The notes beneath the pieces were generated by a model that was not told the DNA's origin, ran no database searches, and worked only from the letters and a program-made list of their open reading frames with translations. 46,257 nucleotides of DNA from Bacteroidaceae bacterium (GTDB taxonomy: Bacteria > Bacteroidota > Bacteroidia > Bacteroidales > Bacteroidaceae), in assembly GCA_017936265.1 (NCBI GenBank), contig JAGBFX010000055.1, positions 1 through 46,257 of the forward strand. Reading direction: 5' to 3'. This document shows, in pieces, positions 1-46,257 of this stretch; position 1 is the first letter of the stretch; every line of letters begins with the position of its first letter. The translations under genes and the position numbers were made by a program.

Positions 1-122
1 ATTAGCTTTATCAGACTACTGTTTAACAACAAATCTGTATCTTGATTACTTCTACGTACTAAATAAGGGCGTGACATCAGTTCATCACGTTCTTTACGCT
101 GATTTAGAATGATTGTTTTCAT
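1..122 (-). CDS. N-terminus of AAA-family ATPase (DUF4143-type), cut by window edge
   Basis: Only the first 40 codons are in the window; the gene runs off the left edge. The readable start is MKTIILNQRKERDELMSRPY and the fragment ends in LLLNSSLIKL. This resembles the leader of Bacteroidales ATPases of the AAA_14/DUF4143 group, where a short 'K.RDELLSRPY' segment precedes the Walker A P-loop. The P-loop itself would lie just outside the window, so the ATPase call rests on recall of the family's leader and is not shown directly. Such ATPases are common accessory genes of unknown physiological role. The ATG at 120-122 is the only plausible start. About 290 bp separate it from the next gene. Confidence 0.55.
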   Translation of the reverse strand, partial: MKTIILNQRKERDELMSRPYLVRRSNQDTDLLLNSSLIKL

Positions 123-240
123 CTTATATCTTGTTATTCATGTGCAATATTAATAGATTTTCTTCATTTTGCAAATCGTATTGCACAAAAAACATACTTT
201 TTTATGCAATACAGAGTATTTATTGAATAAAAACACAAAA

Positions 241-298
241 TAAAGAGGTAAAGAACCGTAATCCTTTACCTCTTTATAAATGGTTTGCCAAATACGAC
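241..298. repeat. Hairpin-containing direct repeat, copy 1 (terminator-like)
   Basis: The unit has 13-nt stem arms (241-253 and 264-276, core GAGGTAAAG/CTTTACCTC) followed by a conserved tail ending TTTGCCAAATACGAC. A second copy lies at 727-784. One stem base pair differs between copies as a compensated A-T/T-A swap, so the hairpin seems to be maintained. It lies downstream of the small minus-strand gene at 415-666 and may end its transcript. The rest of the gap 123-414 shows no gene; it also holds an AT-rich TTTAATGTTTAA-type sequence and the repeat at 371-405. Confidence 0.6.
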
Positions 299-310
299 AA
301 AACAACTGAG

Positions 311-326
311 AACGTTTAATGTTTAA
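311..326. repeat. 16-bp inverted repeat, left copy
   Basis: AACGTTTAATGTTTAA here is the perfect reverse complement of 5324-5339. The two copies bracket the outer-membrane-protein/regulator region. The sequence is low in complexity and similar TTTAATG strings are common between Bacteroidales genes, so chance or a dispersed repeat family remains possible. Confidence 0.4.
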
Positions 327-370
327 AGTTTAAGGATTAAGATAAACTTTAATAACTTTATCCATGCTGT

Positions 371-405
371 TGCTCATGCTATCAATGCTGCAAGCCCATT
401 AATCA
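371..405. repeat. Dispersed direct repeat shared with 5151-5284
   Basis: 371-395 (TGCTCATGCTATC... to ...GCTGCAAGC) is identical to 5260-5284, and 390-405 (ending CCCATTAATCAT) is identical to part of the terminator arm at 5151-5167. Both matches are in the same orientation. On the right side the two blocks are about 90 bp apart; here they are fused. Confidence 0.6.
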
Positions 406-414
406 TGAAGGGAG

Positions 415-666
415 TTATTTCTTTCGTATCTCGTTTAATATTTTCTTGTAATCGTATATCAGATTCGGGAACTGTTCAATAATCAAAGCCAATATAATTA
501 CAATAGCAATACAGCAGCATACGACTGCATAAAGCAGATTAATTACAGGTATAAAGGATTGGGATATAATTTGGCCGCCCCATAATTTGAAGCATACAAC
601 ACAAACTATCACAGGCAACACGTATAAGAAGAATATAAATACAAATACCATTTCTAACAAAAACAC
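415..666 (-). CDS. Small two-helix membrane protein, unknown function
   Basis: This 83-residue ORF begins MFLLEMVFVFIFFLYVLPVI. It has a hydrophobic helix at about residues 3-27, a second at about 37-63, and a charged C-terminal tail (YDYKKILNEIRKK), so it probably spans the inner membrane twice with a basic cytoplasmic tail. I recognise no family. Coding status is supported by the clean two-helix pattern and charge distribution, but it is short and AT-rich and has no obvious Shine-Dalgarno sequence. It lies between two copies of a hairpin repeat (241-298 and 727-784), one downstream and one upstream. It could be a small toxin-like or accessory membrane peptide; nothing in the sequence decides that. 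Confidence 0.45.
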   Translation of the reverse strand: MFLLEMVFVFIFFLYVLPVIVCVVCFKLWGGQIISQSFIPVINLLYAVVCCCIAIVIILALIIEQFPNLIYDYKKILNEIRKK

Positions 667-726
667 AATAGGAATTTAAAAGTTTACATACACACATTTT
701 GTCAGAAGCGGTATCACGCACTAAAA

Positions 727-784
727 TATAGAGGTAAAGAACCTGAATCCTTTACCTCTATATAAATAGTTTGCCAAATACGAC
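727..784. repeat. Hairpin-containing direct repeat, copy 2 (terminator-like)
   Basis: Stem arms lie at 727-739 and 750-762, and the tail is the same as at 276-298. It lies 25 bp past the stop of the antitoxin-like ORF at 811 and is therefore placed to terminate minus-strand transcription from the outer-membrane protein gene and that ORF. See copy 1 at 241-298 for the stem covariation. Confidence 0.6.
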
Positions 785-810
785 GAATCGTAAAAGCCAA
801 TGCTGTACAT

Positions 811-999
811 TTATTCATCCAAATTCGACATCAAATCAGCAACACTATTTGCCTTGGTAACCTTGCCGTCACGAACCTCTTTTACAGCACGAGACAATGT
901 ACCCTTACGCTTTTTAGGCATAGTGGCAATTGTTACGCCGTTAAGATTGCTCAATATCTTACGTAATCCCGGCAACATACTTTGGTCTTCTCGCTCCAA
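811..999 (-). pseudogene. Antitoxin-like C-terminal tail (RelB-type), probably a remnant
   Basis: The open frame ends in a basic linker PKKRK followed by GTLSRAVKEVRDGKVTKANS and VADLMSNLDE. This is the typical tail of Bacteroidales RelB-like antitoxins ('AM.EVREGKVTK...S.DDL...L'). The usual N-terminal DNA-binding part is missing. The frame opens with a TTG at 997-999 inside the 3' end of the upstream outer-membrane protein gene, overlapping it by about 49 bp in another frame. An internal ATG at 976-978 would give 55 residues. No toxin gene follows; the next feature is a hairpin repeat. It is either a degraded toxin-antitoxin remnant fused onto the barrel gene's end or a short expressed peptide. 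The family resemblance is from memory and weak. Confidence 0.4.
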
Positions 1000-3899
1000 T
1001 TGAATTTATAGCTTATATTAAGCATAAAATATCTCGACAGATGTTCTCTGAGTATTTCGGTTCGTCCATTAGCATCTACCGTTGCCGATATCGAATTTTG
1101 GCGTGCCAGAATATCATTAGCAACAAGCTCCACGTTCAATTTATTTTTGAAGAAAGCACGCGAAATATTGATATTCCATATCGGCTTGAAGCCGTTCATT
1201 GTTTCATTGCCGTATCCACTTGTTATATAAGCATTAAGCCGTGTTGAGAACCGCACATCAAACGGGAATGTATATGAAGTTTCTCCAGTAAGTATTATGT
1301 CATTATAGCGGTCACTGTAGTTTTTCTGCTTTATATAATTAAATTTAGGTGTCGCCGTGATGTTGGCATTGAACTTATTGATATTGCAGTCTATCTGCAA
1401 CGTAGGAGCTACTTGGTAATTCCTTGTCAAACAGCCTTCTGTAGGTTCACTGCTGAGTGATGCCAAATTCATATACTGTGAATAGTGCCCACTGGTTCCT
1501 AACCTAAGATATAACTGTTCATCTTTATCAAGTGGCATTGAATAGCCTATATTACTGTTTACGATGTTTGTTTCAGACGTATTTACAGGGGTATATGTAC
1601 GCACACCAGTTGCAGTGTCATATACCGACATTGTGGTTATATCGTTTGCTATATAAGTATAATCTGCAGAGCAATTGAATGCAATCTTTTTATCCTTCTG
1701 GTTATAGTTGTATGTAAACCCTGCTTTATGCTGATACTCGTTCTTCAGCCCGCTGTTTCCATAGTGTTTGTTGAGTGGGTCAGTGGTATTTCTTATTGTA
1801 AGCAACTGCATTAGCTGTGGCATTTCCGGTGTACAGCTATAGGAGAAATTCCAACGGCTTACGCTGCCTCTTAAATCTCCTTTGCAAGGATACCAGTCAA
1901 TGCTTACAGTCGGTTTGAACAGTAGTTCCTTACGTTGCACACTGCTGATATCACCGCTACGGTCATAATTCAGGCGTTTGCTGTTATAGGACAGCTCAAC
2001 CGAAGCATTTATGCGTATGTTTGATTTGTCCTGGTATCGGCTCTTGTGCATAAACCTCACTCCGGCTGAAACGGTATTGCCTGTAGTGTGGCTGTAGAAG
2101 CTGTTTTCTTCATCAACACACTGCTCAAGAAGTTCCGCGGGCGGAACGGTTCCCAACGAAGTCGCATCCCACGGAGTGTCTTCCAACCATCCGTCAATGC
2201 GCTCCATGCGGTAAAGAGGGTGTGACATTGTACCGGAATTATAGCGATAACTTATATATGGAATCACTTGTGCATTATTATTCTTTGAATCGAGGAACTT
2301 ATATATAAAATCCAAAGCGACTCCGGCATTCATCGCGTAATCACGTGAATTACCATATCGTCTTTGTCTATCATTGTCTGCTCCGGAGAAGTATGTCAGA
2401 TTATAATTATCATACTCTTTAACACGGTCTGTATTGTGTATAAAATCGCTTTTCAGAGAAAGGATATTGCTACCAAGTGAAAAATTAGCAGAACCCAGCA
2501 CTTTATGGTCTATACCTACACGTTCATTCAACGACGGTGAGAATAAGCTGTATAGAAGTTCTTTCTTTTCTGTCAATTCTTCACTCCTTATTATACTGTC
2601 TATACTCAAGTTTTCCCACTCGCTTTTCCCAGGTTGGTAAAAAGAGAGGCTTTTGTTGTCAAGCACGGTGTTGTTGTCGGTGAAATTGAAACTATATTGC
2701 AGATTGTAACTCTGGTTTTTCAGAGGGCGGAAAGTCAAAGATGAACCGGCTTTGATTGCTGTATTTTCTGTCGAATTCAAAGTTTCGCTCCGGCTCATCA
2801 TATTGACAGTTGGAAGAAATGTTTCATGGCTTCTGAAAATCTTGTTCACTTGCTCTACTCTATCAATATTTCCGTTAATGCTGAATCGGAATTTTCTGTC
2901 CGGTTCCATATAGTAGTTTAAAGTTGCACTTTTGACAGAATAGTCCTTACCAGACATACCTATTGACATCCGCGCCCCTCTTGAGGTTACCTCACGTTTT
3001 GTATTGATATTGTTTGCATCAAGATTCAGAGAAAACATCTGCCTGTCATCCATACGCATAAGATACCCGAGCCCTTGGTATCTTTCTGCGGTTCCGGCTC
3101 CGCCACTTGCCTGAAGAAGCCAAGTACCTATATACTCACGTTTAAGAGAGAGGTCCATAACGTACTTACTGTCATGCATATCCTTGCCTGTCATTTCGGT
3201 CAGTTCACCACTGCGGTCATACACCTTAACCTTGTCAATAACATATGCCGGTAAGTTGTCAAGCGCTGCCACAATGTTGCCGTTGAAGAAATTCTTGCCA
3301 TTGAGTAGCAGATTTTCCACATAACGACCGTTGACATACACACGACCGTCGCGGAACTCCGTGCCTGGCAATTGTTCAATAAGCTCACGTAATGTCTCGC
3401 TCTGTGCCATATCGAAAGCATCGGCATTATACACAACGGTATCGCCTTTATAAAACATTTTGATTTTCGTTGCAGACACTACTACCTCATTCAGAGTCTG
3501 CTCCTTTGGTTCAGGGTGAAGCAGCAAGCTACCGAGTTCATAAATTTTCTTACCTTTAAGTTCATCTGCTGGAATATCATACGCATAAGGCATATATCCA
3601 TCGGCTTCAATAACAACGCGACAATCAACAGCATTGTGAAGGTATAATTTGAAACCGGCACCGCTGTTCTTGTCAAAATGAGTTGACGTCACGTTTCCTG
3701 TCACTTCTGTTACAAGGTCAAGCTTTGTCCTGCACGAATCCAAGACCACAAGTGAATCCTTGAGTATAATCTGTGCTTTAGCATTAGGTATACCCTCCAT
3801 TGTAAAGAGGTTACTCACATCACCACTCACGAGAATTTCCTTTTGTGCCTGTACTACTGCCACCTGCAACAGCAACAGAATAAAAAGAATCTTTTTCAT
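951..3899 (-). CDS. Outer-membrane beta-barrel protein (TonB-receptor-like, OMP_b-brl_3 type)
   Basis: The protein has 982 residues from the ATG at 3899. A signal peptide (MKKILFILLLLQVAVVQAQ) is followed by a carboxypeptidase-regulatory-like fold up to about residue 130 and a plug-like segment with NEVVVSATKIKMFYKGDTVV, LIEQLPGTEF and VYVNGRYVENLLLNGK. The rest alternates aromatic and polar residues as barrel strands do. This is the layout of Bacteroidota outer-membrane beta-barrel family proteins, which resemble TonB-dependent receptors. An upstream in-frame ATG at 4013 would add 38 residues that run through the promoter and operator array, so I chose the signal-peptide start. The end is odd: after the last strand (FMLNISYKFNW) a cysteine-rich tail (KVCCRDYVRY) follows and overlaps an antitoxin-like frame. 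It is divergent from the membrane-anchored regulator at 4086, its probable controller. Confidence 0.82.
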   Translation of the reverse strand: MKKILFILLLLQVAVVQAQKEILVSGDVSNLFTMEGIPNAKAQIILKDSLVVLDSCRTKLDLVTEVTGNVTSTHFDKNSGAGFKLYLHNAVDCRVVIEADGYMPYAYDIPADELKGKKIYELGSLLLHPEPKEQTLNEVVVSATKIKMFYKGDTVVYNADAFDMAQSETLRELIEQLPGTEFRDGRVYVNGRYVENLLLNGKNFFNGNIVAALDNLPAYVIDKVKVYDRSGELTEMTGKDMHDSKYVMDLSLKREYIGTWLLQASGGAGTAERYQGLGYLMRMDDRQMFSLNLDANNINTKREVTSRGARMSIGMSGKDYSVKSATLNYYMEPDRKFRFSINGNIDRVEQVNKIFRSHETFLPTVNMMSRSETLNSTENTAIKAGSSLTFRPLKNQSYNLQYSFNFTDNNTVLDNKSLSFYQPGKSEWENLSIDSIIRSEELTEKKELLYSLFSPSLNERVGIDHKVLGSANFSLGSNILSLKSDFIHNTDRVKEYDNYNLTYFSGADNDRQRRYGNSRDYAMNAGVALDFIYKFLDSKNNNAQVIPYISYRYNSGTMSHPLYRMERIDGWLEDTPWDATSLGTVPPAELLEQCVDEENSFYSHTTGNTVSAGVRFMHKSRYQDKSNIRINASVELSYNSKRLNYDRSGDISSVQRKELLFKPTVSIDWYPCKGDLRGSVSRWNFSYSCTPEMPQLMQLLTIRNTTDPLNKHYGNSGLKNEYQHKAGFTYNYNQKDKKIAFNCSADYTYIANDITTMSVYDTATGVRTYTPVNTSETNIVNSNIGYSMPLDKDEQLYLRLGTSGHYSQYMNLASLSSEPTEGCLTRNYQVAPTLQIDCNINKFNANITATPKFNYIKQKNYSDRYNDIILTGETSYTFPFDVRFSTRLNAYITSGYGNETMNGFKPIWNINISRAFFKNKLNVELVANDILARQNSISATVDANGRTEILREHLSRYFMLNISYKFNWSEKTKVCCRDYVRY

Positions 3900-3916
3900 A
3901 ATCACTTTTTTGCTGA

Positions 3917-3948
3917 CAAAAGTACCCCATAGCAGAAATAAGATACAA
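3917..3948 (-). promoter_or_regulatory. Bacteroidetes-type promoter for the outer-membrane protein
   Basis: Read on the minus strand, CTTG (3946-3949) lies 21 bp before TACTTTTG (3917-3924), which fits TAnnTTTG exactly. The box is about 17 bp from the ATG at 3899, so the leader is very short. The GGGACA array at 3971-4026 lies just upstream of the -33 box, where an activator would bind. Confidence 0.5.
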
Positions 3949-3970
3949 GAAACATCGTCCCACCATGCCC

Positions 3971-4026
3971 TATTTGGGACATTTCGGGACACCATACACC
4001 CACTTTGGGACAACTTGGGACAAGGA
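3971..4026. promoter_or_regulatory. Four-fold GGGACA direct-repeat array (putative operator)
   Basis: GGGACA starts at 3976, 3986, 4007 and 4017, each preceded by a T/C-rich triplet. Spacing within each pair is exactly 10 bp, and the two pairs are offset by 31 bp. All sites therefore lie on nearly the same face of the helix. The array sits between the divergent outer-membrane protein and regulator genes, which suits binding by the regulator encoded at 4086-5132. Confidence 0.55.
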
Positions 4027-4085
4027 AATATTCTATGTTCAATAAATATATGCTAATTTCGCATATATAATTAGGATAATATATT

Positions 4086-5132
4086 ATGAAATTTTTGATT
4101 CTGTGTTTTGTACTATTATCTGTAACACCAATGACATTTGTTACGGATAACGAAAATAAAGGGAAAGTACTATTGGATAGAATTCATGAAATAAGCGACA
4201 CTTCACACAAAGAGGCATTTCTTGAGCTACAGCGCAATGCAGAATATTTCAGGGAAGGCAGTGCAGATTTCCGTAAAGAATATTCATATCTATACATAGA
4301 GTTACTTGACTCATTGACTGATGTCCAATCCTTTGGAAAAGGGCGAGCAATAATGTATAAAACAGACATCAAATATACCGAAGTGGATTCCGCTTTAATC
4401 GAAGAGGTGTTTAAAGTCATTGTGTCCGGCAACAAATTAAAAGGGAATGCATATAAGCATCTTAGCATTAAGCTTAATCCTTTATTGGGTTACGAAGACA
4501 CAACAGGAGTTAGAGGGGACAGAAAAAGGTCGGATTTGTATGTTGAAAAAGCATGGGATTACAATGCAATTGAAATATTGACTTTCGGCAAAAGCAACGC
4601 CCATACAGGTTCGGACAAGGCAACCAGCCCAACCGGGATAATGACAGCAGTAAGAAGAAGTATTCTTTTGTCAATCATCGTTTCTGTCATAGTTATACTA
4701 TTACTTATCTTGCTTAGATACAGAAACAGGCTAAAGCATAAGAATGAGGAGATTCAAAAAGCCGAGAATCTACTGAAGACACGCGAACAGCAGAACTGCG
4801 ACTTGATGAAAATGGTACTGAAAGATAATATGAAATGTACCAACAGCGGTATTATCACTAAATTCAAACAGGCAGCGATAGGGCAAGAAGAACCGACTGA
4901 AGAAAACTGGTTAGAACTATATCACACTATTGAAGAGAAATATCCTACATTCAAAGACGTGATACATAAAAAACTGCCCCAAATTAATGAAACGACCCTT
5001 AGGGTTTGTTATCTTCTGAAAGCAGGAATGAGTAATCCCGAGATTGAGAGAATAACAAATGCTCCCAGACAGACCGTCTGGAACAGAGTAAAACGCATAA
5101 AAGCGATTATGGGCGATGAAATAAGAATATGA
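4086..5132 (+). CDS. Membrane-anchored helix-turn-helix transcriptional regulator
   Basis: The protein has 348 residues. It starts with a signal-like hydrophobic stretch (MKFLILCFVLLSVTPMTFVT), then has a roughly 170-residue helical, presumably periplasmic, sensor region. A single transmembrane helix at about 192-210 is followed by a coiled coil (about 212-240) and a C-terminal HTH of LuxR/sigma-4-like type at about 304-338 (LRVCYLLKAGMSNPEIERIT, then RQTVWNRVKRIK). This is the one-component layout of Bacteroidota regulators that sense envelope signals and control a neighbouring outer-membrane gene. Here that is the divergent barrel protein. A weak -7 box TAATTTCG lies at 4054-4061. The stop codon lies inside the following perfect hairpin. 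The sensor region matches no family I can name with certainty. Confidence 0.72.
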   Translation: MKFLILCFVLLSVTPMTFVTDNENKGKVLLDRIHEISDTSHKEAFLELQRNAEYFREGSADFRKEYSYLYIELLDSLTDVQSFGKGRAIMYKTDIKYTEVDSALIEEVFKVIVSGNKLKGNAYKHLSIKLNPLLGYEDTTGVRGDRKRSDLYVEKAWDYNAIEILTFGKSNAHTGSDKATSPTGIMTAVRRSILLSIIVSVIVILLLILLRYRNRLKHKNEEIQKAENLLKTREQQNCDLMKMVLKDNMKCTNSGIITKFKQAAIGQEEPTEENWLELYHTIEEKYPTFKDVIHKKLPQINETTLRVCYLLKAGMSNPEIERITNAPRQTVWNRVKRIKAIMGDEIRI

Positions 5133-5169
5133 TTAATGGGCTTGCTTACGGCAAGCCCATTAATCATAT
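5127..5169. terminator. 19-bp perfect hairpin overlapping the regulator stop codon
   Basis: Arms 5127-5145 and 5151-5169 pair perfectly around a 5-nt loop (TTACG). The TGA of the regulator (5130-5132) lies inside the left arm. No strong T-run follows on either strand. It separates the convergent regulator and gcvPB transcripts. Confidence 0.65.
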
Positions 5170-5339
5170 AATACAAAAGTTCTCCGTTACCCTTTGATAA
5201 CACTCGCTAATCGCACCCGGCGGGACATGAATAACATCCATGCTGCCCCTGACTATTGCTGCTCATGCTATCAATGCTGCAAGCAACATTAAACATTACA
5301 CACTTAACATTAAACTTTACACGTTAAACATTAAACGTT
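5151..5339. repeat. Right-hand repeat block (matches 311-405) and ACATTAAAC tandem array
   Basis: 5151-5167 matches 390-405, 5260-5284 matches 371-395, and 5324-5339 is the inverted copy of 311-326. Between 5285 and 5339 there is a degenerate tandem run of ACATTAAAC/ACTTAACATTAAAC units. The block reaches the stop codon of gcvPB at 5338. No gene is seen in it. Confidence 0.5.
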
Positions 5340-6804
5340 ATCCCAAAAGCTGCTTATAGGTAGTCTTCGGGAAACGTGCGGCGGTTGTCTCGTCCAAACG
5401 GCGCACAGGGGTGCTGTGCGGAGCGCTCTTCACAATGTCGGGGTTTTCTATTGCCTCGGCTGCAACCTTCTTCATCACTGCAATAAACTCATCGAGTGTC
5501 TCCTTGCTCTCGGTCTCGGTGGGCTCTATCATGATGCTCTGGTGGAACAGCAGCGGGAAGTAGATTGTGGGCGCGTGGTAACCGTAGTCGAGCAGGCGCT
5601 TGGCAATGTCGAGGGTTGTGACACCTGTCGACTTGTCGGCCAAACCGTCGAACACGAACTCATGCTTGCATACGCCCTCGATAGGCAAGTAGTACTCGTT
5701 CTTCAAGGACTCCTTCACATAGTTGGCATTGAGCACTGCAAGCGGACCTACCATCTTCACATTCTCGCGGCCGAGAGTGAGGATATATGTATAGGCACGC
5801 AACAGCACAGCGAAGTTGCCGAGGAAGTTCGATACATAGCCCGCTGACTTGTCATCGGTATCGATGTAATACTTGCCATCGGCATCCTTCTTTACCTGAG
5901 GATTGGGCAGCAATGCCTCAAGGCCTGCACGTACGCCTACAGGGCCGTCACCGGGGCCACCGCCACCGTGAGGTGTAGAGAAGGTCTTATGAAGGTTGAT
6001 GTGCATGATATCGAAGCCCATGTCACCGGGACGGCACTTGCCGAGCACTGCGTTGAGGTTGGCTCCATCGTAGTAGAGCAAACCGCCGCACTCGTGTACA
6101 AGGCGTGCAATCTCGGGAATCTCAGTCTCGAAGATACCGAGGGTGTTGGGGTTTGTCATCATGATGCCGGCAACAGTGTCATCGAGCAAAGGCTTGAGGT
6201 CCTCAACGTCTACTGTACCGTTGGCTGTGGACTTTACCTCTACAATCTGCAAGCCGCAGACCGCCGCACTCGCAGGGTTGGTACCGTGGGCACTGTCGGG
6301 AACGATTACCTTTGTACGCTTGAGGTCGCCGCGCTGCATGTGGTATGAGCGCATAATCATAAGACCTGTAAGCTCACCGTGTGCACCGGCGTAAGGGTTC
6401 AGCGTGAATGCTCCAAGGCCGCTAATCTCGGAAAGCGACTCGGCAAGGTTGTAGTATACCTCAAGAGCACCCTGTGCAGCCTCTACCGGAATCGCCGGAT
6501 GCAGACGTGCGAATGACGGCAATGCACTTATCTCCTCGTTGATGCGCGGGTTGTACTTCATGGTGCAGCTGCCCAATGGATAGAAACCGGTATCTACGCC
6601 GAAGTTCTTGTTAGAGAGGTTGGTGTAGTGACGTACCACGTCGAACTCGGTAACCTCGGGGAGCCCGGGAGCCGATTCACGCTTGAGGTTTGCCGGCAGC
6701 CGGCAGATGCAGTGCTGCTCTTTCAGTTCATTCTTTGGAAGAGAATATCCAGTGCGGCCCTCTTTTGAGAGCTCGAATATCAGTTTGTCATAATTGCGTA
6801 TCAT
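5338..6804 (-). CDS. gcvPB: Glycine dehydrogenase (decarboxylating) subunit 2, P-protein beta half
   Basis: This 488-residue protein is the C-terminal half of the split PLP-dependent P-protein, which decarboxylates glycine and passes the aminomethyl group to lipoylated GcvH. The PLP lysine is Lys273 in HINLHKTFSTPHGGGGPGDG, and DSAHGTNPASA (about 170-180) and YYDGANLNAVLG (about 244-255) are typical. It lies 17 bp downstream of gcvPA and closes the operon lplA-gcvT-gcvH-gcvPA-gcvPB. A strong AAGGAGGAG ribosome binding site precedes the ATG, which is unusual here because most genes in the window lack one. A split GcvP occurs in many bacteria, while a single long GcvP is the alternative form. 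Confidence 0.96.
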   Translation of the reverse strand: MIRNYDKLIFELSKEGRTGYSLPKNELKEQHCICRLPANLKRESAPGLPEVTEFDVVRHYTNLSNKNFGVDTGFYPLGSCTMKYNPRINEEISALPSFARLHPAIPVEAAQGALEVYYNLAESLSEISGLGAFTLNPYAGAHGELTGLMIMRSYHMQRGDLKRTKVIVPDSAHGTNPASAAVCGLQIVEVKSTANGTVDVEDLKPLLDDTVAGIMMTNPNTLGIFETEIPEIARLVHECGGLLYYDGANLNAVLGKCRPGDMGFDIMHINLHKTFSTPHGGGGPGDGPVGVRAGLEALLPNPQVKKDADGKYYIDTDDKSAGYVSNFLGNFAVLLRAYTYILTLGRENVKMVGPLAVLNANYVKESLKNEYYLPIEGVCKHEFVFDGLADKSTGVTTLDIAKRLLDYGYHAPTIYFPLLFHQSIMIEPTETESKETLDEFIAVMKKVAAEAIENPDIVKSAPHSTPVRRLDETTAARFPKTTYKQLLG

Positions 6805-6821
6805 AATATCTCCTCCTTATA

Positions 6822-8138
6822 TTAAATGTTATTCACTATTTCGACAAACTTGTCCATCTGTGCCTTGGTACGCTGCTCGGTAACACAAACAAGCAGAGTA
6901 TCGTCGGCAATGCGTACACCGCCGAGGATGCCGTTTGCAAGGAGCGCCTCGAGCACCTGCTGCGCAGGAACAGTTGTCTTCACTGCAAACTCATTGAAGA
7001 ACGGCTTGTCATATGCCATTGCGCACTTGCCTGTAGCCACAAGTTGCTGGGCAAGATAATGTGCACCGCTGTAAGAGAGCGAGCATGCATCGTTCAAGCC
7101 CTTGTTGCCCATTACCGACATGTAGATTGTTACCCACAGCGCCATGAGCGACTGGTTGGAACAGATGTTGCTGTTCGCCTTCTCGCGACGGATATGCTGC
7201 TCACGTGCCTGAAGGGTAAGCACGAACGCACGCTTGCCGTCAACATCTGTTGTTGCACCCACGATGCGTCCGGGGAGCTTGCGAACATGTGCGTTGGTAC
7301 ATGCGAGATAGCCCACATAAGGACCACCGTATGTCATGGGAATACCCAATGACTGCGCATCGCCGCAAGCTATGTCAGCGCCCCACTCTGCCGGAGTCTT
7401 GAGCACTGCAAGAGCCGACAGTTTGGCATTCATCACAAGCTGTGCCTTCTTCGCGTGGCACATATCGGCGACACCCGTGTAGTCCTCGACAATACCGTAG
7501 AAATTGGGCTGTGCAAGAATGACACCTGCAACATCGTCGGCAGCGAGCTTTGCCTCAAGGTCGGCAAGGTCGGTAACGCCATCCTTCTCAGCAATGGTCT
7601 CAATTACTACGCCCTGGTACTTTGCATATGTCTCTACAACGCGTCTTACCTTTGGGTCAACTGTTGCGGAAACAAGTACCTTGTTACGTTTCTTGGCAAT
7701 GGCAACACACATCATCATAGCCTCGGCTGTTGCTGTTGTGCCGTCATACATTGAAGCATTGGTAACATCCATTCCTGTCAGCTCGCAAATCATCGACTGG
7801 TACTCGAAGATATACTGCAATGTACCCTGTGAAATCTCGGGCTGGTAAGGAGTATATGCTGTAAGGAATTCGCCGCGGGAGATTATGGGAGCAATCACCG
7901 ACGGAGAATAGTGGTCCTCGACACCCGCGCCCGCAAAGCAGACAAGGTCGCTGTTGCGCTTGCCGAGTGCCTCAAAATAGTTGCGTATCTCAACCTCGGA
8001 CATAGCCTCGGGAAGGTTGAATTCGCGGTTGAACAGCAGCTGCTGCGGAATCTCGCCAAAGAGCTCATCCATGGACTTGAGCCCCGCAACTTCAAGCATC
8101 TGCTGAATATCCTGTTGGGTATGAGGGAAGTATTTCAT
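6822..8138 (-). CDS. gcvPA: Glycine dehydrogenase (decarboxylating) subunit 1, P-protein alpha half
   Basis: This 438-residue protein is the N-terminal half of the P-protein. Typical sequences are FAGAGVEDHYSPSVI, LTAYTPYQPEISQGTLQYIF, YDGTTATAEAM and, near residue 283, GGPYVGYLAC. It forms a complex with GcvPB and binds the shared PLP site. It lies between gcvH and gcvPB. The upstream gap to gcvH (8139-8319) is long for this operon and contains a dispersed hairpin repeat at 8173-8251, which may act as a processing or attenuation point. The start MKYFPHTQQDIQQML is the standard one for this family. Confidence 0.96.
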   Translation of the reverse strand: MKYFPHTQQDIQQMLEVAGLKSMDELFGEIPQQLLFNREFNLPEAMSEVEIRNYFEALGKRNSDLVCFAGAGVEDHYSPSVIAPIISRGEFLTAYTPYQPEISQGTLQYIFEYQSMICELTGMDVTNASMYDGTTATAEAMMMCVAIAKKRNKVLVSATVDPKVRRVVETYAKYQGVVIETIAEKDGVTDLADLEAKLAADDVAGVILAQPNFYGIVEDYTGVADMCHAKKAQLVMNAKLSALAVLKTPAEWGADIACGDAQSLGIPMTYGGPYVGYLACTNAHVRKLPGRIVGATTDVDGKRAFVLTLQAREQHIRREKANSNICSNQSLMALWVTIYMSVMGNKGLNDACSLSYSGAHYLAQQLVATGKCAMAYDKPFFNEFAVKTTVPAQQVLEALLANGILGGVRIADDTLLVCVTEQRTKAQMDKFVEIVNNI

Positions 8139-8172
8139 AATGATTCCATTTAGGTTGCCCTCCGTCCTATAT

Positions 8173-8251
8173 TGTCATATCGAACGCATGTGAGATATCT
8201 CATTATATACGATTATGAGATCCCTCGTCGCTCCGCTCTGTCGGGATGACA
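8173..8251. repeat. Dispersed hairpin repeat (TGTCAT...GGGATGACA type), inside gcv operon
   Basis: The unit begins TGTCATATCGA, passes GAGATATCTCAT and GAGATCCCTCGTCGC, and ends GTCGGGATGACA. Its ends are complementary (TGTCAT/ATGACA). Related units occur at 27872-27932 and 41762-41832, with a partial one near 28014-28040. This type of repeat is widespread between genes in Bacteroidota. Confidence 0.75.
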
Positions 8252-8319
8252 AAATAATGCGTTTCAAACAAGCCTAAAACAGTCAGAGAAGGCAATTCGC
8301 TTTTTGTCAGTAGCAACAG

Positions 8320-8700
8320 TTATTCGCCGATAGCCGCCTTATACCCTGCTGCATCCATCAGGTTCTCAACCTCTGAAGGGTCAGAAAGCTGAACCTTGAT
8401 AATCCAGTTTGCGTATGGGTCACTGTTCACAAGCTCGGGATTGTCATTGAGAGCCTCGTTGACCTCGACTACAGTACCGCTTACAGGAGAGATAAGGTCG
8501 CTGGCTGCCTTTACGCTCTCTACCGCACCGAAGTCCTCGCCTGCAGTAACCTCATCATCAACCTCAGGCATATCAACGTATACCACGTTGCCAAGCTCGT
8601 GCTGTGCATAGTCTGTGATACCTACATAACCGAATTCTCCCTCTACCTTTACATACTCGTGTGACTCTGCGTAATAGAGTCCTTCCAAAATTGTGCTCAT
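8320..8700 (-). CDS. gcvH: Glycine cleavage system H protein
   Basis: This 126-residue lipoyl carrier shuttles the aminomethyl intermediate between the P and T proteins. The lipoylation site is Lys64 in ESVKAASD, and the fold is the usual GcvH length. SPVSGTVVEVNEAL and NSDPYANWIIKV are typical. It lies between gcvT and gcvPA. The lipoate ligase two genes upstream in the same operon probably modifies this lysine. Confidence 0.97.
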   Translation of the reverse strand: MSTILEGLYYAESHEYVKVEGEFGYVGITDYAQHELGNVVYVDMPEVDDEVTAGEDFGAVESVKAASDLISPVSGTVVEVNEALNDNPELVNSDPYANWIIKVQLSDPSEVENLMDAAGYKAAIGE

Positions 8701-8798
8701 AATTAAAAATTTAATGGTTAGTTAGTTAAGTTCTTATTTTTTTGTACCTATCACCCTTTTTGCCCCTACCATTATGGGGAGGGTTCGGGTGTGGCCTT

Positions 8799-9887
8799 TT
8801 ATTTCTTGTAGTTCTTGTCGTAGAAACGTTTCTTGGTAACCACTCCGGGGAACACCTTCTTGCGGATGCGCACGGCAACCTCAGTGTCAAGCTTTGCATA
8901 ATCAATATCAAGCATCGCCATGCACACGCTCTTGCCTGTAGAAATAGAGTTGTAGCCGGTAGTGACTACACCGATAACCTTACCGTCTGCTTCTACCTCA
9001 TAGCCGTGACGTGGGATAGCCTTGTCCTTGAGCTCAATACCCACAATCTTGCGTTTGAGGCCCTCGGCTTTCTGTGCTGCAAGGGCATCGCGACCGATGA
9101 AATCCTTATCGAGTTTCGCGAACATACCCAAGCCTGCCTCAAGAGGAGTAATCTCATCGGTAAGTTCGTCACCATAGAGAGGAAGACCAACCTCAAAGCG
9201 GAGAGTATCGCGGCATCCGAGACCGCATGGCTTTACCTCGCCGCTGCCGACAAGCTTGTCCCATACGTCATTCGTGAATGCGTGGGAAGCATAGATCTCA
9301 AAGCCGTCCTCCCCCGTGTAGCCTGTGCGGCTGATGATGATTGTCTCGCCGGCAATCTCAACCTCCTTGCATGTGTAGAATGCAAGGTCGTTGCACTGGA
9401 TGCCTAAGATGCGCTCGACTATCTCCTCAGTCTTCGGACCTTGAACTGCAACCTCGCCGTACTTCTCGCTCTGGTTCTCGACAACGACATCGAAATCCTT
9501 CGCGTGCTCCATAATCCATGCGACATCCTTGTCTATGTTAGATGCATTGATGACAAGGAAGAAACGCTGAGCGCCCATTCTGTATACAAGCAGGTCATCG
9601 ACAACGCCACCTGTAGGATGACACATCATGCCATAGAATATCTTGCCATCGGGAGCACCCGCAATGTCATTGGTAAAGATATAGTTCACGAACTTCTCGC
9701 TCTCGGGGCCGGTAACGAGCACCTCTCCCATGTGAGATACATCGAATATGCCGCACGCCTGACGCACTGCATTGTGCTCATCGACGATGTTGGTGTACTG
9801 GATTGGCATGTCAAAGCCGCCGAATGGGCTTATGAGAGCACCGAGTGCCACATGCTTGTCATAAAGACAGGTTCTCTTGTTTTCCAT
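8799..9887 (-). CDS. gcvT: Glycine cleavage system T protein (aminomethyltransferase)
   Basis: This 362-residue folate-dependent enzyme releases ammonia from the GcvH-bound intermediate and makes 5,10-methylene-tetrahydrofolate. FDVSHMGEVLVTGP near the N-terminus, ISRTGYTGEDGFEIY near residue 195 and LGCRDTLRFEVGLPLYGDEL near 225 are family signatures. The start MENKRTCLYDKHVALGA is canonical. It begins only 3 bp after the lplA stop, which indicates translational coupling. It is followed by gcvH after about 100 bp. Confidence 0.97.
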   Translation of the reverse strand: MENKRTCLYDKHVALGALISPFGGFDMPIQYTNIVDEHNAVRQACGIFDVSHMGEVLVTGPESEKFVNYIFTNDIAGAPDGKIFYGMMCHPTGGVVDDLLVYRMGAQRFFLVINASNIDKDVAWIMEHAKDFDVVVENQSEKYGEVAVQGPKTEEIVERILGIQCNDLAFYTCKEVEIAGETIIISRTGYTGEDGFEIYASHAFTNDVWDKLVGSGEVKPCGLGCRDTLRFEVGLPLYGDELTDEITPLEAGLGMFAKLDKDFIGRDALAAQKAEGLKRKIVGIELKDKAIPRHGYEVEADGKVIGVVTTGYNSISTGKSVCMAMLDIDYAKLDTEVAVRIRKKVFPGVVTKKRFYDKNYKK

Positions 9888-9890
9888 AAA

Positions 9891-10877
9891 TCAGTCAGTT
9901 AATAAGTTTATAAGTTGTTCTTTCTTCAAGTTCATTATCACTGCGCTGCAATCAACGCCTTCAAGCGCACGTTCCAACGCCTCGCGCTCAAGATGCACTC
10001 CCTTGAGCCTTGAGAGCAGCATGCCGTCAATGTCACCGACAATGAAAAAATCGCCCGAAAGGTCTACGCGGCGTATCTTTCCGTCCTTGACATCAAGAGT
10101 GGCACGGAACTCGCCCACCCCATCAATGCGCAGACTTTTAACCGTGGAATAAGCGGGATTGTTGCCAAATATGAACTCGGGCGTGTAGTACTCCTGTTCG
10201 ATGGTTTCAATCGCAGCGACATCCTTGGCTGTGAGGATGTACTCCTCGTTGCAGAGCTCGTTGCGGAAGAAATCCTTCAGTTCCTCAATAGAGAGTGAGA
10301 TATATCTGTTGAGCGTGGTGACGTGTTGCCGCACCGAACAGACCCCTTTACTCTTTAGTTTGGCATCGGAGGGAGTCGTGGCACGCGCCATATGCTCGAG
10401 ATTAGTGTCGTAGAGCATGGTGCCATGCACTATGCTGCGGTCGGGAAGATGATAGAACGCGTTGCCCGAGACCTTCTTGCCATCAATGAGTATGTCGTTA
10501 CGGCCTGTAGTACGCGCATCGACACCCAGCCTCTGCAGGGCGTGCTCCACCATGAGCATGTACCGGTTGAAGGTAAGATTGACGTTCGATGAGGGGGTAA
10601 TGTAGGAGAGCATTATGTTGCTCTTGTCGGCATAGACACAACCCCCACCGCTCTTGCGGCGATAGGTCTGAATGCCGTTCTCACGGCAATATCCGGTATC
10701 TACCTCGCTGTCTACAAGCTGATTGCGTCCGAAGATGACGGTAGGTTCCACCTGCCACATAAAAAAGTAGTCTTGCGCGGGTAGTTCCCGTGCAACATAC
10801 TCCTCCATTGCAAGATAGAACGGCAGGCGGTATTCTGTCTCAACAGGCAGTTCTACATATACCATCTCATTTGACAT
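9891..10877 (-). CDS. lplA: Lipoate-protein ligase A
   Basis: This 328-residue enzyme activates lipoate with ATP and attaches it to lipoyl-domain lysines. RRKSGGGCVY (73-82) is the nucleotide and lipoate loop, and DGKKVSGNAFY (132-142) carries the catalytic lysine region. A C-terminal accessory domain follows at about residues 240-328. It is the first gene of the gcv operon, which fits a role in charging GcvH. A consensus promoter lies at 10888-10917. It could instead be an octanoyl-transfer enzyme of the same fold, but length and context favour LplA. Confidence 0.92.
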   Translation of the reverse strand: MSNEMVYVELPVETEYRLPFYLAMEEYVARELPAQDYFFMWQVEPTVIFGRNQLVDSEVDTGYCRENGIQTYRRKSGGGCVYADKSNIMLSYITPSSNVNLTFNRYMLMVEHALQRLGVDARTTGRNDILIDGKKVSGNAFYHLPDRSIVHGTMLYDTNLEHMARATTPSDAKLKSKGVCSVRQHVTTLNRYISLSIEELKDFFRNELCNEEYILTAKDVAAIETIEQEYYTPEFIFGNNPAYSTVKSLRIDGVGEFRATLDVKDGKIRRVDLSGDFFIVGDIDGMLLSRLKGVHLEREALERALEGVDCSAVIMNLKKEQLINLLTD

Positions 10878-10887
10878 GATTACCTGA

Positions 10888-10917
10888 CAAATTTATGAAA
10901 TTATATTATAAATGCAA
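10888..10917 (-). promoter_or_regulatory. Promoter of lplA-gcvT-gcvH-gcvPA-gcvPB operon
   Basis: Minus-strand TTG (10915-10917), 19-bp spacer, TAAATTTG (10888-10895), an exact TAnnTTTG match. The box is about 10 bp from the lplA ATG, so the leader is too short to hold a glycine riboswitch. Confidence 0.6.
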
Positions 10918-10993
10918 CCGCTATAACATTTTTTTTGAAAACAGCATAGGTTGTTCAGGATTATTAGGAGATTCCATCTCGGAGAATGCTTGA

Positions 10994-11039
10994 TATGACA
11001 GACGGAGTGAAGGCAATTGCCTTCACTCCGTCTGTCATA
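10994..11039. terminator. Perfect 46-nt palindrome between DUF5723-like gene and lplA
   Basis: The sequence is fully self-complementary (23-bp arms, centre AATT at 11015-11018), with outer ends TATGACAGACGG/CCGTCTGTCATA. It lies 16 bp past the stop of the upstream envelope operon. No T-run is evident, but its position fits an intrinsic terminator that insulates the gcv operon. Confidence 0.65.
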
Positions 11040-11054
11040 AAACAAGGAAACCTA

Positions 11055-12434
11055 TCACTTACGTTTGCCGATGGGGAAATTGATACCCATAGTAAAGTGA
11101 GAATTCAAATCATCAATAGGCACGAACTGAGGATTGACCTTTGTTATCATATGGTCGCTGCCGATAAAGAAGTTGAAACCGACAGGGTGGAAATTCAGCA
11201 TCCACCCCAGGCTTGTGCCATAGGTATTGAAACCGCAGTTAACAGTTGCCTCGAACCATTTGAGGGGAGCGATGTTTATATACCCTCGCACATCGTGCCA
11301 CCTGCAGCTCTCGAACTCCGAGAAGCACTGGCCATAGAGCAGGGCCACCGATAGAGGCTTGTAGAAAGGCATGCTGTACTCTGCACCAAGGTAAATTGTA
11401 GTGTTCATGCGTGTATTGACAGACTCGGCACCCTCGTACTTGAAGTCGACCAACTCCTCAGCATCATCCTTCAGGCGGTCGAGTTCATCCTCGACTGTGT
11501 TCTCCATGTCATCATAGTCGACCGTTCCGAATCCGTTGAACTCGACCTTTGTATCAACGCTCTGCGCCTTCATCATATATTTCCAGTTGATGAAGCCGAG
11601 GTCAAGGATTGACGCCGAGAGGGTCAACCCCGGAACGATGTCGTTCATATCGTACACGACACCCAGGTCAACGGCAAAACCCGATGATGCGGGCGACATC
11701 TTTCCGGTCTCGATACCGTCAATGACATCATCCTCATCAAGCGTTGCGTAAGCTTCGCAGAAGAGAGCGCCCTGGGCAGTAGCATGACTCTCGACCAGCC
11801 AACGGTTTTCGTTGAGCTCGACATTCAGCTTGTCTATGTTTATATCGGCATGTGCCAAGCCAAGCAGATACTTTAGCTTCGCACCGACACGCAACCCTTT
11901 GATGACCTCACGCGAATAGCCCAATGTAAAAGCGGCATAGTTCATCGTGTTGATATTTATGTCCGAAATGCTGTATGAGTTCTTCTGGAATCCCATCTTT
12001 GCAAACTCAAAGAGAGACTTCGGGAGCATGAACATGGTAGATGAATGAACGCTGAGGTCCAGTGTCGCATAACCGCCGAATGCACGGAAACCACAAGAGA
12101 ATATTGACTCATCAAGATTGAACCCGATGCGTGATGTACCGGGCAGTCCGCCAAGGAACTCATCCTGACCGACCGAACCGCTCATAAACGTTGTCAGTTC
12201 GTCATTTCCGCGAGGGAAAAGGAAATCAGAGACACCGACGTTTCCTTTGGTTCTCAAAGCGATATTTCCGGTCGCGATAGAGAAATACCCTCGTTCGGCC
12301 TTCATAGCCGGATTAAGCTTGCTGTTATGGAATGTACCGTCAAGGAAGTACGATGAGAGCGAACTCTGCGCCATTGCAACATGTGAGCATGCCATTATCA
12401 GCAGAGCGGCAACTGTATATTTTATGTTTTTCAT
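11055..12434 (-). CDS. Secreted DUF5723-like outer-membrane barrel protein
   Basis: The protein has 459 residues from the ATG at 12434, with a signal peptide ending ACSHVAMAQ. Strand-rich sequence (YFSIATGNIALRTKGNVGVS, FNLDESIFSCGFRAFGGYAT, FTLGYSREVIKGLRVGAKLKYL) ends in FTMGINFPIGKRK, as expected of a porin-like barrel. It resembles the DUF5723 family of Bacteroidota, which has no assigned substrate. An upstream start at 12482 would add 16 residues and overlap the preceding gene, so the signal-peptide start is preferred. It follows the lipoprotein ORF at 12454 by 19 bp and is the last gene of that operon. Its partner is probably the large upstream lipoprotein. Confidence 0.72.
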   Translation of the reverse strand: MKNIKYTVAALLIMACSHVAMAQSSLSSYFLDGTFHNSKLNPAMKAERGYFSIATGNIALRTKGNVGVSDFLFPRGNDELTTFMSGSVGQDEFLGGLPGTSRIGFNLDESIFSCGFRAFGGYATLDLSVHSSTMFMLPKSLFEFAKMGFQKNSYSISDININTMNYAAFTLGYSREVIKGLRVGAKLKYLLGLAHADINIDKLNVELNENRWLVESHATAQGALFCEAYATLDEDDVIDGIETGKMSPASSGFAVDLGVVYDMNDIVPGLTLSASILDLGFINWKYMMKAQSVDTKVEFNGFGTVDYDDMENTVEDELDRLKDDAEELVDFKYEGAESVNTRMNTTIYLGAEYSMPFYKPLSVALLYGQCFSEFESCRWHDVRGYINIAPLKWFEATVNCGFNTYGTSLGWMLNFHPVGFNFFIGSDHMITKVNPQFVPIDDLNSHFTMGINFPIGKRK

Positions 12435-12453
12435 AGTAATTGTTCCGTAATTG

Positions 12454-13974
12454 TTATTCATCCAGGTCTGTTTCAATGTCACCTACAATATCGAATACGA
12501 TATTGGAAATCTTGACACCTTGCTCTGCATTAAGTGAAGATGAGCCCGTCGTGTGGTCAGAAGCTGCTTTTATCTCCAGTGCGAGCTTGTCAAGCGTAGA
12601 GAAATCGCCTGTTGCGCTCTTTATGGCAAGAACAACCTTCTGCGCCTCCTGGTCACTCTCTGCAATCTTCCCTCCGAGACCGGCCTTCACGAAGACAGGC
12701 TCAACCTCAATTGTCTCTATGGTCTTACCGTTCATGTCAAGCGCCTTCACGCTGAGTTGCAGACCCAGAGGAATTGTATTCACAATATCCATTCTGGCAT
12801 CGAGTCTGATGTTGGTCAGCATGTCAAGGTCCTCGCCGAAACTGTCAATCAGGTCATCAATTGTGTCATTGTATATAATATTGAGGTTATCGAACTTCAG
12901 CGGAATATACACAGAATATGAGCCGCTGAAAGTAAGAGCCTCGACAATATTGATATGGTGTGTCTGTTGAGTATTGACCGTAGGTTTTATCTTGAAGTCG
13001 ATTGTATTAGGTATCTTCTCAAGAAGACGTACGAGCTCTGGAACCTGTATATTCTCATAGCCCATCTTAGCCACCTTATTGCTGTCGCTTGTGAGGAAGA
13101 GCCTTGTCTCTACAGCTGTAATCTCCCCACTCTCTTCATTGTAGCTTGCAGGCTTTACACTTACACGCTGCGTTATGATAGAAGACTGGATTACTTTACC
13201 GTTGTCATCCTTTCCGAAAATCTCCATATCAACATCAATGGGCATTGCGATAGAGTTCTCGAGCACAATCTCAATCTGAGGCTCAGCCAGTGTAATTGAG
13301 TTGCCATCCTCTTTCAAGAACTCGAGTTCCTCGCCAAGGTCGAGGTCAAAAGACTCCTCTACCTCATCAAGCTCGCCACGATAGAGTCCATGGAATGTCT
13401 TTACCTGCATCTCATCGATATTCACATTCACATCGAAGACGATGTCATTGAGTTTATCCAATACATTCGAGTGCATTTCGACACCGTCGATATATGCATC
13501 GCCATAAATGGAGATATTGCCTTCGTATGAAATGTAGGATTTTCCGTCAGTGGAATCCTTCGGCTCCATGCCTTTATAACCGAACTCCTCAGTCATGAAA
13601 TCAATGCCTGTACATGCAAGGGCAAACGTTATGCGTGACTCACCGTGCGGATTGATGTCTGTCTTTATAAAGAGGGTGTCATCAACAATATCCAAATCGA
13701 CATCGTCACTTCTCTCGGGCATGTTCTGAAGCTTGAGGAAAGAGGGCATCAGAGCATACAAGTCAAGATGTACAATCTCATCAAGTTCATCAAGACCGCT
13801 CACTTTCATATCGAAAGTGACCGTGCCGTTCTTGACAAAGTCCATTTTCTCGAGTCGCCCGATTTCCTCGGGCACATCCTCGTTGAATGTGAAGTCCGTT
13901 TCAGTATCAAGCTCCGACTTGATTACCTCGGTATGCACCTCGGCATCCTTTATAACGAGGTCCGATGATATCAT
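12454..13974 (-). CDS. C-terminal half of a large lipoprotein, in shifted frame
   Basis: This 506-residue ORF is rich in alternating hydrophobic/acidic strands (SITLAEPQIEIVLENSIAMP, TFHGLYRGELDEVEESFDLD) and resembles the C-terminal part of a Bacteroides lipoprotein family whose N-terminus reads 'SCVDxxYDL'. It has no signal peptide of its own. Its ATG (13972-13974) overlaps the stop of the preceding ORF as ATGA. Its frame stays open upstream of the ATG for about 12 codons, to a TGA at about 14009-14011, and reads KSADFNMISSDL through a GGGGAAAAAG run. A -1 shift there would join both ORFs into a protein of about 1026 residues. If made separately it would lack any export signal, so a frameshifted single gene is more likely than two genes. 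Confidence 0.6.
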   Translation of the reverse strand: MISSDLVIKDAEVHTEVIKSELDTETDFTFNEDVPEEIGRLEKMDFVKNGTVTFDMKVSGLDELDEIVHLDLYALMPSFLKLQNMPERSDDVDLDIVDDTLFIKTDINPHGESRITFALACTGIDFMTEEFGYKGMEPKDSTDGKSYISYEGNISIYGDAYIDGVEMHSNVLDKLNDIVFDVNVNIDEMQVKTFHGLYRGELDEVEESFDLDLGEELEFLKEDGNSITLAEPQIEIVLENSIAMPIDVDMEIFGKDDNGKVIQSSIITQRVSVKPASYNEESGEITAVETRLFLTSDSNKVAKMGYENIQVPELVRLLEKIPNTIDFKIKPTVNTQQTHHINIVEALTFSGSYSVYIPLKFDNLNIIYNDTIDDLIDSFGEDLDMLTNIRLDARMDIVNTIPLGLQLSVKALDMNGKTIETIEVEPVFVKAGLGGKIAESDQEAQKVVLAIKSATGDFSTLDKLALEIKAASDHTTGSSSLNAEQGVKISNIVFDIVGDIETDLDE

Positions 13975-15533
13975 ATTGAAATCGGCGCTTTTTCCCCTTT
14001 GAGCTTGTCAAGCGTACTGACCATAGAGTGCAGTTCCGCTTCTGCAAGAACCATATTCTCTGTATTTAAGTCATTCTCATCGACAAAGAATATGTGGGCT
14101 TTTACATTGATGTCACACTCTTCATCGACAACAGGAAGATTTACATCAAACCTCTCGAGCGCGAGATTCCACCTTGTATTACCCAATGCCTGAAGGTCGT
14201 ACACATAGAATGCATGCTTCTCCTTGTCATATATGACATCCTTGCCCTTGCCCTTGCCTTTGTATGTAGAGAACTCATCCGAGATAAAAAGTTCTTCAGG
14301 GAAATCAATCTTGAGCGCATGACCCTTCTTGAGTTCAAAATCCTTAAGCCAGCTTATATCCATCAATGACTCAAACTGCAGCATACTCCTCTCTTTCTCG
14401 AACTCGATGTGATATATCGTATCAATGTACTCAAGGTCATTGAAATGAGCCGAGAAGTCCATTACGACAGGTTCAAAGCCGACCTCTACATCCTTAGTCT
14501 TTCCTTTGGCGTCCTCAAAGGCAAGAGGGACATTGAACGAGACATTGAAATCGAGGTCCTCCCTCTTCAACTTTGAATCGACGTTCAGGCTACCACTTAC
14601 CTTATAGTCAAGGGTGTATGTTATTTTCTCGGTGAAGTCGATAATCCCGTTACCGTTCACTCTCTTGTCAACATCCTTTATCTCCTTGATGTAGAATTTG
14701 ATGCTGTTCCTCTCACCGGCAAGTCTAAGGTCCTTTACATATATCTCGTTCTTTGCCGATGACAGCTCATACTTGTCAGTATACAGTTCAATACATTCAG
14801 GGAATGTAATCTTGAAGTCCACAAGTTTGTCAAGAGTATTCAGAACCTTGCTGTTTGTCACGACAACCTCTACAAGAGCACCATCAGAAGTACCTTGTGT
14901 ACCGGGAGTCTTCAACCTGATGCTGTTTATAGTCTCGACCTCATCGGGAAGCTCATAACTGAAGTCACAATCAACATATTGGGTTCCGGTGGTAAAAGTG
15001 TCATCAAGTGTTACCACAGTATTGAAAGAGTTGTCAGACTCCAGCATCCTGAAGGCATAGTCAATGTTCTCATTGGAGATTTTTGTGACTGCGCTTGACT
15101 TAAGGACCGGCAGTTCGTTGTTCAATTCTTCCAGAGAAATATCGGGAGTATTGAAAACAATCGGCTTAATAGGCTGTGCCTCGATGTGAACCGTATCAAT
15201 GTCGACACTCTCGAATTCTATATTCACGGTATGTTCCTGAGGATCTATATTCAGTTTAACAGGATCAACCGTCTCCTCGACAGGAGATATCGACTCTTCA
15301 ACCGAAATTGAATAAGTGCCGTCGGCACTCTTCTCAAGGATTTCCACATCATCAACGTCGATGAGGGAATCAAGAGTAACGGCCTTCATGTTTCCGAAAG
15401 GCACAGAAACCCTGTTGCCTTCAATCTTGACATCAGTACAAATCTCCTTATTCAGGTCGTAGTTGTTGTCCACACAGGAACAGACAAGCAACACAAGACC
15501 GTAACGGAGCATCTTAAATGTTCTATTACACAT
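13971..15533 (-). CDS. Lipoprotein, N-terminal half of a frame-split gene
   Basis: The 520-residue ORF starts MCNRTFKMLRYGLVLLVCSC with a lipobox (VCS-C) and then VDNNYDLNKE, the hallmark of a Bacteroides surface-lipoprotein family. Strand-rich repeats follow, with several 'D-x-V/I-x-I' acidic stretches, e.g. FESVDIDTVHIEAQPIKP. It ends in TLDKLKGEKAPISI, just after an A5 run in which a -1 slip would continue into the next ORF. Met8 (15512) is an alternative start and keeps the signal peptide. A consensus promoter lies at 15610-15640. Function is unknown; the downstream barrel protein suggests an envelope complex. Confidence 0.65.
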   Translation of the reverse strand: MCNRTFKMLRYGLVLLVCSCVDNNYDLNKEICTDVKIEGNRVSVPFGNMKAVTLDSLIDVDDVEILEKSADGTYSISVEESISPVEETVDPVKLNIDPQEHTVNIEFESVDIDTVHIEAQPIKPIVFNTPDISLEELNNELPVLKSSAVTKISNENIDYAFRMLESDNSFNTVVTLDDTFTTGTQYVDCDFSYELPDEVETINSIRLKTPGTQGTSDGALVEVVVTNSKVLNTLDKLVDFKITFPECIELYTDKYELSSAKNEIYVKDLRLAGERNSIKFYIKEIKDVDKRVNGNGIIDFTEKITYTLDYKVSGSLNVDSKLKREDLDFNVSFNVPLAFEDAKGKTKDVEVGFEPVVMDFSAHFNDLEYIDTIYHIEFEKERSMLQFESLMDISWLKDFELKKGHALKIDFPEELFISDEFSTYKGKGKGKDVIYDKEKHAFYVYDLQALGNTRWNLALERFDVNLPVVDEECDINVKAHIFFVDENDLNTENMVLAEAELHSMVSTLDKLKGEKAPISI

Positions 15534-15609
15534 AATTATTATAGTAAGTTTTTTAATTAGTCTTTAGACTACGGGATTATCGTTGAGCCTGACACGGACA
15601 ATTGTTCTG

Positions 15610-15640
15610 CAAAGGTAAATAAAATATACAAATTAACAAA
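15610..15640 (-). promoter_or_regulatory. Promoter of the lipoprotein/DUF5723-like operon
   Basis: Minus-strand TTTG (15637-15640), 19-bp spacer, TACCTTTG (15610-15617). The match to the Bacteroidetes consensus is exact and the leader is about 70 nt. Confidence 0.6.
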
Positions 15641-15721
15641 TATTTAGTAATGTAAACAGATGTTATCCCACACAAAAAATATATTCCCACATGAGCACAA
15701 GATTGGAACACGACAAAAAAG

Positions 15722-15751
15722 AAAGAGGGCGACTAAAAAGTCGTCCTCTTT
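15722..15751 (-). terminator. Intrinsic terminator of the peptide transporter gene
   Basis: Arms AAAGAGGGCGACT (15722-15734) and AGTCGTCCTCTTT (15739-15751) pair with one G-T wobble. On the minus strand the stem is followed by a T6 run (15715-15720), a classic intrinsic terminator about 100 bp past the stop at 15853. The remaining gap 15534-15852 holds the lipoprotein promoter and no gene. Confidence 0.75.
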
Positions 15752-15852
15752 GTATGAGATGAATAAAAAGATATAGTTTAAGGCAAGCGTAACGCCAAAA
15801 TACACTTTTCAGTCATCTTTTTCAACATTATAAAATAATTGTCATCGCTCTC

Positions 15853-17409
15853 TTACTTCGCAACAGCCTCAAGACGTCTGAGGATTGAGAAGATGAAGAT
15901 TGCCGATACAAGGCAGATTGCGATGAGAACACCCCATACGACATAAAGTTCTGTCTTGTCCCAAAGAAGGCCCGGGATTGAAATGAGGAAGTTACCGATA
16001 GCAGTAGCCACGAACCATCCACCCATCATCATACCCTTGTACTTCGGAGGCGCAACCTTGCTCACAAAAGAGATACCGATTGGAGAGAGAAGCAACTCGG
16101 CAACAGTCAACACAAGGTATGTGCTGATGAGCCAGTTTGGAGAAACCAATGTAGCAGTACCTGCCTCCAAAGCCGCCTTCTGCTCAACAGGAGATACAAG
16201 ACCCATTGAACCTACAAGAAGGATAACGAAAGCCGAAGCAGCAACGAGCATACCAAGACCAATCTTCATTGGAGAAGAAGGCTCCTTGCCTTTCTTTGCA
16301 AGAGCACCGAACACAAGCATTATGATTGGTGTCAATGCAACAACGAAACATGGGTTGAACTGCTGGAAGATAGGAGCCTCTACGTCAACAGAACCGGTAA
16401 CAGTCATTGCTCTGTAAACAAGGACACCGCCTGCAGCAAGGAAAAGAACCGCAGCAATCAGCTTGCCCTTGATAGTCTTGGACTGGAAGATGTTGAGAAC
16501 ACCGTAAACAACAAGGATTACACAAACGAGGTTCCAGATGCTTCTTACATCAGTGAAACTGAAAGACTTGCTAAGGAAAAGGCTCATAAAGCCGCTCTCC
16601 GAGGTAGCTGTGTACTCACGTGCGAACTGGTTCATTGTGATACCGTTCTGGTGGAAAGCCATCCAGAAGAAGATAACCACGGCGAACACAAGGCAGAGAC
16701 AAACGATACGCTCCTTTGTCTGAGCAGGAGTAAGTTCCTCCTCTACAACCTCAGTTGCACCCTTTGCTGCAACCTTTGCACGGTCGGCATGCGCGAATGT
16801 GCTGCGGAAGGTGTAGTAAATGATGATTGACACAATCAATGATACACAAGCTACAGCAAATGCAAAGTGATATGAATCGGCCTTTGACACGCCATACGCG
16901 CTCTGTGTCCATGCCATGATGCCGAGAGCGGCAGCAGCAGCGAACATTGAACCGATGTTGATAGCCATGTAGAAGATGCTGAAGCCCTCATCACGCTTTG
17001 CAGCATACTTAGGCTCATCGTACAGGTTACCTACAAGCACCTGGAGGTTACCCTTGAAAAGGCCGGTACCTACACACACGAACAGAAGTGCAAGCGCCAT
17101 AACACCAAGAGCGATAGTTCCGGCACCAAGAGGCAACGCAAGCAGGAAATAACCCAGGAACATTACTAGGATACCGATTGTTACCATTTTACCGAAACCG
17201 AACTTGTCGGCAAGCATACCGCCGAAAAGAGGCACGAAATAAACTACGCCCAGGAAAATCGCCTGGATAGCACTTGAGGTTCCCATAGAGAACCCGAAGT
17301 TGTCCTGCAAAAAGAACAGGAACACAGCCAACATGGTGTAGTAGCCGAAACGCTCACCTGTATTGGCAAGGGCCAATGCCCACAAACCTTTAGGATGTCC
17401 TTCAAACAT
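15853..17409 (-). CDS. POT-family proton-dependent oligopeptide transporter
   Basis: The protein has 518 residues from the ATG at 17409 (MFEGHPKGLWALALANTGERFGYYTM). It has about 14 hydrophobic helices with a cytoplasmic loop near residue 230 (VVEEELTPAQTKERI). The NTGERFGYY segment (16-24) is the first POT motif, normally ExxERFxYY; here the first Glu is Asn, as in some other bacterial members. FKGNLQVLVGNLYDEPKYAA and the 'DEGFSIFYMAINIGSM' helix are typical of the family. The family imports di- and tripeptides with protons. A longer start at 17514 would cross the promoter at 17496-17526 and is rejected. It is monocistronic with its own promoter and terminator. Confidence 0.92.
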   Translation of the reverse strand: MFEGHPKGLWALALANTGERFGYYTMLAVFLFFLQDNFGFSMGTSSAIQAIFLGVVYFVPLFGGMLADKFGFGKMVTIGILVMFLGYFLLALPLGAGTIALGVMALALLFVCVGTGLFKGNLQVLVGNLYDEPKYAAKRDEGFSIFYMAINIGSMFAAAAALGIMAWTQSAYGVSKADSYHFAFAVACVSLIVSIIIYYTFRSTFAHADRAKVAAKGATEVVEEELTPAQTKERIVCLCLVFAVVIFFWMAFHQNGITMNQFAREYTATSESGFMSLFLSKSFSFTDVRSIWNLVCVILVVYGVLNIFQSKTIKGKLIAAVLFLAAGGVLVYRAMTVTGSVDVEAPIFQQFNPCFVVALTPIIMLVFGALAKKGKEPSSPMKIGLGMLVAASAFVILLVGSMGLVSPVEQKAALEAGTATLVSPNWLISTYLVLTVAELLLSPIGISFVSKVAPPKYKGMMMGGWFVATAIGNFLISIPGLLWDKTELYVVWGVLIAICLVSAIFIFSILRRLEAVAK

Positions 17410-17495
17410 AAAATAATAGATAAAAGTTAATAAATTCAATTCAAACTCAAAAGCACGCAAAAAAGAGGGATGCACCCCTGCGGCAAAAACATCCG

Positions 17496-17526
17496 CAAAT
17501 TTAATAGAAAGCACCGAAAATTCAAA
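17496..17526 (-). promoter_or_regulatory. Promoter of the POT transporter
   Basis: Minus-strand TTTG (17523-17526), 19-bp spacer, TAAATTTG (17496-17503). It lies about 85 bp upstream of the chosen ATG and inside the longer in-frame extension, which supports the shorter start. Confidence 0.6.
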
Positions 17527-17956
17527 ATAGAAAAACGTATTTTAATATTATAAATTATCTTGAAGAACATCTTTAAACAACGGCTTTTTGGCACTTAACA
17601 ACGCATACTGAATAATACTACCCTATTCGCCACATGATTTCACGCCCGACAACACCGGTTGTCATCCCTTTACATAAAGTGAAGAAGAATACTCTTGAAC
17701 ATATTAATCCATAACACTAAATCACATTACCTTAAACATTAAATAGCAAAGCATTAAGGAATGTAATACAGAGCAAAAAAGTAAATACAACCATTGGCAA
17801 TGCAAAGAGTTTTTCCAAAAGAAGAACGGACTTACAAACGGACTATTGCAAAGATTCGGCATCCTCATTGCCATGCCCGACTGTATAAGGCATGATATAT
17901 ACAATCCAAGAGTACACATGAAGCAATACCGGCTGACAGAAAAACCTCTTTAAATT
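17527..17956. other. 430-bp intergenic stretch without a recognisable gene
   Basis: Divergent spacer between the POT transporter and purM. A short open frame on the minus strand (17722-17919) is cysteine- and methionine-rich with no family resemblance and I do not call it. No hairpin, repeat or RNA gene stands out. Confidence 0.5.
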
Positions 17957-17986
17957 TTTGCATTCACGCGAATTATATTATCTTCG
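17957..17986 (+). promoter_or_regulatory. purM promoter
   Basis: TTTG (17957-17960), 18-bp spacer, TATCTTCG (17979-17986), one base from TAnnTTTG. About 40 bp before the purM ATG. The same TATCTTCG variant recurs at 21271-21278 before lpxD. Confidence 0.5.
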
Positions 17987-18025
17987 CACAATAAATAATT
18001 ACAAAGACAAATAAAACCACATAAA

Positions 18026-19192
18026 ATGAGCGATCAGAGATACATGATGCGTGGCGTATCGGCATCCAAGGAGGATGTACACAACGCCATAAAGAACATT
18101 GACAAAGGACTATACCCTAAAGCATTCTGCAAGATTATCCCCGACATCCTTGGCGGCGACCCTGAGTACTGCAACATCATGCATGCCGACGGTGCCGGCA
18201 CAAAGTCATCACTCGCCTACCTTTACTGGAAGGAGACAGGAGATATCAGTGTATGGAAAGGCATCGCACAGGATGCACTTATAATGAACATTGACGACCT
18301 GCTTTGCGTGGGTGCAACTGACAATATCCTTGTATCGTCTACCATAGGACGTAACAAACTGCTTGTTCCCGGCGAGGTCATCTCGGCCATCATCAATGGT
18401 ACGGATGAACTGCTTGCCGAACTGCGCGATATGGGTGTAGGAGTGTACGCCACAGGCGGAGAGACGGCTGACGTTGGCGACCTTGTACGTACAATAATTG
18501 TCGATAGCACGGTCACTTGCCGCATGAAGCGCAGCGATGTCATCGACAACGCGAACATCGCTGGAGGCGACGTAATTGTAGGTATGGCATCGTACGGACA
18601 GGCGACATATGAGAAAGAGTACAACGGCGGCATGGGCAGCAACGGACTCACATCGGCACGCCACGACGTTTTCAGCAAATATCTTGCCGAAAAATATCCC
18701 GAGAGCTATGACAAGGGTGTCCCTGCAGAACTCATCTATTCGGGCGGCCTGAAACTTACCGACACCGTCGATGGTTCTCCGCTCGACGCCGGCAAGCTCG
18801 TGCTCTCCCCCACAAGGACATACGCACCGATTGTAAAGAAGATGCTCGATGCACTGCGCCCCGAGATACACGGAATGGTACACTGTTCAGGCGGTGCACA
18901 AACCAAGGTAATGCATTTCGTGGAGAACAAGAGAGTTATAAAAGACAACCTCTTCCCCATTCCGCCACTGTTCAAGACAATCAAGGAGCAGAGCGGTACC
19001 GATTGGGCCGAGATGTACAAGGTATTCAATATGGGTCACCGACTTGAGGTATATGTCAAACCCGAACATGCCGAGGAGATTATCGCAATAAGCAAGAGTT
19101 TCGGTGTTGACGCGCAGATTATCGGACGTGTAGAGGATGCCGAAAAGAACGAACTGATTATCGAAAGCCCTTACGGAACTTTCCGTTACTAA
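18026..19192 (+). CDS. purM: Phosphoribosylformylglycinamidine cyclo-ligase (AIR synthase)
   Basis: This 388-residue protein converts FGAM to AIR with ATP in purine synthesis. HADGAGTKSSLAYLYWKET (53-71), the metal and nucleotide segment DALIMNIDDLLCVGA, and ATGGETADVGD near residue 143 are PurM signatures. The length and the NIDKGLYPKAFCKIIPDILG start match the Bacteroidota form rather than the shorter (about 345 residue) enterobacterial one. It heads a co-oriented run with prfA and pyrF, with short gaps that suggest cotranscription. Confidence 0.93.
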   Translation: MSDQRYMMRGVSASKEDVHNAIKNIDKGLYPKAFCKIIPDILGGDPEYCNIMHADGAGTKSSLAYLYWKETGDISVWKGIAQDALIMNIDDLLCVGATDNILVSSTIGRNKLLVPGEVISAIINGTDELLAELRDMGVGVYATGGETADVGDLVRTIIVDSTVTCRMKRSDVIDNANIAGGDVIVGMASYGQATYEKEYNGGMGSNGLTSARHDVFSKYLAEKYPESYDKGVPAELIYSGGLKLTDTVDGSPLDAGKLVLSPTRTYAPIVKKMLDALRPEIHGMVHCSGGAQTKVMHFVENKRVIKDNLFPIPPLFKTIKEQSGTDWAEMYKVFNMGHRLEVYVKPEHAEEIIAISKSFGVDAQIIGRVEDAEKNELIIESPYGTFRY

Positions 19193-19243
19193 ACACATTT
19201 ATGCTCTGTGCTTTGCACGGGGCATAAATCGCATAAACAGACA

Positions 19244-20353
19244 ATGGAGAACAATTCACTACTCAACAAGCTCAACGACCTTGAAGCAAGGTTCCAAGAG
19301 GTGTCGACCCTTATCACAGACCCAGCCGTAGTTGCCGACATGAAGCGCTACGTAAGGCTCAACAAGGAGTACCGCGAACTGGAACAGATTCTTGATGCCC
19401 GCAAACGTTACATTCAGTTGCTGACATCATTGAGCGATGCGAAGGATATCCTAGCCAACGAGAGCGATCAGGACCTCCGCGAGATGGCACGTGAGGAGAT
19501 TGAGATGTGCGAGAATAAGATACCGGAAACAGAGGAGGAGATAAAACTGTTGCTTATCCCGGCCGACCCTCAGGACGACAAGAACGCAATCCTTGAAATA
19601 CGCGGTGGCACAGGCGGCGACGAGGCGGCAATCTTCGCAGGAGACCTTTTCCGCATGTACAGCAAGTATTGCGAGAGCAAGGGTTGGAGACTCGAGGTAT
19701 CAAGCTGCAGCGAAGGCACATCGGGCGGGTACAAGGAGATTATCTGCACCGTCAGCGGTGAGAAAGTGTACGGGACCCTTAAATACGAATCTGGGGTACA
19801 CCGTGTACAACGCGTTCCCGCGACCGAGACACAGGGGCGCGTACACACATCGGCGGCATCTGTAGCCGTACTCCCCGAGGCCGAGGCTTTTGATGTAGAG
19901 ATAACCGAGAGCGCAATAAAGTGGGATACTTTCCGCTCAAGTGGTGCGGGAGGACAAAATGTGAACAAGGTAGAATCGGGAGTGCGTCTGCGTTACCCCT
20001 GGCTCAACCCCGAGACAAATCAGGTTGAGGAGATACTCATTGAGTGTACCGAGACACGTGACCAGCCCAAGAACAAGGAGCGCGCACTGGCACGTCTGCG
20101 TACCCTCATATACGACCGCGAGCACCAGCGCTACGCCGATGACATTGCCAACAAGCGCAAGACAATGGTATCGACAGGAGACCGCTCGGCAAAGATACGC
20201 ACGTACAACTACCCTCAAGGACGTATAACAGACCATAGAATAAACTACACGATATACAACCTCAGCGCTTTCGTGAACGGTGACATACAGGACTGCATAG
20301 ACCACCTCATCATCGCCGAGAATGCCGAGAGAATGAAGGAACAAGAACTATAA
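19244..20353 (+). CDS. prfA: Peptide chain release factor 1
   Basis: This 369-residue factor reads UAA and UAG stop codons. The codon-recognition tripeptide PAT (192-194, in RVPATETQGR) marks RF1 rather than RF2, and the catalytic GGQ is at 236-238 (SSGAGGQNVNKVES). The long N-terminal helical domain is complete. An in-frame ATG at 19208 would add 12 residues with no family counterpart, so MENNSLLNKL at 19244 is preferred. It lies about 50 bp after purM and 18 bp before pyrF. Confidence 0.96.
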   Translation: MENNSLLNKLNDLEARFQEVSTLITDPAVVADMKRYVRLNKEYRELEQILDARKRYIQLLTSLSDAKDILANESDQDLREMAREEIEMCENKIPETEEEIKLLLIPADPQDDKNAILEIRGGTGGDEAAIFAGDLFRMYSKYCESKGWRLEVSSCSEGTSGGYKEIICTVSGEKVYGTLKYESGVHRVQRVPATETQGRVHTSAASVAVLPEAEAFDVEITESAIKWDTFRSSGAGGQNVNKVESGVRLRYPWLNPETNQVEEILIECTETRDQPKNKERALARLRTLIYDREHQRYADDIANKRKTMVSTGDRSAKIRTYNYPQGRITDHRINYTIYNLSAFVNGDIQDCIDHLIIAENAERMKEQEL

Positions 20354-20371
20354 CAAAAAAACACATAATCC

Positions 20372-21202
20372 ATGAACAGACAAGAACTTATCAACCAGAT
20401 TAAAGAGAAATGTTCATTCCTTTGCGTTGGTCTTGACAGCGACATCAAGAAACTGCCGGTTCATCTCCTTGAGAACGAGGATGCAGTATTTGAATTCAAT
20501 AAGGCTATCATTGACGCGACTGCGCCCTACACTGTTGCCTACAAGCCCAACCTCGCATTCTACGAGGCATGCGGTGTAAAGGGATGGATAAGTTTTGAGA
20601 AGACTGTAAACTACATAAAGGAGAACTACCCCGAGATATTCATCATCGCAGATGCAAAGCGTGGCGATATCGGCAACACATCATCACTCTACGCACGTTC
20701 ATTCTTCGAGGAGATGAAGGTTGACTCTATCACAGTGGCTCCATACATGGGCGAGGACAGCGTGAAGCCATTCCTTGCATACGAAGGCAGCTGGGTCATT
20801 GTGCTTGCGCTGACATCGAACCCGGGTTCACACGACTTCCAGCTTACCAAAGACGAAAACGGACAGATGCTGTTCGAAAAGGTTCTTGAGACATCACAGA
20901 AATGGGGAAGCGATGAGAACATGATGTACGTGGTAGGCGCCACACAAGGCAAGTCATTCGAGAATGTACGCCGCATCGTACCAAGCCATTTCCTTCTTGT
21001 TCCCGGTGTAGGCGCACAGGGCGGTTCACTCGAGGAGGTATGCAAGTACGGCATGAACGAAGAGTGCGGTCTTCTTGTAAACGCGAGCCGCGCCATCATC
21101 TTCGCCGACAGCAGCGAGAACTTTGCAGCAGTGGCTGCCGAGAAGGCACACGACTACCAGCAGCAGATGGAACGTGAACTGAAAGCAAGAAATATTATCT
21201 AA
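20372..21202 (+). CDS. pyrF: Orotidine 5'-phosphate decarboxylase, type 2
   Basis: This 276-residue enzyme makes UMP from OMP in pyrimidine synthesis. The catalytic Lys-Asp centre is in [15 protein letters not shown] (91-105). [12 protein letters not shown] near the N-terminus and VPGVGAQGG near residue 211 are characteristic. The length (about 275 rather than 230) and the sequence are those of the type 2 subfamily found in Bacteroidota and actinobacteria. It closes the purM-prfA-pyrF run. Confidence 0.95.
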
Positions 21203-21270
21203 ACTGTTCAAATTCGCATCTGCAGCGATAAAAATAAGCAAAAACACAATTCACAATTGTGCGAAATCAT

Positions 21271-21278
21271 TATCTTCG
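21271..21278 (+). promoter_or_regulatory. Possible -7 box before lpxD
   Basis: TATCTTCG matches the variant box in the purM promoter and lies 24 bp before the lpxD ATG. No -33 box is seen at the right distance. A CACAATTGTG palindrome (21252-21261) overlaps the expected spacer and could be an operator. Confidence 0.3.
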
Positions 21279-21302
21279 CCATAAAAGACAAACAGACAAG
21301 AT

Positions 21303-22334
21303 ATGAAATTCACAGCAAAACAGATAGCATCATTCATCGGCGGTGAGGTTATCGGCAACGAGAATGCCGAAATATTCACATTCGCAAAGATTGAAGAGGG
21401 AGTTCCTGGAGCAATCTCGTTCCTTGCAAACCCGAAGTATGCCGAATACATTTACACAACCCAATCATCGGTTGTTCTTGTAAACAAGGACTTTGAGCCA
21501 AAGGGAGAGATTCAGGCGACGCTCATCAAGGTAGACAATGCTTATGAGAGCCTTGCGAAGCTCATGATGATGTACGAGGCTTCAAAGCCGAAGAAGACGG
21601 GCATCAGCTCGTTGGCATCGATTGCCGAGAGTGCAAAGATTGGAGAGAACTGTTACATAGCTCCTTTTGTTGTCATTGGCGAAGGATGCGAGGTCGGCGA
21701 CAACTGCAGCATCCACGACGGAGTGTCGATAGGCGACGGTGCAAAGGTCGGCAACGACTGTATACTGTATGCACACGCGACTGTATACCATGACTGCCGC
21801 ATAGGCAACGGCTGTATTCTGCACAGCGGATGCGTCATCGGCGCCGACGGTTTCGGTTTCGCCCCCACTGCCGATGGTTACAACAAGATACCCCAGACAG
21901 GAATCGTTGTCATCGAGGACAATGTCGAGGTCGGTGCGAATACCTGTATCGACCGCGCCACAATGGGTTCAACAATCATCCACAGCGGTGTAAAGCTGGA
22001 CAATCTTGTACAGATTGCACACAACGATGAGGTAGGAAGCCACACTGCAATGGCCGCACAGGTAGGCATCGCCGGTTCTACAAAGATTGGCCAGTGGTGT
22101 ATATTCGGTGGTCAGGCAGGTGTTTCGGGTCACAGCACCATAGGCGACCGCACCACAGTGGGTCCACAGTGCGGAACCATAGGCAACCTCAAGGGAGGCG
22201 AGACACTTCTCGGCGCTCCAGCAATGGACGCGAAGGAGTATATCCGCGCCATGGCATACTTGAAGCGTCTCCCCGATATGGACAAGAAAATAAAGCAGCT
22301 CACGAAAGAGCTTGAAGCATTAAGAAACAAATAA
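21303..22334 (+). CDS. lpxD: UDP-3-O-(3-hydroxyacyl)glucosamine N-acyltransferase
   Basis: This 343-residue enzyme adds the second acyl chain in lipid A synthesis. An N-terminal UDP-binding domain (1-100) is followed by a left-handed beta-helix of hexapeptide repeats (about 105-300; e.g. [20 protein letters not shown]), with ADGFGFAP and [17 protein letters not shown] forming the active-site region, and a C-terminal helix. It starts the lpxD / lpxC-fabZ / lpxA cluster, with only 14 bp to the next gene. Confidence 0.95.
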
Positions 22335-22348
22335 ACTGATATAGTTCT

Positions 22349-23734
22349 ATGAACAAGCAAAAGACACTAAACGGAAGTTTCTCACTCTACGGCAAGGGAC
22401 TGCATACAGGCCTTAGCCTGACTGTGACTTTCAACCCTGCACCCGAGAACTACGGTTACAAGATACAGCGTATCGACCTCCCAGGCGAGCCCATCATCGA
22501 TGCAATTGCCGAGAACGTGACCGAGACCACCCGCGGCACAGTGCTAACAAAAGGTGAGGCACGCGTCAGCACTGTCGAGCATGCCATGGCAGCGCTTTTC
22601 GCGTTGGGTATCGACAACTGTCTCATGCAGGTGAACGGCCCGGAGTTCCCTATTCTCGACGGTAGCGCAATACATTATGTCGAGAACATCGAACGCATCG
22701 GAATAAAGGAGCAGAATGCCGAGAAGGATGTATTTGTCATCAAGTCGAAAATCGAGATTAAGGATGAGAACACAGGCAGTTCGATAATAATTCTCCCCGA
22801 TGAGAATTTCAGCCTGAACGTGCTTGTACACTATGACAGCGACATACTTTTCAACCAGTATGCCACACTCGAGGACATGGAGAGTTTCAAGGAGGAGATT
22901 GCATCGAGCCGTACGTTCGTTTTCGTACGCGAGCTTGAGCCGTTGCTGAACCTCGGTCTCATCAAGGGCGGAGACCTTGACAACGCGATTGTAATCTATG
23001 AAAGGGAGATGCCGCAGGACAAGTTCGACCTGCTTACAGACATGCTGGGAACCCCACGCATGGATGCGAAGAAGCTGGGTTATCTGAACCACAAGCCTCT
23101 CGTATGGAACAACGAGCCTGCACGTCACAAGCTTCTCGACATCATCGGCGACCTCGCACTCATCGGCAAGCCTCTTCAGGGACGCATCATCGCGACATGC
23201 CCGGGCCATACCATCAACAATAAGTTCGCGCGCGCGATGCGCAAGAATATCCGCGAGCACCAGATTCAGGCACCTGTATACAACCCGAATGCCGAGCCCG
23301 TTATGGATATAAAGCGCATCAAGGAGCTTCTGCCCCACCGCATCCCCATGCTCCTGATTGACAAGGTTACAGAACTTGGTTCAAACAACATCGTCGGTGT
23401 AAAGAACGTGACAATCAACGAGCCGTTCTTCGCAGGACACTTCCCCGAAGAGCCTGTAATGCCCGGTGTATTGCTTGTCGAGGCGATGTCGCAGTGCGGT
23501 GCGTTGCACATACTGAACATGCTCGATGAGCCTGAGAAGTACTCTACATATTTTGTAAAGATTGACAGGGTACTATTCCACAAGAAAGTCGTACCGGGCG
23601 ACACACTGATATTCAAGATTGAACAGATTGGAGAGTTGCGCCATGGCCTTGCTATAATGAAGGGATATGTCTTCGTCGGCGAGAAGCTTGCGGCCGAGGC
23701 ACAGTTCACAGGACAGATAATTAAAAACAAATAA
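22349..23734 (+). CDS. lpxC/fabZ: Bifunctional LpxC deacetylase / FabZ dehydratase fusion
   Basis: The protein has 461 residues. Residues 1 to about 305 are the zinc-dependent LpxC deacetylase, the committed lipid A step: STVEHAMAAL carries a zinc-ligand His78, and GPEFPILDGSA and the late PARHKLLDIIGDLALIG are typical. Residues about 320-461 are FabZ, 3-hydroxyacyl-ACP dehydratase, with catalytic His364 in AGHFPEEPVMPGVLL. The fusion is standard in Bacteroidota and links lipid A and fatty-acid flux. It lies between lpxD and lpxA with gaps of 14 and 5 bp. Confidence 0.97.
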   Translation: MNKQKTLNGSFSLYGKGLHTGLSLTVTFNPAPENYGYKIQRIDLPGEPIIDAIAENVTETTRGTVLTKGEARVSTVEHAMAALFALGIDNCLMQVNGPEFPILDGSAIHYVENIERIGIKEQNAEKDVFVIKSKIEIKDENTGSSIIILPDENFSLNVLVHYDSDILFNQYATLEDMESFKEEIASSRTFVFVRELEPLLNLGLIKGGDLDNAIVIYEREMPQDKFDLLTDMLGTPRMDAKKLGYLNHKPLVWNNEPARHKLLDIIGDLALIGKPLQGRIIATCPGHTINNKFARAMRKNIREHQIQAPVYNPNAEPVMDIKRIKELLPHRIPMLLIDKVTELGSNNIVGVKNVTINEPFFAGHFPEEPVMPGVLLVEAMSQCGALHILNMLDEPEKYSTYFVKIDRVLFHKKVVPGDTLIFKIEQIGELRHGLAIMKGYVFVGEKLAAEAQFTGQIIKNK

Positions 23735-23739
23735 CAGCT

Positions 23740-24510
23740 ATGATTAGTCCATTAGCATACATACACCCAGGAGCAAAGCTGGGAGAAAACTGTACAGTAG
23801 AGCCATTCGTATATATTGATGACAATGTTGTAATCGGCGACAACTGCCACATCATGGCACACGCATCAGTGCTCAGCGGAACACGAATGGGCAAGAACAA
23901 CAAGATACACCATGGTGCCGTTGTGGGCGGCATTCCCCAGGACCTTAAGTTCGTGGGCGAGGAGACAACACTCGAAATGGGCGACAACAACATGGTACGT
24001 GAGAACGTGACACTCAACCGCGGTACTGCGTCAAAAGGTAAGACCGTCATCGGCAGCAACAACCTTTTCATGGAGAACTCACACATCGGCCACGACAGTG
24101 TCATCGGCAGCGGATGCATCATCGGCAACTCGACAAAGATTGCCGGCGAGGTTACAATCAGCGACAACGCAATTCTGAGCGCATGTGTCCTTGTGCATCA
24201 GTTCACACACATCGGCAGCTACGTGATGATACAGGGCGGCAGCCGCATCAACAAGGATATCCCGCCATACATCATCGTTGCACGCGAGCCTGCGAAGTAC
24301 AGCGGTCTGAACATTGTCGGTCTGCGCCGTCGTGGTTTCAGCAACGAATCAATCAAGAGCATCCATGCAGCATACCGCCACATCTATGAGAGCGGCACCA
24401 TTGTTTCTACTGCCCTTGCACGAATCAAGGAGAGCGGCAACGTGACACCCGAGGTCGAGTATATCATCGACTTTGTTGAGAAAGTGTCGGAGAGAGGTAT
24501 CATCGGATAA
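23740..24510 (+). CDS. lpxA: UDP-N-acetylglucosamine O-acyltransferase
   Basis: This 256-residue hexapeptide-repeat enzyme carries out the first lipid A acylation. The repeats (about 1-185) begin SPLAYIHPGAKLGENCTVEP. HHGAVVGGIPQDLKF and the RENVTLNRGTASKGKT loop are LpxA-specific, and the C-terminal helical domain (GLRRRGFSNESIKSIHAAYR) is intact. It follows lpxC-fabZ by 5 bp. Confidence 0.96.
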   Translation: MISPLAYIHPGAKLGENCTVEPFVYIDDNVVIGDNCHIMAHASVLSGTRMGKNNKIHHGAVVGGIPQDLKFVGEETTLEMGDNNMVRENVTLNRGTASKGKTVIGSNNLFMENSHIGHDSVIGSGCIIGNSTKIAGEVTISDNAILSACVLVHQFTHIGSYVMIQGGSRINKDIPPYIIVAREPAKYSGLNIVGLRRRGFSNESIKSIHAAYRHIYESGTIVSTALARIKESGNVTPEVEYIIDFVEKVSERGIIG

Positions 24511-24564
24511 CCATTCCCGACAACAGAGACCATTAATCACTAATACTTAACAAAAATAACAGTT

Positions 24565-25131
24565 ATGGTATATAAGTTCAGATTCTTATCGGATGAGGTT
24601 GAGGACTTCAGAAGAGACATAGAAATTGATTCTGATGCGACATTCTTTGAGCTTCATAAGGCCATCCTTGAATCCACAGGTTACCCCGATGACCAGATGA
24701 CATCATTCTTCATCTGCAACGATCAGTGGATAAAGGAAATTGAGATTACCCGCGAGGACATGGGAGGCATGTCCGAGGAAGAGAACTACATAATGGAAGA
24801 GACAAGAATCGGCGACCTCGTTGAAGAGGCGAAGCAGAAGCTGATGTATCTCTTCGACCCGCTCGGCGACCGTGTATTCTACATGGAACTAAGTAAGATA
24901 GAGTATCACAAGAATCTCGATGAAGCCGTATGCACCCGCAGCGTAGGCGATGCTCCCCCACAGACACTCGACTTTGAGGAGTTGATGAGCAAGAATCCCG
25001 TCGTTGGCAGCGATGATGAGTTCAGCGAGGATTTCTATGGCAGCGATGACTACAACGATGATGACATTGACCCGGATGGTTTCGACATGGGCGGTGCAAG
25101 CGAGATGAGCTCGATAGATGATCTTTATTGA
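24565..25131 (+). CDS. pRiA4b ORF-3-like (IS1096 ORF3 domain) protein
   Basis: This 188-residue protein has a plasmid pRiA4b ORF-3-type fold: MVYKFRFLSDEVEDFRRDIE, then FFELHKAILESTGYPDDQMT, SFFICNDQW and LMYLFDPLGDRVFYMEL. The C-terminal 40 residues are very acidic (DDYNDDDIDPDG). Despite the family name no transposon is nearby. The gene lies between lpxA and miaA, probably in the same transcript, and homologues in Bacteroidales seem to occupy similar places. Its function is unknown. Confidence 0.7.
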   Translation: MVYKFRFLSDEVEDFRRDIEIDSDATFFELHKAILESTGYPDDQMTSFFICNDQWIKEIEITREDMGGMSEEENYIMEETRIGDLVEEAKQKLMYLFDPLGDRVFYMELSKIEYHKNLDEAVCTRSVGDAPPQTLDFEELMSKNPVVGSDDEFSEDFYGSDDYNDDDIDPDGFDMGGASEMSSIDDLY

Positions 25132-25149
25132 TAAAGGCCTGTACAACAG

Positions 25150-26049
25150 ATGAATTGTTTAGTTGTACTCATTGGACCTACAGCAGTTGGCAAGACAGAT
25201 ACAAGTCTTGCCATTGCCGCTTATTTGGGATGCCCCATCATATCGGCCGATTCAAGGCAGATGTACAAGGGTATGGAGATAGGCACGGCTATGCCGACCA
25301 AGGAGGAACTTTCACGGTGCAGGCACTATTTCGTAGGACACCTTGTCCCCGGGGAGTACTACAGTGCGGCAAAGTACGAGGAGGATGTAATGGAACTGCT
25401 TGAGAGGGAGTTCCCGCACCACCCCACGATGCTTATGTCAGGCGGCTCAATGATGTACATCGACGCAGTATGCAACGGCATAGATGATATCCCCACTGTA
25501 GATGAAGAGACCCGTTCAATGATACTTGAGAAGTATGAACGCGAGGGACTTGAGAAACTTGCCGATGAACTGCGCATCCTTGACCCCGAGTATTACCATG
25601 AGGCCGACATAAAGAACCCCAAGCGTGTGATGCACGCGCTCGAGATATGCTACATGACTGGCAAGCGATACAGCAGTTTCCGCAAACGGCAGAAGAAAGA
25701 GCGTCCTTTCAGGATTATAAAGATAGGGCTTCAGCGCGAGCGCGAGGAACTTTATGAACGTATCAACCGCAGGGTCGACATGATGATTGAACAGGGGCTT
25801 GTGGAGGAAGTAAGACGGTTTGAGCAGCTAAAGCACCACAACTCGCTGAACACGGTAGGTTACAAGGAAATATTCAAATACCTTGACGGAGAATGGACAC
25901 TGCCATTTGCCATTGAGAAGATAAAGCAGAACACACGCATATACTCCCGCAAACAAGTCACATGGTACCGCAAGGATGAAGAGATAACGTGGTTCCACCC
26001 GAGTGACATCGACAGCATAATAAGACATATAGAAGAACAAAGGACCTGA
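25150..26049 (+). CDS. miaA: tRNA dimethylallyltransferase
   Basis: This 299-residue enzyme prenylates A37 of tRNAs that read codons beginning with U. The P-loop GPTAVGKT is at 9-16, [19 protein letters not shown] is the tRNA/DMAPP region, and [10 protein letters not shown] and [20 protein letters not shown] are C-terminal signatures. It is full length and is the last gene of the plus-strand run, ending 65 bp before a bidirectional terminator. Confidence 0.96.
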
Positions 26050-26114
26050 AGGGCCTTAAACCATAACCACAATTTATCCTGAAGTATATATTCCTTTAAT
26101 GACGTAGAATGATT

Positions 26115-26162
26115 ACAAAACAGAAGTTCCTCGGTTGAAAAACCGAGGAACTTCTGTTTTGT
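26115..26162. terminator. 22-bp perfect hairpin with GAAA loop, bidirectional terminator
   Basis: Arms 26115-26136 and 26141-26162 are fully complementary around a GAAA tetraloop. The outer ends are ACAAAACAG and CTGTTTTGT, which give short T-rich flanks on both strands. It separates the convergent miaA and lipoprotein transcripts. Confidence 0.85.
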
Positions 26163-26188
26163 GGTTACTTATGTAGATATTCTTGGCA

Positions 26189-26746
26189 TCATTCAATGCC
26201 ATCAATAATGTTCTCCAACTCTTCTTCAAACTCATCGGAGAGAGCCTCAATCTCCTTGCCGAACTCCTCGGCGAAGCCCTCTACTCCCGAACCGAACTTG
26301 ATTGCCATGTTACGGACACGTTTGCCCAGGTCCTTACCTTTCCGACGTCCAGCCTCTTCCAGTTCTTCATCTGTACAATCAACGTCATCCTCATCACACA
26401 GCGCATCGAAGAATCCTTCCATTCCGCCTACAAATTCCTGCGTAATCTCTCCCAGTTCAGAACCTGCATGCTTTATATAAGCCTTGGTCAACAGTAATGT
26501 CGCCCTTCCGTTCAGACGCCCAATCTCCCGCAGTTCCTCATCAGTATATTCATACTGCTCCATCTCTTTTTCAATGGCCTCCAACTGCGTAATGACATTC
26601 CCAAGTTCCTCGTCGGTGTACGAATCGTAATTCTTCTCAATCTCATCAACAATGCTCCTCAACTCCTTTACCGAAGTCTTCGGACCGCTGCATGCTGTAA
26701 CGAACAGCATCGCAAACAATGCAAATAATAATGCTACCTTTTTCAT
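26189..26746 (-). CDS. Small acidic helical lipoprotein
   Basis: The protein has 185 residues. A lipoprotein signal (MKKVALLFALFAMLFVTAC, lipobox VTA-C) is followed by an almost wholly helical, acidic chain with several E/D-rich amphipathic segments (YDSYTDEELGNVITQLEAIE; LEEAGRRKGKDLGKRVRNMA). Two 'YTDEEL' motifs repeat about 30 residues apart (near 40 and 71), and a third similar motif, CTDEEL, follows near 133. I recognise no family. It has its own consensus promoter and shares a terminator with miaA. It probably sits on the periplasmic face of the outer membrane; its role is unknown. Confidence 0.7.
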   Translation of the reverse strand: MKKVALLFALFAMLFVTACSGPKTSVKELRSIVDEIEKNYDSYTDEELGNVITQLEAIEKEMEQYEYTDEELREIGRLNGRATLLLTKAYIKHAGSELGEITQEFVGGMEGFFDALCDEDDVDCTDEELEEAGRRKGKDLGKRVRNMAIKFGSGVEGFAEEFGKEIEALSDEFEEELENIIDGIE

Positions 26747-26766
26747 TGTTCCAAATATTTATTTCT

Positions 26767-26797
26767 CAAAATTAAGAAATTTATCGGTAATTACAAA
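26767..26797 (-). promoter_or_regulatory. Promoter of the acidic lipoprotein
   Basis: Minus-strand TTTG (26794-26797), 19-bp spacer, TAATTTTG (26767-26774), an exact consensus match 20 bp upstream of the ATG. Confidence 0.6.
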
Positions 26798-26858
26798 CAT
26801 TAAAAGGGTGAGATTGCACATCGGTTATATTGCATACAGAAGAGGGCAATAGAATTCT

Positions 26859-27836
26859 CTATCGTGATGATGCCATCCTGAAAGTACCCATTTTCAACTG
26901 TTCCATAACCTTTCTGTAGCTTCCTGCACCGACAAAGAGCATCTTCTTGCCAATCTTCTTGCACTCAATCTGAGCTGTACCGTCGAAGAGCCATATCCTG
27001 TTCTTCTTGTCAATAGTTATGAGAATTGCCTCTTTGCCGTCATAATCGGCGATTGAAATATCGGTGTATGTAAAATCGTAGTGCTTGCCGCCAAGAGCCA
27101 CCTGGATATTGCATTTGCTGTCGAGGCTTATACGTGCATCATTGTCGGTCAGTTCTGCATTATTCTGACCTTTAAGAAGTCCGCTCTTCTCGTAGTAGAA
27201 ACTGTAGAGATATGTTGCCGAGCGGTCGTAGACCGCCTGTATCGCATAGCCACCCGTCCAGTTTTTATTATCCTTATCTTTGATTACAATGTCGTCATCA
27301 GTTGTCTTTGGAATGTACACAATATTGTGTGTGCTTTCAAGAGTAAAATATCTATAGTCTTCAGCAGTCTGCTTGAACTCCGCCCATACACCGCTTTTGA
27401 GCCTTGGGCGGTATTCACGCCAGTTGAGGTTGTCGCGCACAAAATAGCCGTCATACTCGTAGTGTTTCATACTGTGGTTCCTGTAAGTGTAGTACAGTGC
27501 ATCGCCCTCGGGACAAAGATGGTGTACATTCAGTGTGTTGTACACAACCTCCCAGTTGCCGTTCTTCTTGCGGTCGACATATATCTTGTCATGTGAAATT
27601 TTGGGAACGGAAACATTGCATCGTTTGCTTTCAAGGTAAAAGAACTTGTCATCCTCGTTGTACTGCTTGTACTCATTCCAAGGCTCCACTTTGTCGGCGG
27701 GGCGGTATTCGGTCCACTCCTTGCCATCCTTAACAAAATAACCGCCGTTGTAGGTTACAAGCGCCGTTGTCTGTGCCATGAGCGACACCATGCCTGAAAC
27801 AGCAAGCACCAGTGTCAGTAAAATTTTCTTTTTCAT
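26859..27836 (-). CDS. Secreted protein with two internal repeats, unknown function
   Basis: The protein has 325 residues with a signal peptide (MKKKILLTLVLAVSGMVSLM-AQ). It contains two copies of a module of about 60 residues. Copy 1 (about 28-90) reads GGYFVKDGKEWTEYRP then DDKFFYLESKRCNVSVPK; copy 2 (about 130-190) reads DGYFVRDNLNWREYRP then DYRYFTLESTHNIVYIPK. The C-terminal part (about 195-325) is not repeated. The Trp/Tyr-rich repeat suggests a small beta-fold, possibly for binding. It lies downstream of the DUF4252/ECF operon but a dispersed repeat and a heptad array separate them, so co-transcription is uncertain. No recognised family. Confidence 0.65.
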   Translation of the reverse strand: MKKKILLTLVLAVSGMVSLMAQTTALVTYNGGYFVKDGKEWTEYRPADKVEPWNEYKQYNEDDKFFYLESKRCNVSVPKISHDKIYVDRKKNGNWEVVYNTLNVHHLCPEGDALYYTYRNHSMKHYEYDGYFVRDNLNWREYRPRLKSGVWAEFKQTAEDYRYFTLESTHNIVYIPKTTDDDIVIKDKDNKNWTGGYAIQAVYDRSATYLYSFYYEKSGLLKGQNNAELTDNDARISLDSKCNIQVALGGKHYDFTYTDISIADYDGKEAILITIDKKNRIWLFDGTAQIECKKIGKKMLFVGAGSYRKVMEQLKMGTFRMASSR

Positions 27837-27871
27837 TGTTGTATTGTTTTATAGTTTGTTATTAAAGAGAA

Positions 27872-27932
27872 TGTCATCTCGACGAATGTAATTAGGAGAG
27901 ATCCCTCGTCGCTTCGCTCTGTCGGGATGACA
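27872..27932. repeat. Dispersed hairpin repeat (TGTCAT...GGGATGACA type)
   Basis: The unit begins TGTCATCTCGACGAA and ends CTGTCGGGATGACA; 35 bp in the middle are nearly identical to the copy at 8173-8251. A partial unit (GAGATCCTTCGC...GGATGACA) follows at 28014-28040, on the far side of the heptad array. Confidence 0.7.
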
Positions 27933-27945
27933 GGTACGCGAGTAT

Positions 27946-28094
27946 TGTACTCTGTACTCTGTGCTCTGTTCTCTGTACTCTATACTCTGTACTCTGTACT
28001 TGGCGTTCTTGAGATCCTTCGCTGCACTCCAGGATGACAAGTACGCGAGTATTGTACTCTGTTCTCTGTTATCTGTACTCTGTTATCTGTTCTC
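27946..28094. repeat. Heptad tandem array (TGTACTC units) in two blocks
   Basis: Eight degenerate 7-bp units (TGTACTC, with TGTGCTC, TGTTCTC and TATACTC variants) fill 27946-28001, and six more (including TGTTATC) fill 28053-28094. Each block is preceded by GTACGCGAGTAT (from 27934 and from 28041). Because 7 is not a multiple of 3, the array opens spurious reading frames, and I call no gene in it. The second block ends at the stop of the 28094-29659 gene. Confidence 0.85.
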
Positions 28095-29659
28095 TATTTC
28101 AAGAACTTATTTGCGTATCCAAAGTCAATATGCACGCCGTTCTTGTGCGACTTGCCGGCAAAGAAGTACTCATCCTCGGTAAAGTGTATTCCGTAAGATT
28201 TGTCGCTAAGGTCACTATTGATTATAATGTTGCACTTCTTTGCAAAATCCTTCTCGCCACCGAAGCAATATTCATTCACCGCCTTCTCAAATCCGCTTAC
28301 ACCACCGATTATTATGCTCATATGGAAATGCTTCTCGGCAGGAGAGTCGTAGAGGCACATAAGTATGTCGCCTTCGCCCCATAACTGTACAAAACGCTTT
28401 CCATTGTTCTCGCTGTTTTGTGTCACTTCGAGCCCCTTTACCTTCACGCCCGGCTTGTGACGGAAAAAGTCGCCGAATTCCCTCAACATCTCATTGTACC
28501 CGTTTTCGTTTTGAGAGAAGCTGTAAAGCACAGCAGGCATGCCACCCTGATACTCTGTTGCTGCAAACTCTTTGTATTCGGGTGTGAGGCCGTCATCAAA
28601 CCATTTGTTTCGCGGATAATGCCTGATGACATACTGCTCTGCAATATCCTGCGGCGTTATTATGCACGAAATGATATCAGTGAGACCAAATTTGTAACCG
28701 GCTGTAAAACTATGATAACTGTTTATCCAGTCGTATACGCCCTTTGCTGCGTATGGTTTCTGTTTCCCCTTCAAGTGGGCCGGTACGCGGGGTATTGCCA
28801 CATAGTGCTCATTGCTGCCAGGTATTATCTCAATGAATGAAGGCACATCAAGTTCGGCAAGTTCCCTCTCAAGGTCTTCGAGAGTCTCTTCTTCCTCCTC
28901 TTTGAATGCCGCAATCTCCTCAGTCAGTTCTTCGCGTTCTTCCTCGCTTTCAGCCTTGGCAAGCCTGCTTTCAAGCAGTTCTGTATTGTCATTGAAAATC
29001 TTTCGTGCAAGCGCCATTATCGACTCGCCGTCGGCACTCGGGCAATAAGGATTATCGGGGTGCCTGCTAAGTGCATCCATATTTGTATGTACCCCGAAGT
29101 CCATTCCTCCGAACATATCAACATCAACAAAATCTTCAGTGGTCATCTCCATCACCGAGCGCATCGCATCCTGCACTCTCTCCATAATATTCATGGTTGC
29201 ATAAAGAATCATGACATCATCGCCGCTATCTCTTACAAGCAACGTGTGACCTTCGCATACAAAAAGAGACTCTTGTTCTCCATCTTCGCGTTGGCATGCC
29301 ATGAGCGGGATACCGAATATATCCTCCGACTCCTCATCATAATACTTTTCAAATACGCCATTGATAAGGTTGTAACCGATATTGTCTTCAGACATTACTG
29401 ATACGTAACGGAATGTTGTATCGGAAGTTTCAAAGCCGGTTACAGACATATTCTGTCCATTAACCTCTAAAACAAGAAGGTCCGAAGGATATTCAAGATA
29501 TGTATCAGAGCTGGAATTTTCATTCACACAAGTCACATGCTCACCATTGAGAGCTTTGAGTTCAGCAATGAATTTCTGCAACTTATCCTGGTCTACGACC
29601 TGTGCATAGGCATTCGTGGCAAGCAAGAGTGCCATCATTATATATATTGTCTTTTTCAT
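28094..29659 (-). CDS. Large secreted protein with DUF4252-like domain, in ECF operon
   Basis: The protein has 521 residues with a signal peptide ending ATNAYAQ. The segment GIPLMACQREDGEQESLFVC and HTLLVRDSGDDVMILYATM (about 115-160) aligns with GMKLMALNREGGTMTAIYGD and NTLVINDEGDELTVVFIAGL of the neighbouring DUF4252 protein, so the N-terminal third looks DUF4252-like. A strongly charged coiled coil follows (about 230-265, EEEREELTEEIAAFKEEEEE). The last 250 residues match nothing I know. It lies 25 bp after the DUF4252 gene, last in the sigma/anti-sigma operon. It looks like a fusion of a DUF4252 unit with an unrelated secreted domain. Confidence 0.65.
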   Translation of the reverse strand: MKKTIYIMMALLLATNAYAQVVDQDKLQKFIAELKALNGEHVTCVNENSSSDTYLEYPSDLLVLEVNGQNMSVTGFETSDTTFRYVSVMSEDNIGYNLINGVFEKYYDEESEDIFGIPLMACQREDGEQESLFVCEGHTLLVRDSGDDVMILYATMNIMERVQDAMRSVMEMTTEDFVDVDMFGGMDFGVHTNMDALSRHPDNPYCPSADGESIMALARKIFNDNTELLESRLAKAESEEEREELTEEIAAFKEEEEETLEDLERELAELDVPSFIEIIPGSNEHYVAIPRVPAHLKGKQKPYAAKGVYDWINSYHSFTAGYKFGLTDIISCIITPQDIAEQYVIRHYPRNKWFDDGLTPEYKEFAATEYQGGMPAVLYSFSQNENGYNEMLREFGDFFRHKPGVKVKGLEVTQNSENNGKRFVQLWGEGDILMCLYDSPAEKHFHMSIIIGGVSGFEKAVNEYCFGGEKDFAKKCNIIINSDLSDKSYGIHFTEDEYFFAGKSHKNGVHIDFGYANKFLK

Positions 29660-29684
29660 AATACCATTCTATTATATATATATA

Positions 29685-30206
29685 TCAGAATCCGATTTCC
29701 ATTCCGTTCTCACCAAGGGTCTTGAACGAATCATATGGAAGCCCTGCAATGAATACTACAGTCAATTCATCACCTTCATCATTTATCACAAGAGTGTTCC
29801 CCGAATCGCCGTATATTGCGGTCATCGTTCCACCCTCTCTATTCAGCGCCATAAGCTTCATACCCATTACACTCTCCTCTTCTTGCAGGAATATGTCCAT
29901 GACCTGTGAAAGCAGTTTGTATCCCTCAGGGCCTGTAGCAGTGAATTGCCGCATGCTTCTTATTGATGTCAACTGCAAGGGGATAGCATTCAACTCCCCA
30001 TCTGCCCCCAGCATTTTGAACATCTGTCTGAACATACTCGACGAGATATATGCGTAATCAATCTCGTCGGACTTTATTTGTGCCACTCTCTTTATATACA
30101 TTTCGGCCTCGCTTTTTCCATCATTTTGCGGTATATGCCCTGTGGCAAAGGCAGAACCGGCAAAAAGCACAAGTGCAAACAATGTTGTTAAAATGTACCG
30201 TTTCAT
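29685..30206 (-). CDS. DUF4252 domain secreted protein
   Basis: The 173-residue protein has a signal peptide (MKRYILTTLFALVLFAGSAFA). EIDYAYISSSMFRQMFKMLG, LTSIRSMRQFTATGPEGYKL and NTLVINDEGDELTVVFIAGL fit the DUF4252 family, which in Bacteroidota is typically encoded directly behind an ECF sigma factor and its anti-sigma factor. That is the arrangement here: it follows the anti-sigma gene by 7 bp. The family has no proven biochemical role; its position suggests an envelope output or feedback component of the sigma circuit. Confidence 0.82.
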   Translation of the reverse strand: MKRYILTTLFALVLFAGSAFATGHIPQNDGKSEAEMYIKRVAQIKSDEIDYAYISSSMFRQMFKMLGADGELNAIPLQLTSIRSMRQFTATGPEGYKLLSQVMDIFLQEEESVMGMKLMALNREGGTMTAIYGDSGNTLVINDEGDELTVVFIAGLPYDSFKTLGENGMEIGF

Positions 30207-30213
30207 AATTCAA

Positions 30214-30792
30214 TTATTGAATGTTTATTTTTATCATATTTTTATACGGAGCAACAGCCTTGTTCAAGTTGTTCTCCATTTTGCGTGTATTTTTGTGTGT
30301 TGTATTTACTACAAGCATCATATTTTCAAATGCGCCCTTGAAACACTCCATTGCATCCTCGGGATTGTCGAAAGTATCCTCCTCGGCAAACTCGGCAACA
30401 ACAGTTTGCTGCTTTTCATGCGACTGAACATTCTCATCCATAAATATATAACCCACAGCCAACAGAGCAACAGCTGCCGCACCATGCCACACAAGGCGAG
30501 GAATCTTAAAAATGCGTCTTTTTGCTCCACCGGCATCACGCTCATCGGAGACATCAGGCACCTCATCCTCGGCAAGAGTGTCAAGCATCGCCTCAAGACG
30601 CACCTCGGCACCTGAGGGCAACACAGCCTCATGCTCCTCGCCGCAAAGTGCGATTATAGCCTCCTTGTCCTTACGGAGTTCGGCAGGAACATCATGCTCG
30701 CGCAGGTAGCAGCATAGTTCGCGCTCCTCCTCAACAGACAGCTCGGCATTGAAGAACCGCTCTATCATTATGTCCAGTTTCTCTTTTTCCAT
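30214..30792 (-). CDS. Anti-sigma factor, single transmembrane helix
   Basis: The protein has 192 residues from the ATG at 30792. A TTG two codons upstream (30798) is possible, but AAAGGAG lies 7 bp before the ATG and supports it. The N-terminal cytoplasmic part (about 1-105) is acidic and helical, begins EKLDIMIERFFNAELSVEEE as anti-sigma domains of this kind do, and is followed by one transmembrane helix (LVWHGAAAVALLAVGYIFM, about 101-120) and a short periplasmic domain with a basic end. It probably holds the ECF factor at the membrane until a periplasmic signal releases it. It follows the sigma gene by 12 bp. Confidence 0.75.
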   Translation of the reverse strand: MEKEKLDIMIERFFNAELSVEEERELCCYLREHDVPAELRKDKEAIIALCGEEHEAVLPSGAEVRLEAMLDTLAEDEVPDVSDERDAGGAKRRIFKIPRLVWHGAAAVALLAVGYIFMDENVQSHEKQQTVVAEFAEEDTFDNPEDAMECFKGAFENMMLVVNTTHKNTRKMENNLNKAVAPYKNMIKINIQ

Positions 30793-30804
30793 AATCAAAC
30801 TCCT

Positions 30805-31290
30805 TTATAGGTTATCGTAAAACTCTCTGAATCTTTTTCTTACCCTTGATACAATTACCCTGATATTGGCTTGCGAAAGCCCGGTAACACCCTCAATCTC
30901 CTCGAAGCTACAGCCGTTCATCCTCATCTGCATCACGCGGCTGTAGTGTTGAGGGAGGCCAGCCAGAAACTTTTCAAGACATTCATCGGCCTCGCGCCGT
31001 TCAATCTCAGGCGGCGAACTTCCGGCCACATCATCGGCCAGTATCTCCCCCACCTCATCATGGCTCCTTATCACTCTCCAGCGGTCTACACATATATTCT
31101 TCAATAAGGTGCGGCAATAAGCCTCGGGAGCCACGATATTTTTCAGTTCATCCTTCCTCTCCCACAACTTGAGATATAGATTCTGCACAGCATCCTCTGC
31201 CTCAAAGCTGTCGCAAAGCATTCTGAACGCTTCGCGATAGAGCATCTTCTGCAGCGGTAAGAACCGCCTTTTGAATTCTGTGTGTGTCAT
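30805..31290 (-). CDS. ECF RNA polymerase sigma factor
   Basis: This 161-residue sigma-70-family protein has region 2 (AFRMLCDSFEAEDAVQNLYL, then LKLWERKDEL) for -10 recognition and region 4 (LPQHYSRVMQMRMNGCSFEE, LSQANIRVIVSRVRKRFREF) for -35 recognition. It lacks regions 1 and 3, as ECF factors do. It heads the operon with the anti-sigma and two DUF4252-type genes. An ECF-like promoter (TGTAAC-N16-CGTC) lies at 31511-31542, which implies autoregulation. An almost identical promoter lies in front of the thioredoxin array at 43266-43297. The leader of about 215 nt contains two tandem copies of a dispersed repeat. Confidence 0.93.
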   Translation of the reverse strand: MTHTEFKRRFLPLQKMLYREAFRMLCDSFEAEDAVQNLYLKLWERKDELKNIVAPEAYCRTLLKNICVDRWRVIRSHDEVGEILADDVAGSSPPEIERREADECLEKFLAGLPQHYSRVMQMRMNGCSFEEIEGVTGLSQANIRVIVSRVRKRFREFYDNL

Positions 31291-31325
31291 TTATCTCAAT
31301 GTTTGCGTAAACTGCGAACATAGCC

Positions 31326-31474
31326 TGCACTCGCTGTGAAAAACATTAAAGCAAGCTTGATGTTTCTCGCTCGTTTGTTGCTATATTTGAGCTAACGCTC
31401 GAATATTTTCTGCACTCGCTGTGAAAAACATTAAAGCAAGCTTGATGTTTCTCGCTCGTTTGTTGCTATATTTG
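31326..31474 (+). repeat. Two direct copies of a 64-bp promoter-bearing repeat
   Basis: Units 31326-31389 and 31411-31474 are nearly identical. They begin TGCACTCGCTGTGAAAAACA, run through CAAGCTTGATG and end TTGCTATATTTG, which contains a consensus -7 box TATATTTG. Between them lies GAGCTAACGCTCGAATATTT. An inverted copy of the unit including this spacer is at 32607-32700. They sit in the sigma gene leader but point away from it. Confidence 0.8.
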
Positions 31475-31510
31475 TGGTTCTCGGAAATGTCCGTTTTTAA
31501 TCCTTTCCAC

Positions 31511-31542
31511 CTATAAGACGGAAAATATGCGGATTTGTTACA
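31511..31542 (-). promoter_or_regulatory. ECF-type promoter of the sigma factor operon
   Basis: On the minus strand TGTAAC (31537-31542) is followed after exactly 16 bp by CGTCTTATAG (31511-31520). It is 31/37 identical, over a wider window, to the sequence upstream of the thioredoxin array (43264-43300), with the same spacing. The AAC and CGTC cores are typical of ECF promoters. Confidence 0.6.
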
Positions 31543-31652
31543 ACGTAGAACAAAAAAAATTAAATAAAAAAAGAATCTGATAAAGAAAATCTTATGGACA
31601 ACACAACACTGACAATAGCCCAGAAGAAGAGAAGGCTATTAAAAACAAGAAA

Positions 31653-31677
31653 CTCCTGCAACGCAGTGTTGCAGGAG
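31653..31677 (-). terminator. Terminator between gene remnant and sigma operon
   Basis: Perfect 10-bp arms (CTCCTGCAAC 31653-31662, GTTGCAGGAG 31668-31677) with a 5-nt loop. On the minus strand a T-rich stretch follows (TTTCTTGTTTTTAAT). It lies 17 bp after the stop of the thioredoxin-tail remnant, like a 3' end kept with that gene. Confidence 0.65.
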
Positions 31678-31693
31678 CCTCTGGACTCGTTGT

Positions 31694-31780
31694 TTAAGAC
31701 AACAATGCTTTTATAAGGTTTTCAAATGCATCAAGGTCTCTTGGGTCGGCATTTACATCAAGCATATTGCCGTAGCGGTC
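31694..31780 (-). pseudogene. C-terminal remnant of a thioredoxin-array gene
   Basis: The minus strand reads DRYGNMLDVNADPRDLDAFE then NLIKALLS and a stop at 31694-31696. The intact array gene at 44026-46050 ends DRNGNLLDVNADPRNLDAFE then NLIKALKKE. Similarity stops abruptly upstream of this segment, where a perfect GCCGTAGCG/CGCTACGGC inverted repeat (31769-31788) sits at the boundary. The remaining gap up to 31899 has one more weak hairpin (31837-31861) and no gene. It shows that an array gene once ended here, directly upstream of the ECF sigma promoter. Confidence 0.75.
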
Positions 31781-31899
31781 GCTACGGCTACACTTGTCTT
31801 TGCATCTAAGTACCGCATTTGTCATCGGGCATCTTGTTGGTAGTAGAAAGTTCTACCAACTTATCTTTGTTAATTTTTCTCAGAATTCAGCGTGTTAGA

Positions 31900-32265
31900 T
31901 TACAGCATACAAGCCCAACCGAACTTTCGTGCAATTTCTTTTAGCAGGTTGCGGTCGCGTACAGGGATAATCACCTCCACTGTTTCGTTCTCATTGCTAC
32001 GAGATGCAATGTTGGCCGTATCAAGGTCATACTGTGTCTGCATATTCATCAACACATCAGCAGGAACGCCAAGAACTTTCTCGATAGCAACAGCAACACT
32101 CAACGATACAGAACGCTTGCCATTGATTGTCTCGCTCAAGACAGATGCCTTGATTCCAGACTCTGCGGCCAACTGCTTCTGCGTCATCTTTCTCTCTTTC
32201 AGCTCATCCTTTATCAGTTCTCCCGGGTGAGTGGCTACAAACGGTGTCAAACTTTCCTTATTCAT
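31900..32265 (-). CDS. higA: HigA-type antitoxin, XRE helix-turn-helix
   Basis: The 121-residue protein begins MNKESLTPFVATHPGELIKD; 'HPGE.I..EL' is the HigA signature, and the XRE helix-turn-helix is at about 25-55 (MTQKQLAAESGIKASVLSET). Typical HigA-family sequence continues to about residue 80. The C-terminal tail (EVIIPVRDRNLLKEIARKFG) may be a toxin-contact segment. Its ATG overlaps the toxin stop by 8 nt. An in-frame ATG at 32283 would extend further into the toxin gene. The antitoxin normally neutralises the toxin and represses the operon. Confidence 0.85.
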   Translation of the reverse strand: MNKESLTPFVATHPGELIKDELKERKMTQKQLAAESGIKASVLSETINGKRSVSLSVAVAIEKVLGVPADVLMNMQTQYDLDTANIASRSNENETVEVIIPVRDRNLLKEIARKFGWACML

Positions 32266-32575
32266 AATGTTTCGATATTTCAAATAATAAAGCGTTAACT
32301 ACGATACCTTCTTCGTCGGGAGAACTGTTGAACAGCAAGCGATACTGTCTGTTTATCCATACGGCATCAACACCGTTCAAGTCTCCCTTTTTCTTCTCAT
32401 AATGAAGTGATTTAATGTAATAAAGGTCTTCTATGCGACGGGCAGCCCTTATATAGTTCACAACCTTTACATATTGCTTTACGACATCCTTTGCCAATTT
32501 ACGGTAGCGGCTGTCCGTTGTTGTGCCACTTACATATAGTTCCTCTAATGAAACATCTTCAAATACTATATTCAT
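32258..32575 (-). CDS. higB: HigB/RelE-like mRNA-interferase toxin
   Basis: The 105-residue protein contains LAKDVVKQYVKVVNYIRAAR, IEDLYYIKSLHYEKKKGDLN and GVDAVWINRQYRLLF. The basic body and 'SLH.EKL.G.L.G..SI.IN.QYR..F' pattern are those of HigB toxins, ribosome-dependent mRNA interferases. Toxin precedes antitoxin, the usual order for higBA. The consensus promoter lies in an inverted copy of a dispersed repeat at 32607-32700. No symbol can be more exact without a family search. Confidence 0.83.
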   Translation of the reverse strand: MNIVFEDVSLEELYVSGTTTDSRYRKLAKDVVKQYVKVVNYIRAARRIEDLYYIKSLHYEKKKGDLNGVDAVWINRQYRLLFNSSPDEEGIVVNALLFEISKHYE

Positions 32576-32606
32576 TGTAATAACAATTCTATTAGCAATA
32601 CGACTG

Positions 32607-32700
32607 CAAATATAATAACAAACGAGCGAGAAACATCAAGCTTGCTTTAATGTTTTTCACAGCGAGTGCAGAAAATATTCGAGCGTTAGCTCAAATATAC
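32607..32700 (-). repeat. Inverted copy of the promoter-bearing repeat, driving higBA
   Basis: This is the reverse-oriented counterpart of 31326-31474. On the minus strand it reads GAGCTAACGCTCGAATATTT, TGCACTCGCTGTGAAAAACA and ends TATTATATTTG. The consensus -7 box TATATTTG (32607-32614) has CTTG 22 bp upstream (32637-32640) and lies 32 bp before the toxin ATG. So the repeat itself supplies the higBA promoter. Confidence 0.75.
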
Positions 32701-32987
32701 GAATAATTTTGAACAATTCGCAAATTTGCTAATTTTTTCTACATATACACTTCCATACCGTTTATCTCGAATATGCAAATATCGCGCACAGTGCGTATTT
32801 GACCTCGTCGAAGTTGCTTTTACTCACTTTGAAAGCTAAAACAAGTTTGGCTTTCATTCGCTTACTCACAACATTCCCGGCTATCGAGCAGCTTAATACG
32901 GCGAGTGCCTTTGTAGAAATCGTACCGCTGTGACATTGCATTTTCTATGTATTTTCTATGCGCACGTAAAAAATAATAAAACAATTA
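32701..32987. other. Spacer with degenerate repeat, no gene
   Basis: 32820-32875 (TACTCACTTTGAAAGC... to ...GCTTTCATTCGCTTACTC) has the layout of the repeat at 31326 in a diverged form. No open frame or hairpin terminator for higBA or enolase is evident. Confidence 0.4.
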
Positions 32988-34268
<1,281 letters not shown>

Positions 34269-34406
34269 TTAACGTAAGTTTGATATAACAATTAGTACTG
34301 TAATCTAGCGTATTTGTTGAGTTTACGTTCTTTTTACAATCTAATACTGAAATACAAACGCTTGGAAAGAAAGTTTGTTGTACTGACACTATAAAAAAGA
34401 AACTTG

Positions 34407-34444
34407 CTTCTTCAGCAAAGAGTTTATTTGCAGCAGCAAGCCTT
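34407..34444 (-). repeat. 38-bp copy of the neighbouring paralogue's 3' end
   Basis: The segment is identical to 36184-36221, the last codons of the gene at 36181-37911 (LLLQINSLLKK). It lies directly behind the stop of the gene at 34449 and is in the same reading phase, after tandem stops TGA-TGA-TAA. An open frame on the minus strand at 34237-34452 is a by-product of this copy. Confidence 0.85.
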
Positions 34445-34448
34445 ATCA

Positions 34449-36116
34449 TCAAGGCAGATATTCAATAACCATTGTGTGGTTCATATCACGGTGCAACGTG
34501 CCATTCATATCTATGATGCAAGAGAATGGAATGCCTATAAAACGAAGTTTTGCCTGAAGGTACTCCCAATCTTTGCTACTGATGTATATGTGTTCTCCTT
34601 CAATGTATGTTTTGCCAAGCCACTCTTCCGATGATTCGCGATACTTATCCTCGGTGATATACAGGAACTTTACGGGCTTCCCTTGCATATCCTTTATGAA
34701 ATTGCGTTGCTCCATCATAGTTGCACGGCAGGGACCACATCCCATATTCCAGAAATCGAGAAAAAGCACATTACCTTTGTATGGAGCTATAATGCGTTGT
34801 ATCACAGGGTCGAAGGCAAGGTTTTCCTCGGGAGTCGTCTTTACCTCAAACTTTTTCACATACTCACGATAGGCCTTTGTAAAATGGTGACTTAATATGG
34901 GACTTGTGATATATGGCATAGTACCCGCCACATAGGATGCCACATAGTCGGGTGTATTCTCGTGCTCTTTTATTTTAAAACCGAATATACCACGCATCAT
35001 ACACCATTGCCCCATAAAGCTATTTGCAGATAGTCCTGTCGCTTTTGAAGAACACTCCATCGCAAGCGACCAATAATCACTTACGGTCAAGAGGGTATCG
35101 TTGCGCATCGGTAGTACAGCCTGCAAGAATTGAGCATCGTAATCAGTGGGCATAACAAACCCGAAAGCATAGTCTTGAATTTCCTGCGAGGTGCCGCCTG
35201 TAACCGGTAACACAATCTCGTTTGAATAGAATTTAAGTTCTTCATAAATTCCAAATTCTGCACAATTTACAAGAGAACCAGCCACTGAATATAACAGCGC
35301 CTTCGGATTGTCGAGAAGCCTTTTTTCGTGCTTCTTCAGGAACTTGTAAAACCATTTGTTGTCAAGCGGCTCAAAGGTCTCGTTTTTCACAGGAACGGTA
35401 CGCCCACTAATTGAATCGAATTCAGGATAAAAAGCCGTATAGTTGTACATACTCCGTAAAGACATCATCATATACAGACCTTCGTAAATTGCATCGTTCT
35501 TTATTATTTCGGCAGCAATGGGGTTGATATCTGCGGGGAGAACAAAGCACCCTTCGTCAATATCCTTCATCACCTTTTCCATAACCTTGCCCGTGTTGCG
35601 GCAATAGTCCTCCACAGCCTTGCGTCCTTGCTTGTATATGCGTGAATGTTCGCTCAAGTCACCATAAGGACTCTTGGCATAAGGTTCCACGATTATGGGA
35701 CGACAACGATCTACCCAGTAACAAATGCTGCCGGGTGCTACGGAAGTGCTGCGTGCTGCCACATCTACAGAGAGTGTCACAGTGTCGCCTACAAAGAAAT
35801 AGAGGTCGTTGGGGAGCGGACCGGTGTAACTATCGGCACGCAGATATACTGTTGTACTATGTGGCACATATACATCGCTTGCAAATGTTCCGTCTGCATC
35901 TACTTTAACAAGAGAATTTACCTCTGTATTTGTAAATTCATTCCTAAAAATGAGAAGTATCTGCTTTGGAAAATCCTGCGATGTGCCATTTGTGAATTGC
36001 CCGTTGAAATGCACGGTACCACTACGGTAGTGATAGTCAGTTACCACAGAATTCCCCTGCGCAAAGCCACACAGGGTGACAAATGCAGATAATAATGTCA
36101 GTAATCTCTTTTTCAT
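34449..36116 (-). CDS. Secreted thioredoxin-fold protein, array type A (CGPC)
   Basis: The 555-residue protein has a signal peptide (MKKRLLTLLSAFVTLCGFAQ), a roughly 130-residue beta-rich N-terminal domain, a helical middle (SPYGDLSEHSRIYKQGRKAV) and a C-terminal thioredoxin fold with CGPC at 460-463 (FLDFWNMGCGPCRATMMEQR). The usual Trp before CGPC is Gly. The cis-proline is kept (FIGIPFSCIID). Closest paralogue in the window: 40041-41723. It ends about 8 residues earlier than that paralogue, and a copy of the next gene's tail follows the stop in phase, suggesting recombination at the 3' end. Expected role: periplasmic or surface disulfide/redox chemistry; substrate unknown. Confidence 0.78.
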   Translation of the reverse strand: MKKRLLTLLSAFVTLCGFAQGNSVVTDYHYRSGTVHFNGQFTNGTSQDFPKQILLIFRNEFTNTEVNSLVKVDADGTFASDVYVPHSTTVYLRADSYTGPLPNDLYFFVGDTVTLSVDVAARSTSVAPGSICYWVDRCRPIIVEPYAKSPYGDLSEHSRIYKQGRKAVEDYCRNTGKVMEKVMKDIDEGCFVLPADINPIAAEIIKNDAIYEGLYMMMSLRSMYNYTAFYPEFDSISGRTVPVKNETFEPLDNKWFYKFLKKHEKRLLDNPKALLYSVAGSLVNCAEFGIYEELKFYSNEIVLPVTGGTSQEIQDYAFGFVMPTDYDAQFLQAVLPMRNDTLLTVSDYWSLAMECSSKATGLSANSFMGQWCMMRGIFGFKIKEHENTPDYVASYVAGTMPYITSPILSHHFTKAYREYVKKFEVKTTPEENLAFDPVIQRIIAPYKGNVLFLDFWNMGCGPCRATMMEQRNFIKDMQGKPVKFLYITEDKYRESSEEWLGKTYIEGEHIYISSKDWEYLQAKLRFIGIPFSCIIDMNGTLHRDMNHTMVIEYLP

Positions 36117-36167
36117 ATTGTGTTTTGTTTTTCAGTTTAAATTTCAAATGCAATTATGTCATTTCAA

Positions 36168-36178
36168 TTATAAGACGG
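36168..36178 (-). promoter_or_regulatory. Isolated ECF -10-like element before the type A gene
   Basis: On the minus strand CGTCTTATA matches the -10 part of the two ECF-type promoters, 50 bp before the ATG at 36116. The -35 position falls in the 3' end of the upstream gene and does not read TGTAAC. It is perhaps a decayed internal promoter or chance. Confidence 0.25.
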
Positions 36179-36180
36179 AC

Positions 36181-37911
36181 TTACTTCTTCAGCAAAGAGT
36201 TTATTTGCAGCAGCAAGCCTTCTCCTGAGGATGGCGATTCGGCATCCGTGGTTACCAGCCGGCCCTCCTTGTCATACAATATATATGTGGGATATGCAGT
36301 CACATTCCATAATTCATTGAGCAGCAGCTGCTGTTCCATTGGCAGGTTGTAGTGATATACATTGTCGCCTGTTATGTTGTTCTCTTTGATTACATTCTTC
36401 CACGATACTTCATCGGAACTGTAGGCAAAATAGAGAAATACCACATCCTTGTCTTTCAGAGCCTCCTTTATTGCAGGGGCGTGTTTCATCTCTTCCCTGC
36501 ACGGTCCGCACCAGGTGCCCCATACGTCAATGTATATTACCTTGCCTTTATGCGGAGCAAGAATAGCATTCAACAGCGAATCGGTCTCGGAAATCTCGCC
36601 TACTTCGGGTTTGTTTACTGCGATTTTCTCCTCGGATATACGTCTGTAATGTTCCATCCGCTTCTCTATCAGTTCAATGAAGAAACGGTTCTCAATATTC
36701 TCTTTCACAACATTCCACCCATCAGGGCACTGCATCCCCGATGTATTGTCCAAGTAATACATCATGTAGGATGCGTTGATGAAATCCTTCTCGCTCTTTG
36801 GAATTGGATACGCATCGGTAAATTCACAATTAAGACGGAAACTCAGTGTCATCATAAGGTTCATTGCGCTGTCGGGCTGTTGCTCCACTAAGGATTCAAG
36901 TTTGTGAACCTCGACAATGGAATCGGTAAAGGCTAAGTCCTCTTGGTATGGAGCAAGGAATGTCTCGGCCTGCTCTTCGGTAGCGCCGTTGCTCTTCTTT
37001 GCGAGTGCTCCGGCACGGGCTGTCCAGGCACGCCTGAAGGAGTGGCTTCTTTCGGCCGGGACATCAATGAGTCCCCTGCACCTCAATTCCTCGGCAATCA
37101 AATATAAAGGAGTGGGAGTCCAAGGCATATAAGGATAAAGATTCTCAACTTGCATGTGTTGGTCAATATCCACATAACGGTCTATCCACAAAGTGTACGG
37201 TGGCAGGCTCGCTTTCCACATCTCATCTATGAAAGCGAAATACTCCGCTGTAGGCGGTTCGGGAGTATTGTCACAACAGTAACGAGTAGAATAGTAAAGG
37301 GCAAGCGATGTTATGTAACCGCGCATCAAGGGATATATTTGTCTCTTCAGAGGAGTAGTTCCACAGAGCAGTCTGTCGAGCGTAGCCACTGAACCGTTGT
37401 AGAACTCCCTGCAACGACGCAGATGTTCCTGCGGCTCCATTGTGTCATGAATGGGGTGAAGGCGTAAAGCGCGTGATTCCACTTCCCACCCGGTGATGAA
37501 AGTTTCGTAACGGGCAAGTTCGTTGTTTATTGGAGCATTGTCGCCATCGAAAGTGACGCTTGCACCATCGCACACCACCTGTAGTGTATCGCCACCGTTG
37601 GCAAGCATCTTGAATTTGCGTCCTCCAATATACAGGTCGAGCAGCGTAGCATTATATACAGGGAGTGTGAATGAAAAATAACCCTGCTCATCAGGCTCAA
37701 AGAAAATCTTGCCATACTCGCACATATCCTTTAAATAGCCCACATACGCCTCACGGTCGGTGTCATGGAATTTCTTTACCGTTCCCTTCACGTGTACACT
37801 ATCCAAGGCGTACTCATTCTTTATAAACGAATCCGTTCCTGTCTTCAATGAAGCACATGATGCAAGCAATACCACTGCCGGCAGCAAAAGTGATTTTAAA
37901 ATCCTATTCAT
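36181..37911 (-). CDS. Thioredoxin-fold lipoprotein, array type B (CGPC)
   Basis: The 576-residue protein starts MNRILKSLLLPAVVLLASC with lipobox LAS-C, the only lipidated member of the array. The middle is helical. The thioredoxin fold has CGPC at 468-471 (DVWGTWCGPCREEMKH), followed by FLYFAYSSDEVSWKNVIKEN, GDNVYHYNLPMEQQ and cis-Pro in TAYPTYILYDKEG. Closest relatives in the window are 37935-40019 and 44026-46050. Starts at 37935 or 37947 overlap the upstream stop (TAATG) and would allow translational coupling; I prefer 37911 because it gives a compact lipoprotein signal. It is probably membrane-tethered in the periplasm. Confidence 0.78.
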   Translation of the reverse strand: MNRILKSLLLPAVVLLASCASLKTGTDSFIKNEYALDSVHVKGTVKKFHDTDREAYVGYLKDMCEYGKIFFEPDEQGYFSFTLPVYNATLLDLYIGGRKFKMLANGGDTLQVVCDGASVTFDGDNAPINNELARYETFITGWEVESRALRLHPIHDTMEPQEHLRRCREFYNGSVATLDRLLCGTTPLKRQIYPLMRGYITSLALYYSTRYCCDNTPEPPTAEYFAFIDEMWKASLPPYTLWIDRYVDIDQHMQVENLYPYMPWTPTPLYLIAEELRCRGLIDVPAERSHSFRRAWTARAGALAKKSNGATEEQAETFLAPYQEDLAFTDSIVEVHKLESLVEQQPDSAMNLMMTLSFRLNCEFTDAYPIPKSEKDFINASYMMYYLDNTSGMQCPDGWNVVKENIENRFFIELIEKRMEHYRRISEEKIAVNKPEVGEISETDSLLNAILAPHKGKVIYIDVWGTWCGPCREEMKHAPAIKEALKDKDVVFLYFAYSSDEVSWKNVIKENNITGDNVYHYNLPMEQQLLLNELWNVTAYPTYILYDKEGRLVTTDAESPSSGEGLLLQINSLLKK

Positions 37912-37934
37912 CTGTATTTTCGCATAATTGTCCA

Positions 37935-40019
37935 TTACTCCAAACATTTATTTATTTCATTAATCAATGCATCTAAATATTGTGGGAACGGCGCATCGGA
38001 ACTGACCAACTTTCCGTTCTTGTCAAATAGGATGAATGTGGGGAACCTTGTGACTCCCAACAGTCGCTCAATAGACTCCTGCTGCTCATAAGGCAGATTA
38101 TAATGGAATATATTATCACCGTAAAGCCCCAGTTTCTTTACAATCACCTGGCGGACATCTTCGGGAGTGTTGTTCGCAAAATAGAGATAGACGACATCCT
38201 TGCCTTTAAGTTCATCCTTGACCGCTTGCATATGTTTCAGCTGTTCCTTGCACGGTCCGCACCACGAACCCCAGAAATCGGCATATACCACCTTTCCGCG
38301 ATGTGGTTCAAGAATTGTTGCAAGCAATGAATCGGCAACAAGGGTCTCAGGGGTAAGGTCGGCATAATTACGCAAATACCTAACTTCGAGTTCTCCGGCT
38401 TCCAAGCGACGGAGATAATTGTTCTGTTCAACAATCACCTGTGCAGGAGCGAAATCTTCAAGCCCCTCCATTGCTGCCGATATTATAGTATCATTTACAG
38501 ACTTCTCTTCTTCTGCAAGCTGATTATATGTAAGCAAAGAAATTGCATATTTGCAATCCTCGGCAGGCAGGTGCAAATCTTCAACGTAGCGACGAGTCTT
38601 CATAATATCGCCAATCAACATACAGTTCTGTTTATTCCACAAAGGCAGAGTATCGACCTTGTACTTTTCGCATATCTGTGTATAGCGTTTGTCCACAGAC
38701 TCAAGCCTTTCCACTCTTTTCTTCGCGCTTATGGTATCGCTGACTTTATCCATCGCCAAAGCCAGTTGCAGACTTATAAGGTATTCGTACTCATTTAAGA
38801 TGCTTTTCTCTTTTTTGCTAAGTTTGATGACACCCAACCGGTCCAGTTCAAGCAATGCGGCTTTGTCGGGCCAATTGATTCGCACTCCCAAGCCGTTGTC
38901 ATCGCAATAACTCACATAACTCTTCAACATATATGTAGTGTACCTACCCAATGTAAGCGGGTTAGGAATATCGGTTGACAGTTCTTTTACAAGCATAATC
39001 AAGTCTTCGGGAGCTTCTTCCAGTTTGCGTCTCCTGAGCATACTCCACATTGCATCCAATTGCTCTGCCTTTATATTGGTCCTGTAAAAATATGCAGCCC
39101 TTTCATCAAAGCCCGGGTGCTCTTCGATATATTTCTGCAGGCGTATAAGATGGCGTTTGAGAGTACCTTCGGTATATTTATAAAAAAGACTGAGTGGCGA
39201 CAGATTATATGAAACCGGCGAATCATATATTCCGTTCTCTCTGTCATAGCTGTAATATTCCATAATACTCTTCTGCAAGACAGTATCACTCACCATTATT
39301 TCAGGCACGCTATTGTTGCCGTCATAAATGACCTTTACAGTATCACCGGGCCAAGCCAGCACAGGATATGCTTTTCTACCGACCTTAAGGTAGAAACATG
39401 TAGCATTGAATACAGGGAATGTGTATGTGAAATCATCTGTGAATTCGCAATCCCTATCCTCGAAACCAAATGGATTGAAGAGAACAACAGGATCGTTGCT
39501 GTTTTTAATTTCACACTCCACCCTTATGCTGTCATGTACGTAATTACCAATAAAGGGCGATTGTGTCACCTTGCCCCATTTCTTGTCTTTACCGATTACC
39601 TCTTTCAGACTGTATTCTTTCAATGATACGCCTTTCAGGTTCCAACCGCTCTTGCCACCGTCGAAATCAAAAGAGAGGTCTTCCTTGTCCAATGGCTCAA
39701 AATGGAGAACTCCTTTCATAAAGCCACTTTCAGGCAGATTTGTCGCCTGCCCAATCTCAACGCCCTCGCTACGCAATAGCTTATAACGCTTGCCTGTCGT
39801 GTTACCGACAAGCACGGCATCCGCATCGACGGTTATGTTGTCAACTGCATAAAAATAGACCTCAAGAACGGTAGTTTCCTTATCGGCAATAACCTTTGAA
39901 ATATCAAAGATTCGGGTATTTATACTCTCGTAGTAGGGATATTCTACAGATATACTCTTTTGCGCAAAGCTACATACGGTGGTAAACGCAACGATTAAGG
40001 TTAATACAAGTTTCTTCAT
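37935..40019 (-). CDS. Secreted thioredoxin-fold protein, array type B, longest N-terminus
   Basis: The 694-residue protein has a signal peptide (MKKLVLTLIVAFTTVCSFAQ), a beta-rich N-terminal domain about 150 residues longer than in its relatives, a helical middle, and a thioredoxin fold with CGPC at 587-590 (ADFWGSWCGPCKEQLKHMQA). YLYFANNTPEDV, GDNIFHYNLPYEQQ and cis-Pro in TRFPTFILFDKNGK follow. It starts 21 bp after the gene at 40041 and overlaps or abuts the next, so it is mid-operon. The N-terminal part differs strongly from its type B relatives although the catalytic domain is close. Confidence 0.78.
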   Translation of the reverse strand: MKKLVLTLIVAFTTVCSFAQKSISVEYPYYESINTRIFDISKVIADKETTVLEVYFYAVDNITVDADAVLVGNTTGKRYKLLRSEGVEIGQATNLPESGFMKGVLHFEPLDKEDLSFDFDGGKSGWNLKGVSLKEYSLKEVIGKDKKWGKVTQSPFIGNYVHDSIRVECEIKNSNDPVVLFNPFGFEDRDCEFTDDFTYTFPVFNATCFYLKVGRKAYPVLAWPGDTVKVIYDGNNSVPEIMVSDTVLQKSIMEYYSYDRENGIYDSPVSYNLSPLSLFYKYTEGTLKRHLIRLQKYIEEHPGFDERAAYFYRTNIKAEQLDAMWSMLRRRKLEEAPEDLIMLVKELSTDIPNPLTLGRYTTYMLKSYVSYCDDNGLGVRINWPDKAALLELDRLGVIKLSKKEKSILNEYEYLISLQLALAMDKVSDTISAKKRVERLESVDKRYTQICEKYKVDTLPLWNKQNCMLIGDIMKTRRYVEDLHLPAEDCKYAISLLTYNQLAEEEKSVNDTIISAAMEGLEDFAPAQVIVEQNNYLRRLEAGELEVRYLRNYADLTPETLVADSLLATILEPHRGKVVYADFWGSWCGPCKEQLKHMQAVKDELKGKDVVYLYFANNTPEDVRQVIVKKLGLYGDNIFHYNLPYEQQESIERLLGVTRFPTFILFDKNGKLVSSDAPFPQYLDALINEINKCLE

Positions 40020-40040
40020 ATCGTTTATTCAAACATTTTA

Positions 40041-41723
40041 TCATTTCAACAACTCTTCAATCTCCTTTTCAAGTGCATTGACATCATGCGAAGCTTCATG
40101 TACAAATCCATTGGTATCTATGAGCACAAGAGCCGGTGTACCTGTGAAATTGAATATTCCTTTGAAAGCGGTCCAATCGCGTTCGTCGACAAACAGAGCC
40201 TCGCCATTTATACCTTTCTCTTTCAACCATTGTGTTGAATGCTCTACATCGTCATATTCGGTAGAGGCAATATAGATGAATTTCACCGGTTTTCCTTTCA
40301 TCCGTTCAACAAGTTCACGTTGCTCAAGCATCCCAGCACGGCAAGGGCCACAGCCATATGACCAAAAATCAAGAAACAACACATTACCCTTGTATGGTGA
40401 CAATACACGGTCTGCAACCTCATTGGCAAAAGCATTCAACATAGGAACAACAGTATTTTCGTTGGCAATAGCGTGCTTGCGATAGAGTTCCAGAAAATGG
40501 TGTGCCACAACCGGGTCTGTTATAAACGGCATTGCAGCCTTTGCTTTTTCGGTAATGTATTTGTCGCCGTCAACCCCATCAAAGTGTTGCCCGAATACAT
40601 ATAAGGTCAACGCCATCTGTGACAGGAACGAGGATGAAGATACACCATACATTTCGTATATATTTTCAAATCCTTGGCGAATTCTATCTCTCTGTGTATA
40701 TAATGTATCGCCACTCAACGGCAATGCTTTTTCAAGGAAGCCATCACGGTACTCACGTGGCAAAATGTGCCACAAAGCATAATCAGCGACATCCTGTTCT
40801 GTACCGGCAGGGGCATAGGCCGTAGCCCCGTGGTACAATGGTGCATAAATGGTATTTCTCAAAGAGTTGAAAAGTGCCCAGAATGTACTTGAGTTAAACA
40901 GAATAGAAGGATTGTCGAACAGATCCTTTTCGTATTTCTTAAAGAACTTCTTTAACTTGCGTAGGTCAAGCGGCTTGACTGTTGCGTTTTTCACGACCTC
41001 TTTGTATTCTCCTGCCGTTTCGTCATATACAAGAGAACTTCCCGACGAGAAACGCCATGCTTCCAAAAGTTCGACAATATTGGACAAACCTTTAAAAAGG
41101 ATGTTACACTTTACCATTTCGCACGCGAGTGGCGACAAGGAATCAGGTAACTCAACCTTTCCACGACTGATGTCCTTTATCGTCTGTTCCATAATATCGA
41201 TATTGCGTTCTATTGCCCATTGTATTGTATCGCGATTCCCATCTTTGGAATATACATAGGGCTGTGACAAATCGCCATAAGGGCTATCGGCGTAATACGT
41301 GTTAATTTCATTCTGCGATTCTGTAAAGATGTCCGCCAAATGATTATTCCTGCTATTCAATACATAGTCATCAGGAGTGAATACCGCTTCCAATGTATCA
41401 CCGACAGAGAGGAGTGGAATTATAGTATGTGGCGATGCATCAATAAAACATATTTGCGAGTGTGGCAGTTTTACAATACCACAGAATGTGCCATCAGCAT
41501 TCACCTTAACGAGTTGGTTTTGGTTTTGCAAAGAAAAGTAGTCCATTACGTTTGCCACCACATACTGTGGCATTTCGCTTTGTGAATAGTTCTCGAAACG
41601 GCCTTTAAAAACAACATCACCACCACGGAACATATAATCATTGAACTGTCCGTGGTCAATGGCCTGTGCAAAGCCACATACGGTGGCAAATGCAACGACA
41701 AGGGTTAAGAATAGTTTTTTCAT
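40041..41723 (-). CDS. Secreted thioredoxin-fold protein, array type A (CGPC)
   Basis: The 560-residue protein has a signal peptide (MKKLFLTLVVAFATVCGFAQ) that is nearly identical, also in DNA, to that of the gene at 41880. SPYGDLSQPYVYSKDGNRDT and DISRGKVELPDSLSPLACEM in the middle match the type A gene at 34449. CGPC is at 458-461 (LDFWSYGCGPCRAGMLEQRE), again with Gly before CGPC, and cis-Pro is in TGTPALVLIDTNG. A dispersed hairpin repeat separates it from the gene at 41880. Confidence 0.78.
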   Translation of the reverse strand: MKKLFLTLVVAFATVCGFAQAIDHGQFNDYMFRGGDVVFKGRFENYSQSEMPQYVVANVMDYFSLQNQNQLVKVNADGTFCGIVKLPHSQICFIDASPHTIIPLLSVGDTLEAVFTPDDYVLNSRNNHLADIFTESQNEINTYYADSPYGDLSQPYVYSKDGNRDTIQWAIERNIDIMEQTIKDISRGKVELPDSLSPLACEMVKCNILFKGLSNIVELLEAWRFSSGSSLVYDETAGEYKEVVKNATVKPLDLRKLKKFFKKYEKDLFDNPSILFNSSTFWALFNSLRNTIYAPLYHGATAYAPAGTEQDVADYALWHILPREYRDGFLEKALPLSGDTLYTQRDRIRQGFENIYEMYGVSSSSFLSQMALTLYVFGQHFDGVDGDKYITEKAKAAMPFITDPVVAHHFLELYRKHAIANENTVVPMLNAFANEVADRVLSPYKGNVLFLDFWSYGCGPCRAGMLEQRELVERMKGKPVKFIYIASTEYDDVEHSTQWLKEKGINGEALFVDERDWTAFKGIFNFTGTPALVLIDTNGFVHEASHDVNALEKEIEELLK

Positions 41724-41761
41724 TGTATTTTATGGTAATGAACTATAATACTCAGCGCAGA

Positions 41762-41832
41762 TGTCATATCGACCGTATGGGAGATATCTCATAAGTTGTT
41801 TTAGAGGTCCCTCACTGCGTATCGGGATGACA
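41762..41832. repeat. Dispersed hairpin repeat inside the thioredoxin array
   Basis: A third copy of the TGTCAT...GGGATGACA repeat, with GAGATATCTCATAA and GAGGTCCCTCACTGCG. It lies in the 155-bp gap between two array genes and may end or process the transcript there. Confidence 0.7.
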
Positions 41833-41879
41833 TACTCGCTGGGGCAACTGCTATATTGTTGTTGTATTTTATAATTAAA

Positions 41880-43148
41880 TTATAATCTTTCTTTTAGTAT
41901 CTGTTCTACCTCCTCGGCGGTTGCTCCTATTACAAGAATAGTTCCGTCTTTATCTACAAGGAACACCTCTCCGGCACCCCTAATGCCGTACCGTTCCCAA
42001 ATATTGTCCACACCTCGCAGTGCGAGCAGGTTCAGCCAAGGATAACCGTCTTTCTCCACTGCAAGCCTCATATCTTCGCTTTCCAATTCGCTTGCCACTC
42101 CAACGACAGTGAATCCCTTATCCTTGTATTTGTTGTACAATGGAATGAAGCTCATAGACGTCCGTCTGCAAGGACCACACCACGATGCCCAGAAGTCAAC
42201 AATGGCAATCTTCCCCTCAATCTCTTTTGAAAGGGTGTGTTTTGCTCCATTGAGGTCAGGAAGAGTAAAGTCAATTATTCGTGAGCCTACACGCACATCC
42301 ATCGATGACACCCAATTCCGCAAGGCTATTGCCATATTATTTGTGGGATACCTGGCATCATACACACGCTTGAACACATCCACGTATGGCTGTTTGGTGG
42401 CATTGTCCTTGTTATAAAGCCTGTATCTTACCTGGTCGAGCAGATAGAGACCTACCATACCGGGATAATTCATGATATAATCAAGTTCATAGGCATACAT
42501 CTCTTTCCTTAGCTTTTCGCCTTTCTCCATAAATACCTTGTACTCCTGTGTATAAAAGCGGTTTTCTTTCTCTAACAGCTCTATTTTCTCGCTAAGGCTA
42601 TTTAACGAATCGCGGTCTTCACATTCATCGTACAGTTTCTTGAGTGCTGCCCCTTCAGCTGTCAAAAGTTTGCCTGCCTTCTCTAAAACCTCCTCTTCTT
42701 GTCTCATTGGAATGTAGAATCTCTCTTCTATACTTTTATTATAGGCAAGCAACTCTTTGTTGAGTGGTGTCTCCGAATGCAGTGTAGGACGCGGAGCATC
42801 GTCTATTGCATAGCCATAGAACGTCGCATAAACATCTCCCTCCTCGGCAAAGAAGTCAAGTGTCATCCAACAACCATTGTTGTAATCCTCACAAGCAAAC
42901 AGCTGATAGAATTCAGGTTCGTCGATATAAAGGTCGTACGAGAAATGCCCATCCTTAACCCAGATAGTATCGACCGGTACTACTCTTGGGTCGCCGTTAC
43001 CAATCATGAGTAATATACGTGTAAAAGTACTCTCTTTTACCTCGCCCTCAATGTGACAATGTAGTTTTTTGTTATAGTCTATGCTCTCCTGTGCAAAGCC
43101 ACATACAGTGACAAATGCAACGATTAAGGTTAAAAATAGTTTTTTCAT
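41880..43148 (-). CDS. DUF4369-TlpA-like thioredoxin protein lacking the cis-proline
   Basis: The 422-residue protein has a signal peptide (MKKLFLTLIVAFVTVCGFAQ), a DUF4369-like beta domain (about 25-120), a helical linker and a TlpA-type domain with CGPC at 324-327 (IVDFWASWCGPCRRTSMSFI). The conserved cis-proline before the last strands, normally 'YGIRGIPHTFLID', reads YGIRGAGEVFLVDKDG here, so Pro is Gly at about residue 393. This loop shapes substrate and disulfide specificity in thioredoxin folds. It is the shortest array member and the only one with a plain TlpA layout. The start at 43187 would precede the signal peptide and is rejected. An ECF-type promoter lies 118 bp upstream. Confidence 0.82.
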   Translation of the reverse strand: MKKLFLTLIVAFVTVCGFAQESIDYNKKLHCHIEGEVKESTFTRILLMIGNGDPRVVPVDTIWVKDGHFSYDLYIDEPEFYQLFACEDYNNGCWMTLDFFAEEGDVYATFYGYAIDDAPRPTLHSETPLNKELLAYNKSIEERFYIPMRQEEEVLEKAGKLLTAEGAALKKLYDECEDRDSLNSLSEKIELLEKENRFYTQEYKVFMEKGEKLRKEMYAYELDYIMNYPGMVGLYLLDQVRYRLYNKDNATKQPYVDVFKRVYDARYPTNNMAIALRNWVSSMDVRVGSRIIDFTLPDLNGAKHTLSKEIEGKIAIVDFWASWCGPCRRTSMSFIPLYNKYKDKGFTVVGVASELESEDMRLAVEKDGYPWLNLLALRGVDNIWERYGIRGAGEVFLVDKDGTILVIGATAEEVEQILKERL

Positions 43149-43265
43149 ATTATTCGGTTTATTTTGAATCTGTTTAAAATTTTGCAATTATAATAATATC
43201 GGCTAACAGTTTCACCCCCCCCTGTTAATAAATGTTAATATAGCATATAAAGCGAATGTTTATAC

Positions 43266-43297
43266 CTATAAGACGGATAGGATGCCTATTTGTTACA
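43266..43297 (-). promoter_or_regulatory. ECF-type promoter of the thioredoxin array
   Basis: On the minus strand TGTAAC (43292-43297), 16 bp, CGTCTTATAG (43266-43275). Core elements and spacing are identical to the sigma operon promoter at 31511-31542. Downstream genes 43148 to 34449 could form one long transcript. Confidence 0.6.
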
Positions 43298-43349
43298 ATG
43301 AGCACTGCACTTAACCAGCTATCTTTAGAGAGCAAGGCAACGATTTCAT

Positions 43350-43400
43350 CCCAACTTTTTGCGCTTTTCTCCCTACTTTTTAAAATTTCCTCCCAACTTA
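43350..43400 (-). promoter_or_regulatory. Three 9-bp direct repeats at 21-bp periodicity (LytTR-like sites)
   Basis: On the minus strand the sites read AAAGTTGGG (43350-43358), AAAGTAGGG (43371-43379) and TAAGTTGGG (43392-43400). The first and third fit the LytTR consensus [TA][AC][CA]GTTN[AG][TG] exactly and the middle one has a single change. LytTR dimers bind pairs of such repeats with 12-13 bp between them, i.e. a 21-22 bp period. They lie 53-103 bp upstream of the array's -35 box. The rest of the 302-bp gap 43149-43450 holds the ECF promoter and no gene. Confidence 0.55.
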
Positions 43401-43450
43401 AACGAAATCTTGTTGGCTGAATATTGCTTTTAAGGTTACACAGTCAAAAT

Positions 43451-44023
43451 TCAACCATAGAGAAAAGCATAGTACCACATTAACATAAAATTGGCTACAA
43501 TCAGCAGGCATAAAGCAAGAGCAGTTCCAATAGTCCAAACTATCTTCGTTTTTTTACTCTCTTTTTCAAAAACTGCAAAATAATTCAAATAGCGGTCCTT
43601 CTTCCAATATACCAAATGGCCTATTATCCACGAAGGAACAATTCCCAAACCGACAACAAGGAGCAAGTGCCTTCCTACAATGTCATATGCTTGTGGCCCA
43701 TAGCAAATCATCCAAATATTAATCACCAAATAAAAAGGTAAAGCAAACAACAGCAATGCAAGACCGGTCAGACAGTATAGTGTAAACCCCGATGCAGGGT
43801 GGTCTAAGGTCTTATACAACCCACTTCTCGTCCAATCCTTGTATTCCTTGAATGTATTAATTCCATATTTCTCTTTCAATCGCCTCTTCCAGAAGGGCAA
43901 ACAATACAACGGTCGTTGCACCAATAATTCAACTGCTGCATATATAGGTAATCCGGAGAAATACATCAGATTGTACAACGAGTACAACAACCTGTTCAAG
44001 AATTTGTCTATATTGTCTTTCAT
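43451..44023 (-). CDS. Membrane protein of unknown family inside the thioredoxin array
   Basis: The 190-residue protein has a hydrophobic N-terminal segment (YFSGLPIYAAVELLVQRPLY) and three clear transmembrane helices: about 78-107 (TLYCLTGLALLLFALPFYLV), 115-140 (HLLLVVGLGIVPSWIIGHLV) and 163-188 (IGTALALCLLIVANFMLMWY). A basic loop (FWKRRLKEKYGINTFKEYKD) lies between the first segments. I recognise no family. It starts 2 bp after the stop of the gene at 44026, so they are cotranslated, and it is the only non-thioredoxin gene in the array. It might hold or supply reductant to its neighbour; that is inference from position only. Confidence 0.65.
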   Translation of the reverse strand: MKDNIDKFLNRLLYSLYNLMYFSGLPIYAAVELLVQRPLYCLPFWKRRLKEKYGINTFKEYKDWTRSGLYKTLDHPASGFTLYCLTGLALLLFALPFYLVINIWMICYGPQAYDIVGRHLLLVVGLGIVPSWIIGHLVYWKKDRYLNYFAVFEKESKKTKIVWTIGTALALCLLIVANFMLMWYYAFLYG

Positions 44024-44025
44024 TT

Positions 44026-46050
44026 CTATTCTTTCTTCAACGCCTTTATAAGGTTTTCAAAAGCATCAAGGTTACGTGGGTCGGCATTGACATCGAGCAA
44101 ATTTCCGTTGCGGTCGATGAGCCTGTATGTGGGGTAACTGTTTACTCTGAGGAAACGCTCCACAGCACTCTGCTGCTCGCCGGGCAAGTTGTAATGCACC
44201 ACGTTGTCGCCTGTGACATTGTACTCCTTTATTACATTTTTCCAGCTATCCTCATCGCTGTTGTTTGCAAGGTAAAGGAACACTATATCATACGGCGCCA
44301 TTCTCTCATACAGTTCCTTACTGTGCGAAAGAGCCCGTTTGCAAGGACCGCACCAGGTACCCCACACATCGACCAATACAAACTTGCCTTTGTATGGCTC
44401 TATGAGCTTGCGTAGAATCTTCTCGCCGTCACTCATTTCCTTAACCTCGTCGTTAGTTTTCAGGCTTTCGCCACCTGATAGAGCACGACGTTGCAAAGCA
44501 AGATATCTGTTCTGCATCTCCAGCACTGTGTTTATTGCAGCCGGTGTCGATATGTTCTTCTCTGCCCACTCTATCACATCTGCCGGTAGGGGAATGCGGC
44601 GGTTGTTTATTTCGTTCCAGATGATTCCGGCCATATAAATATCGTATATCTCCTTGTTGTTTGGCAGACTGCTTATCGCATGCTGCGGAATTTTGACAGC
44701 AAATTCCCTTATTATTGCATCGGCATTACTGTTCCACACATCGTTTATAATATACACGATTTCACTATTATTGAATTCGCTTATAAGTTTTTCTCTCTCC
44801 GCGTCATCGTCAAGTGTTGCAAGTTGTGCCTTCATCTTTTCAAGTTCACTGTCGTAACGTTTCACGGCACATGCCTGTTTCTCATCGAGCGAGATTGTTC
44901 CACATGCTGCAAGACGTTGCAATGTCTTTCCCACAGCGCCTTCCTGTTCTGGCATATTCTGTACTTTATAATTCATATAATCGGTCAAGAAACGGAGATA
45001 GTCGCGATAGAGGCTTTTGGGGCTGCACAACGTTGAAAATCCATCGGTAGATAATGGTGAAATCATACTGTTCCAAAGAGAGTCGGCAAAGGCGATATAT
45101 TCTGCCGGCAGTTTGTCGCCTTCAACATAGTACATCCCCTGCATAAGGCTCTCGCCCATCCCGGCACGATAATAGCCAGTGAGATAGTCGATATATCGGC
45201 GCGACAACATGGGGTGCTCCTCTACTCTCTTTTGCAGTTCGGCATTATATCGACGTCCGCACTCCTTTACGTGGTGCAAGAACTCCATAGCCTGCTCCTG
45301 CGTGGCATGGTCGTGCTCTATGCGCTCGTTCATAAATGAAGCCGGATAGGCTGTCAACTCATTTTGCAGGCGCACATCATTGCCCATAAAGAGTTTCTGC
45401 CCAGTGCCGAAATCGTGGAGAAAGAAATATGTCTCCCCCGGCTCAAGCACTGTTCTCACCATTGTTCTTTTCCAACCAACAAACACCTGCGAGGTATTCT
45501 GTAACGGCATTTTTAGTGTAAAACGTCCCAATGAATCCATTTTTGCATACAATGACAAACCGCCGGGTTCGCGTGTAACAACATTATGTACCATTACCTC
45601 GAACTCATTTCCGCCTCTTTGCAAGGCCTCGGCAGGCATATCCTTTAGCCAGCCGATTATTGTAACACTGTCGCCTAAGGCGTAACCGTTGTCCTTGAAG
45701 CCTACGCGAGTATCCTTCACAGGGTAATCGGGCAATGTGGCGGTGGTTATGGGGCTGCACTTAACAGCCTTTGAATTGCCTACGGTGATTGTGCGTGTGC
45801 CTTTTTTCATCTTGCCCACCTTTATGCCAAGCACATCGTCGCCATTGACAACGGTGAGAGTATAACCACCACGTTTCTCTGTCATTGACTTTATATCCCA
45901 AAAGCGTGAATCGTAGATAACATGCTCGCGGGCAAAACCAATGAGCCAATCGCCTGTGGCATTGTTACGCCAATAGGTGTTTGCTATTTCCTGTGCAAAA
46001 CCACACATAGTGGTAAGCGCAAATAAGATGGTAAATAATCTCTTTTTCAT
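44026..46050 (-). CDS. Secreted thioredoxin-fold protein, array type B (CGPC)
   Basis: The 674-residue protein has a signal peptide (MKKRLFTILFALTTMCGFAQ), a beta-rich N-terminal part (ANTYWRNNATGDWLIGFARE), a long helical middle (about 240-530) and a thioredoxin fold with CGPC at 567-570 (LVDVWGTWCGPCKRALSHSK). FLYLANNSDEDSWKNVIKEY, GDNVVHYNLPGEQQ and cis-Pro in NSYPTYRLIDRNGN place it with the type B genes at 36181 and 37935. Its last 29 residues are duplicated as a remnant at 31694-31780. It starts 30 bp after the stop of another thioredoxin-like gene that enters from the right. Confidence 0.78.
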   Translation of the reverse strand: MKKRLFTILFALTTMCGFAQEIANTYWRNNATGDWLIGFAREHVIYDSRFWDIKSMTEKRGGYTLTVVNGDDVLGIKVGKMKKGTRTITVGNSKAVKCSPITTATLPDYPVKDTRVGFKDNGYALGDSVTIIGWLKDMPAEALQRGGNEFEVMVHNVVTREPGGLSLYAKMDSLGRFTLKMPLQNTSQVFVGWKRTMVRTVLEPGETYFFLHDFGTGQKLFMGNDVRLQNELTAYPASFMNERIEHDHATQEQAMEFLHHVKECGRRYNAELQKRVEEHPMLSRRYIDYLTGYYRAGMGESLMQGMYYVEGDKLPAEYIAFADSLWNSMISPLSTDGFSTLCSPKSLYRDYLRFLTDYMNYKVQNMPEQEGAVGKTLQRLAACGTISLDEKQACAVKRYDSELEKMKAQLATLDDDAEREKLISEFNNSEIVYIINDVWNSNADAIIREFAVKIPQHAISSLPNNKEIYDIYMAGIIWNEINNRRIPLPADVIEWAEKNISTPAAINTVLEMQNRYLALQRRALSGGESLKTNDEVKEMSDGEKILRKLIEPYKGKFVLVDVWGTWCGPCKRALSHSKELYERMAPYDIVFLYLANNSDEDSWKNVIKEYNVTGDNVVHYNLPGEQQSAVERFLRVNSYPTYRLIDRNGNLLDVNADPRNLDAFENLIKALKKE

Positions 46051-46080
46051 TGTATGCCAGATTTCAGGTTTTACTTACAA

Positions 46081-46257
46081 TTATTCCACAGTGCCGCTCA
46101 GATGTTCCAGAATGACACCTTCGCCATAGCCACACCATTGCTCTAAAATATATCCGTCGGGAGAGATAAGGACAAAAAGCGGTATACCGTCTCTGTCGCT
46201 ACGGTAACGTGCATAGAGAGCACTGCCGTTATAGCCGTCATTCCAGTTGTACCAAGA
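46081..46257 (-). CDS. C-terminal end of another thioredoxin-like array gene, cut by window edge
   Basis: The last 58 codons read in part SALYARYRSDRDGIPLFVLI then SPDGYILEQWCGYGEGVILE. The 'GIP.FVLISPDG' segment is the cis-proline loop and last strands of a thioredoxin/TlpA fold. The CGPC region lies beyond the window. It adds a seventh member to the array and shows that the array continues to the right. Confidence 0.65.
   Translation of the reverse strand, partial: SWYNWNDGYNGSALYARYRSDRDGIPLFVLISPDGYILEQWCGYGEGVILEHLSGTVE

Follow-up and report, generated by a model that had tools for sequence, protein, structure and literature searches.

A Predicted ECF Sigma Regulon of Exported Proteins, Many with Thioredoxin Folds, in a Bacteroidaceae Bacterium

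The Sigma Operon and the Thioredoxin-Fold Array

The DNA considered here (the window) is the whole stretch of 46,257 nt at positions 1-46,257, forward strand, of contig JAGBFX010000055.1 from Bacteroidaceae bacterium GCA_017936265.1, a genome of 2.40 Mb in 62 contigs that is 87% complete (G000). The host is an uncultured gut bacterium. A scan of the window for known RNAs and tRNAs gave no Rfam match at the gathering threshold and no tRNA. The features of concern are as follows.

28094..29659, minus strand: longer second protein, partly similar to the DUF4252-like protein whose gene it follows (gene order, comparison of congeneric loci)
29685..30206, minus strand: DUF4252-like exported protein (PF14060, E 0.0035, below cut-off; relatives at congeneric sigma loci)
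30214..30798, minus strand: probable anti-sigma factor (directly downstream of the sigma gene; weak NF052375 match)
30805..31290, minus strand: ECF sigma factor of the PG0214/GFO_1088 family (NF058625; Pfam Sigma70_r2 and Sigma70_r4_2)
31315..31474, minus strand: dispersed repeat in two tandem copies between sigma promoter and sigma gene (repeat comparison; one copy in the nearest relative, L088)
31511..31542, minus strand: predicted sigma-operon promoter, ECF-type and autoregulatory, TGTAAC-N16-CGTCTTATAG (genome scan; same kind of element at related sigma loci)
34402..34447, no strand assigned: 46-nt direct repeat bounding array gene 5 (other copy 36179-36224)
34449..36116, minus strand: array gene 5, secreted thioredoxin-fold protein (Pfam; not present at this locus in the nearest relative)
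36181..37947, minus strand: array gene 4, thioredoxin-fold protein (Thioredoxin_8 above cut-off)
37935..40019, minus strand: array gene 3, secreted thioredoxin-fold protein (Thioredoxin_8 above cut-off)
40041..41723, minus strand: array gene 2, secreted thioredoxin-fold protein (Thioredoxin_8 above cut-off)
41880..43148, minus strand: array gene 1, downstream of the array promoter; secreted protein with DUF4369 and redoxin/thioredoxin domains (Pfam; signal peptide MKKLFLTLIVAFVTVCGFAQ)
43088..43154, minus strand: signal-peptide-coding direct repeat, one of five of family D1 (others 36056-36122, 39959-40025, 41663-41729, 45990-46056)
43266..43297, minus strand: predicted thioredoxin-fold array promoter, matching the sigma-operon promoter (motif scans, matrix score; head copied at C54)
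44026..46050, minus strand: thioredoxin-fold gene upstream of the array promoter and not driven by it (CGPC motif; position)

The sigma factor passes the curated cut-off of its family (137 against 130 bits). An earlier note on this DNA had predicted an envelope-sensing sigma/anti-sigma pair with DUF4252 outputs; we infer both "envelope-sensing" and "anti-sigma" from gene order, a weak anti-sigma profile match (NF052375, 29.7 bits against a cut-off of 100) and a hydrophobic stretch seen by eye. The DUF4252 match of the next protein (17.9 bits) lies under the Pfam cut-off of 23.9, and its predicted structure has a mean pLDDT of 54.6. The gap of ~225 nt between sigma promoter and sigma gene is due to the dispersed repeat, which sits there twice. 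Inverted repeats of 100 nt are also present (31375-31474 and 32607-32706); an invertible sigma promoter between them was considered but is not supported, as L088 has no second arm and carries the segment in the same orientation.

Array gene 1 probably starts at ATG 43148 and not at TTG 43187 of the mechanical ORF. Thioredoxin_8 scores above cut-off in all five window genes scanned (those downstream of the array promoter) and in the C42 gene discussed below. The array proteins resemble the TlpA/ResA-type periplasmic thiol-disulfide oxidoreductases in their C-terminal Thioredoxin_8/redoxin domain with CGPC, but differ from them in having long N-terminal parts, an arrayed arrangement and repeated signal-peptide heads; the three scanned fell under the NCBIfam cut-offs for ResA and TlpA.

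Two Matching Promoter Elements

The two minus-strand elements described in the earlier note are present exactly where it had placed them, reading TGTAACAAATCCGCATATTTTCCGTCTTATAG at 31511-31542 and TGTAACAAATAGGCATCCTATCCGTCTTATAG at 43266-43297, and the identity of 31/37 it gave is consistent with 83% over 40 nt around both elements. One does precede the ECF sigma gene; the other, which had been placed before the array genes, precedes five of the six array thioredoxin-fold genes, with 43451-44023 and 44026-46050 lying upstream of it, and no promoter site was found in the 207 nt between 44026-46050 and the contig end. The window holds two matches to TGTAAC-N16-CGTC where 0.07 would be expected from shuffling, and 1 of 100 shuffles also reached two. 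A matrix built on 18 sigma-upstream sites from other genomes scores 39.6 and 35.7 at the two sites, against 14.7 for the best of 20 Markov nulls (scored only where at least one of three core triplets stood), and gives no other position above 6 in the window that might serve as a third promoter.

Across the 2.40-Mb genome, TGTAAC-N16-CGTCTTATAG occurs at four sites and in the reversed control at none. These precede the sigma operon, the array, a secreted thioredoxin-fold gene (C42, ~400 nt away with repeats between) and a gene for a secreted protein with a TonB_C domain (C54). A related form with three mismatches allowed returns the same four sites (reversed control, 6), and a looser form adds C52, before a putative outer-membrane gene whose N terminus resembles those of beta-barrel genes. 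The bare core TGTAAC-N15-18-CGTC shows no enrichment here (26 sites against 58 in the reversed control) and was dropped as a genome-wide marker, so the scan proposed in the earlier note is not specific on its own.

The genome contains 15 sigma-70 region-2 genes, and among the 14 examined the core lies upstream only of the window sigma gene and of the ECF gene C48, where TGTAACC-N16-CGTCTATTAG stands just before the start. This might suggest that a different ECF factor of overlapping specificity, C48 for example, recognizes the array promoters, and that their match with the sigma promoter reflects a common core only. Several ECF factors do have this core in common: across 249 genomes of the family, it lies ~40 nt before the gene in 27 of the best-scoring 30 PG0214-family loci, with a spacer of 16 in 23 and of 17 in 4, and TGTAAC is followed by TTT, not AAA, in nearly all; the 30 are the top of a longer list and come from few genera. 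However, the base after TGTAAC is A at the array sites and at this sigma promoter and C at C48, and the sigma-derived matrix scores the C48 site at 14.0 against 35.7 for the array site. Together with the distribution among genomes described below, this makes reading by another ECF factor improbable in our judgment, and we favor the window sigma factor as the one acting at the array.

Conservation of the Predicted Autoregulatory Site

Operons were sought in 44 congeneric genomes with the probable anti-sigma protein as query; 30 of the 44 matched at E 0.001, and a sigma gene lies beside the candidate anti-sigma gene in all 30 loci fetched, one per genome. Among the 29 loci with upstream sequence, TGTNRC-N16-CGTC is found at 26: TGTAAC-N16-CGTC at 19 (within 400 nt), TGTT(A/G)C-N16-CGTC at 6 and TGTCAC-N16-CGTC at 1. 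The 19 TGTAAC-type loci stand against a Markov mean of 0.004. The spacing is 16 in 19/19, and no TGTAAC-CGTC match at spacings 12-15 or 17-21 was seen upstream of the sigma loci. Three sigma relatives of 38-41% identity (L084, L085, L087) are without the motif. The autoregulation proposed in the earlier note is thereby supported, and the agreement of the sigma factor's own promoter with the putative target promoters, conserved across species, is what would be expected of an autoregulated ECF regulon.

The TGTAAC site is present also in L088-L091, which are Bacteroidaceae or Bacteroidales MAGs, three of them from sheep or goat gut. These are most likely the same as G023:C22, G007:C63, G020:C25 and G004:C5 and add no extra evidence.

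The Predicted Regulon in Congeneric Genomes

TGTAACA-N15-CGTCWWW occurs at 68 sites in 28 of the 44 genomes, against 33 in the reversed control and 31 for the next three longer spacers (17-19) together. Sorted by hand from the downstream genes, 20 sites precede this sigma gene, 21 array-type genes and 21 others, with 6 unclear. Twelve of the array-type genes pass a thioredoxin HMM made from proteins of the window's genome, three are of DUF5041 type, and six, partial or cut at contig ends, were placed by their start or promoter. The others comprise eight outer-membrane or plug-type genes, four for small lipoproteins, eight for other apparently exported proteins and one orphan promoter in G017, a genome without the sigma gene. 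By a crude heuristic, signal-peptide-like starts are found in 38/47 non-sigma downstream ORFs against 39/84 background ORFs. Pfam matches among ten downstream proteins are to Thioredoxin_8, TonB_C, CarboxypepD_reg with OMP_b-brl_3, DUF5041, CotH with a ricin-type lectin, and a C92 peptidase; four of the ten have no Pfam match above cut-off. The site is not confined to the array: it is found also before TonB_C genes, outer-membrane beta-barrel genes, DUF5041 genes and genes for small lipoproteins.

Non-sigma sites are found in 13/26 genomes with this sigma factor and in 2/18 without it (p 0.008, with hand-assigned sets), a distribution that argues against reading by C48 or a similar factor. Counter to a link with this sigma factor, G001 and G032 (85% and 83% complete) have array-type sites and no sigma gene at E 1e-30, and in G004, which has the most sites, the sigma gene has an internal stop in the assembly.

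A further link to this sigma factor comes from the -35 base. In six genomes (G008, G014, G029, G036, G040 and G042; T-type) the sigma gene is preceded by TGTT(A/G)C. A search for TGTTACA-N15-CGTCWWW, outside which the TGTTGC sigma promoter of G040 falls, gave 13 sites in 8 of the 44 genomes against 23 in the reversed control, so that the number of sites means nothing and only their places count. Five are sigma promoters, four lie just before genes of T-type genomes, one lies before an OmpH-like gene in G005, where the sigma gene was not found, and three, one of G020 and two of G040, fall within frames. The four before genes involve three thioredoxin-fold proteins and one outer-membrane-type gene (G008:C36). 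At G040:C129 and G042:C4 the next gene encodes a secreted thioredoxin-fold protein, the G040 copy being 90% identical over 466 residues to the protein of 34449-36116 in the window; the protein at G036:C21 has a lipoprotein-like start, and open frames run through this site on either strand.

Target-type sites in the six T-type genomes are TGTTAC in 4/5, the exception being G014, which has a TGTT-type sigma promoter and TGTAAC at its one array-type site. Beyond the sigma promoters, the 20 genomes with a TGTAAC sigma promoter have TGTAAC at 37 sites and TGTTAC at 1, which lies within a frame; the six TGTT(A/G)C genomes have TGTAAC at 1 site and TGTTAC at 6, 2 of them inside frames. For non-sigma sites by genome type, Fisher's test gives p 5.9e-6 unfiltered, 6e-4 after dropping sites in frames of at least 150 codons (31, 0, 1, 3) and 4.5e-5 with a mixed filter, all ignoring kinship; because of the shared ancestry of the genomes, all counts and p values here overstate independence, and the numbers are small. 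With one exception, the target promoters track the -35 base of this sigma promoter between genomes, which speaks against reading by another ECF factor. The proposal in the earlier note that this sigma factor controls the array draws support from this co-variation and from the genes after the 68 sites.

In the sigma factors themselves, R-V-[I/M], in what we take to be the region 4 helix-turn-helix, is present in 18/18 aligned TGTAAC-type members and in 0/7 of the TGTT(A/G)C and TGTCAC types, as read by eye. A one-column alignment test picked reference residues 16, 115 and 159 in place of the R-V-[I/M] pair. Outside the genus R-V-[I/M] fails, family members with TGTAACTTT promoters carrying K-V-N, and it was rejected as a general rule of specificity.

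Apparent Exchange of Heads Between Unrelated Genes

The promoter, leader and signal peptide of a target gene are here called its head. Two G004 genes, one for a DUF5041 and one for a thioredoxin-fold protein, are identical at 83/83 nt from site to ATG and at 92% of their signal-peptide DNA, while their mature parts are 50% identical against a shuffled mean of 52.7%. Conversely, G004 and G025 have DUF5041 proteins whose mature parts are 98% identical, with 42% identity in site-to-ATG regions of 83 and 147 nt. In eight hand-chosen pairs with similar heads and dissimilar mature parts, some genes being common to several pairs, the matching block stops between +61 and +63 of the frame, where the 60-nt signal peptide ends. 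Start signal and export tag appear, from these alignments, to be swapped as one unit between unrelated genes.

Such copying raises the question of whether the promoter similarity is a mere by-product of a duplicated, repeated head, its promoter-like part having no common regulator. The heads at C54 and in the window are indeed copies (95% identical over 227 aligned columns, and 87% between site and ATG when gaps are counted), and repeats adjoin the sigma and C42 sites. However, sigma-upstream sites in divergent genomes have the -35, the -10 and the spacing in common while spacer and flanks differ; TGTAAC-N16-CGTC, which the search required, is kept by all head types although their leaders differ; and the spacing is constant in the TGTAAC-type sigma loci although 12-21 were tried. 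We therefore regard a by-product of duplication as highly improbable.

Genes may also lose the promoter. Array gene 5 is absent at this place in L088, cleanly between the 46-nt direct repeats, and its leader has 64 nt in common with a gene of G004 in which the promoter is complete, so promoter loss seems to have accompanied the entry of this internal gene into the operon. Regulon membership could accordingly be portable, with promoter, 5' leader and signal peptide recombining as one head onto unrelated mature proteins (thioredoxin-fold, DUF5041, TonB_C), so that exported proteins are recruited into one ECF regulon or dropped to operon-internal positions, and with poly-G leader tracts perhaps adding slippage control; we see the chances of this broader proposal as evenly balanced.

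Relation to Known Systems

The window operon resembles the PG0214/GFO_1088-family operons of Porphyromonas gingivalis (NF058625; PG_0214-PG_0218 and the similar PG_0985-PG_0987), in which genes for a sigma factor, a probable anti-sigma factor and DUF4252-type proteins stand in a row. PG_0214-PG_0218 rise together in a PG_0686 mutant, and the passages of that source on these operons mention no array of secreted thioredoxin-fold proteins under the same promoter, unlike the window (PMC10101095). A DUF4252 gene is a feature of PG_0214-PG_0216, and a further difference is that the DUF4252 match in the window falls under the Pfam cut-off. A PG0985 mutant grows and survives less well with hydrogen peroxide, PG0214 not being named for this in the passages concerned (PMC9862357). 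In view of this phenotype of a similar operon, a thiol or oxidative envelope signal for the window sigma factor would be a fair guess and no more.

Among Bacteroidaceae ECF factors, SigR-1 and SigH-1 (ECF114) of Bacteroides thetaiotaomicron are tied, in the passages concerned, to thioredoxins and oxidative stress (PMC12596196), and their network, like the one predicted for the window sigma factor, includes thioredoxin-type genes. SigH, the model for ECF114, figures in a list of sigma factors that have no anti-sigma factor (PMC8999054, in the part concerned), whereas the window sigma factor has a probable one. EcfO of Bacteroides fragilis is likewise, according to papers that cite the work on it, an ECF sigma factor with an oxidative-stress link.

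The earlier note knew of no described regulon of this make-up, and none was found in the openly licensed literature. There, no paper combined ECF and Bacteroidetes with TGTAAC, no title among Bacteroides sigma-factor papers with TGTAAC named such a regulon, an ECF sigma factor with DUF4252 led only to PMC10101095, and Bacteroidetes thioredoxin head gene conversion led only to unrelated work. By sequence comparison, the sigma factor belongs to a family already known (PG0214/GFO_1088), and the regulon content and head exchange appear not to have been described in that literature.

Conclusions and Perspectives

The sites, their conservation, the downstream genes, the co-variation of the -35 base and the heads common to unrelated proteins are computed observations; from them we infer transcription starting at the sites, control by an anti-sigma factor, the nature of the signal and what the thioredoxin-fold proteins do. 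The parsimonious view is an autoregulated ECF regulon with a sigma factor of known family and exported targets, many with thioredoxin folds. Very probably, the sigma factor of 30805-31290 drives both its own operon and exported-protein targets through TGTAAC-N16-CGTC promoters, targets joining by head exchange.

In the mechanism that we propose, the sigma factor would bring RNA polymerase to these promoters. Through 31511-31542 it would amplify its own operon, comprising the sigma factor, the probable anti-sigma factor and the DUF4252-like proteins, and through 43266-43297 and two or three more genome sites it would turn on exported proteins: those of the array with its five thioredoxin-fold genes, that of one more gene of this kind, a TonB_C protein that is secreted and, probably, a beta-barrel protein of the outer membrane. 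Sequestration at the inner membrane by the anti-sigma protein would presumably last until the sigma factor is freed by an envelope signal or a thiol/oxidative one, and target genes would enter or change regulation by exchanging their head of promoter, leader and signal peptide.

For a poorly studied and widespread sigma family of the Bacteroidaceae, this would define the promoter and bring together a coherent group of exported targets; the sigma-promoter pairs are now testable. If true, the exchange of promoter and signal peptide as a unit would be a simple means of rewiring stress-responsive exported proteins.

Sequences flanking the sigma promoter

Immediately upstream of the sigma promoter lies a likely array-gene remnant (31703-31781): its 79 nt share 86% identity with the thioredoxin-fold gene at 44026-46050 (-), in the 3' part of that gene. 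In the congeneric genome G002, a thioredoxin-fold gene ends approximately 40 nt upstream of the sigma promoter. Between enolase and this promoter in the window (31900-32575) lie two small genes that, judged by eye, resemble a toxin-antitoxin pair of the HigB/HigA type.

The surroundings of the sigma leader also carry a dispersed repeat of approximately 75-100 nt:

31315-31474: two copies, in the sigma leader
32607-32706: one further copy, in inverted orientation, 1.1 kb from the sigma-leader copies

The core of this repeat occurs in 12 copies genome-wide when up to 3 mismatches are allowed, and the sigma leader, with its two copies, folds better than shuffled sequences (z -3.25).

G tracts in leaders

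The array leader contains a run of eight G on the minus strand (43215-43222), the sole G/C run of at least 7 in the window, and this run is a candidate slippage tract. Across this genome and others, 12 sites are followed by a run of 6-8 G, which in most cases comes after TTAACA.

Related promoters and a possible second regulon

The promoter at locus L146 (contig C89 of G017) has the same sequence as the G024 sigma promoter, but no sigma gene follows it; it is possibly an orphan remaining from a lost sigma operon. As a separate observation, the small lipoprotein encoded at 26189-26746 appears by eye to be related to same-promoter lipoproteins in G009, G025, G032, and G038; no site is present at this gene in the window.

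Another ECF gene, on contig C48 of the same genome as the window (locus L184), carries a pair of TGTAACC-N16-CGTC sites that diverge from each other across a gap of 26 nt:

C48:2555-2580: TGTAACC-N16-CGTC site
C48:2607-2632: TGTAACC-N16-CGTC site, divergent from the first

Together with these sites, this gene may constitute a second regulon.
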